DNA from: Saprospiraceae bacterium
GTDB lineage: Bacteria > Bacteroidota > Bacteroidia > Chitinophagales > Saprospiraceae
Assembly: GCA_028279185.1 (NCBI GenBank)
Contig: JANQSS010000258.1
Span: 124,001 to 188,000, forward strand
Reading direction: 5' to 3'
Length of the DNA stretch: 64,000 nucleotides
Shown here piece by piece: positions 1-64,000 of the stretch. The position numbers and the translations under genes were made by a program. The stretch's first letter is position 1. Every line of letters begins with the position of its first letter. The notes under the pieces were generated by a model. That model did not search any database. It saw nothing but the letters and a program-made list of their open reading frames with translations, and had not been told where the DNA came from.

Positions 1-55
1 CAAATACAGAAAGAGAAACAGTGAAGACAAGTAGGAAAATTGTTACTTGTTTCAT
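1..55 (-). CDS. 5' end of a secreted protein gene, cut by the window edge
   Basis: An ATG at 53-55 on the minus strand opens a frame that runs without a stop to position 1. The 18 visible residues start MKQ and continue with a hydrophobic stretch rich in V, F, L and S, which looks like a signal peptide. A TAGGA-N-TCCTA palindrome lies about 25 bp upstream (80-90), matching the one in front of the thioredoxin-like gene next door, so the two are probably co-regulated. Function cannot be told from 18 residues. Confidence 0.5.
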   Translation of the reverse strand, partial: MKQVTIFLLVFTVSLSVF

Positions 56-76
56 TGAAAAAAATTTTGAATTATT

Positions 77-93
77 AATTAGGAATCCTAACT
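77..93. promoter_or_regulatory. Candidate operator, TAGGA-N-TCCTA palindrome (copy 1)
   Basis: Positions 80-90 read TAGGAATCCTA inside AATTAGGAATCCTAACT. The same 11 bases plus the trailing ACT recur at 399-409. This copy lies between the thioredoxin-like gene's stop and the start of the partial secreted-protein gene at 55. A shared regulator is inferred. Rrf2-type repressors are one guess, without direct support. Confidence 0.45.
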
Positions 94-114
94 GTTTGAA
101 TTAAAAAAATAGGA

Positions 115-348
115 TCAAGACTTTACATCTGCCATAGAAGCCCCAAAGTTGATATGGAGTATGTTGCCATTTGGAGTGACCAAAGCCGGTACGGATTTAA
201 CTCCAGCTTTTTCAGCCTCTTCTATACGGCTACTGTCCTCTCCAAAGTGAACCACCTCTACACTTTCGGCTCCGATTAAGTTGATGATGTTCTGTTCTGC
301 ACTTGCACATACCGGACATCCTGCGTGATAAAAAATTGACTTACTCAT
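115..348 (-). CDS. Thioredoxin-like small protein (CPVC)
   Basis: A 77-residue protein with a redox CxxC (C11-P-V-C14) right after the first beta strand and a cis-Pro-like SVPAL motif near residue 54: a minimal thioredoxin/glutaredoxin-type fold. It has no signal peptide, so it should act in the cytoplasm as a thiol-disulfide exchanger or as a partner of a redox-sensing regulator. The promoter is readable: TATATTTG (minus strand, 396-389) fits the Bacteroidota -7 box, and the TAGGA-N-TCCTA palindrome at 399-409 lies just upstream, where a repressor would block it. The start at 348 leaves a leader of roughly 35 nt. Redox role is confident; target unknown. Confidence 0.82.
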   Translation of the reverse strand: MSKSIFYHAGCPVCASAEQNIINLIGAESVEVVHFGEDSSRIEEAEKAGVKSVPALVTPNGNILHINFGASMADVKS

Positions 349-388
349 TTTTGATAAATTTTAAAGTGATTAAGCAAAATTGCTGGCA

Positions 389-409
389 CAAATATAGATA
401 GGAATCCTA
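389..409 (-). promoter_or_regulatory. Promoter -7 box with overlapping operator (copy 2)
   Basis: The minus strand reads TATATTTG at 396-389, matching TAnnTTTG, with the palindrome TAGGAATCCTA at 399-409 three bases upstream. It lies about 40 bp before the thioredoxin-like start at 348. The palindrome repeats at 80-90. Confidence 0.5.
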
Positions 410-608
410 ACTAATGCAAATATTTTTTCAAATTTTGTGTTTTCCTTCGAAATTATCGGTTTGGTGAACAGGTTTTTGGTTGGTGTTTCTTGTTCTTTTT
501 TCTTGCTTGCGGGTATCTTACAGATTACTTGAGCATATTGTCTGCACATACGTCTTAACAAAGGGACGTATAAAATCATCCTCCCGGTTCGTTTGGTTTT
601 CAACCTAC

Positions 609-1316
609 TTAAAATCTATCATTTGAATCTTCCAAATCCCATATCCGATCTGTTAAGTCAAATTCAGCGAAAAGTGCTTTTGCTTCTTCAATGGTCCATT
701 TCGTCCAATCGGGATTTAAGTGGTTGCCATACCATTTTTTGGAAAATTGCCAAACCTTATCAATTGGTTGGATATCCCCTTTATTGATATTGTGCTTTTT
801 TGTCCAGTGGTCGACTTCATATTCATATTCAAAAACCAACATATTACTACAGGTATACAGTACATTGTCCCATGCGTTCTTCATGGGTATTGGAAAGTGA
901 ACGAAGTAGTTTTTCTCTTGGATCTCTCCATCGATAATACTGATTGCAACTTGTTTTGTTTCTGCGCCTATTGTCGTCGTAATCCTAACATCTTCATTTA
1001 GGAGGGCTGCAATACCCAGTGAACACCAGGCACAATTACCCCACCATTCACCTTTTTCTGATTGCACATAAAAATTTGTTGGTGCCAATGAAAACGGATG
1101 GATTACCCATACCTTTATTTCATTCGGATGTAAAACGACACCATGATAGTCTTGTAAGTTTTTTAGTCCATCCACTATTTCGCCTTTGGTTACACCAAAA
1201 GTCATGGACAGTTCCGTCACACTTGGTGCAAACCCTTTGTCAATTATTTCTTTGATAATTGTATAATGAAGATTTGCATTTGTGATCATGTCAATCTCTT
1301 TTAATCGCTCGGGCAT
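609..1316 (-). CDS. Alkylmercury lyase (MerB)-like protein
   Basis: About 235 residues. An N-terminal winged-helix-like segment (residues 15-65) precedes a block HPFSLAPT then WWGNCAWCSLG (C95, C98) and a later YTCSN (C156). This is the MerB layout, where two Cys and an Asp cleave the carbon-mercury bond. The first and last Cys are in register with MerB Cys96 and Cys159, but the position of the catalytic Asp99 is occupied by Cys98. Organomercurial lyase activity is therefore uncertain; many such MerB-like proteins sit outside mer operons, and no merA or merR is nearby. The start could be Met10 (MITNANLHY). Single gene, about 65 bp from the next. Confidence 0.72.
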   Translation of the reverse strand: MPERLKEIDMITNANLHYTIIKEIIDKGFAPSVTELSMTFGVTKGEIVDGLKNLQDYHGVVLHPNEIKVWVIHPFSLAPTNFYVQSEKGEWWGNCAWCSLGIAALLNEDVRITTTIGAETKQVAISIIDGEIQEKNYFVHFPIPMKNAWDNVLYTCSNMLVFEYEYEVDHWTKKHNINKGDIQPIDKVWQFSKKWYGNHLNPDWTKWTIEEAKALFAEFDLTDRIWDLEDSNDRF

Positions 1317-1382
1317 TTAGTGATGTAAAAATATCTCGAATTCAATTAATATTCAACCCAAAATAATACGGCTATTTCGTTT

Positions 1383-2063
1383 TTAACTTTTAATACACCT
1401 TACAGCGAATGCATAAATGGGGTGTTGTTCCGCCTTTCGGACTTCTCTATTCTCCTTTTCAAATATGACGGCCCACCTAAACTCTGTCGTTCCACTTGCA
1501 GACCATATATAACTGTTTTCATCAAAATTGTTTGGGTGTTCTCCATTATTCCCATAACCTGATGGACGCACTGAAAACCCCGATGAATTGCCCTCATCTT
1601 CGCCATCCCAGAATCCTATTTCTTTATAGCTTTTAGAAAGTCCGCCTTCAGCAAGACTTTTTTCCAGTCGTGTCCAATCCTCATTGCTGGGTAACCTCCA
1701 ACCACTTGGACATACTTTACACGCCACTTCAAAGTCATATAACAGACCATATTCGTTCTTTAATTCTTCATCATTATTTGGATAATAATAATGAATCTCC
1801 TTTCCATCCTTATCTCGTGTCACCTTTAAGTTTTCCAACATCCAAAGTGTACCATCATATGTTCCCGTTCTATATCTATTCCCGTCGATATCCTTCAATT
1901 CGAACTCCTTTCGTTCGCAGCACATTAATGCTATTGCTAATAGCAAAAGAATCAAGTTGTTCTTTCCATCATGCAAACTCCTATTCAGTTTGCGCTTGTT
2001 GGACTGGATGGAATCTGTGTTATTAAGGGAGTATAATAAACAACCAGTTATAAGGTTATGCAT
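1383..2063 (-). CDS. FISUMP-domain lipoprotein
   Basis: The C-terminal ~160 residues carry the Fibrobacter succinogenes major paralogous domain: DIDGNRYRTG, WMLENLKV, then CPSGWRLPSNEDW, a Gly/Ser-rich SGFSVRPSGYG and a final YAFAVRCIK. These domains occur on secreted Bacteroidota surface proteins of unknown role. A hydrophobic stretch LILLLLAIALMCC just before ERKEF is a good lipoprotein signal with Cys acceptor, so the real start is probably inside the long open frame and the first ~35 residues are doubtful. Neighbours give no functional hint. Confidence 0.72.
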   Translation of the reverse strand: MHNLITGCLLYSLNNTDSIQSNKRKLNRSLHDGKNNLILLLLAIALMCCERKEFELKDIDGNRYRTGTYDGTLWMLENLKVTRDKDGKEIHYYYPNNDEELKNEYGLLYDFEVACKVCPSGWRLPSNEDWTRLEKSLAEGGLSKSYKEIGFWDGEDEGNSSGFSVRPSGYGNNGEHPNNFDENSYIWSASGTTEFRWAVIFEKENREVRKAEQHPIYAFAVRCIKS

Positions 2064-2236
2064 CCTATGTTTTTTTCCGATTTAATATGATGTCTTCAAA
2101 AGAACGCTGATGTCGTACATGTATTCTTCTGATATTCACATTTCCTCGTAATTCTGGTCAATCGTGGCCCAGGCTTTTAAAACAGACTGTGCAGAAGTTG
2201 CGCAAAGGTCAGTCCATCAGTAATTTTAGATTGGTC

Positions 2237-2779
2237 TTACTCTAAATTCAGCTGCCAGGAAATACCAAATTGATCTTCAACAAAAGCGAATTTCGAGCTA
2301 AAGCCGTAATTATTTAACGGCATTAATACGTTACCGTTCACCGCCAATTTTGCAAAGAGTTTCTCAATTTCATCCTCGGTCGTACAGTCAATCAAGATCG
2401 AGACACCGGGTGTAAATGTCCAGTCATGCGTTATATAGCTATCGCTGCAAGCAAATTTACTGCCATCCAATTCGAATCTTGCTACCATAATTGTTCCCTC
2501 CTTAGCCGGCCCACCTTTTCCATAACGTTGAATATCAACGATTCTTGAATTATCAAATAAACCCACATAGAAATTCATGGCCTCTTCCGCATTGTTTTCC
2601 TGGAAGGTCAGAAAAGTTGTGATTTGTCCTGGCGCAGTATTTGAGGTTTGGGTCTTTGCATTTTTTAAGCTATCCAGCTCCGTTCGTAGTGCATTTAATT
2701 CAGCATTCTGCTTTAGGCTTGAGCAGTTCAACAGCATTGATGCCAGTATAATTATCAGTGTACATTTTTTCATTTTCAA
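2237..2779 (-). CDS. VOC/PhnB-like domain lipoprotein
   Basis: Residues 1-20 form a lipoprotein signal (LASMLLNCSS), followed by a short coiled segment and then a PhnB/3-demethylubiquinone-methyltransferase-like VOC domain from about residue 55 (QITTFLTFQENNAEEAMNFYVGLF to FVEDQFGISWQLNLE). VOC domains usually bind a metal or small ligand, and PhnB-like ones are often of unknown activity. A lipidated VOC protein is unusual, since most are cytoplasmic. The next VOC gene ends about 10 bp upstream, so the pair is likely co-transcribed. Confidence 0.75.
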   Translation of the reverse strand: MKMKKCTLIIILASMLLNCSSLKQNAELNALRTELDSLKNAKTQTSNTAPGQITTFLTFQENNAEEAMNFYVGLFDNSRIVDIQRYGKGGPAKEGTIMVARFELDGSKFACSDSYITHDWTFTPGVSILIDCTTEDEIEKLFAKLAVNGNVLMPLNNYGFSSKFAFVEDQFGISWQLNLE

Positions 2780-2788
2780 AGAAATCGT

Positions 2789-3184
2789 TTACAATGTTTC
2801 TACAATTTGAATATTATTGCCGCACGTGTCGTTAAACACAGCAATCTTCACTGGCCCCATTGCCGTGGGTTTTACACTAAATTCCACACCGAGGGAAATT
2901 AACCGATCATACTCTTCTTGTACATCGTCTACATCGAATTGTGTATAGGGAATGCCGGCATCCATTAGCGCATCTTGAAATACCTTGCTCGGTTCAAAGT
3001 GAATAGGCGCGGGTTCCAGCAAGATCTCAGGCCCATCTTGCGCTTCTGGCGAGACGACTGTCAACCATCTATTGCCACCTTCCAGTGGTATGTCGCGTTT
3101 TTTAATAAACCCCAATTTTTCTGTGTAGAATTCTAACGCCGTTTGCTGATCTCTTACGGGAATACCGATAACTGTAACTCTCAT
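2789..3184 (-). CDS. VOC family (glyoxalase/bleomycin-resistance-like) protein
   Basis: 131 residues of one classic VOC module: MRVTVIGIPVRDQQTALEFY at the start, a Gly-rich LEGGNRWLTV strand and a closing VFNDTCGNNIQIVE. Proteins of this size act as dimers that isomerise, cleave or sequester small electrophiles or antibiotics; the substrate is not readable. It lies 10 bp upstream of the lipoprotein VOC gene and about 45 bp downstream of an AraC-type regulator, suggesting a small operon. Confidence 0.85.
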   Translation of the reverse strand: MRVTVIGIPVRDQQTALEFYTEKLGFIKKRDIPLEGGNRWLTVVSPEAQDGPEILLEPAPIHFEPSKVFQDALMDAGIPYTQFDVDDVQEEYDRLISLGVEFSVKPTAMGPVKIAVFNDTCGNNIQIVETL

Positions 3185-3227
3185 TGCTTCATATTAATGG
3201 TTAAAGTGCGCAAAGTATGCATTCAAC

Positions 3228-3650
3228 CTATTCATCACGTTGTGAAAGTTGCTCTTTTTGATATTCGGATGGAGAAAGGCCAAATTTGTTTTTGAACAGG
3301 GTACTGAAAGAGCTTGGTGCTCTAAATCCCACTGCGTAACAAGTTTCGGATACACGCATTCCTTTTTTCAAGTATTCTTTTGATTTCTCGAGTCGTCTGA
3401 AGATTAAATATTGTCCAGGTGTAAGACCATAATATCGTTTGAAAAGTCGCAACAAATGAAATTTAGACGTAAATCGTATGTGCGATAAAAAATCCAGGTT
3501 CAATTCTTCTTCGAAATTCTGGTCGATAAAATTCCGCGTTGCTATCACAGTCTCTATCTGTTTTTCATTCGAATAACAGATACTTCGAATTCGCATTATC
3601 TCCTTTTCGTAGAATGTCACGTTACAAAATACAATTTTTTTTAAGACCAA
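3228..3650 (-). CDS. AraC-family transcriptional regulator (DNA-binding domain only)
   Basis: The ~100 C-terminal residues form the two helix-turn-helix units of AraC/XylS regulators (FHLLRLFKRYYGLTPGQYL, then CYAVGFRAPSSFSTLFKNKF and GLSPSEYQ). At 140 residues there is no ligand-binding domain, so control is by abundance or by a partner. Its start overlaps the end of the Nudix gene by about 10 bp, indicating translational coupling. It likely controls the Nudix/VOC group. Confidence 0.85.
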   Translation of the reverse strand: MVLKKIVFCNVTFYEKEIMRIRSICYSNEKQIETVIATRNFIDQNFEEELNLDFLSHIRFTSKFHLLRLFKRYYGLTPGQYLIFRRLEKSKEYLKKGMRVSETCYAVGFRAPSSFSTLFKNKFGLSPSEYQKEQLSQRDE

Positions 3651-4084
3651 CCATACTCGGAGTATTTTTTATCCGTACTATACTGATGAATAGCATGCCT
3701 TATATAAGCTATTGTGTTCTCCGGGATTTCATCTATTAAAAACCATTCCATTTTGTCGCATTTGTCAGGTTCCATGATCGAAGGTTCTCCCCGCCAACTT
3801 ACTACTTTGAAAAAGAAATCAATTCTATCTGATCCACTCGATTTTTCCCTTTTTCTGTACACAACATGAACAAATTCAATCTGATCATCTTCAATGGAAA
3901 TATTCGCTTCTTCATGTGCTTCTCTTGCAACAGCTTGTTTAATCGTTTCTCCTTCTTCAACATGACCGGCAATTACACTGTACTTTCCATCCTCATATCC
4001 TGTATTAAATCGTCTGGCCAATAACAACCTGTTATTTTTGACCAGAAATAAATGGACGGCCGTTATTACCTTAAACTTAGTCAT
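3641..4084 (-). CDS. Nudix hydrolase
   Basis: 147 residues with a complete Nudix box from about G40 (GHVEEGETIKQAVAREAHEEAN), carrying the RE and EE metal ligands. Such enzymes hydrolyse nucleoside diphosphates linked to another group. The short size and DKMEWFLIDEIP tail resemble MutT/ADP-ribose-type housecleaning enzymes, but the substrate cannot be assigned. The 3' end overlaps the AraC-type regulator gene, so both probably share one transcript. Confidence 0.9.
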   Translation of the reverse strand: MTKFKVITAVHLFLVKNNRLLLARRFNTGYEDGKYSVIAGHVEEGETIKQAVAREAHEEANISIEDDQIEFVHVVYRKREKSSGSDRIDFFFKVVSWRGEPSIMEPDKCDKMEWFLIDEIPENTIAYIRHAIHQYSTDKKYSEYGWS

Positions 4085-4214
4085 TTCGTTCGATTCTTTT
4101 TATGCTTACTATCAACAACTATTTCGGAACAGACCTCATAAAATCAACTGCTGGTTGCGGTTACATTTCATCTTAGCATTCAATGTTCAAATAACAAATC
4201 CCCATGCTTTGCAT

Positions 4215-4919
4215 CTACTCCTTTTGTAACTTGGCTACATAGTGCCCATTTTCCTCTATTTTAATCAATTCGCTTAAAAAATTATTGGACGAGGCGTGCA
4301 TGGATAGTTCTTCAAAAGAAAGATGTAACCAATTAAACCAATCACCTTTCTCGCCATTATAAACTATTCTCAATCGTTGCTGCCCCGGATACCTGGAATT
4401 CAAAATATTATTCTCTCGATAAGCCACGTGCAAAGGATAAGTCGTCTTTGATACATCAATAGAATCAACGATTAACGCGCCATCTGTATTCAAGAGTTTA
4501 TGAATATGTTGTAAATATGTATCAATATTTTTTGCTACTCCAACGATTCCTATGCCATTCATAAGCATTAGAATTGTATCGTATTTTTCGCCAGACAATT
4601 CCATTATATCTATCCATCGTGTTTTCCCAATACCTCGTTGATTCATTATCATTATGGCCTGTTTCGATTTATCTAAGGCCGTTATATCTACACCTCTTGT
4701 TTGTAATTCAGATGCGTGCCTTCCGGCGCCAGCTCCTACATCCAATACTTTACCTGTACAACTGTGTAGTGCAAGTAGTTCGAGTTCGGAAAAACTATCA
4801 CCGTCAAAGAACATGGAAATTGGAACTTCCGAGGAATAACCATCATCTCTGATTATTTCAAAAGAATGGGGTTCTAAGCCATTGAAGTAATTATATAGTG
4901 CTCTTGAATAGGTATCCAT
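4215..4919 (-). CDS. Class I SAM-dependent methyltransferase
   Basis: 234 residues with motif I GKVLDVGAGAGRHASEL near residues 55-71, an acidic ITALDKSKQ strand end, and DTILMLMNGIGIVG at motif IV. This is the Rossmann methyltransferase core; the acceptor is not evident. Single gene flanked by short non-coding gaps. Start chosen at 4919, the first Met. Confidence 0.85.
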   Translation of the reverse strand: MDTYSRALYNYFNGLEPHSFEIIRDDGYSSEVPISMFFDGDSFSELELLALHSCTGKVLDVGAGAGRHASELQTRGVDITALDKSKQAIMIMNQRGIGKTRWIDIMELSGEKYDTILMLMNGIGIVGVAKNIDTYLQHIHKLLNTDGALIVDSIDVSKTTYPLHVAYRENNILNSRYPGQQRLRIVYNGEKGDWFNWLHLSFEELSMHASSNNFLSELIKIEENGHYVAKLQKE

Positions 4920-4994
4920 TTAATAATTTAATCCATTTTTTAACAATTGTAATTTGGCCATCAAGACTTGAGTTATACGTCAGTGCTGTCTTCT

Positions 4995-5834
4995 TCACTC
5001 TAAATTAGTCAACTGCTCCAGTGCCTGAATTGTCACATATTTTCTTATCATTGGAAACTTATCCATTTCAAAGTCTTGTTTAGGCTCAACATTTGTGGCG
5101 AAAAAAAGTACGTTGTCTTCGATTTCGAGATAACCAACAAACCAACCATTATTATTACCATCTCTTATTGACCAGCCTGTTTTTCCACTCAGTTTATAAC
5201 CATCATGCTCTTCGATGATCATCATGCCTTTCATAATGCGGCTTGTACGCTCTGAAATAGGTAATTCAGATCGATAGAATTTTTCTAAAAAGTCTATTTG
5301 TTGAAACTGGCTAATTCGAGATTCACCTACTAGCCAGAATAAATCAATGTTAGTCGAGTCAACCTTCATATCACCATATTCCAGCTTTTTGAGATATTCC
5401 AGCATTCTACTTACTCCTATGCTCCTTGCCACTTCCTGATAACAAGGAACACAGGAAAAATGAAAAGCATCTCTAAAAACCAAATCCTGTTCCCAAACTT
5501 TCGATTCTCTTTTCTCTCCGTTCCACTTAAAGCGTGTACTGTCGTTTTCTACCGTTCCTGTTTCCAGTGCTATAATTGAATTTGCAATTTTGAAAGTTGA
5601 GGCGGGTAAATGGCCTCTTTTTGCCCATTGAAAGTCATTCGAATAATAGGTTTCATCCGCTACGTCGTAAATTAGCACAGAACCGGTTACATCGGCCGAA
5701 TCAATAATTGATTGGAATTCAGAAACTACCACATCTTCTTTCGCAGTCGTTGTTGCCGTTGTTTGCGGGTCAGGCTTCTTTCCTTCGCAGGAAACAAGTA
5801 GAATAAACATTAAAAATACATATGTCCTTTTCAT
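4995..5834 (-). CDS. Class D (OXA-type) beta-lactamase
   Basis: A 279-residue lipoprotein or secreted protein (signal with LLVSCEG) carrying serine beta-lactamase motifs: S79-T-F-K82 (nucleophile Ser and the Lys usually carboxylated), SCV as the SxV motif near residue 128, YGD in place of the usual YGN, the DLFW tryptophan and KTG in SGKTGWS. It should hydrolyse beta-lactams outside the inner membrane, or act as a related BlaR-like sensor; the full-length layout favours an enzyme. The YGD variant and the CVPC segment after SxV are departures from common OXA sequences. Single gene. Confidence 0.87.
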   Translation of the reverse strand: MKRTYVFLMFILLVSCEGKKPDPQTTATTTAKEDVVVSEFQSIIDSADVTGSVLIYDVADETYYSNDFQWAKRGHLPASTFKIANSIIALETGTVENDSTRFKWNGEKRESKVWEQDLVFRDAFHFSCVPCYQEVARSIGVSRMLEYLKKLEYGDMKVDSTNIDLFWLVGESRISQFQQIDFLEKFYRSELPISERTSRIMKGMMIIEEHDGYKLSGKTGWSIRDGNNNGWFVGYLEIEDNVLFFATNVEPKQDFEMDKFPMIRKYVTIQALEQLTNLE

Positions 5835-6069
5835 CTGTCACTACTCGTATTGAGCCACACTTCGCGAGTGGAATCAAAGGCTCAACCAATTCGGTCTCAT
5901 AAGTATAAGAAGAATTCCTAGTATCGCGGGTTGACTAACAATTTTGATTCAAGCTTATTTCTTCCAAGGATCCCTTGTATTGTAGCATCTAGCTCACAAA
6001 ACCAAATAGTTTGGAAACAGGCTGATTCGAATATTCGGTGGTCAAGTAGTATGCCGCTTTGAATCGCTA

Positions 6070-6978
6070 TTAATTCAAATTTCTGAATTGGGTTGGGCTC
6101 ACTCCTACTTTAGATTTAAATAGTTTGTTTAATCCTTGTGGATACTCAAATCCCAGTCCATAGGCTATTTCACTTATCGAGTCATTGGTTCCAAGAAGTC
6201 TTGTTTTTGCCCTTTCCACGACGTAGTCATTGATAAGATCTTTAGCGCTTCTTCCGGTTTCGGCTTTCATTAAATCCCCCAAATAATTGACGGACAAATT
6301 GAGTTGCTCGGCACACGATTTTACAGAAAGGACTCCATCGGTCAGCGGTTGTTCAGACCGATAATACGACCTCAACACCTTGTTGAAAGAGGCTAGAATA
6401 TCCTGGTTGTGATTCGTTCGTGTGTAGAATTGTCGATCGTAAAAGCGCTTGCTGTACTTTAACATCAACTCGATGTTGGCTATTATTAATTCCTGGCTAT
6501 GTTTGTCAATATTTTGATTGTATTCTTCCTGAATTTTTTCAACCAAATCGGTCAACGCGTTTTTCTCTTTTTCTGATAAATGTAACGCCTCGTTCAAATC
6601 GTAGTCAAAAAATGAATATTCATCAATTGTCTTACCTAATTCTGATTTTCGAAGAAGATCGGGATGAAATAATAAAATCCATCCGGAACTACTTTGGGCT
6701 TCCAGTTCGTCGTCTACTTGTATGGTTTGCCCTGGTTTTGTAAAGATGAGTGAACCTTCTTCAAAATCATATCTATTGCGCCCATAACCAAATGACCCGG
6801 AAAATCCTTTTTTGAAACTTATTTGATAAAAGTCCATCACATAGGTGGCATCTCCAAAATCGAAATCGGAGACCCTGCTATCAAGCGGCATAACCGATAC
6901 TAAAGGGTGTCTGGGTTTTTCCAAACCAAGAATCCTATGAACCTCACCTATTGAATTTATTCTGATTATTTCTTTCAT
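6070..6978 (-). CDS. AraC-family transcriptional regulator
   Basis: 302 residues: an N-terminal cupin-like sensor (residues 30-170, with FTKPGQTIQVDDE) and a C-terminal AraC double HTH (SVNYLGDLMKAETGRSAKDLI, then ISEIAYGLGFEYPQGLNKLFK and VGVSPTQFR). It starts only 9 bp after the stop of the SDR gene, so the two form an operon and it probably responds to a substrate or product of that dehydrogenase. Confidence 0.9.
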   Translation of the reverse strand: MKEIIRINSIGEVHRILGLEKPRHPLVSVMPLDSRVSDFDFGDATYVMDFYQISFKKGFSGSFGYGRNRYDFEEGSLIFTKPGQTIQVDDELEAQSSSGWILLFHPDLLRKSELGKTIDEYSFFDYDLNEALHLSEKEKNALTDLVEKIQEEYNQNIDKHSQELIIANIELMLKYSKRFYDRQFYTRTNHNQDILASFNKVLRSYYRSEQPLTDGVLSVKSCAEQLNLSVNYLGDLMKAETGRSAKDLINDYVVERAKTRLLGTNDSISEIAYGLGFEYPQGLNKLFKSKVGVSPTQFRNLN

Positions 6979-6986
6979 TTTTTAGT

Positions 6987-7811
6987 TTACTTCTCAAAGT
7001 TCCTTATCATTCGCATAATCATTTTATCAAAACCTTTGTCACTCAACCATCTTCTACCCATAAGGGTTTGTTTAGCCATTTTACCGGCGGCATAGCGCGT
7101 TTTTGGATTTTTAGATTTTATAGCTTTTGATATGGTATCGGCAATTACGGAAGGTTCGCTATAATTTCCCGGCTTATATGCATTTGCCATTACTCTCTCC
7201 ATTGTCTTTTTCAGCGCACCGTATGGACCGGAAATCTCACCAAACTGGTGATCCATTGCCTGGTCAAATTCGGTTTTAATGGCTCCCGGCTCTATCACAA
7301 CTACGTCAATCCCAAATTGTTTTACTTCCAACCGTAGACAATCACTCCATCCCTCCAACGCATGTTTGGTGGCATGATACCAAGCCCCAAGTGGTGTATA
7401 GATCTTCCCACCCACTGAAGAAATGTTGATGATAGTTCCCGATTGTTGATTTCGCATTGTTGGCAACACTGCTTTTGTCACCTCTGCCAGCCCAAATAGA
7501 TTAACATCAAACTGCCTTTTGGCTTGTTCGTAGTTTATTTCTTCAACCGGGCCATATACGGCGTAGCCTGCATTGTTGACCAATACATCAATTCTTCCTT
7601 CGGCTTCGATGATCTTGCTGATTTGAGCATGCACTTGTTCGTGGTTGGTCACATCCATGGCTACGGCTTTGCCTCCTGCCGAAACCAAGTCCTCCATTTT
7701 TGCCACTCTTCGAGCAGCGCCGTATACCGTGTGTCCTTCTTTTATCAACTGCAGTGCGGTGGCTTTGCCGATCCCGCTACTTGCTCCTGTTACGATAATT
7801 ATTTTTTTCAT
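6987..7811 (-). CDS. Short-chain dehydrogenase/reductase (SDR)
   Basis: 274 residues of classical SDR: TGASSGIG at residues 8-15 for the dinucleotide, NNAG, an ISS serine, and Y-H-A-T-K as the YxxxK motif, followed by IEPGAIKTEF. It oxidises or reduces an alcohol/carbonyl pair with NAD(P). The subgroup (COG0300/retinol-dehydrogenase-like) does not fix the substrate. It is followed 9 bp later by an AraC regulator in the same direction. Confidence 0.92.
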   Translation of the reverse strand: MKKIIIVTGASSGIGKATALQLIKEGHTVYGAARRVAKMEDLVSAGGKAVAMDVTNHEQVHAQISKIIEAEGRIDVLVNNAGYAVYGPVEEINYEQAKRQFDVNLFGLAEVTKAVLPTMRNQQSGTIINISSVGGKIYTPLGAWYHATKHALEGWSDCLRLEVKQFGIDVVVIEPGAIKTEFDQAMDHQFGEISGPYGALKKTMERVMANAYKPGNYSEPSVIADTISKAIKSKNPKTRYAAGKMAKQTLMGRRWLSDKGFDKMIMRMIRNFEK

Positions 7812-7881
7812 TTCTATATTTTATTTTCTGCTTTGAAATAAATTCTACTCTACTTATTCGTCTGCATTAAATCCAATTTTC

Positions 7882-8760
7882 TCATTTTACGTATTTATCA
7901 AACCAACTTACGATCGGCCCGGGATTCTGGCCTATCCAATTATAAGCTGCCCCTCTCTTCTTTTCTAAATCAAGCCACAGCATTTCTTTTTCCACAGTCA
8001 AGTCTTGGTAATACCTTTTTACCATATCTATATTAGTCATCGGATCGTTTTGGTTTTGTATGACTAAGGTTGGTATTGAAATATCCTTTACATACGGTAA
8101 GAAGGATTCTCCCGTTAGGTCGACATTTCTTTTTTGCTTATTGTATTTATTGCCTGCCTTTATTAAGAAATTCGGTAAGCCCATTGCCCTTACAAAATAA
8201 TCGTAGGTGAGTGGTTGAACGGAAATCATCGTTTTCAAGTTTTTAAAATTTTTCATTTCATCTTCCAGTCCAAATGCAAATACACTTGCTCCTTGTCCCA
8301 TACAAATGGAAAGTAATCCGATATTGGTATTTTGATAGTCGGTATGCTCTGAAATAAATTTTACTGCCGCCACAACATCTTTGCGTTCATTTTTCCCCCA
8401 GGAAACCCAACCTGTTCGTTCACTTTCGCCGTGATTACGCATGTCATACATTAGCACGGAATAACCTGAATTTACCAAGTACTTGGCCTGGTCAAGAAAC
8501 CGAATGTCACTCGTCCACAGTGCATTTTTCATCATTCCCTTTCCTTCTTGCGTATATCCGCAGCGAGAACATTGAACGCCAAAATGCGACTGAATAATTA
8601 CGCCATTCGTTCCACCTTTAATCAACCAGCCCGATAAGGTAACATCGTCGGCTGTTTTGAACGTAACATCTTCGTAGTTAAGCTTGTATTTATCAGGGGT
8701 CTCGAAAACCGGACTTTTTCCTGGTTTTATCATTAAATTGGATATTGCTTTTCCGAACAT
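7882..8760 (-). CDS. Alpha/beta hydrolase, probable Cys nucleophile
   Basis: 292 residues with a hydrolase core: SGWLIKGGTNGVIIQSHFG as the oxyanion strand, MYDMRNHGES, then GLLSICMGQGASV at the nucleophile elbow and LVIQNQNDPMT before a late acidic residue. The elbow reads S-I-C-M-G, so the nucleophile appears to be Cys rather than Ser, as in dienelactone hydrolases. Substrate unknown. No signal peptide is clear. Confidence 0.78.
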   Translation of the reverse strand: MFGKAISNLMIKPGKSPVFETPDKYKLNYEDVTFKTADDVTLSGWLIKGGTNGVIIQSHFGVQCSRCGYTQEGKGMMKNALWTSDIRFLDQAKYLVNSGYSVLMYDMRNHGESERTGWVSWGKNERKDVVAAVKFISEHTDYQNTNIGLLSICMGQGASVFAFGLEDEMKNFKNLKTMISVQPLTYDYFVRAMGLPNFLIKAGNKYNKQKRNVDLTGESFLPYVKDISIPTLVIQNQNDPMTNIDMVKRYYQDLTVEKEMLWLDLEKKRGAAYNWIGQNPGPIVSWFDKYVK

Positions 8761-9008
8761 CTTAGTCGCTTGTTATGATTTACTACGACAAAACTAAAAG
8801 CAAACTGTATGTTCTGCTTATCCAAATTACGGAATGACTTATCCGTTTTACAGGTTGCGCCGAGAACGTAAAGAAATGTATGCGGCTCTACTCTTTGCTT
8901 CTGCGTGCTCACTCCAGCTAGAAGACGGCATACTCCTACTGGCAGATTCGAAGACAATGTTGCCGAGACGTAAAGACCCTAGACGGTTATAACGACCTCG
9001 ATATCCAT

Positions 9009-10331
9009 CTATTTAGTTTTAAAATCAATTAAAAAGGGTTTTAGTGGAAATCCGGTTGCGGATTGAAACCGATCAGATACTAATGTTTGATACCTTCTGT
9101 TTTTATCCATGCTAACTTCAAATGAAAAAGATGTACCATCATCCGAAAACCCAATTGCCTTCTCTGCTTTTAATACATTTTTTTCTCCTAAGGGACCGAA
9201 ATCAAATCCCATCATTTGTTTGTTCATAGGTTCTGAAAACATCAGTGTGATTACCTTAAGGTCATGATCAACACCTTCATCGTTGTTGGTAAATTCGGAA
9301 ATGCGGGTTACCTCCGGGCGTTTGGACTCAAAATTTGTGCGCATATCTTCTATCGTACCTGAAAAATATTGGGTGTTATTAACCAATTCTTCTACGGCTG
9401 ATTCGTCATGGTAATCCAATTCGATTAGCTTCTTAATCGCTTCTCTTTTATCGGCAGATGTATTATAAAAGCGAGACGCAATTTGGTACCCTACAAAATA
9501 ACCTAATTCGCTTGTTTCAAATTCATTTTTAGGTGAATTCCAGAGCCAATTGTATACTGTGTTTGGTTTAAACATATCTTCTTCAAATCGCTGTTTTATC
9601 CTTTCTTCATTATCGGGTCCAAAAGTGAATGCCTTCCATGGTGACTTCTCTCCGGTAGCCTTTATTGCTACAAACTCAGCTATTCCTTCGTACAAAACAA
9701 GTGGCAGTAAATTGTGAACCATTGCATTTTGCTGCGTATGTACATATTCATGTACACATAAAAACGACAAATACGTAACAGGATTAATCTTATAATAATT
9801 CTGATTATATTCTGGTAGTTCAAACGTAATAGTCGATGAATCTCCCAAAGCAAATTCCGTCCCCAAAAGCACCATTCCATCCACCCCCGTACCAGGAGAT
9901 CGGTGGTTCCCAATGGTATAATATATTGTCGAATGCTTTAAGTCGGGATATATTTTTGCCAACTTAACCACACCCTCTCTTAGTTTTTCATTAAAGGGTT
10001 CAAGGTTTTCAGTATTTTTTCTTATTGAATTCCAAAATGATGTGCGCGTTGTAAATGTTTTCCAGTATTCCGCCGCCGTATACCTGCGTGCTTCAATCAT
10101 CCTTTTTTGACCTTTTGATGCTTTATCCAAAAACATGGATTTTATATAATCCATTTGTTTGGTTGAATCTTGAATGCCTTCAATTGCATCGTACGCTTTC
10201 CAAAAATTTTCTACATCGGAGGAAACAATTGCTTGCTCCTTAAAAATGGAGGATTCATTCGTTTGAGTCTGGCAGCCCGATATTATTGCAGCTATTATAG
10301 CTCCGGCCAAATATATTCGTATCGTATTCAC
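9009..10331 (-). CDS. HExxH zinc metalloprotease-like lipoprotein (GldB/DUF2268-like)
   Basis: 440 residues. The signal peptide ends at a lipobox-like ISGC20. The central domain has H194-E-Y-V-H198 and a downstream YEGIAEF (around 214-220) supplying the third ligand Glu, as in gluzincin-type peptidases related to DUF2268. A C-terminal Ig-like segment (DLKVITLMFSEPMNK) resembles the SbsA/Big_5 fold. It is likely tethered to the outer surface; whether it cuts proteins is not shown. Single gene. Confidence 0.72.
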   Translation of the reverse strand: MNTIRIYLAGAIIAAIISGCQTQTNESSIFKEQAIVSSDVENFWKAYDAIEGIQDSTKQMDYIKSMFLDKASKGQKRMIEARRYTAAEYWKTFTTRTSFWNSIRKNTENLEPFNEKLREGVVKLAKIYPDLKHSTIYYTIGNHRSPGTGVDGMVLLGTEFALGDSSTITFELPEYNQNYYKINPVTYLSFLCVHEYVHTQQNAMVHNLLPLVLYEGIAEFVAIKATGEKSPWKAFTFGPDNEERIKQRFEEDMFKPNTVYNWLWNSPKNEFETSELGYFVGYQIASRFYNTSADKREAIKKLIELDYHDESAVEELVNNTQYFSGTIEDMRTNFESKRPEVTRISEFTNNDEGVDHDLKVITLMFSEPMNKQMMGFDFGPLGEKNVLKAEKAIGFSDDGTSFSFEVSMDKNRRYQTLVSDRFQSATGFPLKPFLIDFKTK

Positions 10332-10523
10332 TCTTCTTATCGTATTCAGTTAAATGCCCCCTAACATACCAGGTGCATTTCTATGGAATTTTATAAACAA
10401 TTTAAATGCCTTTCTACATGAAAAAGGTTTCTCTTACATACTTTGAAACGGCGTTTTCCGAATATATAGCTTTGTCTAGTTCTTTTTAACATCACCACGT
10501 AAAGGACACGATCCCATCTTCAC

Positions 10524-10976
10524 TCATGCTCCAAATTGGCTTAAATGGTGGTCGAGGTGCTTGTAAAACATGTTACTCCACTCTTGTTTGTTCAATTGCC
10601 CAAAGGAATGAGATTCTTTGCCATCAAAATGATTGGAACCCAGGTTTTGAGTTTTCTCAATATGTGCTATCAACCGTTCTTTTTCGGCTTGAAAGTTCTT
10701 TTCTTCCGTTATCAAAAATTCAGGAGCTGTCCGGCTATTTCTTTTGTATGGTTTTTCGCTTACAACCGTATTTTTGACGAATGTCTTTAACATCCATCTT
10801 TTAAGTCCCGTCGGTTTGACATGCTTCTTTTCATAGACTAATTCGTACGTTACATTACAATGGGCTAACATTTGTCCAACTGACATCTTTCCCCATTTCC
10901 GTTGGGAGGTAGGCTGTAAGGAATTGATTCTTTCAATTGTTTCTTCCGTTACGGATTTATCAAATATATTTTTCAT
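10524..10976 (-). CDS. DUF1569 (DinB-like) protein
   Basis: 150 residues typical of DUF1569: RINSLQPTSQRKWGKMSVGQMLAHC at the start and a closing MFYKHLDHHLSQFG, whose spaced His residues match the metal-binding pattern of the DinB four-helix fold. Family members have no agreed function but resemble thiol-transfer or detoxification enzymes. Single gene. Confidence 0.85.
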   Translation of the reverse strand: MKNIFDKSVTEETIERINSLQPTSQRKWGKMSVGQMLAHCNVTYELVYEKKHVKPTGLKRWMLKTFVKNTVVSEKPYKRNSRTAPEFLITEEKNFQAEKERLIAHIEKTQNLGSNHFDGKESHSFGQLNKQEWSNMFYKHLDHHLSQFGA

Positions 10977-11077
10977 TTACACGCTTTTTGCTTGTTATTG
11001 GCCCGCTAGCTATCCCATATCGCATTGACATATTCAGAACTGTCCACCATAACCCCGCGTTGGATAAAAGGTCTCCG

Positions 11078-11563
11078 TTACAACATCTTTATGGCATTGA
11101 TTATTTCATCCGATTCCTTGACCAGATCTCTTTTAATCTTTTCTGCTAGCAAAGGTAAGTTATCAAAATCAGGTTCACTTTCTATCACTGCCTCCAAAAT
11201 AGCATATTGAGGCATTTTATTTCTGTTTTTATTCCAAATAGATCCTTTAAGTAGATTCCAATATTTTTTTTGAATGCTAATTGTATTACCCAGCAACCAA
11301 ATTTCAAATCTCATTTCTACATGATTCAGCACTAGTCCCAGTTTTAACTTTTCATTTTTCAAGAAGTCATTGGTGTAGTAGAAATACGTGTAATCCAAAT
11401 ATCCGTGAAGTATACCTGTAAAGGAGTACCGATCAGACAAGTTTTTAATACAATCTGTTCTTACTTTCATTACGAACTTCACCAGTTCATTATAGGCGAA
11501 TAATATATCCCCTTTTTTAAGTTGTTCTTTATAAATCGATATATAATGATTTAAATTTTCCAT
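11078..11563 (-). CDS. Conserved small protein, possibly DUF7000
   Basis: 161 residues, no signal peptide. It starts MENLNHYISIYKEQLKKG and has a hydrophobic core with LNHVEMRFEIWLLGNT and KKYWNLL. I associate this pattern with a widespread family of cytoplasmic proteins in Bacteroidota and Firmicutes (DUF7000-like). No catalytic motif is visible. Real by length, composition and start position. Confidence 0.7.
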   Translation of the reverse strand: MENLNHYISIYKEQLKKGDILFAYNELVKFVMKVRTDCIKNLSDRYSFTGILHGYLDYTYFYYTNDFLKNEKLKLGLVLNHVEMRFEIWLLGNTISIQKKYWNLLKGSIWNKNRNKMPQYAILEAVIESEPDFDNLPLLAEKIKRDLVKESDEIINAIKML

Positions 11564-11655
11564 TCACGTTTTGTTCAACTCATTCCGAACGCTATGTACA
11601 AGCAGTGTGCATCAAAGACGGAATTATACTTTTATCAGCACGAGCAGGCCTCAGT

Positions 11656-12213
11656 TTATTTTATCTTTTTTACCATCATTATGTAGTTAAGCGAAGCACC
11701 ATCTATTCTAAACATATCCTCCACCTCTCCAATCCTTTGAAATCCTAGTTTTTCGTACAGCCGGATCGCCGGACTATTCTCAGCCAACACCCATAAATCG
11801 ATGTGTTCAATGCCCGTTTCCCTATTCGCCCAATCTACAATGGATTTAACCAGCAAATTACCCATCCCAATGTTTCTATAATCCCGATGCACTCCCATGC
11901 CCATAACGACTCGATGGTGTGTATAATTTTGATTATGTGATTTTAGATCAACGTGGCCAATTATCTCGCTCTTTTTGTTTACAGCAATCAAGACACGTCT
12001 CCACCCCAATTCATCAATTGAAATGGAAAGCCCCTGTCTAAAGCTACCCGCCACTTCCTTTGGTATATGCAAATTATTTCTTGAAATGGGAAGAAACAGG
12101 GGCGAACTGCCTTTGCCATTATCCGAGATATGGTCATTGAGATAAACAAGGAAATCTTCGATTCCTTCAGGTTCCAAAAGCTGTATATCTATTTTGTTGA
12201 TCATGTAATTCAT
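11656..12213 (-). CDS. GNAT family N-acetyltransferase
   Basis: 185 residues. The acetyl-CoA loop is visible as MGMGVHRDYRNIGMGNLL (R/QxxGxG/A-type), followed by the WVLAENSPAIRLYEKLGFQRIGE signature of motif B. N-terminal residues 20-60 are variable, as expected for the acceptor side. Target amine unknown. Single gene. Confidence 0.9.
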   Translation of the reverse strand: MNYMINKIDIQLLEPEGIEDFLVYLNDHISDNGKGSSPLFLPISRNNLHIPKEVAGSFRQGLSISIDELGWRRVLIAVNKKSEIIGHVDLKSHNQNYTHHRVVMGMGVHRDYRNIGMGNLLVKSIVDWANRETGIEHIDLWVLAENSPAIRLYEKLGFQRIGEVEDMFRIDGASLNYIMMVKKIK

Positions 12214-12575
12214 TTTCTACATTTTGAAGTGACTTATGTCGTAATATAAAGGCTGTAACAACACCTTTCCAAAATCATCCATTTGGCACAAGTTCACGCT
12301 AGTCTCATCAAAAATTACCTAAAAGTAGTATACAAATTACATTGTATCAATACATGTTCATTTTCTCTATATGCCGAAGAGAACAGTTTAGCGACATAGT
12401 TCTTGGCATGTGAACAGATGGCATAGTTGTTATACCAATTAAAGGCATAATTGACGCAGGTCATTTTCTCCTCAAATTTAAATTGAATATACTTTTCCGA
12501 AAGTCCGAACCTGTAAACCGATTCATTTTCCTACATGCCGGCAATTCTCCTTTTGGTATGCCATAGGGTAATCTT
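12214..12575 (-). other. Gap with a decayed coding scrap
   Basis: No intact gene. A minus-strand frame of roughly 65 codons (about 12320-12525) without a start codon reads as plausible protein (for example YAFNWYNNYAICSHAKNYVAKL) and ends in a stop. It may be a remnant of a lost gene; I cannot name the family. Confidence 0.3.
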
Positions 12576-14945
12576 CTAAAATTGTCTCGTGAATGAAATT
12601 TTCCCAATCAATTGTTCTTGACTATTAGTCATGTCAGCACCTGGTTCACCTGAGAACTGATTGAAAACCAAATATAGAAAGCTAAGTGGCCGGTACTCCC
12701 AAGCCAACCGGATATTCCAAAGGTGCTCAGCAGAAATACTCTCGGAATTATATTGATAAAACCCTGTTACGTGAACTCTCGGATTCAAAGAAAACCGAGA
12801 GGATAGTGTGATCAATCGGGCATTTTTGTCTTCTTCTTCGATGCCTAGTTTTCTGATCCGGTTAAAAGTAATACTTCCCTCCAACTCAATATGTGGAATG
12901 GGTGCTATTCTCAGATTAGCTTTGATCACATCCAGATTCCCGTCAAAATAACCGCCTGTTTCGGCGGTCAAAATACCCGAATATTTTTTGGAGCGGTCTG
13001 TTGAAATATATAATCGATACCGGTTGTATTGATAACTGCCTTTTTCCACGTCTATGCCTAAAGGTGAAAAATCATTTTGAACATTTTGCCATGTAGGTTC
13101 AATAGTAAATTGCAAACGGGTGTCGTCCTGAAATCGAATGTAAATTGGGTAGAGTTGGACACTATTTTCTATCAAATCAAAATTAGACGCATGTTGATAT
13201 AGATTGACCCAAAAACCCGGCTCAAAAGAACGTATGAACGATGGTCGCCATTTAGGTCGCCAATTCAAGTATCCGCCCGGATTGTGATAAATCAAATTTC
13301 TACCCAATAGAAAACCCATTGCAGGGTCATATTGTTCCGATATATAATAATGCTCAGAACCGATATGAAATTGGTTTGTGCTGTAACCGATGGCAAAATA
13401 TCCTCCCATTCCAGCGTTCATATTTTCATCTTCAACCTTGTCCAACGAGTTGGTCACAAAATATCTCAACGACAATGACTCGGAAGGGCGATTGAACCCA
13501 CTTACGGAAATAGTAGAATTATTTTTTGCACCCAGTTCAATCGTACTTTCATCATATCTATTAGTTAGTAAAATCCCCAAGTTATCTTGTTTATTGTATT
13601 GGTGTTCGTACCTGAATATGCCAAAATAGCTGCCCGATTCACCATTGAATTTATTCTGACTCATCAGTAATCCGCCGATATTTCTCTTCTGGTTTCTACT
13701 GACAAACCTTGCTCCCATATCAATCGGAATGAGCGAGCCGCCATTATCCAATCCAATATTTCTGCTAAAAAAAGGATTCAGTACGTTACCATTGTCCAAT
13801 TTAAAAATCCCTGAATTTTCTAAAAAGAACTGCCTTCTTTCAGGAAAAAAAACCGAAAAACGGGTTAGGTTTTGAACTGCCCTGTCCACATCTACTTGGG
13901 CAAAATCTGTGTTCACGGTAAAATCCAAAACGCTCTGCGGCGTAATCGCCCATTTTATTTCACCGCCTAACTTTACATCATCGTCTTGTGCCGTTTCTTC
14001 TCCATTCACCAACGAACGGTTGTAGTTGTTCAATATATAAGGCTGGATACGGATATTGGTAGCAGGAGAAGGCACATCCATTGATTTAATAGCACCAGCA
14101 TAAATCGGGCGATAAGGCGAGAAAGCTCTTGGGTAAGCAGGTAGGGCACTTATTTCGTTTGTTCGTCGTGCTCGTCTGACAAAATTCATACGCCAAAAAA
14201 AGTTTTCTATTTTCTCCTCGGGGTATCGCAGCGATTTAAAGGGTATAGCAAATTCAGCTGTCCAGTTGTCTGTATTAATCCGGGTGCGGACCTTCCACAG
14301 TGCATCATAATCGGCATCAAACAATTGACCATTAAACACTTGCATATCCCGTTGATTGCCGTAGGGAGTGGTCTGAAAAGTAGTCGCTACCTGTTGAGTA
14401 TTGAACGGGTCAAAGACAACCCCAAACAAGTCATTGCTTCCCCATGAAAAGTCCCGTTCGAGATTACTGACTCTAACCCCTTTTCCTCCAAGACTATCAA
14501 AACAAACCACTCCGATATAGATGTAATCCTCATTGTAGAGAATTTTGACAGCTGTTGGGAAAGCTGTCGGTTTTCCCTGAATGGGCTCAACAGTTACAAA
14601 ATTGTCATAAGCAATTGCCTCCTGATAGGACTCCTCATCTAAAACCCCATCTATTTTTAAATCGATATTGATTTTAGTTGGTTCAAATTCTATTGGATTT
14701 TCAGAAGGAGGAAAAATATCTTCTTTCGACTGTGCCGAGGTATCGTTTACACAAATAAATATTAATTGCGATGTAAAAGCTGCAATCAACAACATATAAG
14801 TGGCATGCTTCAATCCGTTTCGGATAAACATTATTCCGGATTCGGCATAATTGAAGTAGTGAATACAAATTTTTCTTAAATTCAAAGCAGACAATGCGTT
14901 GCTACCGTTGACCTTAGATAATTTATCAAATTGCTTATTGTTCAT
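12576..14945 (-). CDS. DUF5916 outer-membrane protein with CBM9-like N-terminus
   Basis: About 789 residues. A hydrophobic signal (MLLIAAFTSQLIFICVNDTSAQS) lies some 55 residues in, so the true start is probably internal. Next comes a carbohydrate-binding-family-9-like domain (IDLKIDGVLDEESYQEA to EFAIPFKSLRYP), then the DUF5916 beta-rich region with many amphipathic strands (FFPERRQFFLENSGIF; ending LIGKISFTRQF with a terminal aromatic, as in outer-membrane barrels). Probably an outer-membrane protein of unknown ligand. Single gene. Confidence 0.82.
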   Translation of the reverse strand: MNNKQFDKLSKVNGSNALSALNLRKICIHYFNYAESGIMFIRNGLKHATYMLLIAAFTSQLIFICVNDTSAQSKEDIFPPSENPIEFEPTKINIDLKIDGVLDEESYQEAIAYDNFVTVEPIQGKPTAFPTAVKILYNEDYIYIGVVCFDSLGGKGVRVSNLERDFSWGSNDLFGVVFDPFNTQQVATTFQTTPYGNQRDMQVFNGQLFDADYDALWKVRTRINTDNWTAEFAIPFKSLRYPEEKIENFFWRMNFVRRARRTNEISALPAYPRAFSPYRPIYAGAIKSMDVPSPATNIRIQPYILNNYNRSLVNGEETAQDDDVKLGGEIKWAITPQSVLDFTVNTDFAQVDVDRAVQNLTRFSVFFPERRQFFLENSGIFKLDNGNVLNPFFSRNIGLDNGGSLIPIDMGARFVSRNQKRNIGGLLMSQNKFNGESGSYFGIFRYEHQYNKQDNLGILLTNRYDESTIELGAKNNSTISVSGFNRPSESLSLRYFVTNSLDKVEDENMNAGMGGYFAIGYSTNQFHIGSEHYYISEQYDPAMGFLLGRNLIYHNPGGYLNWRPKWRPSFIRSFEPGFWVNLYQHASNFDLIENSVQLYPIYIRFQDDTRLQFTIEPTWQNVQNDFSPLGIDVEKGSYQYNRYRLYISTDRSKKYSGILTAETGGYFDGNLDVIKANLRIAPIPHIELEGSITFNRIRKLGIEEEDKNARLITLSSRFSLNPRVHVTGFYQYNSESISAEHLWNIRLAWEYRPLSFLYLVFNQFSGEPGADMTNSQEQLIGKISFTRQF

Positions 14946-15027
14946 TTAATAACTGATAACGGGTCGACTGTATCAAACGCAGGCATATGACGTATAACGT
15001 CATAATCGTTGGTATAGCTTGAACGTC

Positions 15028-16245
15028 TTAGTCCAACGCATACGCACGCTGAACGGGCCATTCATCTTCGTAACCTTCTTTCCATTTTTGTGTAAGCAAT
15101 TCCTCTTCAGTTGCTAAACAAGCTTCTAAATCAGATATAATTTGCTTTTCATTCATGTCCTGACCGATGAATACAATTTCGTTTATGCGATCGCCAAACC
15201 TTTTGTCCCAACCTTTTTCTATGTGCTTTTGGTTTTCTACAAATGATACATAATTCATGCGCTTCTGAAAAGGCATACTGCTCCACCATACACCCGCACT
15301 ATCTGCTCTCAAAGACCCACCGGCTTGCCCCCAAACCAATGCTTGCGCAGGGCGTGAAGCCAACCAAAACATTCCTTTGCTTCTTATAATATTACCGGGG
15401 AACTTGTGCTGCACATATTCCCAAAATCTTTTTGGGTCAAAAGGTATTTTACCTCTATAAACAAAAGAAGCAATACCATATTCCTCGGTTTCAGGTGTGT
15501 GTTCTTCTTTGTTCAGTTCTTCTATCCAACCTGCACTTTGTTCTGCTTCTTCAAAATTGAACAAACCAGTGTTCAATATTTCTGATGGCCCTACTTTACT
15601 AAAGCTGGACTCTACAATTCGCGCGGAAGGATTTAGTTTATGAATGGCAGCTTTGAGAACGCCCAGACGATCCTTGGATACTAAATCAATTTTGTTCAAA
15701 AGAATAACATTGGCGAATTCAATCTGGTCAGTTAATAAATTAACTATAGTGCGATTGTCGCCATCTATGTTTGTGAGTTTCCTGTCTACTAAGGTTTCCG
15801 GGCTACCAAAGTCTTTAAAGAAATTGAAAGCATCTACAACGGTTACCATTGTGTCTATGTAACTAAATCGAGACAGGTCAATTCCATTTTCTTCATCTAC
15901 AAAAGAAAATGTTTGGGCGACAGGAATTGGTTCACTGATTCCTGTACTCTCAATCAGTAGATAATCGAACCGATCCTCTTTTGCCAATCGTTCTACTTCA
16001 ATCATGAGATCTTCGCGAAGTGTACAGCAAATACACCCATTACTCATTTCTACTAATTTCTCTTCCGTTCGAGATAACGTATTTTCATTCTTTACCAGCT
16101 CTGCATCTACATTTACTTCGCTCATGTCGTTGACGATTACCGCTACCTTTAGACCTTCTTTATTGTGCAGAACGTGATTAAGTAAAGTTGTCTTTCCAGC
16201 TCCCAGGAAACCACTTAATACCGTTACTGGTAGTTTTTTCTGCAT
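15028..16245 (-). CDS. COG0523 GTPase, probable zinc metallochaperone
   Basis: 405 residues. The G-loop GFLGAGKT spans residues 12-19 and the metal-binding C71-I-C73-C74 follows at the hallmark position; NKIDL is the guanine-specificity motif, and a CobW C-terminal domain follows ([20 protein letters not shown]). COG0523 proteins hydrolyse GTP to deliver metals. The neighbours, a 68-residue protein and a DUF1826 protein, and a 35-bp palindrome ahead of the group point to the Zur-regulated zinc-starvation subfamily. Transcribed last in the three-gene operon, with a gap of about 8 bp. Confidence 0.9.
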
Positions 16246-16252
16246 TATTGCT

Positions 16253-16459
16253 TTATATTTTCTTTAACCAATAGATAATATTATTCATGTGCCGCTTTCC
16301 ATATAATTCAATAAATTTTTTTGTCTCCGGATTATTATTGTCTTCGTAAATACTAATCCGTTTTTCTGCAAAAGTTTTGGTCAGCTTTATTTTGCAATCA
16401 TTGACAATACAATTTTTCCATTCTTCAAAAGTCAGTGGTATCATTCCAGGTACTTTCAT
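16253..16459 (-). CDS. Small conserved protein of the zinc-starvation operon
   Basis: 68 residues, mostly helical, starting [22 protein letters not shown] and ending [13 protein letters not shown]. Its start overlaps the end of the DUF1826 gene by about 35 bp, and its stop lies 8 bp before the GTPase gene. No enzyme motif is visible. The overlaps on both sides support a real, translationally coupled gene. Confidence 0.75.
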
Positions 16460-17093
16460 TTAAATCAATTCGAAGTAAAAGTCTTTTTTCTCCGGTTTCC
16501 TCGATAGAAGGGCTGCGATGCATAATGGGAGTTCCTTCTGGATATAAGGCGCCCTTAAGGATAACCACATGGCCCGTCTCTACTTGTTCAATAAGGTTAT
16601 CGCCAATTTTAATGTCTTTATTATTTATTTGGCGTTGAACTACTTTGCTGTTGGTGGTTTCATCAGGCAACCAAAGCGTACCTGGTCCACTATACGTACA
16701 CAACATTCTCAAGGCGTTAATATCAGTATGAAATTTCCGACACATATTCGATTCAACGGATGCGAGAAGTAACCGAAATACAGAAGCCCCGGCAACTTCC
16801 TGGAAGCAACGAAGCAGATAAATAATATCTTCCGTAATTAGATTAAGACCATTCGAATCTAACGCCTGTCTAAGTTCCCTTTGAATTGCATCGATGCTTC
16901 CACTTGACCTGAGTTCAATCTTGTTGTCAAGCAAGATCTGTACCTCCCTTTTGAGTGCTGAAATGTCTCTTTTATAGATGGCAATGTTTGTGTCTTTTTG
17001 ATGTATTCGCCTTAAGATGTCAGGGGCTGTGCCTATCTCTGAATTGCGGGCAGGCTTATGTTCTGCGATAGGTTTGGTGTACGTTTCAATCAT
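16425..17093 (-). CDS. DUF1826 family protein
   Basis: 222 residues with family features: CRKFHTDINALRMLCTYSGPGTLWLPDE, GHVVILKGALYPEG and a MHRSPS stretch ending in LLLRIDLN. The H and D residues around FHTD and MHRSP suggest an Fe/Zn-dependent cupin-like fold. DUF1826 genes are known to travel with COG0523 GTPases in Zur regulons. First gene of the operon, about 45 bp downstream of a palindrome. Confidence 0.87.
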   Translation of the reverse strand: MIETYTKPIAEHKPARNSEIGTAPDILRRIHQKDTNIAIYKRDISALKREVQILLDNKIELRSSGSIDAIQRELRQALDSNGLNLITEDIIYLLRCFQEVAGASVFRLLLASVESNMCRKFHTDINALRMLCTYSGPGTLWLPDETTNSKVVQRQINNKDIKIGDNLIEQVETGHVVILKGALYPEGTPIMHRSPSIEETGEKRLLLRIDLNESTWNDTTDF

Positions 17094-17138
17094 TTCGTTG
17101 TTTTAAGTGATGCAGGAGAAACCTTAAAAGTAGTGAAT

Positions 17139-17173
17139 AATCAACAAATGCAACAATGTTGCATTTGTTGATT
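17139..17173. promoter_or_regulatory. 35-bp palindrome, candidate Zur operator
   Basis: The arms AATCAACAAATGCAAC and GTTGCATTTGTTGATT match perfectly around a short AAT-type centre. It sits 46 bp upstream of the DUF1826 start, the first gene of a zinc-homeostasis operon. The core TGCAACAATGTTGCA has Fur/Zur-like dyad symmetry, so a Zur box is a fair inference. It is too A/T-poor at the edges and lacks a T-run to be a terminator. Confidence 0.55.
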
Positions 17174-17305
17174 TGCGTATCAATGTACAGATTGCAATCT
17201 TCCGGATAGGTTTGGAAGCGTTTTTTTGACTGAACTGGTTACGACCGATTGGCCCAATCCTGTGTGGACAAGAACTTATGACGTCCTGCAGGTGTCGCCC
17301 GTGTC

Positions 17306-17995
17306 TTATTCCTCATATAGGTTTCCAATGACATTTCGGGCCCTTTCATATCCATTCAATATTGGCTCGTTTCTTATGAATCTTATTCTGTCTAAAGAAG
17401 AGGTTTTATATGCCTTTGTTTCTTCTAACAAATCCCGCACGATTTGAACCCACTTTTGATAGGCGCCCTTTAACTCATCTATGTATACTTCTTGTGTATA
17501 AATTCGTACCATCATTCCAAGTCGTCTTTGAACATCAGCCTCAACGCTTTTAAAGAATATGCCTTTTATTCCAATGGAGGGGCTATTGAGATATATAGAG
17601 TCAAGTTCCATTCTACACCTTCTGGCTGCCCATTCGTACATGTCAAATACCAATAATTGCTTTACGTATTCCGTGGTGTCCGAATTCGTGCGATACGAAT
17701 TCTTTACTTCAAAGGCGGGAGCAAAATATATAGCTTCTTTCTTTATCTTTTTATCTCTTCGCTTCCGGGGTACGTCCATTACAGCGAATAAACCGGTACA
17801 CGCTCCCCAGCACAACTTATATTTCTCGCACATTTCCATATGCCGATCAGACCTTGTTGTATCCTGAAAGTCGCTCATTTGAATGCGGTAATCATCACTC
17901 CAAAAAATGTGGGAAGCAGTTCTTAGTGAATCTTTTTGAGCTAATAGTTTTGAGCCAAGAAAGAACAATAAAAGTAACAGCAATGTGTTTTTCAT
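17306..17995 (-). CDS. Secreted protein of unknown function
   Basis: 229 residues with a clear signal peptide (LLLLLLFFLGSKLLAQ). The mature part has Cys pairs (CEKYKLCWGAC) and two long amphipathic helices toward the C-terminus. I do not recognise the family. Likely periplasmic or surface-associated. Single gene, about 40 bp downstream of the T9SS-B gene end. Confidence 0.7.
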   Translation of the reverse strand: MKNTLLLLLLFFLGSKLLAQKDSLRTASHIFWSDDYRIQMSDFQDTTRSDRHMEMCEKYKLCWGACTGLFAVMDVPRKRRDKKIKKEAIYFAPAFEVKNSYRTNSDTTEYVKQLLVFDMYEWAARRCRMELDSIYLNSPSIGIKGIFFKSVEADVQRRLGMMVRIYTQEVYIDELKGAYQKWVQIVRDLLEETKAYKTSSLDRIRFIRNEPILNGYERARNVIGNLYEE

Positions 17996-18036
17996 AGTTA
18001 ATTGTTTATGATGGTTTTTAGCCTAATGACAGCACT

Positions 18037-20265
18037 CTACAACAATACAAATGCTCCTGAAGCCAATTTTGCTGAACCATATTCATCATAATATTCGAGA
18101 ACATACGCATACGTTCCTTTCGGAAATAACTTATTATCTACTGATCTACCGTTCCATGATAAATCAGCCCCTTCGATCTTAAATACCAATTCGCCCCATC
18201 TAGAATATATGCTTAAACTTCTCAAGGTAATACCTGCGCTAAATACCTGTAATTCATCATTAATATTGTCCCCATTTGGAGAAAATGCACTTGGTACAAA
18301 ATAATTAAACGTACAGTCTTCTAATTGTATAACAGTCTCATCATAAGATGAGCCACATTCATTTTCAACACGAACACCGTATGTACCGGGGTATTTAATA
18401 CGAATACTACTATTGGTCGAACCATCCGTCCACCGAACATTAACATCCTTGTATTCTTCAATTGACAAAATGATCTCCTCCAAGTTACACAATATGGTAT
18501 CCGGACCTAAGTCCACCATTGGTGTATTTTTTCTTTGTACCACAAAACTCTCTTCCTGTTGGCAACCATTTGCGGTAATATAAACTAATGAATAATTCCC
18601 AGCTTCAGAAACTCTAAATTCTGAGATAGTATAATGCTCATCCCTGATTAAACTAATAACAGAATCACCAACCATATCTACCTCCAAAATCTCATCATCG
18701 CAGATTAACAAGCTGTCATCTAACACTCGAGGCATATTCTCTTCAACATTAAGATGCACAGAATCGGCATACAAACAATTCGTTATCCAGAGTTGGTGAA
18801 TTACTGTATATGTTCCGGATGCAGTAAAAACATATTCCGTGGGCGGTACACCCCCGCATCTATAAACTATATCGTTGCCTCTTTTAATAATCCATTCAGA
18901 GTAACCCAAAGGATAGATCGACTGCGGAACAATTTTAACCGTTTCATTTTTGCAAATAGTGTATTCCTCCAACTCAAAGTATCCACTGGGGTTGACTAGT
19001 GGATGACAGTAATCTTCTAAATTCATTTCCACATCACTCAAAGTAAAATCGATCAAATCTCCTGAAGGAATTGTACAAACCGTCTGCTCCACATCAATAT
19101 TGGTAAATACAATGCTAGTATCTACTACTTCTATGCATAAGCTTTCACTTCGACAGCCCTCTATCAGACCATCCAAATTAAATTTCTGAAGTATTGATTT
19201 GTCTAAGTTCGAGCTGGTCAAATTTAAGACCCCATTATTAACCAAATCCAAGCTGGTAAAATGGGCTCTGTCATCTTGCCGTAATATATTTCCGGAGATC
19301 AGTTGACCCGTATCATCAAGTCTTAGCAACCTTAAACCCTTGGGGTTTCCAGCGCCAACACCGCGAATAGAAACAAATAATTCATTTCTTTCATTAACCA
19401 TTATTCTAGAATGTACTCCGCCAGTAGGTCGGTCATATCCAAACACAAGTTTTTTTGACCACAACAAACTCAAGTTTTCGTCGAATTTGATAATCATATC
19501 ATCAGACAATGCATATATATTTCCTAAATCGTCCGATGCCAGGCTATTTAAGTAAATGTTGGAAATAAGAATTGATTTTTGCGCTTCCCCATCTAAACTT
19601 AATTTAGCTATGACGCCACCTTGTTGGGATATCGAATTGGTGACACCTCTTGATAGAAAGATATGACCTTTGTTTAATACTATATTCGCCGCATATCCGT
19701 ACGTAGGTATTTCAAAATTAGTAAAGTATTTATTCCGTAGTACTACCCTTCCATTGGCATCAAATCTTATTAATTCCAGTGATCTATCGAAATTAGTAAC
19801 CCCCACTAAAAATGAACCGCCCTCACCATCAGAAATCATTTCCTGTCCTGTCCCTCTATACCTGTGTAAATCATTGTATAAACGCGAGTCAGTAACTTGA
19901 CCATCTTCGGTAACCACGGATACGAGCAGGTTAGCGTTAATTTCAAAAAACAATAAATAATTACCCCACTCCATTCTCACCAAATAATCGATCAAACCTC
20001 CCCCCACAGACACGCTATCAAATTTGACTGCTGTACTTGAAATTGGTGTTCCTAAATCGTCTAGCCTTGAAACCATATATGTCTTCTTTTCCCCTACCGG
20101 CTTATACCATGAAACTAGTAATATTTCATTTAACCGCCCCGGTGCTGCATCCAACATAGTTAAACCAATTGAGTCGCTGACTACCCTTTGAAATGAATTT
20201 TGACCATTTCCAACTCCAACACAAATTATAAGTATAAGAACGAAGCAAACGGCTTTAAAATTCAT
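18037..20265 (-). CDS. Large secreted protein with T9SS type B (gliding-motility) C-terminal domain
   Basis: 742 residues. A signal peptide precedes repeated beta-rich segments of delta-60/WD-like type (residues 60-340, with RLDDLG and RLDDTG). Ig/PKD-like domains follow (YTICKNETVKIVP; LGPDTILCNLEEIIL), and the C-terminal ~85 residues are the CHU_C domain (FVPSAFSPNGDNINDEL, then YSRWGELVF and GTYAYVLEYYDEYG). Such proteins are exported by the type IX system and stay on the surface. Role unknown, possibly adhesion. Confidence 0.88.
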   Translation of the reverse strand: MNFKAVCFVLILIICVGVGNGQNSFQRVVSDSIGLTMLDAAPGRLNEILLVSWYKPVGEKKTYMVSRLDDLGTPISSTAVKFDSVSVGGGLIDYLVRMEWGNYLLFFEINANLLVSVVTEDGQVTDSRLYNDLHRYRGTGQEMISDGEGGSFLVGVTNFDRSLELIRFDANGRVVLRNKYFTNFEIPTYGYAANIVLNKGHIFLSRGVTNSISQQGGVIAKLSLDGEAQKSILISNIYLNSLASDDLGNIYALSDDMIIKFDENLSLLWSKKLVFGYDRPTGGVHSRIMVNERNELFVSIRGVGAGNPKGLRLLRLDDTGQLISGNILRQDDRAHFTSLDLVNNGVLNLTSSNLDKSILQKFNLDGLIEGCRSESLCIEVVDTSIVFTNIDVEQTVCTIPSGDLIDFTLSDVEMNLEDYCHPLVNPSGYFELEEYTICKNETVKIVPQSIYPLGYSEWIIKRGNDIVYRCGGVPPTEYVFTASGTYTVIHQLWITNCLYADSVHLNVEENMPRVLDDSLLICDDEILEVDMVGDSVISLIRDEHYTISEFRVSEAGNYSLVYITANGCQQEESFVVQRKNTPMVDLGPDTILCNLEEIILSIEEYKDVNVRWTDGSTNSSIRIKYPGTYGVRVENECGSSYDETVIQLEDCTFNYFVPSAFSPNGDNINDELQVFSAGITLRSLSIYSRWGELVFKIEGADLSWNGRSVDNKLFPKGTYAYVLEYYDEYGSAKLASGAFVLL

Positions 20266-20389
20266 TGATTCGATGCTTTATTTCATTATATCTACAAAAA
20301 GTACTGTTCATGCCCCCATTTACAACACTGGTTTAGGATAAAATAAATTAGAGAATATTGCTATCATTTTGTTCAAAACATCCACTCCC

Positions 20390-20935
20390 GTTACTCAGTT
20401 TTCCATTTTTGTCTTTCCACTTTTTAAAATAATTTTTGCACCTGTATGCTGGGTTGTCATCAACTACAGCGAAATGACATCTTTCAAAATCATAGTAATG
20501 AAAATACGTTTCTAATTGAATAAATAATTGTAGTCCATCTGTGGCTATGTTGAGTTATATTTTTTTCATATTTCACACTTCGCCAAAACCGCGCTACAAA
20601 TGTATTATTGGTTGTAGCGCCTTTTCCATGCATGGAAAATTTCATCTCACTTTTGCGCACGAAAGAGGTGAACGCTTCAGAGGTAGAGTGAGATGCTTCG
20701 TCGGTATTGAAAATCGCTAATTCGACCTCGGTTTATATGGCTTTCGAGATAGCCTTTTTGCCTAGTCCGTCTCCATGCTATTTGAAACAGACCAACGGGC
20801 TGCATAGCAGAAGTAAAAGCCGTCAAATACAGCGCGTCTTTTTTCATCGGTATATAGATGATGTCCATGACCCATACGCGATTCGGTCAATTGATTTTCA
20901 CATTTCGAAGCAGGTATGGATGCACTTTTGATCCC
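20390..20935 (-). mobile_element. IS3-family transposase (orfB) remnant
   Basis: The minus strand, read across several frames, keeps pieces of an IS3-type DDE integrase core: WVMDIIYIPMKKDALYLTA (around 20875-20820), AIFNTDEASHSTSEAFTSF (around 20715-20650), MHGKGATTNNTFVARFWRSVKYE (around 20635-20570) and a tail FHYYDFERCHFAVV near 20500. Stops and frame changes break it, and neither ends nor orfA are recognised. It is a dead insertion between the T9SS-B gene and the DJ-1-like gene. Confidence 0.75.
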
Positions 20936-21066
20936 TATGAATCCCTAAGATGTAGCAAGGTGTGCTTAAGGGCTGAACGCCCCGAAGGCCCGTCACATGG
21001 TAATACAATTGCTCTTCACCCTGGTGGTTGATAGTATGGTGCCATTTACAATGTTGTAAGGAGGCT

Positions 21067-21858
21067 TCATTCTTTCTCTAGTAATTTAATTACTTCCTCA
21101 AATATGAACTCGCCACCTGTTGCAGAGGATGCCGTAATTATCCTATTTTCTTTATCCACAATCTGTCCGTTACTTCTTGTTTCTTTGTCAACTCTTCTCA
21201 AGTCAGCACCTTTTTTCTCCAGCTCCTCTTCCATATCAAACGGCAATAGCTTTCCATAGTCCGCTTCAAACATGACTTCTTTTTCAAACCAACTTGGAAA
21301 GCAAGTTAACGTCTTATTTTTCACAAGCGGCTCTCCATTTGATAGATTTACATTTACCAATGATGACGTGCCATGCCCTAACGATCCAATTATTCCGCCA
21401 CTCTCATGTATTTTCGCAATTATCTTATTTATCCGAACATTTTGATGAATGTCCCAGAATTGGCCATATCCTCCCGGGATTACTACAACATCATATTCTT
21501 TCGGATCAACCTGTTTTGGCTTAAGAGCATTCTGTATCTTTTGATTATAATAATCGGAATTTAATGCCCGCTGTATGACTTCGGTTGTATCAAATTTATA
21601 GTAAATGGGTATTTCTCCACCGTTAGGTGAAACCAAGTCAATTTCAAAATTTTCCTCCGCTAATAAAATAAATGGAACGGCAATTTCAGACAGAAATGTC
21701 CCATTTTTATTACCATTCACTTCGGCAACACTTGTACATACGAAAAGAACTTTTTTACTTTTATCGGCTTCCAAATAAAAGCTTGATACGTGCCTTTTAG
21801 TAGTACAAGAAACTAGCACACCTAATGTTAGTAACGTAAAAAGAAATTTGTATTTCAT
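21067..21858 (-). CDS. DJ-1/PfpI-like lipoprotein lacking the catalytic Cys
   Basis: 263 residues. A lipoprotein signal (LGVLVSCTT) precedes a DJ-1/PfpI fold: KVLFVCTSVAEVNG, EIAVPFILLAEENFEIDLVSPNGG and DVVVIPGGYGQFWD. At the nucleophile elbow, where Hsp31-like relatives have a Cys (xCHG), this protein reads S-L-G161-H-G, so the Cys is replaced by Gly. It is probably not a glyoxalase or protease of the usual type, and a binding role is possible. Localisation outside the cytoplasm is also unusual. Confidence 0.82.
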   Translation of the reverse strand: MKYKFLFTLLTLGVLVSCTTKRHVSSFYLEADKSKKVLFVCTSVAEVNGNKNGTFLSEIAVPFILLAEENFEIDLVSPNGGEIPIYYKFDTTEVIQRALNSDYYNQKIQNALKPKQVDPKEYDVVVIPGGYGQFWDIHQNVRINKIIAKIHESGGIIGSLGHGTSSLVNVNLSNGEPLVKNKTLTCFPSWFEKEVMFEADYGKLLPFDMEEELEKKGADLRRVDKETRSNGQIVDKENRIITASSATGGEFIFEEVIKLLEKE

Positions 21859-21970
21859 ATATTTTTTTGGTTGTGTATACAGGTCACGTGTATTTCGTGC
21901 TTCTGTGTTTAGCTGTTATAAACGTCATATTTATTATTAGCCATGGTTTCTCATTCTTCGCTTTCAACTT

Positions 21971-22897
21971 CTATTGCTGTAGTCCCATAAAATCAGTCGA
22001 GTCAATTTTACAATTTTCCAGTTTGATTTTATCTCCATACCATTTGTATCCTACATTGTTTTTGAATGTACAGTTTTTGAAGATTATTTTCTCTTCAAAC
22101 TTCTGATAATTGTTGTCAAAATTAAATACCGGATTTCCACCTATCTCCGGTTGATTGTTCAAAAACATACAATCCGTAAAAGTTACTTCTTTTGTTGAAT
22201 TGGTAAAGCCTCCAAGAACCGACACTGCTAATTTGCTATCTTGAAATTTGGTGTTTCTAAATTCAACCTTCTGACACCCGTTTAACTCAAATATCAATGC
22301 CGAACACTTTGATATTTCTGAGTTTTCAATTGTCAGTTCACGAACATCCTTTGCAATTAGTCCAAATGTTCCTGCTCCTAAAATTTTGCAACGCTCAATG
22401 TTGATATTTGAGGATTGCTCAATTCGTACCATTCCTTGTTCTCCTCTATACGTTTGATTTGTGGCATGTCCAACTGTAACATTTTCTATCCAAATGTTAT
22501 GTGCGCTGGTCAATTTTAAGACATTAGCGTTCTGCTCCGCAAGCATCAATCCCGTGGCTTCACCGCCAATTATTTTCAGGTTTTCAATACCATCTATTTG
22601 TAATGCTGATCTTAATTTGTAATTCCGATTTCCAAGAAGTAACACTCTGTTACTTCTTAGTTGGCTCTTTAATTCGTCAGAGGTATGCGTGAATATTGTA
22701 TCCCTGAAAACCCGTTGAGTTTCATAAAATTCACCGCGTTCGTCAACATGTGATTTCGTATTAGTAGTTTTTGAAGATTCAATACTTCCTGCATTTCCAT
22801 TTGTTCCACAAGAAAGTAAAATTGCCATAGCCCATATTGCAATCCTTAAAATCATCCAATTATGTACAAATACCAATGCCATTTTCTTTTTCTTCAT
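21971..22897 (-). CDS. Right-handed beta-helix lipoprotein
   Basis: About 308 residues from Met at 22897. The signal peptide ends in AILLSCGTNG, a lipobox. The body is a run of ~22-residue beta-helix coils (NIWIENVTVGHATNQ, NINIERCKILGAGTFG, ELTIENSEISKCSA, KVEFRNTKFQDS, KEVTFTDCMFLNN), the parallel beta-helix of pectate-lyase-like proteins. No lyase Arg/Asp site is evident. Probably a surface carbohydrate-binding or structural protein. Confidence 0.8.
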   Translation of the reverse strand: MKKKKMALVFVHNWMILRIAIWAMAILLSCGTNGNAGSIESSKTTNTKSHVDERGEFYETQRVFRDTIFTHTSDELKSQLRSNRVLLLGNRNYKLRSALQIDGIENLKIIGGEATGLMLAEQNANVLKLTSAHNIWIENVTVGHATNQTYRGEQGMVRIEQSSNINIERCKILGAGTFGLIAKDVRELTIENSEISKCSALIFELNGCQKVEFRNTKFQDSKLAVSVLGGFTNSTKEVTFTDCMFLNNQPEIGGNPVFNFDNNYQKFEEKIIFKNCTFKNNVGYKWYGDKIKLENCKIDSTDFMGLQQ

Positions 22898-22998
22898 GAT
22901 GATCATCGGCCTGGTTAAATGCAATGGTGGCGCATAGTCACTATTGCCATTTCAACTCTTGTTGCCGAAGTTTCCTGCCTTTTCCATTAAAGGTAAGA

Positions 22999-23349
22999 TC
23001 ATTTCATCATATCGCCTTGTGTAAACCTCTCCTTCTTCCGTTCCCTAAGCATTAAAAACAATGGCAGTCCACCTGCAATTCCAAAAGCAAAAGTATACAT
23101 CCAAACCCACCACACACTCCTAATTTGTAGCTTCTTTGATTCGTTGTAAGACCAAATGAGAAACAGAAGAACAACAAATAACAAATCAATTGCAAAAGCG
23201 GATGAAATGTTGTTGGCGAACATTCCATTAAAGGTGTCTATCGGCCGTGCGTATAAAAGGAAATTACCTGAAGTAAAGGTCTCTTTCATCACAAAAATAT
23301 TAGGGAGAATTGTTCCTAGAATAGTTAGGAAAAGATACTTTTTCTTCAT
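22999..23349 (-). CDS. DUF2834-like membrane protein
   Basis: 116 residues with three hydrophobic helices (FLTILGTILPNIFVM; SAFAIDLLFVVLLFLIW; WVWMYTFAFGIAGGLPLFLML) ending in LRERKK. The ILPN start, the FAIDLL middle and the GGLPLFLMLRER end fit DUF2834. Function unknown. It starts about 60 bp from the Crp/Fnr-like gene and may be controlled by it. Confidence 0.72.
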   Translation of the reverse strand: MKKKYLFLTILGTILPNIFVMKETFTSGNFLLYARPIDTFNGMFANNISSAFAIDLLFVVLLFLIWSYNESKKLQIRSVWWVWMYTFAFGIAGGLPLFLMLRERKKERFTQGDMMK

Positions 23350-23408
23350 GATTATAATATTTTAATCGCAAAGCTATACCTCCTATGCGTAGTAATCATT
23401 GATAATCG

Positions 23409-23993
23409 TCAAGAAAAACCTTTTTTTCGTATTCGATTCTTTATTCTGCTCAGTGTTTCCGGTGATACGCCCAAATAGGTCGCAATATGATACTGAGGAA
23501 TCCGCTGCCATAACTGGGGTTCCTTTTTCATCAATTCTACATACCGCTGTTCGGCATTCATAGTAATAAAGGAAGCAAGTATATCTTGATAAACAATTAA
23601 TTCACGTTCCATAATTATGCGTGCCAACATTTCCATTCGAGGGAATTTTCCGATAATTTCAGTAACTACTGTATCTTCAATTACTGCAATTTTCGATTTT
23701 TCTACTGTTTGCAGATAGTGTTCGGCAGGAGTTTGTTTTGTAAAACTTTCGTAGGAACTTACAAAGTCATTTTCTTTATAAAAAAAAGTGGTCTTTTCCA
23801 CGCCGTCAACTAAATAGTACATTCGTATAATTCCCTCTATTACAAAGTAAAACGCTGAGGCCGTTTCACCTGATTCCAAAAGATGGTGATGGCCTTCAAT
23901 ATTAATGATTGGTACATTCTTGTCTAAAAAATTAATCTCTTCCGCGTTGAGTTCTAAGTAACTGTTAAAATAGCTTATCAGAGGATTTTTCAT
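23409..23993 (-). CDS. Crp/Fnr-family transcriptional regulator
   Basis: 194 residues: an N-terminal cyclic-nucleotide-binding-like barrel (LESGETASAFYFVIEGIIRMYY) and a C-terminal winged HTH (YHIATYLGVSPETLSRIKNRIR). This short class is very common in Bacteroidota; effectors are mostly unknown and the cAMP-contact residues are not conserved. It likely acts on adjacent genes such as the DUF2834 gene just downstream. Confidence 0.9.
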   Translation of the reverse strand: MKNPLISYFNSYLELNAEEINFLDKNVPIINIEGHHHLLESGETASAFYFVIEGIIRMYYLVDGVEKTTFFYKENDFVSSYESFTKQTPAEHYLQTVEKSKIAVIEDTVVTEIIGKFPRMEMLARIIMERELIVYQDILASFITMNAEQRYVELMKKEPQLWQRIPQYHIATYLGVSPETLSRIKNRIRKKGFS

Positions 23994-24089
23994 TTCTACT
24001 GGTGTGAAGTATATCTAGACTATCCGGCGTTCTCAGGCAAGGGTCATAAGACGATCTAATCATTCTCTTTTGCCACTTGCTCTATTTGT

Positions 24090-24262
24090 GCATTACATCT
24101 TCCAGTTCCTTTTTATCTTCTTTAAACAACTTAAAGAATTCTATTGGACTGCTTCAGTCATCTGAGGCCATTCTGTTGATAATGCTTTTGCCAGGTTGTT
24201 TTGAAATTCTACTATATGTTTACTTTTAGTTTTTTGCCGGAACATTTTTTCATTTTAATTGA
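24090..24262 (-). pseudogene. Frameshifted small gene remnant
   Basis: The minus strand opens MFRQKTKSKHIVEFQNNLAK and runs 34 codons to a stop near 24155. The adjacent frame continues in similar style (EFFKLFKEDKKELEDVMHK) to a second stop. Joining the two by one frameshift gives a protein of about 55 residues. Family unknown. It lies in a 446-bp interval without intact genes. Confidence 0.35.
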
Positions 24263-24339
24263 CTACAGTGGCTTTACCCCACTCCCTGTGTTCGATAAAA
24301 CACGATCGTGATCGTGGCTTGTCGTCTGAAATTCATTTA

Positions 24340-24420
24340 ACTGTATACCTCAACACGACTTCATCATTGACTATCCAAGCTACAAAATACGGATTATTCC
24401 AAGATTCCATTCACCAGTCA
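24340..24420 (-). pseudogene. C-terminal scrap of a serpin-like protein gene
   Basis: One frame reads MESWNNPYFVAWIVNDEVVL and ends KTVK-like at a stop near 24342. It matches the C-terminus of the serpin-like lipoprotein encoded at 36368-37360 (KENPYFIAWIANDELM). Nothing of the rest of that gene is present, so this is a truncated relative or debris from a lost copy. Confidence 0.55.
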
Positions 24421-24439
24421 ACGGGCCTCGCGCTTTAGT

Positions 24440-24832
24440 TCACTTTCCGCTAAGTCCTTTTTGTTCGGCAATTATTTTCAGCTGACTTTCTTTAATTTCT
24501 CTTAGACTTCTTAAAATTTCCAACGTAATCGGATTCTCAGTTGCATTATTTCTCATCTCTTCTTTTCTAAGTCCAAGTTTAGTATCAAAATACCCAAGAA
24601 CCAGCGAAATGGAAATGAAGATTATCATAATAATTGGATAAAAAACCAGTCGATTTTCATCGAGTGCTTCTCTTATTCGCTCATTATTTATTGCGTTTAA
24701 AAATACGAATGCGATCATCACAAAATTTATATAACTAAGATACATTTTTGCTCTATCCAAATATATCTTCCATCTTACTGCTGTCTTTTTGTTGAGTGGA
24801 ATTCCAAGTATTCGTATTCTATTTATGGTCAT
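24440..24832 (-). CDS. Membrane protein of unknown function
   Basis: 130 residues with two transmembrane helices (MYLSYINFVMIAFVFLN; VFYPIIMIIFISISLVLGYF), a short cytoplasmic N-terminus and a charged coiled-coil-like tail (LEILRSLREIKESQLKIIAEQK). Family not recognised. The sequence is coherent and the start has an A/T-rich leader. Confidence 0.65.
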   Translation of the reverse strand: MTINRIRILGIPLNKKTAVRWKIYLDRAKMYLSYINFVMIAFVFLNAINNERIREALDENRLVFYPIIMIIFISISLVLGYFDTKLGLRKEEMRNNATENPITLEILRSLREIKESQLKIIAEQKGLSGK

Positions 24833-25082
24833 TTTTTGCCAATTTTAAATTTTTATATGTTCTAATACCTGATGATAATTACTATCATGTAATTTAATTG
24901 ATGATAACGATGCGTACAAATGTCTTATTGCAGTTTAGCCATTGTGAACACTTTATGCATTGATAGCTTCCGTTTTACTTCCTCCTATTCAACAATGGAT
25001 TACCACATTGCCTTTTCTTCTCAATACTGTTTTTTGAGTAGCCCTTTATTTTTTAGCCCCAACGGAAAACTGTTGCCAAAAT

Positions 25083-25424
25083 TCACTTATTTACAGGCTT
25101 GATTTTAATTCTTCTTGGTAGTCTACGTCTTGGGAGATAACCCGATATTTTTTTATCCGGTGTTAATTGATTGTATCGAGATTTAATATATGGTCGATCT
25201 CCATCCGCTCCATGAAATTCCGTACTTAAATATTCCCTTTCCTCCTCATCTAATTCACGAACTGTGCCATCTTCTTCAATATACACATAGGCAAACCCCT
25301 GTTCTTTCGGTCGTAAAGGCATAAAATGTCGGACATAATAATACAAAGCCAATGTTGCAATTGTCCCAAAAATTGAAAGTGTGATATAAATTATTGTCAT
25401 TCCTTTAGTTTTACGTTTGCGCAA
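25083..25424 (-). CDS. Single-pass membrane protein of unknown function
   Basis: 113 residues: a basic N-terminus, one transmembrane helix (MTIIYITLSIFGTIATLALYYY) and a soluble tail with AYVYIEEDGTVRELDEEEREYL and a basic KISGYLPRRRLPRRIKI end. Pattern unknown to me. The region between it and the attC at 25738 holds only decayed sequence, so whether it was once a cassette is unclear. Confidence 0.65.
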   Translation of the reverse strand: MRKRKTKGMTIIYITLSIFGTIATLALYYYVRHFMPLRPKEQGFAYVYIEEDGTVRELDEEEREYLSTEFHGADGDRPYIKSRYNQLTPDKKISGYLPRRRLPRRIKIKPVNK

Positions 25425-25737
25425 TCCAGACCCTTACTTTGATAGCTCCCATTTTCTTCTTCCAATAATAGAAGCTAACGGAAAATGATCGCCTTCGTCC
25501 CGGCGAAGGAGGATATGCTGTTGTATCTACTGTTACATGCAGTGATTCATTCGTTTTCTTCCCAACTTCCTTTCAATTGATCCAAATTTCAGTATAAAAT
25601 TTTCCTTTTTCCACATAATGAACATCTTGCACTCCAAAAAGTCACTTACAAGCAATAAAACGAGTATATTTCATGGGTTAATTATTCTGATATTCTTCAT
25701 AACCAATCGCTCTACTCCTCCTAAGGCCCTCCAACAA
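25425..25737 (-). other. Gap with decayed coding sequence
   Basis: No intact gene. A short frame starts MKYTRFIACK and stops, and a neighbouring frame reads FGVQDVHYVEKGKFYTEIWIN before another stop. This looks like a broken small gene next to the last recognisable attC, possibly the remains of a fifth cassette of the distal array. Confidence 0.3.
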
Positions 25738-25793
25738 CAAGTGTAACAACAGTAGCCTACCGATAGGTGGCTTTACTATACATTGTTACCTGC
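25738..25793 (-). repeat. attC-like site of cassette d4
   Basis: Plus strand runs CAAGTGTAAC … GTTACCTGC with inner arms AGTAGCCTACC / GGTGGCTTTACT. The right core pairs only 7 of 9 with TGTGGGTAAC at 27186. The upstream ankyrin gene's TAA stop lies in the core. Confidence 0.7.
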
Positions 25794-27174
25794 TTTTTCC
25801 TTTTAATTCATCAATAATTTTTGTATCAACCCAATATATATCCTGATCACTCGTATAGAATAAGTATTTCCCATCTTTAGTCACAAATGGGCAGTATTCA
25901 TAATGTTCAGAATTTATTTTCTTGCCCATATTGATGGCTTTTGTCCATTGTCCATCTGAGTTCTTGAAACTAATATATAAGTCCCCTCTTCCAAATCCAT
26001 CGTCACGAATGGAACAGAATATAAGATAGGATTCATCTGGCGCAACAAAAACATCTGCTTCATATCCTGTTGTATTCACTGCCGAATCAAGCAATATAGG
26101 CTTTTGAAATTCATTGTCAATAACTTTGGCATAGTATATATCATGGTCTGTTCTAGATGTATCCTTTCTGGTATGACCATTAGAGGCAAAGTACATTGTT
26201 CCATCTTCGGTGAAAGAAATATAATATTCATCCCCACTTGTGTTGATGTTCGGACCTGCATTTAGTGGTTCCGACCACCCATCAACAAGTCTCTCAACAT
26301 ACCATATATCAACATCTTTGATTTTTCCCCTTCCATCCAAAGCTCTTTTAGATATGAAATATAATCGATTTTCATCGTTTGAAAGAAATGGGTCATTATA
26401 GCTATATCTCTCATGAGAAATAATGGCTATTGGCTTAGTCCAGCTACCATCTTGCAACTTGGAATAGCGAATTTCGTTTCTTTTGCCTACATCAACACCA
26501 AAATAAAATTCAGTTCCCTTTTTGTTAAACACCGACCCGAATTCTTGTTCTTCAGTAGAAATAAAGTTAGGTGCGAACATTTTGGGATTTGTTTCGGGCT
26601 CTTCTGTTCCCATATATTTCCCTGTCATGTTGAACTTACGAACAAGGCCTTGATCTGCTCCCTGGGAAATTAGAAATTCAGAAATGTATTGAGAACCTAT
26701 TCTTTGCGAGATTTCTAAGGCAGTGCTTCCTCTTTTATTCTTACTGTTTACATCGACTCCATTAGCAATTAATTTCTGCGTTAGCTCTTTATTTCCATTC
26801 AATATAGCCAGTTCGATTAGCGATGTTCCATATAAGGACTGCCATTCATTATTAGGTTGCAATTCAATTAGATTGTTAAAATATTCGATATTATTGAATT
26901 GAACCGCTACATGTAATGGCGTTTTTTCTTGATTATCAGTTCCATTAATTTTTATGCCTCTTTTTATTAGAAAGTCAAACACCTCCTGCTGCTTACAGGC
27001 TACTGCCCAATGTAACAACGACCTCCCTCGGTCATCTTTTATATCAATTGTACTATTTAAGAGCATGCTATCTAACCTTACCAAATTACCATTGCAAGCT
27101 GTTCTAAATACATTTTGTGCACGTAGACCTATACAAAAGGTAAAGCTTATTATGGTTATTAATAGTTTTTTCAT
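25786..27174 (-). CDS. Ankyrin-repeat plus PD40 beta-propeller protein (cassette d4)
   Basis: About 462 residues from Met at 27174; the longer open frame would begin inside the attC. The signal peptide is LLITIISFTFCIGLRAQ. Four to five ankyrin repeats follow (DDRGRSLLHWAVACKQQEVFDFL, DNQEKTPLHVAV, NKRGSTALEIS), then TolB/PD40-like blades (NDPFLSNDENRLYFISKRA, TEDGTMYFASNGH, KDGKYLFYTSDQDIYW). Periplasmic protein-binding role likely. The stop codon TAA lies in the attC core at 25785-25793. Confidence 0.82.
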   Translation of the reverse strand: MKKLLITIISFTFCIGLRAQNVFRTACNGNLVRLDSMLLNSTIDIKDDRGRSLLHWAVACKQQEVFDFLIKRGIKINGTDNQEKTPLHVAVQFNNIEYFNNLIELQPNNEWQSLYGTSLIELAILNGNKELTQKLIANGVDVNSKNKRGSTALEISQRIGSQYISEFLISQGADQGLVRKFNMTGKYMGTEEPETNPKMFAPNFISTEEQEFGSVFNKKGTEFYFGVDVGKRNEIRYSKLQDGSWTKPIAIISHERYSYNDPFLSNDENRLYFISKRALDGRGKIKDVDIWYVERLVDGWSEPLNAGPNINTSGDEYYISFTEDGTMYFASNGHTRKDTSRTDHDIYYAKVIDNEFQKPILLDSAVNTTGYEADVFVAPDESYLIFCSIRDDGFGRGDLYISFKNSDGQWTKAINMGKKINSEHYEYCPFVTKDGKYLFYTSDQDIYWVDTKIIDELKGKSR

Positions 27175-27185
27175 TTCATTCAAAT

Positions 27186-27246
27186 TGTGGGTAACGGTCT
27201 GCGTATGGTGCGTGCTTTGCATTCACTATACACCTTGTTATGTAGC
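27186..27246 (-). repeat. attC-like site of cassette d3
   Basis: Plus strand TGTGGGTAACGG … CCTTGTTATGTAGC. Right core GTTATGTAGC pairs 9 of 10 with GCTGCATAAC at 27831, the other end of the same cassette. The SMI1 gene's stop lies within the core. Confidence 0.85.
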
Positions 27247-27780
27247 GTTATTTTTTTCTCTTTTATTCTTTATCCAGTAATCTAAGTTTTCTTCGAACTC
27301 TTTGAACATTGAAATGAAGTTTTCTGAATAAAGTTCATGGTCTTCATAACCATCTTCATGGTCGAAACTTACAACAGGGTAGTCAGTGTTATTGTCATTC
27401 TGATTAGCATCAAAACAAAGTACCCCATGGTCGCTTAAAGCTGCAAACGGCAGGAAGTTTCTCTCTATTAAGTTTTCGTAATAGCTTTCTATTTCTTGTT
27501 TGATGTCCTGAACAAGTGATCCTGGTAAGTTCTCGAAGAAGCCTATTGAATATCCTCCTAATTGTAGTTCTATAAAGTGGCGATGTTGGAGAAAGGATAT
27601 GTATGAGGCAGGTAGCTTATGTTTGTAATAGCTTTCTAACTCCTGTATGTCAGACCTCTCAACAGTGCTGTCAATTGCAGTCCAAAACAGAGTTCCCTCA
27701 AATCGAGTTTCTTTTTCTTTATTGATCATGGAGTCTGGGATTAGCTCATCTATGAAACTATTTCCTCCGATTTCATCCAT
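27238..27780 (-). CDS. SMI1/KNR4-family protein (cassette d3)
   Basis: 180 residues. The fold's opening helix and loop (IQELESYYKHKLPASYISFLQ) and middle strand (FAALSDHGVLCFDANQN, YPVVSFDHEDG) fit SMI1/KNR4/SUKH proteins, many of which are immunity proteins in toxin systems or act in phage and contact-dependent conflicts. No partner toxin sits next to it. The stop overlaps the attC core. A second SMI1-like gene is in cassette c5. Confidence 0.75.
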   Translation of the reverse strand: MDEIGGNSFIDELIPDSMINKEKETRFEGTLFWTAIDSTVERSDIQELESYYKHKLPASYISFLQHRHFIELQLGGYSIGFFENLPGSLVQDIKQEIESYYENLIERNFLPFAALSDHGVLCFDANQNDNNTDYPVVSFDHEDGYEDHELYSENFISMFKEFEENLDYWIKNKREKNNAT

Positions 27781-27830
27781 GAAATCGAAATACTTGTCGA
27801 TTACTCTTTTAATTCTTTACATTTTTTAAT

Positions 27831-27903
27831 GCTGCATAACGTATATGGTATGCATCGGACAAACGATAGCCCATGTCTGATGTCATACCAAGTGTTACAC
27901 AGT
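27831..27903 (-). repeat. attC-like site of cassette d2
   Basis: Plus strand GCTGCATAACG … AGTGTTACACAGT. Right core GTTACACAGT pairs 10 of 10 with ACTGTGTAAC at 28426. Inner arms GGTATGCATCGGAC / GTCTGATGTCATACC form the stem. Confidence 0.88.
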
Positions 27904-28001
27904 GTTAATTTTCCTTCTCTATTATTTTTGTCCAACAAAGCCTTGCCTTGTTTCAAATTCAATAATATTCATCTATTCTAGCAATTCTTCGAGACACTTA
28001 G

Positions 28002-28388
28002 CTATTTCTTTAGAAGGTATTCCAAATCCCAGTATGGATTTTGTTGATAATCTATCCACATACTTGGATCCAAATAATTCTTCTTCATTACTCTATACAA
28101 CTTCACTTCATCATCTAGCCGATTCTCCTTTTTGTACGACTCCAAACGCCTATACATTACTTCAAAATCTCTTCCTTTACTCGGCACGAGAACAAATTGA
28201 AATCCCCCATTCCCATCTTGAACATAGTATGATTTGCCTATTTTAACAGAGCTCAATAGCCATATAAACACCAATCCCATAGTTGAAAAAACTCCAAATG
28301 TCAATTTAAGCCATCTATTCGAGATCATATAGGTCAGATACCCAAACCTCAATATAATGGCAATTATGAAAATTAGATCGAATTGCAT
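28002..28388 (-). CDS. Membrane-anchored protein of unknown function (cassette d2)
   Basis: 128 residues. Two hydrophobic helices (LIFIIAIILRFGYLTYMI; LTFGVFSTMGLVFIWLLSS) are followed by a soluble ~75-residue tail (YYVQDGNGGFQFVLVPSKG, then MYRRLESYKKENRLDDEVKLY). No family recognised. Sole gene of its cassette. Confidence 0.68.
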   Translation of the reverse strand: MQFDLIFIIAIILRFGYLTYMISNRWLKLTFGVFSTMGLVFIWLLSSVKIGKSYYVQDGNGGFQFVLVPSKGRDFEVMYRRLESYKKENRLDDEVKLYRVMKKNYLDPSMWIDYQQNPYWDLEYLLKK

Positions 28389-28425
28389 TCTATGTCATAT
28401 TGTTTTTTAATTCAAATTCACAATA

Positions 28426-28499
28426 CTGTGTAACGGTATCGTATATGCGGCGTGACCAGCTTTTGCTGGGCATGACCGTCATATACATTGTTAGTGACA
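28426..28499 (-). repeat. attC-like site of cassette d1
   Basis: Plus strand ACTGTGTAACGG … CATTGTTAGTGAC. Right core GTTAGTGAC pairs 9 of 9 with GTCACTAAC at 29342 in the attI-like site. The stem carries GCGTGACCAGC / GCTGGGCATGAC around a TTTT loop. Confidence 0.9.
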
Positions 28500-28506
28500 G
28501 TATTAT

Positions 28507-29325
28507 CTAATAAGTAAGATGCAAACTGAATTCCATATTTTTTCGAGACTCGTCTTTATCAATAATTACAATCCCTTGTTCATATAGGTCTATTGAAAAA
28601 TTTACTCCATCATCCTTCTTAATAATTTTCCAAGCATCCGTCATGCTTTCACTCCAATATATGTCATCAAAAACAAATATACCTGCTCTACCAATACCTG
28701 ATTTAAGTGCATTAAAATATTGAAGGGTAGGTTCTTTTTTGTGATTTCCATCAATAAATATTAAATTGAATTCTTCTGCTCTTTCCATTAATTTTGGGAA
28801 TGTATTATCATATAGACCCTGAATTATTTCAAATTTTGAATTTGGCACTATTTCAGAAAATCTTTGATTAGATATTTCGCAAAGTTGTGGCAATCCTTCC
28901 ATTGTTATCAATTTACCTTTTTTCCCTTTCAATGCTTCAAGCATATAAGACCCTGAAATGCCAAGGTTAGTTCCTATTTCAAGAATTTTTGGATTGTTCA
29001 CATTCTTGGCTATGTGATATAAAAATTGACACCATTTTTCAGATGATGCTGCCTTTTTACATATATCTCTAACCGCAGCTTTTTTGTCTGAAGAAAATAT
29101 TTCGTAAGTAATTTGAGTATTATCGGAAAGAAGCTTTTTTCTATATCTTTCGCAGTTTGAAAATGAGTGCAAATCTTCCCTTTCATTAGTACCTGCTTTT
29201 GTCGTTTGATACGCAGTTAATATATTTTGAAGTGAATGATTTTCTATTTTCGATAATTTGTTCAATTCCTGTTGGTTCTTTATCCTTCTTCTCAGGATTA
29301 GTAGATGTTTAGATATTTTATTCAT
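28507..29325 (-). CDS. Class I SAM-dependent O-methyltransferase-like protein (cassette d1)
   Basis: 272 residues. The core runs from ~100: PKILEIGTNLGISGSYMLEAL (motif I), KLITMEGLPQL (acidic motif II), FNLIFIDGNHKKEPTLQYF (motif IV with IDG-H) and GIFVFDDIYWS. The IDGxH and FDD pattern resembles metal-dependent O-methyltransferases. Substrate unknown. First cassette after the attI-like site at 29342-29388. Confidence 0.82.
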   Translation of the reverse strand: MNKISKHLLILRRRIKNQQELNKLSKIENHSLQNILTAYQTTKAGTNEREDLHSFSNCERYRKKLLSDNTQITYEIFSSDKKAAVRDICKKAASSEKWCQFLYHIAKNVNNPKILEIGTNLGISGSYMLEALKGKKGKLITMEGLPQLCEISNQRFSEIVPNSKFEIIQGLYDNTFPKLMERAEEFNLIFIDGNHKKEPTLQYFNALKSGIGRAGIFVFDDIYWSESMTDAWKIIKKDDGVNFSIDLYEQGIVIIDKDESRKNMEFSLHLTY

Positions 29326-29830
29326 TTCTGATTATTTTATTGTCACTAACTCCCTTATAACCCGAACATTCCTGTATCCGAGTTACGGTTTTTTCTAAAT
29401 TTAAACTGTCTAATGGACTACTTATCGAAGTAACTACTTCTGTGCTCACATGGGTATAAACCATAGTCGTCTTCACATCAGCGTGCCCTAATAATTCCTG
29501 TATAAACTTAATACTAATTCCGCCATCATGCAAGTGCGTCGCAAAACAATGACGCAATACATGCGGCGTCACACGCTGTCTCACCTGAGCTCGCTTTGAC
29601 GCTCGTTTCACAATCTTTTGCACGCTACTCGCACAATACTTTCGGCCCGATTGCACTCCTTCAAACAAATACACCACCAGCTTATAGGCGTCACAATATC
29701 CCTGCAACGCTTCTTTTAACGATTCTGTAAACATGACAATGCGGTCTTTTTTTCCCTTGCCCCAGCTATGAACGGCTGGTTTCTATCCCACTTGATATCG
29801 CAAAGTTTGACTCCGGGCAATTCACCCTAT
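29318..29830 (-). pseudogene. Integrase 3' fragment (copy 3)
   Basis: About 510 bp nearly identical by eye to the 3' part of the integrase at 49650-50789. Homology stops near 29828, where the full gene reads on. A 1-bp loss (AGCTGGGGCAAGG here against AGCAGGAGGCAAGG) breaks the frame upstream of the KGKK catalytic Lys. The open part (29318-29734) keeps HVLRH, LLGHADV and YTHV. Lacking the N-terminal domain and Arg231 region, it cannot be active. It carries an attI-like site at its 3' end. Confidence 0.88.
29342..29388 (-). other. attI-like site 3
   Basis: Same sequence as attI-like site 2 apart from the variable core: minus strand CCGTAACTCGGATACAGGAA, then TGTTCGGGTTATAAGGGAGTTAGTGAC. The terminal GTTAGTGAC pairs with the far end of the methyltransferase cassette. 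Follows an integrase 3' fragment. Confidence 0.82.
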
Positions 29831-29867
29831 GAAGACCCTAGATTTTCCTCAATAATAAGATACATAC

Positions 29868-31991
29868 CTAGAAAACAATGACTCGCTTCAAGGCTTCACC
29901 CGACACACTTTTCATTCTTATCCAATAAACTCCAGGGTCAAGGTTCGCTCTCCACTCAGCTGTATTTGTGATTTCTGACAAAATAACTTCTCCGGTTAAG
30001 CCAATGACTTCATAAATCCTTTTCTCCTGCTTCGGGTTTGAAATCGTGATATAGTCGAATGTCGGATTGGGAAATAATGAAAAGTCTATTGAATTCGAAT
30101 TGGGGCCCTCAACACCGGATCCCACCCCATCGATGTTCATTTTGGTAAGCCCAACGTTATGGCTTATCCACAATTGTTCATTATTGGTAATGACTAGATC
30201 TTGACATTCTATGTTCAACAATCCCGAATTGGAGGGTGTGTACATTGTTGTATTGGCACCGTCGTAGTAAATTAAACCTTCTTCTCTTGTACTGATCCAA
30301 AAATCTCCTAAATGGTTTTCAAGAATTCCATTGATATAATTAGATGGATTGTTAATATTTAAATCATGTTGTGTCCAATTAAAACCATCATATTCAAGGA
30401 GAGATTCCCTCGTGGCGAACCATAAATGGCTCTTTGAGTCCTCATAAATCCAAGCTGCAATATCTATATCTCCAAATTGACCAATATCTAATTCAGTGAA
30501 CGTCTCATTTTTAAATTCGTAAATTTTATGGTCTGCATTAGAATTATCAAAACCGATTACAAATATTGAGCCAGAGGCAGTATATTCACAACCAAGGCCT
30601 TGTGCTGGCGTAATAGGGAGTGGGTATCTCCTTGAAGATCCATCTGGCTGTATTTTAACGAGTGCACCATCTGCCACACCGTAGATGTTTCCCTGTGGAT
30701 CAAATGTCAATGAACCAATTTTTTCCGGAAGGAGCCGTTCTTCTTTCAAACTATCGTCTTGAATTTGCCAAAGGGATAAGCAATTAACTCGTAGTTCACG
30801 TAACCAGTTTTCGCAGTCGTTCGGCTCATCAATGAATTTATATAAAAGACAATTGTCATTCTTTGTTGGCTTTCGTATAGTTTCCCAATGACCATTGCGA
30901 TACTTTTGGATAAGGTGCGGTGCACTGATGATTAGATTTTCATCACAATCTTTGGTAATGTCATACAAGCGCCATGCCAGAAATCCATCATTTTTCCCAT
31001 ATTGAGTCAGGCTGTTCGCATTGAACTCGAACAATTTATAATCCTGTGCCAGATTTCCACTTTCAACCCAAATAGCACCATAAGGTGTGACCAGGAGGAC
31101 CTTTGAATCTTCTGACAGAGATGCGTTTAATTGATATACAGTATCCAGGGAGAGCTGGTGATCAATTATCCGACCGACAGCATTGCGCGTATGTATTGTG
31201 ATTTCCCCAGCTTGAAATTCGTAAAATTTTTCGACATGAATATCGACGGAAATGGACGTCCAGGAATTGTTTTCATAAAGATGCAGATTTGATTCCAATG
31301 TAAATATTCCCAAATTCACATTATAAACATATTCCTGCGTTGACAACCAATGCCTGTTCTGTGAATCTATAAAATGCGCCGACTTTTCACTTTGCCATAA
31401 TGAATCCGGCAGCGCTATCGTATCCGACAAATCAACGCCATCATATCTGAATATTATATTTTCCTGGGTAAACCATAAATTATTGTCTTGGTCGACAGAA
31501 GATAATACTATACCATTTGGAAAATCAACGGAATGATCAATGAGTACTCCATTGTCCAAAGAAAATATTTTCATAGGATTTTGATATTCATTGTTTATTC
31601 TACTAACAGCGAACCATAGAACATCATTGGCAAGCACCATTTTTCCTACTCCTCGTAATGAATCATTTTGCAAGGTGAAATCTGAACCGTCAAAATAAAA
31701 TAATCTTTGTTCTTCATGTCCTACCACCCATAGATTTCCATTACTTTCAATCTCAATTTCGTCAACTCCCAATTCCAAGATACGGCTATTGCCAGGATTG
31801 AATAACGTCTCTTCTTTTGAATCCAAATCTATGACGAGTAATCCGCCTGTATTTGCACTGTATAACTTGCTTCCGTAGATTTCCGTCTCATAGGTCCTTC
31901 CTACAGCGACATACTGTTCCCAAGAGGATTGTGCCGATAGGTTGGAATAAAGATAAAGTAGACAAACTAGAGTTAGGAGGAACTTGTTCAT
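29868..31991 (-). CDS. Secreted sensor-like propeller protein with T9SS type A domain
   Basis: 707 residues. After a signal peptide (FLLTLVCLLYLYSNLSAQS) come many ligand-binding-sensor-like propeller blades (NGNLWVVGHEEQRLFYFDG, NNLWFTQENIIFRYDG, SHLWFATRESLLEYDGFNW, DFWISTREEGLIYYDG). The C-terminus (IDFSLFPNPTFDYITI … VYWIRMKSVSGEALKRVIV) is a T9SS sorting domain. Secreted by type IX and likely surface-held. No attC flanks it, and an integrase fragment begins about 40 bp past its stop. Confidence 0.85.
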   Translation of the reverse strand: MNKFLLTLVCLLYLYSNLSAQSSWEQYVAVGRTYETEIYGSKLYSANTGGLLVIDLDSKEETLFNPGNSRILELGVDEIEIESNGNLWVVGHEEQRLFYFDGSDFTLQNDSLRGVGKMVLANDVLWFAVSRINNEYQNPMKIFSLDNGVLIDHSVDFPNGIVLSSVDQDNNLWFTQENIIFRYDGVDLSDTIALPDSLWQSEKSAHFIDSQNRHWLSTQEYVYNVNLGIFTLESNLHLYENNSWTSISVDIHVEKFYEFQAGEITIHTRNAVGRIIDHQLSLDTVYQLNASLSEDSKVLLVTPYGAIWVESGNLAQDYKLFEFNANSLTQYGKNDGFLAWRLYDITKDCDENLIISAPHLIQKYRNGHWETIRKPTKNDNCLLYKFIDEPNDCENWLRELRVNCLSLWQIQDDSLKEERLLPEKIGSLTFDPQGNIYGVADGALVKIQPDGSSRRYPLPITPAQGLGCEYTASGSIFVIGFDNSNADHKIYEFKNETFTELDIGQFGDIDIAAWIYEDSKSHLWFATRESLLEYDGFNWTQHDLNINNPSNYINGILENHLGDFWISTREEGLIYYDGANTTMYTPSNSGLLNIECQDLVITNNEQLWISHNVGLTKMNIDGVGSGVEGPNSNSIDFSLFPNPTFDYITISNPKQEKRIYEVIGLTGEVILSEITNTAEWRANLDPGVYWIRMKSVSGEALKRVIVF

Positions 31992-32600
31992 GATAGTTGT
32001 ATATTCAATTATTGTTTAAGATACCAATTTAGTTGTTCATTTTCAAATGACTAAATATTGATGTGGTATTTTCAGCACTTGGTAGTAATATGATCTGACC
32101 CAAATTAATATTGTTTGGGTGAGCTAACCAAACTCAGTTTGCCAAAATTAATTACCCTACTTGAAAAATAAACAACAAAGAAAAGTGTATTATTATTTAT
32201 CACAGAATACACAAAATGATAAATACTCATGTGCATCGGTGCAAATTGGGGTTAACAGAATTTAATTTGCCTTTTCGTCGAATCCTTGTTTTTCACTAAT
32301 TGTCGATAATATCACGGCTAGCCGATATATGGAATGACTGCTGGAGAGTACGATATACCTAACCAGCCAAGTTTAGTTGGTGGCTTTTCTTATTCGTTGC
32401 CTTACTACGATGCTTATTTAAATTCAAGCTCGGCCAACAGCTTCCAATCTGAAAAAGTATCTAGACTTACCTATGAATTAGCTGTTTCTCTATCACAGCA
32501 CCATAAGCTCAATGTTCGCATTACACAATCCGTTTCGAAATTGCTCCTGGATTTAAAGAACTAATATTTTTATACTCCGTATTGGCTTTCTTTTTTTATT
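31992..32600. other. Non-cassette gap between the two arrays
   Basis: About 600 bp between the propeller gene and the last attC of the main array. It holds no convincing minus-strand gene. One plus-strand frame (32334-32564) is listed separately. No palindrome with GTT/AAC ends was found, so the array boundary lies at about 32.6 kb. Confidence 0.45.
32334..32564 (+). CDS. Possible small plus-strand gene, unknown
   Basis: 76 codons from an ATG with an in-frame stop just upstream, rich in Ser, Tyr and Leu (GGFSYSLPYYDAYLN, then LTYELAVSLSQHHKLN). No family, signal or motif is recognised. It would be the only plus-strand gene before truA, which makes it either a chance frame or the remnant of a different insertion. 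Confidence 0.3.
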   Translation: MTAGEYDIPNQPSLVGGFSYSLPYYDAYLNSSSANSFQSEKVSRLTYELAVSLSQHHKLNVRITQSVSKLLLDLKN

Positions 32601-32656
32601 GAGCCTAACGGTTGGGCTAAACGCAGTAGCCCTTTAGGGGCTACTGCGTTTTAATC
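32601..32656 (-). repeat. attC-like site of cassette c15, degenerate
   Basis: Plus strand GAGCCTAACGG with long arms ACGCAGTAGCCC / GGGGCTACTGCGT, but the right core (GTTTTAATC) does not pair with CACTGCCAAC at 34362. Distal-most site of the main array, with its R-box decayed. Confidence 0.65.
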
Positions 32657-34339
32657 TTTAGCCTCTATCATTTCTATTTGATTCAACTTATTCATTTTCT
32701 CTATTAAGTCTCCTGTGATGGCAACAACGGCAGGTTTAGGCATATTGTCCGCTTCAAAAGGCCAGCGACTTGTTGGGGCATTTAAATCTATTGTTTGCTC
32801 ACCAGGATGCTGTACACTCAAAAAAAGTGTTTTCCCATCTGGAGAGAACCAAGGCCCTGTTAATTCGGCATCTCGCGGAGCTGAGGCAACTCGAATGACT
32901 TTCCCAGCATCCTCGCCATATCTTGGGATAACAAATAAGCTGTTATTTTTGAAGGGTAGATAAGGACTGCCTTCTTTGTTCATCTTATTGCCAGACATGT
33001 CAGATGTAATCCAGAGATTACCGGACAAGTCAAAAGCCAAATTATCAGGGCACGAAAAACTGTTCTCTTCACCACCAGCTATGAAAGTAGATGCCTTGAA
33101 GCTTAATGAATCAAATGCACCACTCGTTTCTTCTATTTTCAGAATAGAACCGTGATAATCCCCTTTTGGAATATTATTGGTTAGGGAAACGAGGATATTT
33201 CCTGTGATAGGATCTATTTCTATATCTTCTGGTCTATTTAGTTTGGTTGCCCCCAATAGTTTTGCAGCCTCCCTTGCTCTGATTAAAACCTCTGTTTGGT
33301 CTCTGAACTTATTTTTTAAAACAGGCTGTGATTCCCAATCCAAGGCTAACCATTTCCCTTTTACAGTATCTGCGACATAGAGTGTTCCTTCTTTCAAAGA
33401 ATTAGGAATAGCCCCTACGAACTTATACAAATGTTCATCATTCTTATCGTCTCCTGTATAAGCTACTACACGTTTGTCCTCTAATTGGAATAAGGTGCAA
33501 CACTCATGCGCAAATCGTCCTAGAGCAATGTGCTTTTGTGCCGTGCCATCCTTTGGATCTATCTCTACTACCCAGCCATAATGTTCGGTAGGATAAGGAT
33601 AGAATTTTTCCCAACCATGGTAACCTTTACTTGTGATGGGTTGATTATTTTCGTCATAGGTCGTCTCTCCAAAAAAACTATCATAGTTTTCCTCACATGT
33701 AAGGAAGGTTTTCCATGGTGTTATGCCTCCAGAACAATTGCTATTTGTACCAATAACCGTTGACTTACCTTTAATCTGTGTATCCCAGTTTAGTTGTATT
33801 TCAGTATGCCCTGTTATCCTTCTATTATGAGAATCGTTCTCTACTACTGTCCACTTCCCATCTTGCTCTTTAATCCTTATAATACTTCCGCCAACATTAT
33901 ACATTTCTTTGTCAACCTGTTCTTTCGTTTTCTCCTTGTGAAGTTTTTTATCGTAAGCAGAAACAAAAAGCGGGTGTATATATTCGTGATTTACCCATAA
34001 CAATCCATCTTTAGGATTATTTTCGTCAAGAGGAATAAAGCACGTAAAGTCATTATTGAAACCGAAGGTATCTCTATCACTAATTTTATCGCCCCATCTG
34101 ATTATAATATGATAGTTTAAACCTTTTGTGAGTTCTAATGAATCTTTATCAGAAGGCTTCAATCCTTCTAACACAAGATTTTTTAACTTTTTAAGTTGTC
34201 GCTTTGACAGATATTCTGTGTTGATTGGCGTGGTAAGACTGCCACAACCTGTTAAAAAAGGAGGCACTGCCAATACTCCTAAACTTACCTTTCCTAAAAA
34301 AGAAATAAATTCTTTTCGACTATACTTTTTATTGTCCAT
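32651..34339 (-). CDS. PhoX/DUF839-family phosphatase-like protein (cassette c15)
   Basis: 562 residues. The N-terminus (KYSRKEFISFLGKVSLGVLAVPPFLTGC) looks like a lipoprotein or Tat-type signal. The body has PhoX features: ITPWKTFLTCEENYD, YGWVVEIDP, ALGRFAHECCTLF, NRPEDIEIDPITGNI and CPDNLAFD. PhoX is a calcium/iron alkaline phosphatase; the HEC and RPED motifs support the fold. Largest cassette, 1.7 kb. Activity inferred from family only. Confidence 0.82.
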   Translation of the reverse strand: MDNKKYSRKEFISFLGKVSLGVLAVPPFLTGCGSLTTPINTEYLSKRQLKKLKNLVLEGLKPSDKDSLELTKGLNYHIIIRWGDKISDRDTFGFNNDFTCFIPLDENNPKDGLLWVNHEYIHPLFVSAYDKKLHKEKTKEQVDKEMYNVGGSIIRIKEQDGKWTVVENDSHNRRITGHTEIQLNWDTQIKGKSTVIGTNSNCSGGITPWKTFLTCEENYDSFFGETTYDENNQPITSKGYHGWEKFYPYPTEHYGWVVEIDPKDGTAQKHIALGRFAHECCTLFQLEDKRVVAYTGDDKNDEHLYKFVGAIPNSLKEGTLYVADTVKGKWLALDWESQPVLKNKFRDQTEVLIRAREAAKLLGATKLNRPEDIEIDPITGNILVSLTNNIPKGDYHGSILKIEETSGAFDSLSFKASTFIAGGEENSFSCPDNLAFDLSGNLWITSDMSGNKMNKEGSPYLPFKNNSLFVIPRYGEDAGKVIRVASAPRDAELTGPWFSPDGKTLFLSVQHPGEQTIDLNAPTSRWPFEADNMPKPAVVAITGDLIEKMNKLNQIEMIEAKD

Positions 34340-34361
34340 ACTAATCTAATATTTTTTAAAT

Positions 34362-34438
34362 CACTGCCAACGGTTCCCGATACTCAGCGTCTCTCGACGA
34401 TAGGAGAGATATGCTGTAATCACCTATTGCTGTAGCCA
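34362..34438 (-). repeat. attC-like site of cassette c14
   Basis: Plus strand CACTGCCAACGG … CACCTATTGCTGTAGCC. The right core (GCTGTAGCC, GTT changed to GCT) pairs 7 of 9 with GGTTACAAC at 35459, so it is slightly decayed. The stem CGTCTCTCGACG / GGAGAGATATGCTG is shared with the site at 42013. Confidence 0.78.
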
Positions 34439-34454
34439 GTATTTCAAACTACAT

Positions 34455-35444
34455 TTAATTTAAGAATTTTTTTACAGCTTGTTTTACTTGTTCAACATCG
34501 CAGAAAGCAGCAATGTGTCCGCAATCTCCTGTTAATTCCAATAGTTCACATTCTAATATTTTGGCCAGTTCCTTTGAATAAATTGGGTTTACCACATGAT
34601 CTTGTTCTGCTATGATAATAAGAACTTTAGTTTTTACCCATTCCGCTAAGTCTCCTGGTTCTATACCACGATTTTTATAAATATTATGTTCGAGAATTGC
34701 TTTGAATTGTGCTAACCGGTTAAATGGATTGCCCTGCTGGTTATACCTTTTTACCATGAATTCCTCAAAGTTTTCCGATTCGAATGTTTTTGAAATATGA
34801 CTTGGGGAAGTACCTGTGAGTAACATAATATCTGTGATTCTTTTCATTGCGTAGTTCATCGCAATTGTATCATTACCAGCATCTTCGATTAAAGTTACTA
34901 TTAAATTCCACAATACCTTATCATAAAATGACCCTTTTGTAGTTCCATTAATTGCAATTAGTTGATTCATATATTCTGGATATGCTACCATCCATTCATA
35001 TGCTTGAATTCCACCCATTGAGACTCCAATCAATAAATTTATATTTTCAATCTTCAAATGATTCGTTAAAAGATCATACTGAGAATTAACCATATCTCGA
35101 ATACTTATCTCAGGAAATTTCGAATAGTTTGATGGTGAAGAAGATACACCGTTACCTAAAGCATCTATAACAACTATGTATTTGCCATTGGTATCGACAA
35201 TATTCTTTAAGTATTCTAAATTATCCTCACTTGTGCCTAAATGCCATGTAGGCATAAAAACGACATTACTTTTATCCTCATTTAAATTACCTAATGTTCT
35301 ATATCCTATTTTGCAATTCTTTATCGTATCATTTGAGGTTGTTATAAAGTTTTCAATAATGTGAATTTGTAATTCGGATTGAGAGTAAGTGGGAAGACAG
35401 AAAATACTTGCTGTAAATACTATTAATAAGTTTTTAAATGTCAT
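34455..35444 (-). CDS. Alpha/beta hydrolase, homoserine acetyltransferase-like (cassette c14)
   Basis: 329 residues. The signal peptide FTASIFCLPTYSQS is followed by a MetX-like hydrolase: IKNCKIGYRTLGNLN, VVFMPTWHLGTSEDN, GVSMGGIQAYEW with the Ser nucleophile, VLIIAEQDHVVNP carrying the acid and GDCGHIAAF the His. The signal peptide makes a biosynthetic role unlikely; a periplasmic esterase or acyltransferase is more plausible. Confidence 0.82.
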   Translation of the reverse strand: MTFKNLLIVFTASIFCLPTYSQSELQIHIIENFITTSNDTIKNCKIGYRTLGNLNEDKSNVVFMPTWHLGTSEDNLEYLKNIVDTNGKYIVVIDALGNGVSSSPSNYSKFPEISIRDMVNSQYDLLTNHLKIENINLLIGVSMGGIQAYEWMVAYPEYMNQLIAINGTTKGSFYDKVLWNLIVTLIEDAGNDTIAMNYAMKRITDIMLLTGTSPSHISKTFESENFEEFMVKRYNQQGNPFNRLAQFKAILEHNIYKNRGIEPGDLAEWVKTKVLIIIAEQDHVVNPIYSKELAKILECELLELTGDCGHIAAFCDVEQVKQAVKKFLN

Positions 35445-35458
35445 GGTTATTTTTTTAA

Positions 35459-35523
35459 GGTTACAACGGTTCGGCTATGCGTAGTGTCCCGAAGGGCATT
35501 GCGTATAGGTTTTGTTAGGGGTT
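35459..35523 (-). repeat. attC-like site of cassette c13
   Basis: Plus strand GGTTACAACGG … TTTTGTTAGGGGTT. Right core GTTAGGGGTT pairs 9 of 10 with AACACCTAAC at 36291. Stem GGCTATGCGTAGTGTCCC / GGGCATTGCGTATAGG. Confidence 0.87.
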
Positions 35524-35527
35524 GTTT

Positions 35528-36283
35528 TTATTTTTTGTCTATGTAAGTCTGTCTATATTTTTCTGTTATAGGACCTTTATTTTCAGCCCAATAGTACATG
35601 TTCTTGTCATCATGTCCGAACCAACCAACTCCATCTGCTTTGAATGTTTTGGGGTTAGCTCCTTTTACAAGTTCGTTTTTGAAGTAAACATGTGCTTCGT
35701 CTAGAATATAATAATCACTAACAATTTTTGCAGAGCTGTAATCTAGTGAGTCAACTCGTAGACTGTTCCAATAATAGAATTGGTCGTCTTTGCCCCACTC
35801 TTCGTTCACTGCAGTAAACTCCTTTGGGTTTGCTTCATCCAATAAGTCGAACTTATGAAAAACGTGTTTTCTATCATTTGACCACAAGTAGTTTTCAATT
35901 ACTTGAAACGACCTTGGATCAGCTAAATCAATTATACATTCGGTTCCACCAAACTGAATTAAAAACACATGGTTCTTATCCTTCCAAAAATAATTTTTGA
36001 CTTGCTCAAATGTTTGAGGGTCTGCGCTCACAAGAACTTCTGCATCTTTAAATACGTGGTTTTTGTCTCTTCCCAAGTCAAGATTCAGATCATGTTCGAT
36101 TGTTGCAAATGTCTCTTCGTCTGCTTCTTCAATGAGAGTGTATTCATTAGTCCAATTACCCCCATGAACCCATTTATGATATACTTCTCCATCCTTTTTT
36201 TCATAACCACTATGACAACTGCTTAAAAGTGTCACGAAAATTAGGTAGACAATTGAAATAATATTTCTTGGTAAGGTTTTCAT
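35528..36283 (-). CDS. DKNYY-domain lipoprotein (cassette c13)
   Basis: About 251 residues from Met at 36283; the longer frame starts in the attC. The signal peptide ends LLSSCHSG. The body repeats the DKNYY pattern: GRDKNHVFKDAEVLVSADPQTF, WKDKNHVFLIQF, SNDRKHVFHKFDLL, GKDDQFYYWN, GHDDKNMYYW. Each repeat has a D-K/R-x-H/Y-V/Y turn. DKNYY proteins are mostly of unknown function. Lipidated and probably periplasmic. Confidence 0.85.
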   Translation of the reverse strand: MKTLPRNIISIVYLIFVTLLSSCHSGYEKKDGEVYHKWVHGGNWTNEYTLIEEADEETFATIEHDLNLDLGRDKNHVFKDAEVLVSADPQTFEQVKNYFWKDKNHVFLIQFGGTECIIDLADPRSFQVIENYLWSNDRKHVFHKFDLLDEANPKEFTAVNEEWGKDDQFYYWNSLRVDSLDYSSAKIVSDYYILDEAHVYFKNELVKGANPKTFKADGVGWFGHDDKNMYYWAENKGPITEKYRQTYIDKK

Positions 36284-36290
36284 TTTAAAT

Positions 36291-36362
36291 AACACCTAAC
36301 GGTAATGACATCTGCCGTGCGCAGCGTACGCGAGCATGGCATGATGTCTAATGTTGTCAGTA
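36291..36362 (-). repeat. attC-like site of cassette c12
   Basis: Plus strand AACACCTAACGG … AATGTTGTCAGTA. Right core GTTGTCAGTA pairs 10 of 10 with TACTGACAAC at 37370. The stem TGACATCTGCCGTGC / GCATGGCATGATGTC is closely related to that at 50773. Confidence 0.92.
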
Positions 36363-36367
36363 GTTCA

Positions 36368-37360
36368 TTATTTCTGTACATGCTCACGGCTCTTCATTAA
36401 TTCATCGTTAGCTATCCATGCAATAAAGTAAGGATTTTCTTTGTTACTTTTTTTCAGAATTATCATAAACGCTTTGTCAAAAATAAGTTTTTTGGGTACG
36501 GGTTTATCAAGTTCTGCATCACTATCTTTAGAAAGGTTCCAGGCTACGCTTTCTATACCCGCTCCTTTTTCGTCAATAACAAAAGCTATTCTTTGAACAG
36601 CCTCATCTATTACCAAATCGCTTTGCTTAGTGATCAATTTAACACCAATTAATTCTTCAATGCTATCTTCAAGATTGAATGAGATCACAGGTGCACTAAA
36701 CTGATCTTCAGCTAAAAACTTGTATCGCCAACCTTGTTTATCTTTTGCTTTCAAACTAGTCTTCTGGAGAAAGTCATCATAGTACTCAGCGAGAGATTCT
36801 CTGATTCTGCCTGTCCTATACAATATAATTTGTTCCTGTGCTAATTCTGGCTTAAGTCTCACAGAATAGTCGTTCTGATTGTTATAATGAATAACATCGA
36901 TTTGCCTTGAAGTCTTTCTTTTACATGTAGGGCAACCAAATGATTCTACTTCATTCTTCTCATTGAAGTTAATGATAGAATTATTTCTAGTCATTTCGTG
37001 TTTGAACGGGAGTAATTTGACGAATTCCGATTGCACCTTAATGACCCCTCTTTCGACACTAAAGCTGTTTGAATATTCATCATGTTCGAGAGTGCCAACA
37101 TGATCTTTGGACTCATTAATTAATTTTACGATTGCACTTTCCGTTGCCAATACACTTCCAGTTTCGTTTTTCAGATGATTCCACGCGAATAACAAAGTTG
37201 GACAATAAATACTATTTTTTCCGCTCTCAATATTTTGATCAAGAGTGTAGCAAAAGTTTGTCTGTTCAAGGCTTTCTATTTTTTGTAATGCTGGAAAATT
37301 CGACCCATTGCTGCAACCGGCAACAAAAAAGACTAATAGTATTTGAATATTCGTTCTCAT
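36368..37360 (-). CDS. Serpin-like lipoprotein (cassette c12)
   Basis: About 330 residues from Met at 37360 (the ORF start at 37378 is in the attC). The lipobox LVFFVAGC sits at the N-terminus. Residues 55-75 (NSIYCPTLLFAWNHLKNETGS) resemble the serpin breach region, 262-276 (RIAFVIDEKGAGIES) the hinge of the reactive-centre loop, and 297-325 (KKLIFDKAFMIILKK … PYFIAWIANDEL) the closing strands. A CPTC pair is at 149-152. A divergent serpin fold is an inference; inhibitor activity is unproven. Confidence 0.58.
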   Translation of the reverse strand: MRTNIQILLVFFVAGCSNGSNFPALQKIESLEQTNFCYTLDQNIESGKNSIYCPTLLFAWNHLKNETGSVLATESAIVKLINESKDHVGTLEHDEYSNSFSVERGVIKVQSEFVKLLPFKHEMTRNNSIINFNEKNEVESFGCPTCKRKTSRQIDVIHYNNQNDYSVRLKPELAQEQIILYRTGRIRESLAEYYDDFLQKTSLKAKDKQGWRYKFLAEDQFSAPVISFNLEDSIEELIGVKLITKQSDLVIDEAVQRIAFVIDEKGAGIESVAWNLSKDSDAELDKPVPKKLIFDKAFMIILKKSNKENPYFIAWIANDELMKSREHVQK

Positions 37361-37369
37361 TTGTTCAAT

Positions 37370-37441
37370 TACTGACAACGGTTAATGATACCTGCCGTCT
37401 GAGCTGTAAGCGAAGATGGCATGGTATCTAGTGTTAGTCAC
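37370..37441 (-). repeat. attC-like site of cassette c11
   Basis: Plus strand TACTGACAACGG … AGTGTTAGTCAC. Right core GTTAGTCAC pairs 9 of 9 with GTGACTAAC at 38009. The cassette gene's stop codon lies in this core. Confidence 0.9.
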
Positions 37442-37994
37442 TGGCTTTTTCAACTTTTCCAATTCTGTTAATCCAAAGATAATCACTAAGGCTCGGGTCC
37501 ACCAAGATCTTCTCTCCAGATTTCAGGTTCGTTAACTGGTTGAAATCGTGATCTTTGAAAAATGGATTTTCAACATATTGATGGAGATTCATTCCCCAGA
37601 GTTTCAGTTGACCAATTTTATGTTCAGCTTTGATTTTATCCTGTAATCTGTGCTTTAATATTAAATAGTTGGAAATGGAATTGAACATAGCAGAATATCC
37701 AACGCAGTTTGCTTGTTTTGAATTGATTAATTCATTTGGATTGTCAGAAGTTTGCTGGGATGTAAATTTCAATATGTTGCAAGTCAGTTGAGTCGAGATT
37801 TCCACTATTTTATTAATATCCATTTTTGTGCCCTTAACTTTTTCGTCAATTTTTTTAATAAGATCTTGATTTGTTATTTCAACGTTAACTCTTGTTCCAA
37901 TTTCGTCATATTTAATACTTGATCTATAAATGAATCCTCGAAGCAGGAAAATCATCAGAATTGATATTCCAATTATTTTAGTCGTTCTCTCCAT
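37434..37994 (-). CDS. Membrane-anchored transglutaminase-like protein (cassette c11)
   Basis: 186 residues: one N-terminal transmembrane helix (IIGISILMIFLLRGFIY) and a transglutaminase-like Cys-His-Asp arrangement, CVGYSAMFNSISNYL for the Cys, HQYVENPFFKDHDF for the His and LVDPSLSDYLW for the Asp. Such folds act as proteases or amidases or bind peptides. Target unknown. The stop TAA coincides with the attC core GTTAGTCAC. Confidence 0.7.
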   Translation of the reverse strand: MERTTKIIGISILMIFLLRGFIYRSSIKYDEIGTRVNVEITNQDLIKKIDEKVKGTKMDINKIVEISTQLTCNILKFTSQQTSDNPNELINSKQANCVGYSAMFNSISNYLILKHRLQDKIKAEHKIGQLKLWGMNLHQYVENPFFKDHDFNQLTNLKSGEKILVDPSLSDYLWINRIGKVEKASD

Positions 37995-38008
37995 TCTATT
38001 TCTTGCTT

Positions 38009-38080
38009 GTGACTAACGACCCGCATAAATGGCGCTTCGAGCTTTTGCTCGTAATGAACATTTTATGCATTGTTCTGCTC
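38009..38080 (-). repeat. attC-like site of cassette c10
   Basis: Plus strand GTGACTAACGAC … GCATTGTTCTGCTC. Right core GTTCTGCTC pairs 9 of 9 with GAGCAGAAC at 38785. Central stem GCGCTTCGAGC / GCTCG around TTTT. Confidence 0.9.
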
Positions 38081-38090
38081 AGTTTTCTTT

Positions 38091-38753
38091 TCATTTGAAT
38101 TTTAGGATGAATTTTTCTCTCTGTAATTCTTTTGGGTATTCCATTCCTTTTTCGTAGTGGCTTGTTGCAAAAACAACATAAATATCTTGGTTTATTTTTT
38201 CAATAGGGTAATTGTATTCACTTGCCTCATATTTTCTTTCATCTCGCTTATCTAAATCATAGATATTTTCAACTGTAACCTCTGCGTGAACAATTCCGCC
38301 TTTTGTAGTTACTCCTTTATCCATTCTGTACCAATCAATATTCTCATCGTAAAACCAAACTCCATGATAGGTTTGGTCTCCAACATAAATATCTTTGCTT
38401 TCATTAAATCTATCTTCGTTTCCTGTTTTTATTGAGACAAATCTGCAAATTTCGTTGATACCTTCAGCTGATTCTTCATCACATTTGAAAATATTCTCTG
38501 TTTCTGGATAATCGTAATAATGTGTTCCCCAAGAATTTGACACAAAAACATCTTTCGTTTTGATGAGTGTCAATTTGTATTTAAATGGTTTTTTCTTTAA
38601 CTGGATTACATTGTTTTTTTCTTTAACTAATTTCCCGTTCTGCACTAGTTCAACTTTAAAATAGGTTTCTTCTACTGACTTTTCACCTTTTTTCAATGTA
38701 CTACATGACAAAAACATTGCTATCGAAATTGTAATCAGAATTAGATTTTTCAT
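38091..38753 (-). CDS. Lipoprotein of unknown function (cassette c9/c10 unit)
   Basis: About 220 residues from Met at 38753; the first 17 codons of the longer frame lie in or next to the attC. Signal LITISIAMFLSCSTLK with lipobox LSC. The mature part has a beta-rich DVFVSNSWGTHYYDYPE and YVGDQTYHGVWFYDENIDW. No family recognised. Unit bounded by cores GAGCAGAAC (38785) and GTTCTGCTC (38072). Confidence 0.68.
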   Translation of the reverse strand: MKNLILITISIAMFLSCSTLKKGEKSVEETYFKVELVQNGKLVKEKNNVIQLKKKPFKYKLTLIKTKDVFVSNSWGTHYYDYPETENIFKCDEESAEGINEICRFVSIKTGNEDRFNESKDIYVGDQTYHGVWFYDENIDWYRMDKGVTTKGGIVHAEVTVENIYDLDKRDERKYEASEYNYPIEKINQDIYVVFATSHYEKGMEYPKELQREKFILKFK

Positions 38754-38784
38754 CTTAATTTTTTCGTTTATGTTTTTCTTAATT

Positions 38785-38857
38785 GAGCAGAACGGTAATG
38801 ACATATGGAGTAGCGAAGCGATAGCGAGTCATTCCAGCATGTCTAAAGTTATCTTTT
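38785..38857 (-). repeat. attC-like site of cassette c9
   Basis: Plus strand GAGCAGAACGG … AAAGTTATCTTTT. Right core GTTATCTTTT pairs 10 of 10 with AAAAGATAAC at 39533. Stem GACATATGGAGTAGCGAAGC / CGAGTCATTCCAGCATGTC with mismatches. Confidence 0.9.
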
Positions 38858-38860
38858 GTT

Positions 38861-39520
38861 TCAAAATTCCACATTTATCATTGGTGCATTTCCAAGTTCT
38901 ATTTCCTGAGTTTCGTCACGATTGGATACTTCTTCTGAGTTTAGATAATACACAACCTCAATATTCATCGTTTCAGCGTTAGCGCCCCTGTATACAACTG
39001 TTGTGTCTACGCTCGCTACAATATCCCTTATCGTTGTTTGTCCAAAATAAAGACCATCATCGCTGACAATTCGAATTCTTACTCTATTATAATCAATACT
39101 CGGTTCACCAGATATACACACATCAATATCGACCAATTCCTTCATTTGATATTCAAAGAAATTTGTTTCACCTTCCGCAATTCTAACTACACCTGATGAA
39201 TTTGGCCAAAATCTATCTGCAAAACGATACCTCAATTCGTACTTCTTTGCAGCTTCAGTTATAAATATTGTTAATGAAGTTCCTAGTGAATCCGTTCGTA
39301 AAGTTTCCAATCTGATTTCTTGGCTTGCAAAAGTAAACCCTTCTGAGTCCTCAACTAGATCAAAAGTGATGTCCACCATGGGATTCCCTGTAAAGGCATT
39401 TGTAGCTAGAATTTCAATTGAAGTTTCAGCTCCACCAACATCATCTTTGACACAGCCTAAGGTATTTATCATTAAAATTATTAATGAAGAAATTACTAGT
39501 GTTTGATATGCTTTTTTCAT
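38861..39520 (-). CDS. Lipoprotein of unknown function (cassette c9)
   Basis: About 219 residues from Met at 39520, since the longer open frame begins in the attC. Lipobox in LIILMINTLGCVKD. The rest is beta-rich and acidic (VDITFDLVEDSEGFTFAS, YELRYRFADRFWPN, VVRIAEGETNFFEYQMKEL), like carboxypeptidase-regulatory or Ig-like domains on Bacteroidota lipoproteins. Function unknown. Confidence 0.66.
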   Translation of the reverse strand: MKKAYQTLVISSLIILMINTLGCVKDDVGGAETSIEILATNAFTGNPMVDITFDLVEDSEGFTFASQEIRLETLRTDSLGTSLTIFITEAAKKYELRYRFADRFWPNSSGVVRIAEGETNFFEYQMKELVDIDVCISGEPSIDYNRVRIRIVSDDGLYFGQTTIRDIVASVDTTVVYRGANAETMNIEVVYYLNSEEVSNRDETQEIELGNAPMINVEF

Positions 39521-39532
39521 AATTGTTCTAAT

Positions 39533-39603
39533 AAAAGATAACGGTTCGGATATCAATCGTGCCGTCGCGAAGCGGGCATGATTTGATATCTAATGTTACT
39601 TGC
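39533..39603 (-). repeat. attC-like site of cassette c8
   Basis: Plus strand AAAAGATAACGG … AATGTTACTTGC. Right core GTTACTTGC pairs 9 of 9 with GCAAGTAAC at 41293. Stem GGATATCAATCGTGCC / GGCATGATTTGATATC. Confidence 0.92.
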
Positions 39604-39611
39604 TACCTTTT

Positions 39612-41153
39612 TTATTCCAACTTTATAAATTGTCCAAGACAAGCTTTGTCGTCTTGGACAATCGTCAGATTGTATACACTAGGTGGTAAATGAGAAATTT
39701 TCAAATAATTATTCCGTGTTCTAATAGCGCTTATTAATTGCCATCGTTGATTATGTATATATACAGTTTTCTCTACGTTCATATAATTTAAGGGGAGAAT
39801 CACGGTACTACTGGAAGGGCTTGAAACAAATCTACAATCTTCTCTTAATCGACTATATGTTGAGTTCTGTATATTATCAAGCTCTAACACCCAAAGGTCA
39901 AAAGAGCCATAGTTGTTCTGGACATCCGCATCCATGGATTTCGATCCCCCAAATAGCACTATTGTCCCATCACTCAACAACAAAAGATCGTCTATTACAT
40001 CATCTTCACTTCCCCCAAAGTTCTGTTCCTGCAGCACGCCTCCACTTTGATTCATCTCAACCAACCAGGCATCCCTTTCACCATAGTTATTGTCAAGATC
40101 AAAATCATCGGATCGTGAAAATCCTCCCAAAATGATTGTTCCAACATTTGTTTCTTCGATAGAAACGATTCTATCAAAATCGGATCCACCAATACTTTTC
40201 TCCCAAACAAAGTTCAAATTGGAGTCAATTTTCGCAACCCAAGCATCATAACTGCCGTAATTTTGACTCATATTCCCGTCATTAGAAGTAGTAGGACCAC
40301 TAATCAAGTAGTGATAATCTTCTGTTTCGAAAACAACTGGCCATAATTCTGCTCTGCTTCCTCCAAATACAGCACTCGATAAAATCACACCATCTTCATC
40401 GATTTTAAATAACCAAAAATCCGTACTTGTCCCAGAAGTACCGACATCCAAATCATTTGAATTACTTGATGCCGATATAAGAAAATCGCCATTGGTTAGT
40501 TCAATGATATTTTCAGGAAAGTCATAACCAGATCCTCCATAATTCTTTTGCCAAATCAAATTACCAAGCCGATCAATTCTCATTATTATGACGTCTCTTT
40601 CACCGTAATTATGTTTAAAATCTCCATTTCTCGAGTCTGACGAAAGTAATACGAGAAAATCTCCATTTTCAATTTCCAAAATTCTCCTGCCAAAATCATT
40701 GCCTGAACCACCAAATGTTTTGCTCCATAAAATATTACCAAGATGATCTAACTTCAATATCCAAACATCATTCTCGCCGTTATTCTTAGGCACATGACCA
40801 TCTTTAGACCTGCTCGAACCACAGAAAACGAATCCGTCGTCACTTGTATATATAATATCCACATTATCATCATCTTGTGATCCGCCAAAACTAGTTTCTG
40901 AAATTAAATTTCCACTACTATCTATCTTGATCAACCACATATCCCTACCACCAAGATTTAAACTGACATCGTTATCAGATGAAACTGAAATGCCTAAAAC
41001 ATAATATCCGCCATCCATCAGCTTAATAGCTTTTCTCGTGCCATCAGCTCCACTGCCGCCATAACTTCGCTCCCAGGATATATCCACTTGACATTGTGCG
41101 TACTCTTGACCGAAAATCATTAAACAAAACAATACGTTTCTTAAAAGCTCCAT
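39612..41153 (-). CDS. Secreted repeat protein, delta-60/WD-like (cassette c8)
   Basis: About 513 residues from Met at 41153 (MELLRNVLFCLMIFGQEYA is a signal peptide). Seven or so ~55-residue repeats share the pattern WxKxYGGSGxD … DGGYYVLGxSxSxDxD … GxxDxWLxKIDSxGN, a beta-propeller of the delta-60/bacterial kelch type. The C-terminal ~70 residues (YNLTIVQDDKACLGQFIKL) look like a sorting domain. Probably exported by type IX. The longer start was rejected as cassette leader sequence. Confidence 0.78.
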   Translation of the reverse strand: MELLRNVLFCLMIFGQEYAQCQVDISWERSYGGSGADGTRKAIKLMDGGYYVLGISVSSDNDVSLNLGGRDMWLIKIDSSGNLISETSFGGSQDDDNVDIIYTSDDGFVFCGSSRSKDGHVPKNNGENDVWILKLDHLGNILWSKTFGGSGNDFGRRILEIENGDFLVLLSSDSRNGDFKHNYGERDVIIMRIDRLGNLIWQKNYGGSGYDFPENIIELTNGDFLISASSNSNDLDVGTSGTSTDFWLFKIDEDGVILSSAVFGGSRAELWPVVFETEDYHYLISGPTTSNDGNMSQNYGSYDAWVAKIDSNLNFVWEKSIGGSDFDRIVSIEETNVGTIILGGFSRSDDFDLDNNYGERDAWLVEMNQSGGVLQEQNFGGSEDDVIDDLLLLSDGTIVLFGGSKSMDADVQNNYGSFDLWVLELDNIQNSTYSRLREDCRFVSSPSSSTVILPLNYMNVEKTVYIHNQRWQLISAIRTRNNYLKISHLPPSVYNLTIVQDDKACLGQFIKLE

Positions 41154-41292
41154 AGGAATTACAATTTTAAAATAGTACATAAGAAATAAAATTCGCAATA
41201 ATGTTCAATGCTCAAATGGCTGTATCTTCTGATCCGCATGTTTGATTCGTTTAACATTATTCGAACTTTTGTAATAAATAAGTTTCTTGGTT

Positions 41293-41365
41293 GCAAGTAA
41301 CGTATTGGTGATATGTGGCAGACGCAGCGTAGCAAGTCTGACATCATGATCACTTGTTATAGATT
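41293..41365 (-). repeat. attC-like site of cassette c7
   Basis: Plus strand GCAAGTAACG … CACTTGTTATAGATT. Right core GTTATAGATT pairs 9 of 10 with GATCTATAAC at 42013. Stem GTGGCAGACGCAGCGTAGC / GCAAGTCTGACATC. Confidence 0.87.
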
Positions 41366-41370
41366 GTGTT

Positions 41371-41997
41371 TCATTTACTTGTGATTTCATGAATCAATAA
41401 GTAAATCTTATTTAACTCAATAGGGTTTACTTCATGTTTATCTTTCATCATAACCACAAAATATTCGAGATCCAATTCTCCATTTTCTTTAACTTTTCGA
41501 GGTAAATCAAAATACTTCTTTAGCTCATAATCTCCAATCATCGAATTTTCTGTTATTTCAAAGTTTGAGGATTTATTGATAAAATTAAAGGCGATGACAT
41601 TTGCATCTCTGACTTTAAATGTGTCTCTGACATAGACAAATTGATTCTTTGGGTTAATATGGTAAGCTTCTACTACATTGATGCTATCAATAATTTCGCT
41701 ATTGAATTCTTCCAATTCCTCTGCTGGTACCCAAAGTTCTGTATGATGCTCAAGTCCAACTTTTTCGACTTTGTACTTGGACAAATATTTCTTACTTAAT
41801 TCGAATTCAGTTACAAAACCGTTTTTATATGTTGGCAAGTTCCATTCTCTTGTGATTTGACTCGCGTATTCTTGGTTTGTTACTGGATAGAAAATTGGTT
41901 GTTCTGGCAGTCTTGGGGGAAATTTTTTCCAGTTTGTTTCTTGAATCAAATCAAGTTCAGCTTTGTTTACGGGTCTATATAGTTTAGTAGTTTCCAT
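41371..41997 (-). CDS. Conserved cytoplasmic protein, unknown family (cassette c7)
   Basis: 208 residues, no signal. N-terminal LYRPVNKAELDLIQETNWKKF and FYPVTNQEYASQITREWNL, then VGLEHHTELWVPAEELEEFN. I have the impression of a widespread family whose first half resembles an ADP-ribosyltransferase-like or toxin-like fold, but no catalytic triad can be named with confidence. Sole gene of the cassette. Confidence 0.68.
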   Translation of the reverse strand: METTKLYRPVNKAELDLIQETNWKKFPPRLPEQPIFYPVTNQEYASQITREWNLPTYKNGFVTEFELSKKYLSKYKVEKVGLEHHTELWVPAEELEEFNSEIIDSINVVEAYHINPKNQFVYVRDTFKVRDANVIAFNFINKSSNFEITENSMIGDYELKKYFDLPRKVKENGELDLEYFVVMMKDKHEVNPIELNKIYLLIHEITSK

Positions 41998-42012
41998 TTT
42001 TTAATTCTTCAT

Positions 42013-42087
42013 GATCTATAACGGATGATGGTATGCAGCGTCTCTCGACGTAGGAGAGATATGCTGTCATCACCTATTGTTATGTGC
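42013..42087 (-). repeat. attC-like site of cassette c6
   Basis: Plus strand GATCTATAACGG … TATTGTTATGTGC. Right core GTTATGTGC pairs 8 of 9 with ACACATAAC at 43286. Stem CAGCGTCTCTCGACG / GGAGAGATATGCTG, shared with the site at 34362. Confidence 0.88.
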
Positions 42088-42091
42088 TTTT

Positions 42092-42454
42092 TCACTTTAT
42101 TGAGTTATTAATTATTTTATCGTACGAGGCTACATATCGATCAATATCTCTTATTTTATTCATAAGATTATTCACTTCTATTCTTCTTACCGTTAGATTT
42201 TTATTCAAATCGCCTTCGTGTACTATAAGGTGTCTACTTTCAACAGCTTTTTCAATGTTTTCAAGAAGTCTATTGTTTTGGCTTAATTCTTCTGCATTCT
42301 GACTTAAATCCTTAATGCCATAACATAAGTATAACTTGTCAATCTTTTGAACGTTTTGAGTCACATATTTTGTTAATTTAAAATTCACTTTTTCTTTTAT
42401 TTTTCTAAGCGGCTTATGGTCTTTGAGTAGATTTATTGATTCTTGATATATCAA
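42092..42454 (-). CDS. C-terminal half of a split HEPN protein (cassette c6)
   Basis: 120 codons from a TTG, overlapping the stop of the upstream frame. It carries ESRHLIVHEGD, an R74-x4-H79 HEPN RNase motif, preceded by PLRKIKEKVN. With the frame 42451-42711 it reads as one HEPN protein of the RiboL-PSP type (about 205 residues) interrupted by a -1 frame change. No slippery heptamer is obvious, so a mutation is as likely as programmed frameshifting. As it stands the motif-bearing half may not be translated with its N-terminal half. Confidence 0.62.
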   Translation of the reverse strand: MIYQESINLLKDHKPLRKIKEKVNFKLTKYVTQNVQKIDKLYLCYGIKDLSQNAEELSQNNRLLENIEKAVESRHLIVHEGDLNKNLTVRRIEVNNLMNKIRDIDRYVASYDKIINNSIK

Positions 42455-42711
42455 GCCAGGTTCTTTAATAATTTCAGATAAATCTCTGGATGCACCTTTT
42501 TCTTTAGATAAGGAATGAGAATATCCATAAACTTACTTGTGAAGTAATTATCCATTGTCGCAACTTTTAAAACCAAAACTACACTTAGTATATCAAGATG
42601 CTTGAATTTACCTTTGCTTAAGCTTTTCGGATTTCCGTTTAATTCCTTAAATAATCTGACTAATGAGTCACATCTTTTAGTAATAATCGTGTATTTCTGG
42701 ATTGCATTCAT
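42451..42711 (-). CDS. N-terminal half of a split HEPN protein (cassette c6)
   Basis: 86 residues. FKHLDILSVVLVLKVATMDNYFTSKFMDILIPYLKKK matches the first helices of RiboL-PSP-HEPN-like domains. Its stop TGA overlaps the TTG of the following frame, which carries the RxxxxH catalytic motif. It overlaps the upstream HEPN-like gene by 4 bp (ATGA-type). Read alone it lacks any active site. Confidence 0.62.
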   Translation of the reverse strand: MNAIQKYTIITKRCDSLVRLFKELNGNPKSLSKGKFKHLDILSVVLVLKVATMDNYFTSKFMDILIPYLKKKVHPEIYLKLLKNLA

Positions 42712-43274
42712 TCCGTCTTATTCTGATTTTGAGATGTGTTTACCCAAGAATCAAATGATTTCTTTATGAGAATATTAAACCAAGAACATACTTCTTGACA
42801 AAGTTTTATTTCTTCATCCGAAATTTCAAAACTTTCAGAGTCTTTGGGATGTGTTATTCTATTTCTTATTTTTTTAGCTTCTATTAAATTTGTCCAATTT
42901 GCTGTACCAGTCCCTAATTCAATATGGCCTACAAATAACCTATTAAGAGTTTTAAAAATAAATTTTAAGTTGTCCAACAAGTTTAAATGTAAAGCTGTTT
43001 TCTTTATAGAGCCATTTGATTTTAATTCAAACATTTCTTCTCTTAATATTAGAAGTTCTCCAATCTCTATTGACCTAACATTAGATTTAGGAGCTTCAGC
43101 ATTTAGACAAACCTGCTTTAATATCCATATTGTTCCCTCTATATAGGAGAATAAAGTTCTAACATAAGTTCTCCTTGCAAATTGTGAAGACTTATTTGAA
43201 TTCAATAAGATTTCGGACTCGAACGCATCTTCAAGTAAAGGATTTAATGATTTTTTTATATCTCGTAATTTCAT
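42708..43274 (-). CDS. HEPN-like protein (cassette c6)
   Basis: 188 residues, all-helical in appearance. R137-N-R-I-T-H142 (in AKKIRNRITHPKD) is the RNxxxH motif of HEPN ribonucleases, followed by helices DEEIKLCQEVCSWFN. HEPN proteins are often toxins in toxin-antitoxin or abortive-infection systems. The next two frames overlap it and together encode a second HEPN protein, so the cassette holds a HEPN pair. Which one is toxin is unknown. Confidence 0.68.
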   Translation of the reverse strand: MKLRDIKKSLNPLLEDAFESEILLNSNKSSQFARRTYVRTLFSYIEGTIWILKQVCLNAEAPKSNVRSIEIGELLILREEMFELKSNGSIKKTALHLNLLDNLKFIFKTLNRLFVGHIELGTGTANWTNLIEAKKIRNRITHPKDSESFEISDEEIKLCQEVCSWFNILIKKSFDSWVNTSQNQNKTE

Positions 43275-43285
43275 TTATTCTAATT

Positions 43286-43354
43286 ACACATAACGGTTAG
43301 TGTATGAAGCGTAGTGGCGATTAGCCACTATGATTTTATACACCTTGTTAGCGG
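43286..43354 (-). repeat. attC-like site of cassette c5
   Basis: Plus strand ACACATAACGG … CTTGTTAGCGG. Right core GTTAGCGG pairs 8 of 8 with CCGCTAAC at 44090. Stem GCGTAGTGGCGATTAGCCACTATG. Confidence 0.88.
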
Positions 43355-44079
43355 TTTTTATCTACAAATCTTGCAAAAATCCCTTGTTTTTTATTCTTAA
43401 TCACCCAAATCAATTTAGATGGATGTCTCTCTATAAGTTGATTTGGACCATATTTTCCCCATGCAAAACCATCTTTATTTTCACTTTTCCTTAGATCAGC
43501 TATTGTCCAATTGTCACCAACATATTTTGAAAGAAAAATTCGAAATTCAGGATTGGCATTAATGAATTCTTTTTTCGAAACTGTAGAACCGCCACTTTTC
43601 CATATTGAGAAGGCTGTTTTGTCGTGTATCTCGTTTAAATGGTTGTTAGATGGGTCTTTATAGAATTCTAATAAATGAAATAGGAATTCATTCAAGCTTT
43701 GAGAATTCAATACTATTACTGCTGGATCATGACAGCTAAAAAAGACTTTACCTAGATTTCCATTATCATCAAGGTCAAGAACCCAATAATTCCCAAAACC
43801 ATCATGTGCCAAAGCCGTTGCATTCGGTGTAAGTTCGCTGTATCCGTAGCACGTCGCATTGTCAAAGATTATAGGTGATGGTCCATAACCTTCCCATCCA
43901 GATGTTACTCTGAGAATTTCAATCAATTCAGGATCAATCGTTTTATTTGGAAATTGACTTTTATAGTCTTCAATTTCTTCTTTAGTTAAACCTTTTTGGA
44001 ATTCAAGCTTAAATTCTTGTCCATCTTCATCAATGAATGTGGATTCTCTTAGCTCTTGTATGATTTCAAGATTTGTCAT
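43348..44079 (-). CDS. SMI1/KNR4-family protein (cassette c5)
   Basis: 243 residues. GLTKEEIEDYKSQFPNKTIDPELIEILRVTSGWEGYG opens the SUKH fold; ALAHDGFGNYWVLDLDDNGN and KVFFSCHDPAVIVLNSQSLNEFL are its middle and closing strands. The C-terminal ~70 residues add a variable extension (NPEFRIFLSKYVGDNWTIADLRK). These proteins are often immunity factors, and no toxin partner is adjacent. Its leader from the cassette edge is only ~17 nt. Confidence 0.82.
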   Translation of the reverse strand: MTNLEIIQELRESTFIDEDGQEFKLEFQKGLTKEEIEDYKSQFPNKTIDPELIEILRVTSGWEGYGPSPIIFDNATCYGYSELTPNATALAHDGFGNYWVLDLDDNGNLGKVFFSCHDPAVIVLNSQSLNEFLFHLLEFYKDPSNNHLNEIHDKTAFSIWKSGGSTVSKKEFINANPEFRIFLSKYVGDNWTIADLRKSENKDGFAWGKYGPNQLIERHPSKLIWVIKNKKQGIFARFVDKNR

Positions 44080-44089
44080 TTTTTAATTA

Positions 44090-44161
44090 CCGCTAACGGT
44101 CTCGCATAAACGCAGTAACGACCGTATGGGAGTTATTGCCGTTTTATGCATTGTTAGCTGC
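44090..44161 (-). repeat. attC-like site of cassette c4
   Basis: Plus strand CCGCTAACGG … CATTGTTAGCTGC. Right core GTTAGCTGC pairs 9 of 9 with GCAGCTAAC at 44689. Stem CGCATAAACGCAGTAACGACC / GGAGTTATTGCCGTTTTATGC. Confidence 0.92.
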
Positions 44162-44666
44162 TGGCTTCTTTTTTATTTAATATTTCTTCAATTGGATGAG
44201 AATCGTAAATTGTATTTTGATGTGTTATTTCTTTACCTCTTTTCTCGATTCTGTTTTTAATCAATTTACAAATTTCATCATACTCATTTTGTCTTGAATG
44301 AAAATTTGGCATTGGATAGAATTCTGGATTTAATTTCAAATTTGCAATTATCTTTATTTCCTTTCCATTAAAGGCTTCTATATCTACTGAGATTAAATCG
44401 TATTTGACACCTGTATAAAAAACTGATTTGTCTGATTTTTGAGATGTTCTCATCATGCTATTTATCAAATCTGTTTTGTCATCCAAATATTTGTATCCAA
44501 GAATTCCGTTTGCTTTAATTTCTTTCTTTGAAGGTATTTCATCGAAACTTTGTCCGATAATTAAGAACCCAAATTTTTCATTTTCATTTTCGGTGATTGA
44601 ATGATGAAGTATTAAACCAAATTTTTGGTCTTTGTCTTCTAAAATTATACAATCACCTTTTTTCAT
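44154..44666 (-). CDS. Cytoplasmic protein of unknown family (cassette c4)
   Basis: 170 residues starting MKKGDCIILEDKDQKFGLIL, then FGFLIIGQSFDEIPSKKEIKANGILGYKYL and a charged C-terminus. No signal or catalytic motif is recognised. The first half resembles short beta-strand pairs of ligand-binding folds. Its stop overlaps the attC core at 44153-44161. Sole gene of the cassette. Confidence 0.66.
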   Translation of the reverse strand: MKKGDCIILEDKDQKFGLILHHSITENENEKFGFLIIGQSFDEIPSKKEIKANGILGYKYLDDKTDLINSMMRTSQKSDKSVFYTGVKYDLISVDIEAFNGKEIKIIANLKLNPEFYPMPNFHSRQNEYDEICKLIKNRIEKRGKEITHQNTIYDSHPIEEILNKKEASS

Positions 44667-44688
44667 GGGTTTTCTTTTTTTTTTGCTT

Positions 44689-44757
44689 GCAGCTAACGGA
44701 GCTGTGGTATGCGGCGTAGGCGTTAGCCTATGATGTCATCACCACTTGTTATAGCAC
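44689..44757 (-). repeat. attC-like site of cassette c3
   Basis: Plus strand GCAGCTAACGG … CTTGTTATAGCAC. Right core GTTATAGCAC pairs 10 of 10 with GTGCTATAAC at 46099. Stem GTGGTATGCGGCGTAGGCG / GCCTATGATGTCATCAC. Confidence 0.93.
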
Positions 44758-44762
44758 GTTTT

Positions 44763-45608
44763 TTATAAGTTATTGAAATATTCTTTTTCAATTATTACTT
44801 TTTCAACTAACTCTATTTCAACACCTAACTTCAAATCTTTCAGAGTTTTTGCAAGTTCTATTCCATCAATTAAATCTATTGGAGTGGCTCCATCTCTTTT
44901 TGCTTCTTTCTTTGCATCTGAGGTGAATGTACCAGTGGTAATTAAGAGTCCCTTTTCCGTTCTTCCGCTCATTGCTCCTCTAAAGTCTCGGATTGTTGGT
45001 GAACCAACGCTTCCTTGATATCTTTTACATTGAAAGACTACATGAAAAGAAATGACTACACCTACTTTTAAAATTCCTCGACCATCAATCCCGCCATCGC
45101 CACTCCTTCCTTCAACAGTAACATTTGCAAATCCCAATTCCCTTAATAGCCTTTGGCATAATCGTTCAAATTGATCAGGTTCAATCGATTTGATTGTGTT
45201 TAAAAGCTCATCTTGCCATTCCTCACCAGTTTCATCATTATCGTTTATATCTACAATAGACTGACTTTGCTCTTCCTTGTCAATTTCCTTTACCTTCTTG
45301 TTGACTTCAACTTGGTTGACTTGCTCGGTTTCAAATCCTTTCTTAGTTAATGCCCATACTCCTCTTTTTGAATTTTCTAATAGACCAAATCTTTTCAAAT
45401 AGTTTCTTGTCCATGCAAGTCTATAAACAAACTTTGTTCTATTTCCGCGATGAATCACATTTAGCTCATCTTCGGATAAATTCATAAGTTCAGACACTTT
45501 CTCCTCTATTTCTGAATTTGATCCTGACCCTCCAAGTTCTTTCATGGCCTGAAGGAGTGGGTTAAACATGTCATCATATGTGTAATTAAAATCAATCATC
45601 ATCTCCAA
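44763..45608 (-). CDS. Mrr-like restriction endonuclease (cassette c3)
   Basis: 281 residues. Residues 10-95 form an Mrr N-terminal winged-helix (FNPLLQAMKELGGSGSNSEIEEKV … RGVWALTKKG). Residues 140-260 are the Mrr catalytic domain: GRSGDGGIDG (D175) and VVFQCKRYQG (Q193-x-K195) give the D-QxK nuclease site, then GLLITTGTFTSDAKKEA. Mrr cleaves foreign methylated DNA. The first codons overlap by 17 bp the end of a membrane protein gene, so the cassette encodes two coupled proteins. Confidence 0.9.
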   Translation of the reverse strand: MEMMIDFNYTYDDMFNPLLQAMKELGGSGSNSEIEEKVSELMNLSEDELNVIHRGNRTKFVYRLAWTRNYLKRFGLLENSKRGVWALTKKGFETEQVNQVEVNKKVKEIDKEEQSQSIVDINDNDETGEEWQDELLNTIKSIEPDQFERLCQRLLRELGFANVTVEGRSGDGGIDGRGILKVGVVISFHVVFQCKRYQGSVGSPTIRDFRGAMSGRTEKGLLITTGTFTSDAKKEAKRDGATPIDLIDGIELAKTLKDLKLGVEIELVEKVIIEKEYFNNL

Positions 45609-46083
45609 TTAGGCCTTTTAAAAAATATCGCATTGCATCTGAACCATCCTCTAACCTATCTCTTTCGGCTACCTCTTCATAAACACCTTCACCTTCAAAG
45701 CTTTTCTCAATCTTTAAACCATCTTTCACCAGAGTTTTTGAAAGCTGGTAGGTTTCAGGAAACTCGTTTTTATACTTTTCGATAAACGCAAATGATGTAA
45801 GAATAAAACCTCTATTTTCTCCAGTTTGATAACTATTTGGAAAGTTTTTTAATATCCTCTTTGCATTATTTTCTATAGACTTAATACTTGAAAGTTCTTC
45901 AGATAAATCCGAGTTTTCTCTTTTAATTTCATTCGAATATAAAATTGATAGGCCAACTATTATTACTATAAGAAAGGAGTAAATAATGTGTGCCCATTTT
46001 GGGTTTTCGATCTTAGTAGATATCAATAGCGATATCAATGAAGCTAAGCTGCCTAAAATTCCTATTAACACTATTGGTTCCAT
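45592..46083 (-). CDS. Two-helix membrane protein ahead of Mrr (cassette c3)
   Basis: 163 residues: two N-terminal transmembrane helices (IVLIGILGSLASLISLLIS; HIIYSFLIVIIVGLSILYS), a coiled-coil segment (EIKRENSDLSEELSSIKSIENN) and a cytoplasmic domain. Its end overlaps the Mrr start by 17 bp. Membrane partners of nucleases are common in defence modules; that role is an inference here. Sole occupant with Mrr of cassette c3. Confidence 0.68.
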   Translation of the reverse strand: MEPIVLIGILGSLASLISLLISTKIENPKWAHIIYSFLIVIIVGLSILYSNEIKRENSDLSEELSSIKSIENNAKRILKNFPNSYQTGENRGFILTSFAFIEKYKNEFPETYQLSKTLVKDGLKIEKSFEGEGVYEEVAERDRLEDGSDAMRYFLKGLIGDDD

Positions 46084-46098
46084 ATTTTGTTTTTTAAT

Positions 46099-46170
46099 GT
46101 GCTATAACGGTCAGTTCATGCGGCGTGTGACGTTAGGAGCATGTTCGTCATGTACATTGTTAGCCATAGC
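46099..46170 (-). repeat. attC-like site of cassette c2
   Basis: Plus strand GTGCTATAACGG … CATTGTTAGCCATAGC. Right core GTTAGCCATAGC pairs 11 of 12 with GTTATGGCTAAC at 48431. The last base of the AriB-like stop codon lies at its edge. Confidence 0.92.
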
Positions 46171-47042
46171 TACTCATTTATATGTAATATGATTTTATCT
46201 CTTAGCAAATGTAGATTTTCAAAATTTGAGTTAAATGCAATTCTGTAACAAAAAGAATTAAAATTTCTTGACGAAATCCCAAAGGTGTTTTCAACAACCT
46301 GTTTCAGCATTTTGATAATATACTTACCAGGATAAATATCAATCATATCACTTACGGATTTTACAGCCATTTTTCTTCTTGCTCTAATAAGTTGAGCATT
46401 CAATGTAAGTCTTTTATCAATAGAAGCTAATTCCGTGATTATTTGGTCTTTGTACCAATCAATTTGGTCTTGTTTTAGTGAGAATATTCCTCCTTTATAG
46501 TCAACAAATCTTTCATAACTGAGAGATACATTTTTAAGAGTCGGACATTTACCCTGTACTACAAAGTGCAGGAGAATTAAATCGTTTAGTACATTTAGAA
46601 CGTTATGTAAAATGTCATTCAAATTTAAATCATTCTCCACTGTAACACGATTCAGTTTTGGGTTCTCAGCTATAATATATTCTATATACGATTCTTTATC
46701 GTCTAAATAATTTTCTATTGAATATCTATTCAGGTAAAAGAGGTTATCTTTTTCTATTTTTCTATTTAATAGATCATCGAAATCCCGATCGACTAAATAA
46801 ATTTGTTTCTTAATGTCATAGCAGGTGTCACAATGCTCCAAAACATTGTCTTTCCCGCCTAATGGAAAAATCTTCTCTATTTTAATGTCAGGAAATAATT
46901 TAGATAAGATACGATGATAGAAATTTTCTTGATTTTCATCCTCAATATAAAATGATATATCATTAAATTGAATGTAAAATATATCTTCGGCTGCACGATA
47001 AACGGTGCTTTTTGTGGGTATGCTTTCTTCGACCGTAATCAT
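46170..47042 (-). CDS. ariB: AriB-like DUF4435/Toprim effector of a PARIS-type system (cassette c2)
   Basis: 290 residues. Toprim-like landmarks: FYIEDENQENFY with E34, LGGKDNV at 61-66, IYLVDRDFDD at 81-90 and the DUF4435 signature YLNRYSIENYL at 103-113. In PARIS anti-phage defence AriB is the nuclease effector released when AriA senses a phage anti-restriction protein. The start lies directly after the stop of the ATPase gene, in the same cassette, which is the expected ariA-ariB order. Assigned from domains and order, not from activity. Confidence 0.83.
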   Translation of the reverse strand: MITVEESIPTKSTVYRAAEDIFYIQFNDISFYIEDENQENFYHRILSKLFPDIKIEKIFPLGGKDNVLEHCDTCYDIKKQIYLVDRDFDDLLNRKIEKDNLFYLNRYSIENYLDDKESYIEYIIAENPKLNRVTVENDLNLNDILHNVLNVLNDLILLHFVVQGKCPTLKNVSLSYERFVDYKGGIFSLKQDQIDWYKDQIITELASIDKRLTLNAQLIRARRKMAVKSVSDMIDIYPGKYIIKMLKQVVENTFGISSRNFNSFCYRIAFNSNFENLHLLRDKIILHINE

Positions 47043-47043
47043 G

Positions 47044-48417
47044 CTAATAAGGCATTAAGACTTTGCAATACTCCTTATTATTTCCTACAATTGCGGGGCT
47101 GTGTGTCGCAAATAGCAATTGTGTGTTGCCGGGCATAATACTTTTAATGCCTTCTAAGAAGTGCTCTTGCCATTTAGGGTGAAGAGATAATTCTGGTTCA
47201 TCAATAATAAACAATTTTCCAAGATGAGAATTAAACTTAATGTATGTTAATAATATTAAAATCTGTTGTTCGCCTGAACTTAAATCTGAAAGACGTCTAT
47301 CTTTTTCTATGACTTTTTTATCCTTATTTAAGATGTTAAAAGTAAGTCTTGAGGTGTCCTTATTAAAAAACAAGTCTTTCGATGAGTCATTTAAAAATGA
47401 GTTAATAGTGTCTAAATAATTTTTAATTGGCTTGAATAATCTTTCACTACTTTTTTCAAAATTCTCAAATTCCTTAATTAGTTCTTTGAGTTTTCTGAAT
47501 TGATTGAGATTGGTGATGTATAAAAGTTCAAACCTATCGTCTTCACTTTTAGATCTTATTATTATCGACTTTAGATTTGTGAAGTAGTTCTTGATTTTAT
47601 TCTCATCTGAATCTTTGGTTTTCTTTGATGTTTTGATTACATTTTCCTTTAAATAGTTCTTGACCTTTTCTTCTAAAGACTCAACTTGGTTAATAGAAAG
47701 TTTGGGACTTGATAGTAGTTCATTTATACTTTGCTCTGTTAAAGTCTCGTCAAATGAAGACATTATTAATTTAGATTTTAATCTGTCATTCAAAGTCAAA
47801 ATTTGATTTTTATATTTTGAATATTCCCATCCTGCAAGTTCAGAGACTTTGTCTAAAGGAGTCATCCCATTCTTTCTTGCTTTTCTTACTCTTCTTTTTC
47901 TGCCCTCTGAATCAATAGAGACATAGGTTTCATTCCCTTCTTCAGCATACAGCTGCCTATCTAATCCAATGACAACTGGCTTTGGTAGATAATTAAAGAT
48001 AAAATTCCAAGCTTCTTCCTCATGTGGTTCAGGTCCGAGAGACTTGTATTCCTCCTCAAGACTTATTCGCTCATTTTCGGATTTAATTTGTCGGGGATGA
48101 ATTTTGAAGTCTGCTTGAATTTGAGAATATATTTTATTATTCGATAGATCTTTCAGACTTATAAGAAGTTCTTTCTCGTTTTGTGTACATTCAATAGTAT
48201 AGGTCTTACCTTTTATTTGAAACCAAAGCTTTAAAAGTTCAAATTTATGAGTGCAAAGACTACCAATGGAAGGTGTAATTATCCAGTTTATTACATTTAA
48301 TATACTTGTTTTGCCAGATCCATTTATCCCAACAAGAAGATTAATATCCGGATAAAAGGTTATATCCTTATTAAGGTAACCGTATAATTCTTTTATTTCA
48401 ATTCTTTCTATAATCAT
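47044..48417 (-). CDS. ariA: AriA-like AAA15 ATPase of a PARIS-type system (cassette c2)
   Basis: 457 residues from Met at 48417; the longer frame starts inside the attC and was rejected. GINGSGKTS (30-38) is Walker A, LSSGEQQI the ABC signature, LFIIDEPELSLHP Walker B with D-loop and ATHSPAIV the switch His, so an ABC-type AAA15 ATPase with a central coiled region. It is followed directly by a DUF4435 gene, as in PARIS; OLD-like ATPases with Toprim fused in one protein are excluded by the separate effector. Confidence 0.85.
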   Translation of the reverse strand: MIIERIEIKELYGYLNKDITFYPDINLLVGINGSGKTSILNVINWIITPSIGSLCTHKFELLKLWFQIKGKTYTIECTQNEKELLISLKDLSNNKIYSQIQADFKIHPRQIKSENERISLEEEYKSLGPEPHEEEAWNFIFNYLPKPVVIGLDRQLYAEEGNETYVSIDSEGRKRRVRKARKNGMTPLDKVSELAGWEYSKYKNQILTLNDRLKSKLIMSSFDETLTEQSINELLSSPKLSINQVESLEEKVKNYLKENVIKTSKKTKDSDENKIKNYFTNLKSIIIRSKSEDDRFELLYITNLNQFRKLKELIKEFENFEKSSERLFKPIKNYLDTINSFLNDSSKDLFFNKDTSRLTFNILNKDKKVIEKDRRLSDLSSGEQQILILLTYIKFNSHLGKLFIIDEPELSLHPKWQEHFLEGIKSIMPGNTQLLFATHSPAIVGNNKEYCKVLMPY

Positions 48418-48430
48418 TTTGTTTTTTTTA

Positions 48431-48507
48431 GTTATGGCTAACGGAGTGGCGATACGTGGCGGATTTGGCGATAGCCAATCTGACATCGTCATCGCTTGTT
48501 ATACACC
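48431..48507 (-). repeat. attC-like site of cassette c1
   Basis: Plus strand GTTATGGCTAACGG … CTTGTTATACACC. Right core GTTATACACC pairs 10 of 10 with GGTGTATAAC at 49608 in the attI-like site. Stem GGCGATACGTGGCGG / CCAATCTGACATCGTC. Confidence 0.93.
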
Positions 48508-48512
48508 GTATT

Positions 48513-49586
48513 TCATCCTTTGTTCTTCATTTCCATTTCTGCTAAATAATCGAGCGAATTGTTGCCTTCTTGGTCTCCTTCGCTTATGAATTTTGAGATT
48601 GTTCCAAGGTCAAGTGGCCTTATACTGTGATGAAACATATTGAACAGTTTTGAGGTTAAAAGGCCTCTAACAAAATCATTCGTGTCTATTTCTTTTTCAT
48701 TGTTGAGTCCATAACAAAGTGAACTCGCTATTAGGTCTGATACTTGCACTTGTTTAAAATCCTTTGAATCAACCAATTCAACTTTAGTGAATTTTAAAGG
48801 ATAAGTCATTCTACTTTCTCCAAACCCAACTTCTTTCTCTTCCATCTTTGTTGGATTCGATAGTTTCATAATCATAGCATGCCAAAATTCAATTGCTTTT
48901 GAATTGTCATGTATTATCTCAAATTGTGATCCTAATTCCTTGTACCAATCATCAGCTAATACATTAAATGTTGGAAAAGTTAGATCAATAATATATGGCT
49001 TTATTGCTTCTAATATGTGTGCTTTGATTTCTTTTGAATCCTCAATTATTGTCAAAAAATGTACTGCATCTTTATCTTCAAGTGATTCATTTAGTTGATG
49101 TGTAGCCAGGTAAAAAACATCCATGTTCTCTTGACTCGGTTTTCTTACTAAATTTTGAAATGATGTGTAAAAATCTCCAACCAAGGCTTTGTCCCAAGAT
49201 TGTTCGCAAAAGATATAAAGTAGGTTTGTGATTATAATATTTGATCTGTCCTTGTAGATGTCCTTCCCCATTTCGTACATGACCGGTTCTATAAACCGAT
49301 CTACAATATGTCCAATTAGAACAAGCTTCTTGTTAGCTACATAGTACTTTATATTGTGCACTGAAATTAAATCATGATTGCAGAAATCTAATATTTGTTG
49401 TTTTGATTTAGCGTATTTTTTGAGTGCTTTGAAGTGCAATTCATCTGCGGCAGAATCGAAAACTTCCAGAAGTTTCCCAACTTCTTCATTAGAGTAGTTT
49501 ACAGAAGCCAATGCGAAATGAGGTTGATTTGGGTCAAGTAAATTTTGACCAGTATTTCCAGATTCATCAAAGGCTATTATTGGCAT
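48513..49586 (-). CDS. DUF3800 protein (cassette c1)
   Basis: 357 residues. The opening MPIIAFDESGNTG with D7-E-S-G10 is the DUF3800 signature, a RNase H-like fold; LVGDFYTSF and a late QVSDLIASSLCYGLNN supply other acidic residues, and the middle region is helical. DUF3800 proteins are frequent in phage and defence loci but lack a defined activity. It is the first cassette after the integrase's attI-like site, hence possibly the latest insertion. Confidence 0.85.
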   Translation of the reverse strand: MPIIAFDESGNTGQNLLDPNQPHFALASVNYSNEEVGKLLEVFDSAADELHFKALKKYAKSKQQILDFCNHDLISVHNIKYYVANKKLVLIGHIVDRFIEPVMYEMGKDIYKDRSNIIITNLLYIFCEQSWDKALVGDFYTSFQNLVRKPSQENMDVFYLATHQLNESLEDKDAVHFLTIIEDSKEIKAHILEAIKPYIIDLTFPTFNVLADDWYKELGSQFEIIHDNSKAIEFWHAMIMKLSNPTKMEEKEVGFGESRMTYPLKFTKVELVDSKDFKQVQVSDLIASSLCYGLNNEKEIDTNDFVRGLLTSKLFNMFHHSIRPLDLGTISKFISEGDQEGNNSLDYLAEMEMKNKG

Positions 49587-49607
49587 TCGTTTCTTTTTTT
49601 CGTTTAT

Positions 49608-49655
49608 GGTGTATAACTCCCCTATAACCCGAACATTCCTGTATCCGAGTTACGG
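49608..49655 (-). other. attI-like site 2 (at the intact integrase)
   Basis: Minus strand runs from the integrase stop: CCGTAACTCGGATACAGGAA, then TGTTCGGGTTATAGGGGAGTTATACACC. The stretch up to GGGAGTT is shared with sites at 29342 and 51684, while the bases after GTT differ and belong to each following cassette. That places the crossover at G/TT as in integrons. Confidence 0.85.
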
Positions 49656-50789
49656 TTTTTCAAAATTTAAATTATCTAATGGACTACTAATCGAAGTGAC
49701 TACTTCTGTGCTCACGTGGGTATAAACCATCGTCGTCTTCACATCCGCGTGCCCTAATAATTCTTGTATAAACTTAATACTAATTCCGCCATCATGCAAG
49801 TGCGTCGCAAAACAATGACGCAATACATGCGGTGTCACACGCTGGCTCAATTGCGATCGCATAGCGGCACGCTTCACTATTTTTTGCACACTACTCGCAC
49901 TATACTTTCGGCCAGATTGCGTACCTTCAAATAAATAAACCACCGGCTTATAGGCGTCACAATATCCCTGCAACGCTTCTTTTAACGCTTCTGCAAGCAT
50001 GACAATGCGGTCTTTTTTTCCCTTGCCTCCTGCTATGAAAACCTGGTTTCGATCCCACCTGATATCGCAGAGTTTGATTCCGAGCAATTCACTTAGTCGC
50101 AGTCCGCAGGCATACAACGTCGTAATGATCGTCTTATGCTTTATATTCTCAGTGGCATTGATTAATCTTGCCACTTCGCTCTTGCTCAATATACGGGGCA
50201 ATCGATAGCTTGATTTAGGACGTTTGACCTGATTAATGACGATACTCGGATTGAATATTACTTTTTCAAAATAAAACTTTATAGCATTAACGTACCGATG
50301 GACCATGCTCTCAGATACGCGCCGAGCACTTAGCTCTGACAAAAATCTGTTTACCGTCTGCGTATCCGTATGCTGTAAAGTTTCGCCTCCGGTAAAATTT
50401 TTAAATGCAACTAAAGGCCCTATATAAGACTTAACCGTGTTCCAACTATAGCGCATCTGAATCATCATGTCTGTCACTTCTTTAACTAACGAACGATCAC
50501 CTTCCGAAAATTTGGATAAAAGGTGTGCTTGCTTATCTGCCAAAGAAGGAGAATTAATAGATGTCTGACTCAAGTCTCCCGGATTTAGTCGATTGCAAAT
50601 GTCAACCCCTTGTCGTGCATATCCCTCAATGAGTCGTTCAATCGTTTTAGTATTGTTCGGAATTACCCAGCGCTCATACCCTTTTTGATATTCCCGATTG
50701 GGCACAGATTTTATCAATTGAAAATCGATTCCAAAACCCACCAACTTGACTGCAATAAAATCCGACGTTTCTGGTAACGATAATGACAT
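49650..50789 (-). CDS. Tyrosine recombinase, candidate cassette integrase
   Basis: 379 residues from ATG at 50789. Residues 1-70 form an extra N-terminal domain (KGYERWVIPNN) frequent in Bacteroidota integrases, 85-190 the SAM-like core-binding domain and 200-365 the catalytic domain: R231 (GLRLSE), K256 (GGKGKKD), H321-x-x-R324 (HVLRH), H347 (LLGHADV) and Y356 (YTHV). The tail TEVVTSISSPLDNL resembles IntI. The gap between K256 and HxxR is about 65 residues, without the IntI insertion, so by family it is Xer-like. Its ATG sits inside the attC of the upstream cassette. Confidence 0.85.
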   Translation of the reverse strand: MSLSLPETSDFIAVKLVGFGIDFQLIKSVPNREYQKGYERWVIPNNTKTIERLIEGYARQGVDICNRLNPGDLSQTSINSPSLADKQAHLLSKFSEGDRSLVKEVTDMMIQMRYSWNTVKSYIGPLVAFKNFTGGETLQHTDTQTVNRFLSELSARRVSESMVHRYVNAIKFYFEKVIFNPSIVINQVKRPKSSYRLPRILSKSEVARLINATENIKHKTIITTLYACGLRLSELLGIKLCDIRWDRNQVFIAGGKGKKDRIVMLAEALKEALQGYCDAYKPVVYLFEGTQSGRKYSASSVQKIVKRAAMRSQLSQRVTPHVLRHCFATHLHDGGISIKFIQELLGHADVKTTMVYTHVSTEVVTSISSPLDNLNFEKP

Positions 50790-50839
50790 CTGCTGTGCGA
50801 CCGATAGGGAGCATGGCATGATGTCTAATGTTCTACTTC
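50773..50839 (-). repeat. attC-like site of upstream cassette u1
   Basis: Plus strand GGTAACG … AATGTTCTACTTC. Right core GTTCTACTTC pairs 10 of 10 with GAAGTAGAAC at 51684. The integrase ATG (50787-50789) is inside it. Stem GACATCTGCTGTGC / GCATGGCATGATGTC, like that at 36291. Confidence 0.92.
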
Positions 50840-50857
50840 GTTAATTTCACCATCGTT

Positions 50858-51667
50858 TTAGCCTTTGTTTGCTTCTAAGTATTCATGAATGAATAAATCT
50901 CTGTTTCTACCAATAGTTTTATCAGTCAAATAAAATCGACCACTCCCAATTAACCAAAATATTTTGTCAACTGCATAGGAGGTGGTTCTGCATGATCTGG
51001 CGATATCATCGATGATTTTAAAAGTAAGATAATCTAATGTTGTATTTGATTTAATATCGCTACTTAGTTTTCCTATGCCTTGAAATATTCGCTTTAAATG
51101 AACATCCGGTTTTCCGAATCCGTTAAAACCAATCTCCTTTAAAAAGTCGCAAGCAAGTGGAAATCCGAATCCTGATATTTCTGTACTAAGCATTAATGGC
51201 AACCCAGGTTTCGCTCGGATGTCTTTTTCAAAAAATTCGGCCCAATTATAAAAATCATCAGCTGATTTAAATGAGTTTAAGAAGTGCGCTGAATCAATGA
51301 TACTTTGGCAGTATTGGGGCCATATACTCTTAGATTCAGTTCTTATCTTACCAGAAACATTCACTGAGTTCTTTATTGCGCTTAATAATTTCATACGCTC
51401 GGTGCGATCATATTCTTTAGCAACTTTCTTCGGATTAAATTTAAACAAGACAGAGTTGAGTGATTCAACACCCCCTATTGATTTACCTATTACCTTGTTA
51501 CTCATTTGGCGATTTTGCGCCGAAACACACATTCTGAAAAATATTTTCTTCAAATCTCTAGGTTTGTTCGATTCTGAAACGAGATGAATATCAATATCCT
51601 CCTTCGTTATGTTTTCAAAGGATAACAAAAATTTTGTTGCAAATTTTAACAGCTCCTTATTAGTCAT
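50858..51667 (-). CDS. HhH-GPD-like protein (cassette u1)
   Basis: 269 residues. The C-terminal half reads LACDFLKEIGFNGFGKPDVHLKRIFQGIG and YAVDKIFWLIGSGRFY, like the helix-hairpin-helix and VDTHV segment of endonuclease III/AlkA-type DNA glycosylases, with a Lys before PD. The N-terminal ~120 residues are variable and basic. DNA repair or nuclease function is an inference; no FeS Cys cluster is present. It lies between an integrase fragment and the intact integrase. Confidence 0.6.
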   Translation of the reverse strand: MTNKELLKFATKFLLSFENITKEDIDIHLVSESNKPRDLKKIFFRMCVSAQNRQMSNKVIGKSIGGVESLNSVLFKFNPKKVAKEYDRTERMKLLSAIKNSVNVSGKIRTESKSIWPQYCQSIIDSAHFLNSFKSADDFYNWAEFFEKDIRAKPGLPLMLSTEISGFGFPLACDFLKEIGFNGFGKPDVHLKRIFQGIGKLSSDIKSNTTLDYLTFKIIDDIARSCRTTSYAVDKIFWLIGSGRFYLTDKTIGRNRDLFIHEYLEANKG

Positions 51668-51669
51668 AT

Positions 51670-51890
51670 TTATCTTTTGTAATGAAGTAGAACTCCCTTA
51701 TAACTCGAACATTCCGGTATCCGAGTTACGGTTTTTCTAAATTCAAAATTATCCAGAGAACGATTGATCGAAGAGACTACTTCTGTGCCCACATGTGTGT
51801 ATACTATGGTCGTCTTCACATCCGAGTGCTCTAATAATTCGCTTATAAACTTAATACTATTTTTAGCATAATGCAAGAGGGTCGTAAAGT
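51670..51890 (-). pseudogene. Integrase 3' fragment (copy 1)
   Basis: About 200 bp resembling the last ~60 codons of the integrase at 49650 (FISELLEHSDVKTTIVYTHVGTEVV), more diverged than copy 3: HADV is HSDV and SSPLDNL is NRSLDNF. Homology ends near 51887, about 130 bp from truA. It has lost the upstream catalytic residues. An attI-like site follows at its 3' end. Confidence 0.82.
51684..51731 (-). other. attI-like site 1
   Basis: Minus strand CCGTAACTCGGATACCGGAATG, then TTCGAGTTATAAGGGAGTTCTACTTC. Two to three bases differ from sites 2 and 3. GTTCTACTTC pairs with the far end of cassette u1. Confidence 0.78.
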
Positions 51891-52016
51891 TTACGGTGTT
51901 GGCCCTGGTGTGTAATTAACTCGCAATGACATGTTTTTCATTAGTCGAATAGAATAGGTGTATTTAGCTGGAGCATACCTCCTTCACTTTCTTTCTTACT
52001 TTTAAGCCCGCAAAAC

Positions 52017-52748
52017 ATGCCGCGATTTATTGCACATATAGCTTATAACGGAAGTCGGTACGCCGGTTGGCAGCGACAGCCGAATGCCATGACGGTGCAG
52101 GAAGCCATTGAAAATGCACTGTCCACCGTGCTGCAATCGACTACTACCATCATTGGATGTGGCAGAACGGATACTGGCGTACATGCCTCGCACTACGTCT
52201 TTCATTTTGATACGGAAGCTCCCATCAATTTTGATCTGGCCCATCGCCTCAATCGCATGCTCGGTATGGATATTTACATTAAAAAAATAGTGCCGGCGGC
52301 GGATACATTTCATGCCCGTTTCGATGCCCGACGTCGCACGTACCAGTATTATTTAATTAAAAATAAGTCGCCGTTTTATTCCGAAATAAAAACACAGTAT
52401 CCACAATTCCATAAAATAGATGTCACGTTGCTAAAAAAATGTGCCGAACTAATTAAATCACACACTGAGTTTTATCCGTTTTGCAAGTCCCGAACCGATG
52501 CGGAAAGTATGACGTGCCAAGTATTCGAAAGCGCATGGGATATTTCAACCGATGAATATATATATACAATTACCGCCAATCGATTTTTACGCGGCATGGT
52601 CCGTCTCATCGTGGGCATGTCACTGCGCGTATCGATAGGAGAAATTCCCTTTGAAGATGTCGTCGAAGCACTCGAAAACCAAACAAGATTGGAAAAAAGC
52701 TACAGCGCACCGGCTAATGGCCTCTTTCTATGTGCGATTGAATATTGA
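52017..52748 (+). CDS. truA: tRNA pseudouridine synthase A
   Basis: 243 residues with the TruA signature: AYNGSRYAGWQRQPNAMTVQEAIE and the catalytic aspartate in GCGRTDTGVHA. It isomerises uridines 38-40 in the anticodon stem of tRNAs. GNRFLRGMVRLIVGM-like (ITANRFLRGMVRLIVG) and SAPANGLFLCAIEY close the C-terminal domain. First backbone gene after the array, transcribed in the opposite direction to the cargo. Start at ATG 52017. Confidence 0.97.
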   Translation: MPRFIAHIAYNGSRYAGWQRQPNAMTVQEAIENALSTVLQSTTTIIGCGRTDTGVHASHYVFHFDTEAPINFDLAHRLNRMLGMDIYIKKIVPAADTFHARFDARRRTYQYYLIKNKSPFYSEIKTQYPQFHKIDVTLLKKCAELIKSHTEFYPFCKSRTDAESMTCQVFESAWDISTDEYIYTITANRFLRGMVRLIVGMSLRVSIGEIPFEDVVEALENQTRLEKSYSAPANGLFLCAIEY

Positions 52749-52929
52749 GAATCGCTTTTCATGGGACGGTGTGCGTTTTACGCTTTGCGTATTGCGCTAT
52801 ACGTTTTATGTACGCCCCTGATATAAGAAGCTACTGCCAGTTGCATCCTGCCCCCGGCAACAATCGGCTCGGCTCAGCCCACAGTTCTCCGTTTACAGTC
52901 AACTGCCCACTGTCCACTGCCGCAGTAAA

Positions 52930-55677
52930 TCACCGCATCAATACCAATTCTGACACGCCAGTAACTTCCGCCCCTGTCGGATCAGTTATACGATACTGGA
53001 CGAGAAAGATCCCGGGTTGCACCGCTTTTCCATTGACCTTTCCATCCCATGTAAAGGGTCCTGCCGATCTTGCATAAATGCGACTACCCCATCGATCGAA
53101 TATTGACAACTCTATGACTTCAAGTCCTGCAGATGTATAAATAGTAAATTCATCATTTATGCCGTCATTATTTGGCGAAAATGCCGTTGGAATGTAATAG
53201 GCATTTCGCACAATGTATGTGGAATATACTTGCTCGCAATTTCCATAATTAAATGACAATGTAATGGGACCGGAAACAGGTTGCACCAGCAATAAGTCAT
53301 CTTCAAATTCAGTAATTGCGCCTGGAGGTTGAACGCGAATGGTATTGGCCAGGTCACCTGCCTCAGCAACAGCATTGGGCAATGTAATGGCATCGTCAAT
53401 AGCAAAAACAGTGTCTGGCCAAGTTGTCGAAAGCATCAATCGATCTACGGTAAATTCTATTTCTTCTTCGCACAGACCCGAAGCACTTGCCAAGGTTAGT
53501 ACAAAATTATATTCTTGCACTTCGGCCGGTAGTGTCATCTGAATTTCAGATTGATTAATCCAGGACGTACCACCAATTAATTGAAGCGTGTACTGGACAG
53601 CGTCCGTTTCAAAAGACAACGTGTACGATGTCTCAGCAGCGCATATAAAATCTGATTTATCAATCCAGGAAAAAGAGGGATTAAACAATGGTTCACCCGT
53701 CATTTCAATCGACAATGTATCTTGACAAATGTGTAATATCGAATTTAAATAGTCCACAACAACATAATACGTGCCCGCCTCTCCGACTGCGAGTGTAGGT
53801 GCCGTTCCAAGGGTCACATAATTTTCATCGAGCCACAAATATTGCTGAATAGAATATTCGACATCAATAACCTGCTCGACATGCAATTCGACTTCTCCAC
53901 CCGAACACGTTAGCGGGCCGCTTGCAACAATACTTGCATGGTCCATCGTTGCATATTCAATTATAAAAGTATCCAGGCACGAACAACCATTCCCCAAATC
54001 ACGCGGTAATACATACGTACCATTTTCATCGATGAGGCTATCTCCAACTTGTAAAAATTCATCCGGACAATAAAATAAGTATCGCGTCGAACAGGGTTCT
54101 ACCAAATTTAATATGACGACAGAATCGCAACCCGGACTTCGTGAATAGGCGCAAATATATTCTCCCGGCGTATCAATCGTCTCGCCACAGAACGTATAAT
54201 CCATATTAGCGCATAATGTATCTGTACTATAGAATGTATCCGATTCCAACAATACTAAATGAAGAATATAGACATCACGACAATCGGTGTTATGTGTGCT
54301 GGTAATGACGTGCACACCCGATGTGTAAAACGTATCCTGGAGCAATACATAATACGGTTCATCACAGACAAAGGCATCAGCGATCAGTGTATCCCAGGGT
54401 GTCACAGTAAGTACGAGTTCGGTAATCGAATCGCATCCAGCTACTGAAGTTGCTGGACAAGTATACGTATCGGTTTGATGGATATAGGTTCCACAGAACA
54501 GTAAGGAATCTCCCTGGCATATCGTATCCAATTGCGTAATAAAATAGGTAGGCGTCCAGGAAATAGAATAATTTATGGTTTTACACGTATCGTTTTCTAC
54601 TATCGTACAGGAAGCAGAAGTTGTAGGGTATATAATTTCATTTTGTTGGCAGTCAAAAAAACGTTCATCGTCACAACCGATTAGATTTACTTCTTCTATT
54701 TGTTCTGCATAATTTTCTACAATTATTTCATATACAGCATCTCCCTCATCTACAATGTACGATCCCGGGTCCATAAAATTTTGACCGTGTGCTGTTATTA
54801 TTTCATCAGGACATTTAATAAAAAATTCGGGAGGAATTACTTCTATAAAGATGCAGGCAGAAAGATTTATACAATCGTCTTGAATAGTAGCACAGACTTG
54901 TCCCGACGTATTACCCATAGTTATATCTGCCACCAGCGAACCAGGTGACGCCGAAATAATAGCTCCCGGTGGCGCAGTCCACTCGACCACAAAAGTGTCC
55001 AGTGTACACATACCACAATGACAGCCATAGCTTTCATAACACTCAAACTTCAACTGCGCAGCCGTATAGGTGGCCGTATAAAATTCCGGAACGGTCGTCG
55101 GGCCGCTTATCGTAAGCGAGTCTAATGGTCGACCGCGGAGTGCCCCTTGAGCTAAATTAATCGTGTAATCACACTCATCACTATTAAAACCGTCAATTAA
55201 TACATAATAAATATGATTGCGTGCATTCGTTAAAAATACGGACCCACTAAAAAAACCTTGCGTTTCTAAATCACCACAATCAGTAGATACCAATTGTAAA
55301 TCCGTCAAAGCTAAATCGGCACAGTCATTGAATTTTACAGAAGGGTCGAGGCGATAGGCCGCCACCTGAATGCCTTGCCCCGTAATGTCACAATTTGTCG
55401 CCGTCCAATCCAGTTGCACAACATCAGTCGAAGGAAAAAATATATACCAATGCGGATTATCTAATGATGCGTCGGTGCATACTGGAAATTGATCGTGATC
55501 CACCGATGGTCGCATTCTAAAACATTCCTCGTTACTTTCAATGTAACATAAACTCAACGCCTGTAAAAAATCGATACCCGGCTCGATACGGTTAGGCTCA
55601 TTGCAACAATCAGATTGAGCCGGTACGCTAATTGGAGTCAATGTTAGGAGAAAAAAAAGTACGGCCAGTTTTTGCAT
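52930..55677 (-). CDS. Large secreted protein with T9SS type B C-terminal domain
   Basis: About 915 residues from Met at 55677 (MQKLAVLFFLLTLTPISVPAQ). Cys-rich Ig-like and PKD-like domains follow, with repeated CQGDSLLFCG- and CANMDYTFCGE-type segments. The C-terminal ~90 residues are the gliding-motility-associated CHU_C domain (YYIPTAFSPNNDGINDEFTI, FDRWGSRIYARS, GIFLVQYRITDPTG). Exported by type IX, probably an adhesin-like surface protein. It runs convergent to truA, 180 bp apart. Confidence 0.88.
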   Translation of the reverse strand: MQKLAVLFFLLTLTPISVPAQSDCCNEPNRIEPGIDFLQALSLCYIESNEECFRMRPSVDHDQFPVCTDASLDNPHWYIFFPSTDVVQLDWTATNCDITGQGIQVAAYRLDPSVKFNDCADLALTDLQLVSTDCGDLETQGFFSGSVFLTNARNHIYYVLIDGFNSDECDYTINLAQGALRGRPLDSLTISGPTTVPEFYTATYTAAQLKFECYESYGCHCGMCTLDTFVVEWTAPPGAIISASPGSLVADITMGNTSGQVCATIQDDCINLSACIFIEVIPPEFFIKCPDEIITAHGQNFMDPGSYIVDEGDAVYEIIVENYAEQIEEVNLIGCDDERFFDCQQNEIIYPTTSASCTIVENDTCKTINYSISWTPTYFITQLDTICQGDSLLFCGTYIHQTDTYTCPATSVAGCDSITELVLTVTPWDTLIADAFVCDEPYYVLLQDTFYTSGVHVITSTHNTDCRDVYILHLVLLESDTFYSTDTLCANMDYTFCGETIDTPGEYICAYSRSPGCDSVVILNLVEPCSTRYLFYCPDEFLQVGDSLIDENGTYVLPRDLGNGCSCLDTFIIEYATMDHASIVASGPLTCSGGEVELHVEQVIDVEYSIQQYLWLDENYVTLGTAPTLAVGEAGTYYVVVDYLNSILHICQDTLSIEMTGEPLFNPSFSWIDKSDFICAAETSYTLSFETDAVQYTLQLIGGTSWINQSEIQMTLPAEVQEYNFVLTLASASGLCEEEIEFTVDRLMLSTTWPDTVFAIDDAITLPNAVAEAGDLANTIRVQPPGAITEFEDDLLLVQPVSGPITLSFNYGNCEQVYSTYIVRNAYYIPTAFSPNNDGINDEFTIYTSAGLEVIELSIFDRWGSRIYARSAGPFTWDGKVNGKAVQPGIFLVQYRITDPTGAEVTGVSELVLMR

Positions 55678-55686
55678 GATGGGCAA

Positions 55687-56005
55687 TTACGTAATTGATT
55701 GCTTTGGTAAGATAGGGAATGCATCAAAACCGCTGCCCTTGCCGAAAATATACATGTACTTACCTTACCAAAATTTAAATTATTACAATACCAATTATTC
55801 CATTGCAATGCCGTTACAGCCTGCAGTTCTCCGTTCGCAGCCTGCAGTTCGCAGTCTACAGTCTACAGTTTGCAGTCTTCAATTGACTTGACTCAAACTC
55901 ACACTCAAACTGACTGCCTACTGACACACTCGGTCACCAAAACTCTGCAACACTGACGACTAAATCCAAATTCCCCATATTTGCCTCCCAACAGCCATTA
56001 CTCCA
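55687..56005. other. Gap with GCAGT/ACAGT-type microrepeats
   Basis: Between the divergent surface-protein and acyltransferase genes. Positions about 55816-55882 carry a run of degenerate 7-9-mers (GCAGTTC, GCAGCCT, GCAGTCT, ACAGTCT, GCAGTCTT). A related stretch of ACAGTTC, ACAGTCA, ACTGTCC occurs near 52880-52920 at the other end of the surface gene. Not CRISPR: no fixed repeat or spacer length. Confidence 0.5.
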
Positions 56006-56740
56006 TTGTACAAAGCATTCAACTATGTCATAGCCTTCATCCGCCTCTTATTCGTCATTGGCTTCATGGCCTTGTATTTTATTTACTTTTTAATTACGAG
56101 GCCTTTTAAAAAAGACAAGCTGGCGTACGGACTTCAAATTCAAAAAGCCTATACTTCGGTTTGCCTTTTTCTATTCGGTACAAAACACAGTATGGAGGGG
56201 AAAATATACGATGGAACAGCCTTGTACGTTTCCAATCACCGATCATTACTCGATCCGGTTATCGTTCGGCACTATATTACTGCACTCGGTGTTGCAAAAG
56301 CAGAAATCGCAAATTATCCCGTACTCGGAAAAGCGGTTGCGCAAACGGGTATAGTTTTTGTGGATCGTGAAGATCGAGATTCTCGTGCAAAAGCCAAAGA
56401 TGCCATTGTCGATAGTTTAAAGGCAGGAAATTCGATTTTATTATTTCCTGAAGGAACGGTATCGGGTGAGAGAACAACGCTACCTTTTAAAAGAGGTAGT
56501 TTTCAAAAAGCTGTTGAAGCCAATGTGCCGGTCGTACCCATCACACTCCTATACAACGATAAAAAATATCATTGGTTTAAAATTCGTACGATGCCATATT
56601 ATTTTAATTCATTTGGATGGCATACGCCCAATGTGCACATGATCGTTTCCGACCCTATTTTTGACAAGGACCCGGAGCGGTTAATGGAAAAAACACGGCA
56701 TACTATCAATGAAAATTTATTGTCCGAGGCCTATAATTAA
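56006..56740 (+). CDS. 1-acyl-glycerol-3-phosphate acyltransferase-like
   Basis: 244 residues from a TTG, since no ATG is in place upstream. One N-terminal transmembrane helix (FIRLLFVIGFMALYFIYFLI), then SNHRSLLDP (the H-x4-D motif), FVDREDR and LLFPEGTVSGE. PlsC-type enzymes transfer acyl groups to lysophosphatidate in membrane lipid synthesis. The substrate could also be another lysolipid. Confidence 0.9.
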   Translation: MYKAFNYVIAFIRLLFVIGFMALYFIYFLITRPFKKDKLAYGLQIQKAYTSVCLFLFGTKHSMEGKIYDGTALYVSNHRSLLDPVIVRHYITALGVAKAEIANYPVLGKAVAQTGIVFVDREDRDSRAKAKDAIVDSLKAGNSILLFPEGTVSGERTTLPFKRGSFQKAVEANVPVVPITLLYNDKKYHWFKIRTMPYYFNSFGWHTPNVHMIVSDPIFDKDPERLMEKTRHTINENLLSEAYN

Positions 56741-57346
56741 AACGTTGAGTGCAGTGTTTGACCTTATTGAGTTTCCACCTGAATAGTTGTCCTGCTTTCG
56801 TTAGCGTTGTAATATTCCTGTCATACCTGCCGGTAACCTTTACAAATAAAATGAGTTAATTATCCTGTAAATGACTGAAGCACATAGTTTGTGGTTATTC
56901 TTGAATATTTCCATTGATAGCTTTTCAATTTTGAATGCAAATTAAATGTAATTGTTATTACTGTTGTTTAGGAGGCTTGTTTGTTGAAGTCGAACAACTT
57001 AATATGCAAGACACCTGAATTACAAACCCTTGAATTTCATCCAGGACAGTCTGGATCTATTAATGATGCCTATATTTGTTTGTTTTCTTTGTTCGGCTAA
57101 GCAAAATAAATAAAAAACTAACTTTATCAACGCCGAGTGATAGACATCATAGGGGTTCAAGCACTGCCAGGCGGATAGATCAATTTTTTTATTCTTATAG
57201 CAACTCAAGACATTAATTAGTCAAATTTCCTTAGCACATTCGCTCGGCGAATAATCCTGTTGCACGCTCGATTATCCATGCCTGACGGACAGCCTACAAC
57301 CAAAAATCACTGGTTATCTTTGCCCCTCACAAATGACCTGGGTTAC
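56741..57346. other. Gap without a convincing gene
   Basis: About 600 bp. A minus-strand frame at 57020-57208 has no recognisable features, and composition suggests non-coding sequence. The leader of the isomerase gene occupies its end. Confidence 0.5.
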
Positions 57347-58333
57347 ATGGATCAAATGATTACTCGCTTTCCGGCACAATTGCTGGAAGCCTTAGAAATA
57401 GGCGAACGCGCCGACATTATTGGACACGATCATGCCATTCACCATGTATTTGTGGCTGGAATGGGCGGCTCTGGCATAGGTGCAAATTTTGTCCAATCCA
57501 TCGTTAGTCAAGAATGCACCGTGCCTATCACTGTGGGCAAGGATTATACGGTGCCGACATTTGTCAATGAACATACATTAGTAATTCTATCATCCTACAG
57601 CGGCAATACGGAAGAAGTATTATTTGTATTTGATCACGTAATTAAAACAAACTGTAAAATAGTTTGCGTTGCATCTGGAGGAAAATTACATCAGCTAGCG
57701 CTTGAACACAATTTGGACTTTATAAAACTACCAACCGGCTGGTCATCACCGCGTGCATGCCTCGGATATAGTTTCGTACAACAACTTTTTATTCTAAACA
57801 AGTTAAATTTAATTCAGGAGACATTTTCGGATAAAATAAAAAAAGCCGTAGATTCTTTAACTGCGAATAGAAACGAAATTCAATCCAACGCGCAAGACAT
57901 TGCCAATCGAATTCACAATAAGATACCTATAATTTATTCGTCCACCCAATTTGAACCAGCAGCGATCCGCTTGCGGCAACAATTAAATGAAAATTCAAAA
58001 ATGCTATGCTGGCATCATGCCATTCCTGAGATGAATCACAATGAATTAGTCGGATGGAAATTTAACGAAGAAGATATGTCGGTGATACTATTCAGAAGTG
58101 CGCTTGATTCAAAACGAAACGATCTGCGTCTTGATATATCTACTGAAATTATTCGTCCGCTCTGCCACGATTTGCTCGTAATCCAAGGTGTAGGCGGTTC
58201 GAAAGTCGAACAATTACTATACTTTGTTCACCTGGGTGATTGGATATCCTGGTATACGGCGCAGCTTCGAAGAGTTGATGCCATTGAGATTGATGCCATC
58301 ATCAAATTAAAAACAGCACTAGCAAAAAATTAA
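57347..58333 (+). CDS. Bifunctional phosphoglucose/phosphomannose isomerase
   Basis: About 328 residues from ATG 57347 (MDQMITRFPAQLLEALEIG); a longer TTG frame from 57260 adds a doubtful leader. SIS folds are visible: VFVAGMGGSGIGANF, LSSYSGNTEEVLF, CVASGGKLHQLA and a late IPEMNHNELVGW. The enzyme interconverts glucose-6-P or mannose-6-P with fructose-6-P. It leads into fabG with a 25-bp gap. Confidence 0.9.
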   Translation: MDQMITRFPAQLLEALEIGERADIIGHDHAIHHVFVAGMGGSGIGANFVQSIVSQECTVPITVGKDYTVPTFVNEHTLVILSSYSGNTEEVLFVFDHVIKTNCKIVCVASGGKLHQLALEHNLDFIKLPTGWSSPRACLGYSFVQQLFILNKLNLIQETFSDKIKKAVDSLTANRNEIQSNAQDIANRIHNKIPIIYSSTQFEPAAIRLRQQLNENSKMLCWHHAIPEMNHNELVGWKFNEEDMSVILFRSALDSKRNDLRLDISTEIIRPLCHDLLVIQGVGGSKVEQLLYFVHLGDWISWYTAQLRRVDAIEIDAIIKLKTALAKN

Positions 58334-58357
58334 CTTCACTATATTAAAAACCAAAAC

Positions 58358-59098
58358 ATGACGTTACAGGGAAAAACAGCATTGGTCACTGGTGGATCAC
58401 GTGGCATAGGCGAAGGAATCGTTCGAAAATTAATTGCACAGGGAGCAAATGTTGTCTTCACCTATAGAAGCTCTGCTGATCGCGCAAATGCAATTATCGA
58501 TGATTTAAATGTTGGCGAACGTATTTTGGCCTTACAATCGGACGCAGCCGATTATCAGCAAGCCGAGACATTAATAAAGCAAGCATTGGAGGCTTTTGGA
58601 TCAATCGATATTCTTGTAAATAATGCCGGCATAACGAAAGACGGCCTTATGCTGCGCATGTCCGAAGAGCAATGGGATTCTGTCATTGAAATAAATTTGA
58701 AATCTGTATTTAATTTAACGAAGCATGTCATGCGTCCAATGATGAAAAATCGAGGTGGATCGATTATAAACCTTACTTCCGTTGTTGGTGTATTTGGAAA
58801 TGCCGGTCAGGCAAATTACGCGGCGAGTAAAGCAGGTATTATAGGATTCACGAAATCAATTGCCAAAGAAGTAGGCTCCCGAAATATACGCTGCAATGCC
58901 ATCGCGCCTGGTTTTATCGATACTGAAATGACAGGCTCACTCGATGACAAAACCCGTGACGCTTACCTGACCAATGTACCCTTAAAGCGCTTTGGGCAGG
59001 TGGAAGAAGTAGCGGACTTAGTTGCATTCCTGGGCTCCGATGCATCGTCATATATGACCGGACAAGTGCTAAGCGTATGCGGTGGCCTGAACATTTGA
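58358..59098 (+). CDS. fabG: 3-oxoacyl-ACP reductase
   Basis: 246 residues. TGGSRGIG binds NADPH, NNAG and the SVVGVFGNAGQANYAASKAG motif give the catalytic S-Y-K, and the ending YMTGQVLSVCGGLNI is typical of FabG. It reduces beta-ketoacyl-ACP in fatty acid synthesis. The last gene pair overlaps no other; a membrane protein gene starts 35 bp downstream. Confidence 0.95.
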   Translation: MTLQGKTALVTGGSRGIGEGIVRKLIAQGANVVFTYRSSADRANAIIDDLNVGERILALQSDAADYQQAETLIKQALEAFGSIDILVNNAGITKDGLMLRMSEEQWDSVIEINLKSVFNLTKHVMRPMMKNRGGSIINLTSVVGVFGNAGQANYAASKAGIIGFTKSIAKEVGSRNIRCNAIAPGFIDTEMTGSLDDKTRDAYLTNVPLKRFGQVEEVADLVAFLGSDASSYMTGQVLSVCGGLNI

Positions 59099-59133
59099 TT
59101 CGTTTAAATCGTAAAGCCCTATAGAAATCGGAG

Positions 59134-60750
59134 TTGACAGCACGAATTAAATATATTGAGCCATATCTGGTCATCCTCTTTCCCCTACTGGCTTTACTCC
59201 TGTACTCACCTACCTACCAGGCCGGATTTACACACGACTTTACCGGGTGGTTTGAACGCTATCAGGAATACGGGCCTTCCGGAATCGCGCACTGTTTTGG
59301 CTACCATCGCCTGCAGCATGTTATGCACGCCATTCACTTTTCGATTTTTAGTCTGTTTGGCACGTCACCATTTCCCTGGTATTTTATTTATTCCGTTTTA
59401 TTTGGATTTAACGCCTATCTCGTTTACAAACTTGTTGGAAAATTGACGCACTTTGTCGGTATGAAACAGAATGCGCTACCTATTATAACGGCATTTTTGT
59501 TTTTGATTCACCCGTATCAAAGTGCGGCCGTCGTATGGAAGGTTTGTTTTCATTATCTACTTGCTACGGCGTTGATTTTATCCACATTACTCTTTACATT
59601 AAATTACATAAAACATAAGCGAAAGGTCGATTCATGCAAGCTGGGCATATCTTTTATTCTCGGAATGTTCACGCATGAATTGATGATTTCAATTCCGCTC
59701 ATGACCATTGTATTAGCGGCCGTTTTATTTGTCGAAAAAAATCCGTTTTACAAGCGTCTGCTGCTCATTGTTGTCATTCCGCAGCTTCTCTTTCTACTCC
59801 TGTATTTTAATTTGCGCCCGCTGTTACTCTTAAATACAGGCAAGGCTTCTGTGCTTTCCGAGCATCCCATTCAACCGATGAAACAGTTGTCAGCGGTCTA
59901 TCAATATGGAACAAAGCATGCCCTATTCACACGCTATTGGAGTCATGCAGCCAAGCAGAATTGGCAGTTAACTTTACAAAAACCTGCCGTGCTTGTCACA
60001 TTGGGTATCATTACCCTGTTTCTTATCGGTCTATTTTTTTATAACTACAGAAGGTGCTCACCCACCATTAAACTTCTTGGCATAAGTCTTTTCCTATTCG
60101 CAACTGCCATAGCACCGTTTTCAAGTGCTCATATTTCATACATTTTATTCGTCACAAATGATATGTATGGACTTAGTGGATCGGCATTCATTATTTGCGC
60201 TACTGTTGCCCTCTTGTATCTTTTTCCAAAAAGGATGCGTGACGTGCTCGTATTGCTCTATGCAACACTTTCGATAATACTTTTGGCCAAGACGATTTAT
60301 TACTGGCATGAATCCGGTGCCGTGATGAAGAGTTTACAATCGGACTTTCGATGGTATGACGCCAAAAATGTTTATGTCCTGGCGTCTCCGGATAATTTTC
60401 GCGGAATCAACATGATGAAATCACATGAAGCGTCCATGCTCGACGATCATCTTTTAGTGGAAAACGGAACGCGTCCCACCTGTGAAATCACAGATATTAT
60501 TCAATTTAATATGACGAAACGCTCAGACGGTGTCAGCGTCCAGGTACACAGTCCGGACTCCCTTTCAGTCAAATTTAATCAGTGGGGGACCTGGCATTGG
60601 CGAAATGGTATAGGAGCCTCTTCCTACGAAAATGAACATTTTAAAGTCGATCTCGCCATTCCTTATTATCATTTAAAAATTAAAAGTAGAAAGGCTGGCG
60701 ATGTTTTTATTTATCAGGATGGTATGAAGTGGAAGGAAGTGGAATTTTAA
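59134..60750 (+). CDS. Polytopic membrane protein of unknown function
   Basis: 538 residues from a TTG start. About nine to eleven transmembrane helices (VILFPLLALLLYSP, ITAFLFLIHPYQSAAVVWKVCF, LLLIVVIPQLLFLLLYF, IITLFLIGLFFYNY, LLGISLFLFATAIAPF and others) precede a soluble C-terminal ~130 residues. The size and layout resemble glycosyltransferase-C-type or YfhO-like proteins, but no DxD or catalytic loop is obvious. Role unknown. Confidence 0.78.
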   Translation: MTARIKYIEPYLVILFPLLALLLYSPTYQAGFTHDFTGWFERYQEYGPSGIAHCFGYHRLQHVMHAIHFSIFSLFGTSPFPWYFIYSVLFGFNAYLVYKLVGKLTHFVGMKQNALPIITAFLFLIHPYQSAAVVWKVCFHYLLATALILSTLLFTLNYIKHKRKVDSCKLGISFILGMFTHELMISIPLMTIVLAAVLFVEKNPFYKRLLLIVVIPQLLFLLLYFNLRPLLLLNTGKASVLSEHPIQPMKQLSAVYQYGTKHALFTRYWSHAAKQNWQLTLQKPAVLVTLGIITLFLIGLFFYNYRRCSPTIKLLGISLFLFATAIAPFSSAHISYILFVTNDMYGLSGSAFIICATVALLYLFPKRMRDVLVLLYATLSIILLAKTIYYWHESGAVMKSLQSDFRWYDAKNVYVLASPDNFRGINMMKSHEASMLDDHLLVENGTRPTCEITDIIQFNMTKRSDGVSVQVHSPDSLSVKFNQWGTWHWRNGIGASSYENEHFKVDLAIPYYHLKIKSRKAGDVFIYQDGMKWKEVEF

Positions 60751-61137
60751 TAAAATGCATAACCTATTTTACCAACTGCGAATAGAATGTTTTACAAAAC
60801 TCTCGTAAACAGCTTGCCGAATTTGATCTTTAATTTATTCAACTAGTTGATCGTTCGACTTGGCAGTTATGTTGTAAAACCGAACATGTTCAATTTTGCT
60901 TCCGTTAAAGGTTAGTAATGATCGTATTGGAATTTACAGTAAAATTTCTTATATTTGGTCAGCCCAAAAACCATAGCATAACGTCAAGCGAATTAAATGC
61001 CTAATATGGTATTGATAATTCGAAGGTTGAATGCTCAAATTCCTCTTTTTCAACCTCGATTGCTTTATTCAATATTATTACTGACACGATAGTTGCGGGT
61101 AATTTATATTGTCATTAACCATCTTAATATATCAATT
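60751..61137. other. Gap with possible -7 promoter element
   Basis: About 390 bp between genes. TATATTTG at 60950-60957 fits TAnnTTTG, but it lies 180 bp before the next start, so its use is uncertain. Otherwise A/T-rich with no frame of note. Confidence 0.35.
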
Positions 61138-61890
61138 ATGAAACAAGCAGTAACAATCGTACTCAGCATGATAATTATACTGAGTGCCGTGGCACAAGAA
61201 GCAGACACCTATCGACAATACATGAGTGTATATATAAAACCGAATTTAAAATCGGTCGCCACGTTGCAGGCCAATATGCAAGCGCATAACAAAACGTACC
61301 ATACCGATGGACCTTTTGCCGCACGCGTATTTGCCATTCAAACTGGCCCCTACGCGGGTTGGTGGCTTTGGCAAATGGGGCCCTGCACCTTTGCAGAAAT
61401 GGACGAACGAAAAGAAGACAAGGCTCATGATGACCGTTGGACGAATGAAATACTGCCGTATTGCGACGAGGTCAAGAATTTCGAATTTTGGCGGCGAGAT
61501 GACGGCCTCTCAAATCTTGACAATTTCGAGCCTCCTTATGCCACAGTACGACTCAGATTTGTAAATGTGACGAAGGGGCAAGATCATCGCGTAAAACCCA
61601 TTTTAGAAAAAATAAAGAGTACACTGGCTACCATGCCGGGTGAAAACTACTGGGGTGTATATGACAATATGTTTTTACAAGGTTATGAACTCGGCCGACA
61701 TATGGCGCTCATTACACCTTTTAAAACTATGGCAGATATCGATAAAGGTGATGAATTTGTCAAGTATTTCGAAGAATTATACGGTCCGAATTCATTCCAA
61801 TCATTAATTAAAGATTGGGGTGATACCTTCAGTGATACATACGACGAATACTTGAGATACATTCCCGATTTGGATGGCGCCGCGGAATGA
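61138..61890 (+). CDS. Secreted protein of unknown function, possibly ferredoxin-like barrel
   Basis: About 250 residues from ATG 61138 (MKQAVTIVLSMIIILSAVAQE, a signal peptide). The mature part has two alpha+beta units of NIPSNAP/antibiotic-monooxygenase look (YMSVYIKPNLKSVATLQANM and TVRLRFVNVTKGQDHRVKP), with conserved W in GGWWLWQMGPC-like (AGWWLWQMGPC). Domain idea is inference; function unknown. A hairpin terminator follows the stop. Confidence 0.72.
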   Translation: MKQAVTIVLSMIIILSAVAQEADTYRQYMSVYIKPNLKSVATLQANMQAHNKTYHTDGPFAARVFAIQTGPYAGWWLWQMGPCTFAEMDERKEDKAHDDRWTNEILPYCDEVKNFEFWRRDDGLSNLDNFEPPYATVRLRFVNVTKGQDHRVKPILEKIKSTLATMPGENYWGVYDNMFLQGYELGRHMALITPFKTMADIDKGDEFVKYFEELYGPNSFQSLIKDWGDTFSDTYDEYLRYIPDLDGAAE

Positions 61891-61898
61891 TTCAATAA

Positions 61899-61930
61899 AA
61901 AAGTCCTTCGATGATTCGAAGGACTTTTTT
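61899..61930. terminator. Bidirectional rho-independent terminator
   Basis: AAGTCCTTCGA / TCGAAGGACTT stem with a TGAT loop, flanked by A-run and T-run, between the convergent secreted-protein and cyclophilin genes. It can serve both strands. Confidence 0.88.
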
Positions 61931-61983
61931 AATTCTTTAATTTCTTTTGTCCGTCTGCAGAGGAAGTGAAATGAGTCGTCTAT

Positions 61984-62880
61984 TTATTTAATAGAAACAA
62001 TTTTCATTTTCACATCCACTTTTGGTCGATCACCAGGCTGGGTTTCTACTTCGGCTATTTTGTCGATTACTTCAAGCCCTGTAACCACATGACCAAAAAC
62101 AGTGTACTGCCCATCTAAAAACGGCGTACCTCCATGAGTCATTAAGGCATTTTTTTGATCTTCGGAATAGCTCATTCCCGTGCGGCGTTCCATCCCGGTA
62201 ACCTCTTGTTCAGTTAATGGTTTTCCCTGGACTATATAAAACTGTGAGCCGGACGATTTTCGTTCGGGGTTCACTGCATCGCCTTGGCGGGCTGCTGCCA
62301 ATGCTCCTTTTGTATGGATAAAATCGGTCGAAAATTCTGCATCAATTTGGTAGCCCGGTCCGCCAGCACCTAATTGCTGAGTCGGCGAAGGATTTTTTGA
62401 ATTTGGATCACCGCCTTGAATCATAAAACCATTGATAACACGATGAAACAATAAGTCATTATAAAATCCCTCTTCGACCAACTTAATAAAATTGTCGCGG
62501 TGTTTTGGTGTCTCATCATACAGTTCAACAACCATGGACCCGTAGTCCGTTTGAATTTCTACTAAACAGTTTTTTGGTGGTACAACCATTAATCTTGATT
62601 TTTTAATATTCGTTTTTCCTTTTTCATCCGTGGCGATCAACGTCACCTCATAATTGCCAGAATGTAAGTATCTATGAATAGGTGATTCATATTCGCTGGA
62701 GTTTCCATCACCAAAATCCCAACGATATGTTGTCGCGTTTTTAGAATTGTTGGTGAAGGTTACTTTAGCTGGTGCGGTTCGATCTTCCTGTTTGACAACA
62801 AAGCTGGCTGTTGGCTTGCTACAAGATGTCATAAACAGAACTACGACCACCAAATATAACCCACTATATAAATTTCTCAT
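61984..62880 (-). CDS. Cyclophilin-type peptidyl-prolyl isomerase lipoprotein with PKD domain
   Basis: About 298 residues from Met at 62880 (lipobox LFMTSCS). A PKD domain (residues 25-100; TYRWDFGDGNSSEYESPIHRY) is followed by a cyclophilin domain: LVEEGFYNDLLFHRVINGFMIQGGDPNS, FSTDFIHTKGALAAAR, SSGSQFYIVQG and LDGQYTVFGHVVTGLEVID. It isomerises X-Pro bonds in the periplasm. Start fixed by the lipobox, just downstream of gyrB. Confidence 0.92.
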   Translation of the reverse strand: MRNLYSGLYLVVVVLFMTSCSKPTASFVVKQEDRTAPAKVTFTNNSKNATTYRWDFGDGNSSEYESPIHRYLHSGNYEVTLIATDEKGKTNIKKSRLMVVPPKNCLVEIQTDYGSMVVELYDETPKHRDNFIKLVEEGFYNDLLFHRVINGFMIQGGDPNSKNPSPTQQLGAGGPGYQIDAEFSTDFIHTKGALAAARQGDAVNPERKSSGSQFYIVQGKPLTEQEVTGMERRTGMSYSEDQKNALMTHGGTPFLDGQYTVFGHVVTGLEVIDKIAEVETQPGDRPKVDVKMKIVSIK

Positions 62881-62914
62881 TTCTTCAAAAAATTTATTCA
62901 AGTTCAATAACTTA

Positions 62915-64000
<1,086 letters not shown>

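What the first reader, a model, noticed from the sequence alone, without database searches (positions are those of the whole stretch)
49650..50789. A Xer-like, non-IntI tyrosine recombinase appears to drive the array
The enzyme has R231, K256, HxxR, H347 and Y356 plus an N-terminal domain typical of Bacteroidota integrases, but only ~65 residues between the catalytic Lys and HxxR, too few for the IntI-specific insertion that contacts attC extrahelical bases. Yet it sits at the head of an attC-type array with its own attI-like site. Either IntI features were missed or another Xer lineage evolved cassette capture.
Basis: partly seen in the sequence, partly recalled or inferred. Interest (0 to 1): 0.85.

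Follow-up and report, generated by a model that had tools for sequence, protein, structure and literature searches.

The report
Integron driven by an I2-less integrase
A bacterial gene-collecting system (an integron, with its folded-DNA recombination sites and rows of swappable gene cassettes) is run here, and across the phylum Bacteroidota, by a recombinase that lacks the protein insert thought to be essential for integrons, which makes it a possible living relative of the form that preceded ordinary integrons.

Summary
The integrase (minus strand, codons 50789..49650) has the full catalytic set, but only 65 residues between Lys256 and HxxR, against 106 in all 21 canonical IntI measured, so the IntI-specific I2 insertion is absent. 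Downstream lies a real cassette array: 17 attC-like hairpins, all on the minus strand; 16 cassettes whose first bases are complementary to their own attC (104/112 positions; permutation maximum 72 of 200,000); and an attI directly 3' of the integrase stop. The genome (Saprospiraceae) has no canonical IntI. Relatives lacking I2 recur across Bacteroidota. In 80 loci chosen by integrase similarity alone, cassette signatures lie downstream on the coding strand (32, against 1 on the other strand; shuffles average 0.45). In the tree these enzymes group with IntI, apart from XerC/XerD/XerA, outside the monophyletic IntI clade. Closest full-length relatives have about 585 residues and three N-terminal HARP-like repeats. 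No recombination was shown experimentally. I found no prior report in the open-access library.

The parts
49650..50789 (-). I2-less tyrosine recombinase (379 aa from M11): one HARP-like repeat, SAM-like core-binding domain, catalytic domain with R231/K256/H321/R324/H347/Y356; 5'-truncated relative to ~585-aa relatives
49615..49652 (-). attI: GGATACAGGAATGTTCGGGTTATAGGGGA^GTT directly after the integrase stop; crossover G at 49617
   Evidence: three copies; first cassette start GTTATACACC is complementary to its own R'' at 48500; conserved in relatives
50773..50836 (-). attC of cassette 50858-51667; overlaps the 5' end and supplies the start codon of the integrase
   Evidence: held out from the model, 28.0 bits; 7/7 complementarity to the cassette start at 51693
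51691..51730 (-). second attI copy, preceded by an integrase 3' remnant
51728..51890 (-). integrase pseudogene remnant (last ~53 codons)
29348..29387 (-). third attI copy
29384..29830 (-). integrase 3' fragment (from codon ~242, 1-nt deletion); dN/dS 0.16 against the intact copy over 122 codons
50778..51692 (-). cassette between the 51.7k attI and the integrase (weak 8-oxoguanine glycosylase-like match, below Pfam cut-off)
48442..49616 (-). cassette 1 after the main attI (DUF3800 protein) with attC 48437-48504
46108..48441 (-). cassette 2: AriA/AriB-like pair (PARIS-type defence) with attC 46103-46165
44697..46107 (-). cassette 3: small membrane protein plus Mrr-like restriction endonuclease, attC 44692-44754
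44097..44696 (-). cassette 4, attC 44092-44159
43294..44096 (-). cassette 5: SUKH-family protein, attC 43289-43353
42022..43293 (-). cassette 6: three ORFs, attC 42017-42085
41301..42021 (-). cassette 7, attC 41296-41362
39542..41300 (-). cassette 8, attC 39537-39601 (held out from the model)
38793..39541 (-). cassette 9, attC 38788-38854 (weak, 13.4 bits with R2; 7/7 complementarity)
38017..38792 (-). cassette 10, attC 38012-38078
37379..38016 (-). cassette 11, attC 37374-37439
36298..37378 (-). cassette 12, attC 36295-36359
28434..29349 (-). first cassette after the 29.3k attI: O-methyltransferase, attC 28429-28496
27840..28433 (-). cassette, attC 27835-27900
27190..27839 (-). cassette with SUKH protein, attC 27190-27243 (held out, E 0.08)
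25474..25538 (-). last recognisable attC of the array (held out, 19.1 bits, E 0.048)

Best explanation
This is a sedentary chromosomal integron of a Saprospiraceae bacterium whose integrase belongs to a lineage without the I2 insertion, stem or sister to canonical IntI. Proposed mechanism: the integrase gene is transcribed toward the array and ends beside its own double-stranded attI. Cassettes are circles whose attC folds from the bottom strand into a hairpin with an extrahelical base and an unpaired spacer. The enzyme joins attC to attI at G^TT, placing each new cassette directly after the integrase stop codon; attC x attC events excise and shuffle. Without I2, the extrahelical bases must be read otherwise, possibly by the N-terminal HARP-like repeats. 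Shown here by sequence: the components, their geometry, the crossover points, the recurrence with this enzyme and the absence of IntI. Inferred: catalysis on attC by this enzyme, bottom-strand use in vivo, and the role of the HARP-like repeats. The window copy is 5'-truncated and may be weakened or dead; full-length copies exist in relatives.
For: I2 missing: Lys-HxxR 64-65 (69 in a few) against 106 in 21/21 IntI; profile and structure alignments. Array: covariation; one-strand, held-out detection; cassette signature 104/112 against permutation mean 42, maximum 72; bottom strand folds more stably at 16/17 sites. attI: identity ends exactly at G^TT in three window copies and in two contigs of genome G104 (96% before, 38% after). 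Recurrence: 80 loci picked only by integrase similarity give 32 downstream coding-strand signatures against 1 on the other downstream strand and 0 upstream on the same strand, shuffles mean 0.45, maximum 3, none around the genome's own two Xer genes. L126 shows integrase, attI and four cassettes in order. No IntI over cut-off in own genome nor in 20/21 array-bearing genomes. Contigs break within 1.5 kb downstream in 32/80 against 7/80 upstream, as expected of variable arrays.
Against: No recombination assay. IntI1 without I2 is reported to lose all function (eLife 2020, PMC7790495, citing Messier and Roy 2001). The window copy lacks about 200-240 N-terminal residues found in its nearest relatives, and two other copies in the window are pseudogenes. 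Some relatives' attC (L045) lack the one-base bulge. Four flavobacterial loci have arrays upstream on the opposite strand. HARP similarity is over cut-off in one protein only and the structural search of the repeats was uninformative.
Confidence: 0.83

Rival explanations
1. The arrays were built by a canonical IntI, past or in trans, and the I2-less recombinase is an unrelated neighbour (a CALIN next to a different integrase).
For: I2 is held to be necessary for attC recombination (PMC7790495, PMC4792948). Canonical IntI occurs in other classes of the phylum (105/395 genomes) and in one same-family genome, G027; one of 21 array-bearing genomes also has it.
Against: 20 of 21 array-bearing genomes and the window's genome have none. 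The attI lies at the 3' end of the I2-less gene and is conserved with it. Cassette signatures sit downstream on its coding strand 32:1.
Confidence: 0.08
2. The family drives integrons, but the window's copy is an inactive 5'-truncated remnant and the array here is frozen. (Compatible with the best explanation at family level.)
For: The protein starts at an attC junction and lacks two of three N-terminal repeats; two other copies are pseudogenes; no full-length copy elsewhere in a 98%-complete genome.
Against: Catalytic and core-binding domains are intact; dN/dS 0.16 between this copy and its 29.3k paralogue over 122 codons, though this may predate the truncation; single-repeat integrases of ~360 aa adjoin arrays elsewhere, for example L045.
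Confidence: 0.5
3. A Xer-type recombinase independently evolved cassette capture, unrelated to IntI.
For: Short catalytic domain; NF040815 (XerA-type) is the best-scoring NCBIfam model, 217 bits, just below its 220 cut-off; Foldseek's best E-value is XerA.
Against: I2-less enzymes and IntI form a clade (100/98) without XerC, XerD or XerA; IntI-like C terminus (SPLDxL) and the same attC architecture and G^TT crossover.
Confidence: 0.07
4. The I2-less enzymes are IntI descendants that lost I2.
For: The branching order between I2-less groups and IntI is unresolved; I2-less as one clade is not rejected.
Against: Loss would have to precede the wide spread in Bacteroidota; no I2-less row falls inside the IntI clade; outgroup Xer enzymes also lack I2.
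Confidence: 0.1

Closest known systems
Canonical integrons (IntI with I2, attI, attC cassettes)
   Same: Circular-cassette signature, folded attC with R''/L''/L'/R' boxes, unpaired spacer and usually an extrahelical base, G^TT crossover, attI beside the integrase, one-direction array of diverse genes including defence systems
   Different: Integrase has no I2 insertion (65 against 106 residues), carries N-terminal HARP-like repeats, lies outside the IntI clade, and is transcribed toward the array with attI at its 3' end
Reverse integrons (for example Treponema denticola; from memory)
   Same: Integrase and cassettes read in the same direction
   Different: Those have a canonical IntI, to my knowledge
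XerA / NF040815 'site-specific tyrosine recombinase/integron integrase'
   Same: Closest NCBIfam profile, similar catalytic-domain length
   Different: XerA is not known to me to have an attC array; the window protein is just under the cut-off and groups with IntI in the tree
'Integron-like' subgroup of Smyshlyaev et al. 2021 (PMC8138268)
   Different: In the passages I read, no attC arrays, attI or cassette capture are attached to the members lacking it
CALINs (attC clusters lacking integron integrases)
   Same: IntegronFinder-type criteria would probably call such arrays CALIN, since the integrase fails the IntI profile cut-off
   Different: An integrase and its attI are present

Membership tests
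Integron (functional definition) | Tandem cassettes each ending in a folded attC | tested here: met
Integron (functional definition) | Cassette start complementary to its own R'' (circular form) | tested here: met
   104/112 positions, permutation maximum 72 of 200,000
Integron (functional definition) | attI beside the integrase with crossover at G^TT | tested here: met
Integron (functional definition) | Integrase recombines attC x attI | not testable with these tools
   needs an in vivo assay
Integron (functional definition) | Cassette promoter Pc and SOS control of the integrase | not tested
   -
IntI (integron integrase family) | I2 insertion in the catalytic domain | tested here: not met
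   65 against 106 residues
IntI (integron integrase family) | TIGR02249 score over the curated cut-off | tested here: not met
   200.5 against 265 bits
IntI (integron integrase family) | Falls inside the IntI clade | tested here: inconclusive
   outside the monophyletic IntI clade (100/100) in the best tree, but window + IntI held together not rejected, p-AU 0.114
XerC/XerD | Over the TIGR02224/TIGR02225 cut-offs and groups with Xer | tested here: not met
   190/189 bits against 335/330; tree excludes Xer; separate Xer genes on C30 and C31
NF040815 XerA-type | Over the curated cut-off | tested here: not met
   217 against 220 bits
HARP (PF07443) domain | Pfam gathering score in the N-terminal repeats | tested here: inconclusive
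   met in L126 (35.4 bits, 3 stretches), below cut-off in L117/L120/L124, not seen in the window copy; repeat profile's top PDB hit is the SMARCAL1 HARP domain 4o66, E 3.6e-4

The most novel reading that the evidence does not exclude
attC-based cassette capture predates the I2 insertion: a Bacteroidota-wide family of I2-less integrases runs complete integrons today, perhaps using HARP-like repeats to read folded single-stranded attC, and canonical IntI arose from within or beside this lineage.
Probability: 0.6. Interest if true: 0.93.

Novelty: new variant of a known kind. Interest (0 to 1): 0.87.

Why it matters
I2 is described as necessary for cassette capture and as found in no other protein, and the origin of integrons is described as a chicken-and-egg problem without known intermediates (PMC4792948, PMC7790495). 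A natural I2-less integrase at the head of attC arrays is the missing comparison: it makes the order of events testable. It also implies that profile-based surveys, which report almost no complete integrons in Bacteroidota (only Salinibacter in IntegronFinder 2.0, PMC9024848), overlook a large reservoir of cassettes, including defence genes.

Tried and rejected
Rfam on the window: no match. A strict hairpin-only attC scan was too narrow for other lineages, replaced by the cassette-signature scan. First MAFFT alignments of attC misplaced the arms, so arms were arranged by hand with the loop masked and the optional first bulge removed; this favours the structure, hence the held-out sites and the independent cassette test. 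The first cassette permutation mis-assigned two boundaries, corrected. R2 finds no sites at canonical IntI loci, presumably because of its sequence bias; the signature scan does find nine cassettes there (L163). The fold search of the N-terminal repeats gave nothing significant (model pTM 0.44). The idea that the stretch at 36.3 kb is an integrase 5' fragment was dropped: it is an attC resembling the one fused to the integrase. The tree cannot say whether I2-less enzymes are sister to or ancestral to IntI. No file of the whole genome was available.

Full report
CHECK OF THE OBSERVATION. Arg231, Lys256, His321-x-x-Arg324, His347 and Tyr356 are invariant among 45 relatives. Lys to HxxR is 65 residues here, 64-65 (69 in a group with Algoriphagus and Belliella) in relatives, 66-73 in XerA and XerD, and 106 in every one of 21 canonical IntI. 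phmmer against IntI4 (2a3v) gives two blocks with 42 extra residues in IntI between them, and TIGR02249 matches in two stretches with profile positions 178-239 unmatched. The insertion is absent, not overlooked. The genome carries no IntI over cut-off, only its two Xer genes.

THE ARRAY. Twelve intergenic hairpins arranged by hand give 90.6% standard pairs and a covariation score reached by 0 of 500 shuffles; sliding the 3' partner by 1-3 columns destroys it. A covariance model finds 16 sites with E<0.1, all on the minus strand from 25.4 to 50.8 kb, four of which were not used to build it; a seventeenth weak one (38788-38854) appears with the broader model. The strand that carries the bottom of the site folds better at 16 of 17 sites, as in canonical integrons. 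The most telling test does not depend on the model: in a gene cassette the first bases after G^TT pair with the R'' box at the other end of the same cassette, because the two meet in the circle. For 16 window cassettes 104 of 112 positions beyond GTT match, against a permutation mean of 42 and a maximum of 72 in 200,000. Cassettes are 0.6-2.3 kb; contents include a DUF3800 protein, an AriA/AriB-like pair, an Mrr-like nuclease and SUKH proteins.

attI AND THE REMNANTS. Directly after the integrase stop lies GGATACAGGAATGTTCGGGTTATAGGGGA^GTT. It occurs three times (49.6, 29.3, 51.7 kb). Upstream of the crossover the copies agree at 82-85%, downstream at 32-35%, and in each case the cassette that follows has a matching R''. 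In another genome of the family (G104) two contigs agree at 96% up to the same point and 38% after it. The 29.3 kb copy is preceded by an integrase 3' fragment (codon 242 on, with a deletion), the 51.7 kb copy by about 53 codons. The complete-looking integrase is itself cut: its nearest relatives (40-53% identity) have 563-615 codons, most with three N-terminal repeats, and the window protein aligns only from the third repeat, close to where an attC R' box (C^GTTACC) ends. That attC (50773-50836) belongs to the neighbouring cassette 50858-51667 (7/7 complementarity with its start at 51693) and supplies the start codon. A simple reading, inferred, is a deletion between that attC and a GTT inside a second integrase copy. 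Between the intact copy and the 29.3 kb fragment dN/dS is 0.16 over 122 codons, so the gene was long under purifying selection; this says little about the time since truncation.

RELATIVES. A scan of one genome per species returned 80 loci by integrase similarity alone (mostly Bacteroidota, a few records assigned to other phyla). Cassette signatures: 32 downstream on the integrase strand, 1 downstream on the other strand, 0 upstream on the same strand, 10 upstream on the opposite strand (nine of them in four flavobacterial loci, probably divergent arrays). Dinucleotide shuffles of the downstream DNA give 0.45 on average, at most 3. The 20 kb around each of the genome's own Xer genes give none, a canonical IntI locus gives nine (L163). 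First cassettes begin 14-142 bp after the integrase stop in most loci. Contigs end within 1.5 kb downstream of the integrase in 32 of 80 loci against 7 upstream, p 7e-5, as variable arrays would cause. L126 is the clearest case: a 585-aa integrase, attI, then four cassettes. Twenty of 21 array-bearing genomes have no IntI, although several are incomplete drafts. The host family is Saprospiraceae: genome G036 of the same family has the contig (80,169 bp) and integrase of L022, a named Saprospiraceae record. In that family 87 of 150 sampled genomes hold a homologue at E<=1e-40.

PHYLOGENY. In a 60-row tree IntI is monophyletic (100/100), I2-less enzymes plus IntI form a clade (100/98) without XerC, XerD or XerA, and the window belongs to a same-family clade (100/99) outside IntI. 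Whether I2-less enzymes are one clade or a grade is open (p-AU 0.463), and placing the window with IntI is not rejected (p-AU 0.114). The IntI stem is long, so this part needs more sampling. Arrays occur on most I2-less branches, which suggests, without proving, that the common ancestor already used attC.

HOW IT MAY WORK WITHOUT I2. In canonical IntI the I2 helix holds the extrahelical bases. Here the N-terminal repeats are the obvious candidates: Pfam HARP (PF07443) is over its cut-off in L126 (three stretches) and weaker in others, and a profile of such repeats from Bacteroidota integrases has the SMARCAL1 HARP domain 4o66 as its best PDB hit (E 3.6e-4). HARP domains belong to annealing helicases (PMC4035279). 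Single-repeat members, the window copy included, do not reach HARP significance on their own. The predicted window structure (pLDDT 86) has a small beta-beta-alpha-beta-beta-alpha domain before a standard two-domain recombinase, with IntI4 and XerA as best matches. A direct structural match for the repeats was not obtained. This is inference.

WHAT IS KNOWN. Escudero et al. (PMC4792948) call I2 unknown elsewhere and pose the chicken-and-egg problem; the 2020 follow-up (PMC7790495) calls I2 necessary and notes the lack of intermediates. IntegronFinder 2.0 (PMC9024848) lists a single complete integron in Bacteroidetes proper. Smyshlyaev et al. (PMC8138268) remark that the insertion is not fully conserved in their integron-like subgroup. 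Ten searches of the open-access library found no report of I2-less integrases with attC arrays; subscription journals and preprints were not searchable, so a prior description cannot be excluded.

VERDICT. Components and geometry of an integron: shown. Integrase without I2, outside canonical IntI: shown for I2, likely for placement. Family-wide role in cassette capture: strongly supported by association, not demonstrated. Present activity of the truncated window copy: open.

Noticed in passing
window 46170-48492: A cassette carries an AriA/AriB-like pair (PARIS-type anti-phage defence) and the next an Mrr-like restriction enzyme; the array looks like a defence reservoir.
   Followed up: partly
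L134 (G000:C134:45000-57000) 5227-9039: A second small attC cluster without an integrase in the same genome; one of its cassette proteins (6250-6798) looks homologous by eye to window cassette protein 37434-37994.
   Followed up: partly
L058, L067, L081, L084 (upstream of the integrase): In four flavobacterial loci the cassette array lies upstream on the opposite strand, the classical divergent integron arrangement, with long ~130-bp attC.
   Followed up: no
L045 11412-15343: The same 282-aa cassette occurs twice, nearly identical, in one array; attC of this lineage show a mismatch or a plain stem where others have a one-base bulge.
   Followed up: no
G104 contigs C85 and C31 (L118, L119): One genome holds a full-length and a 5'-truncated integrase, nearly identical, each followed by attI and a different cassette, paralleling the window's multiple copies.
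   Followed up: partly
G027:C40:3592-4530 (L159): A canonical IntI in a same-family genome, so both kinds of integrase occur in the family.
   Followed up: partly
window 4995-5834: A protein resembling class D beta-lactamases (STFK motif, by eye) lies in the left part of the window, where no attC was recognised.
   Followed up: no
G061:C1 (L131) 1517-2437 and 11042-11962: A short recombinase of this general type is present in two nearly identical copies, each followed by what looks like a transposase gene, apparently a different mobile element.
   Followed up: no
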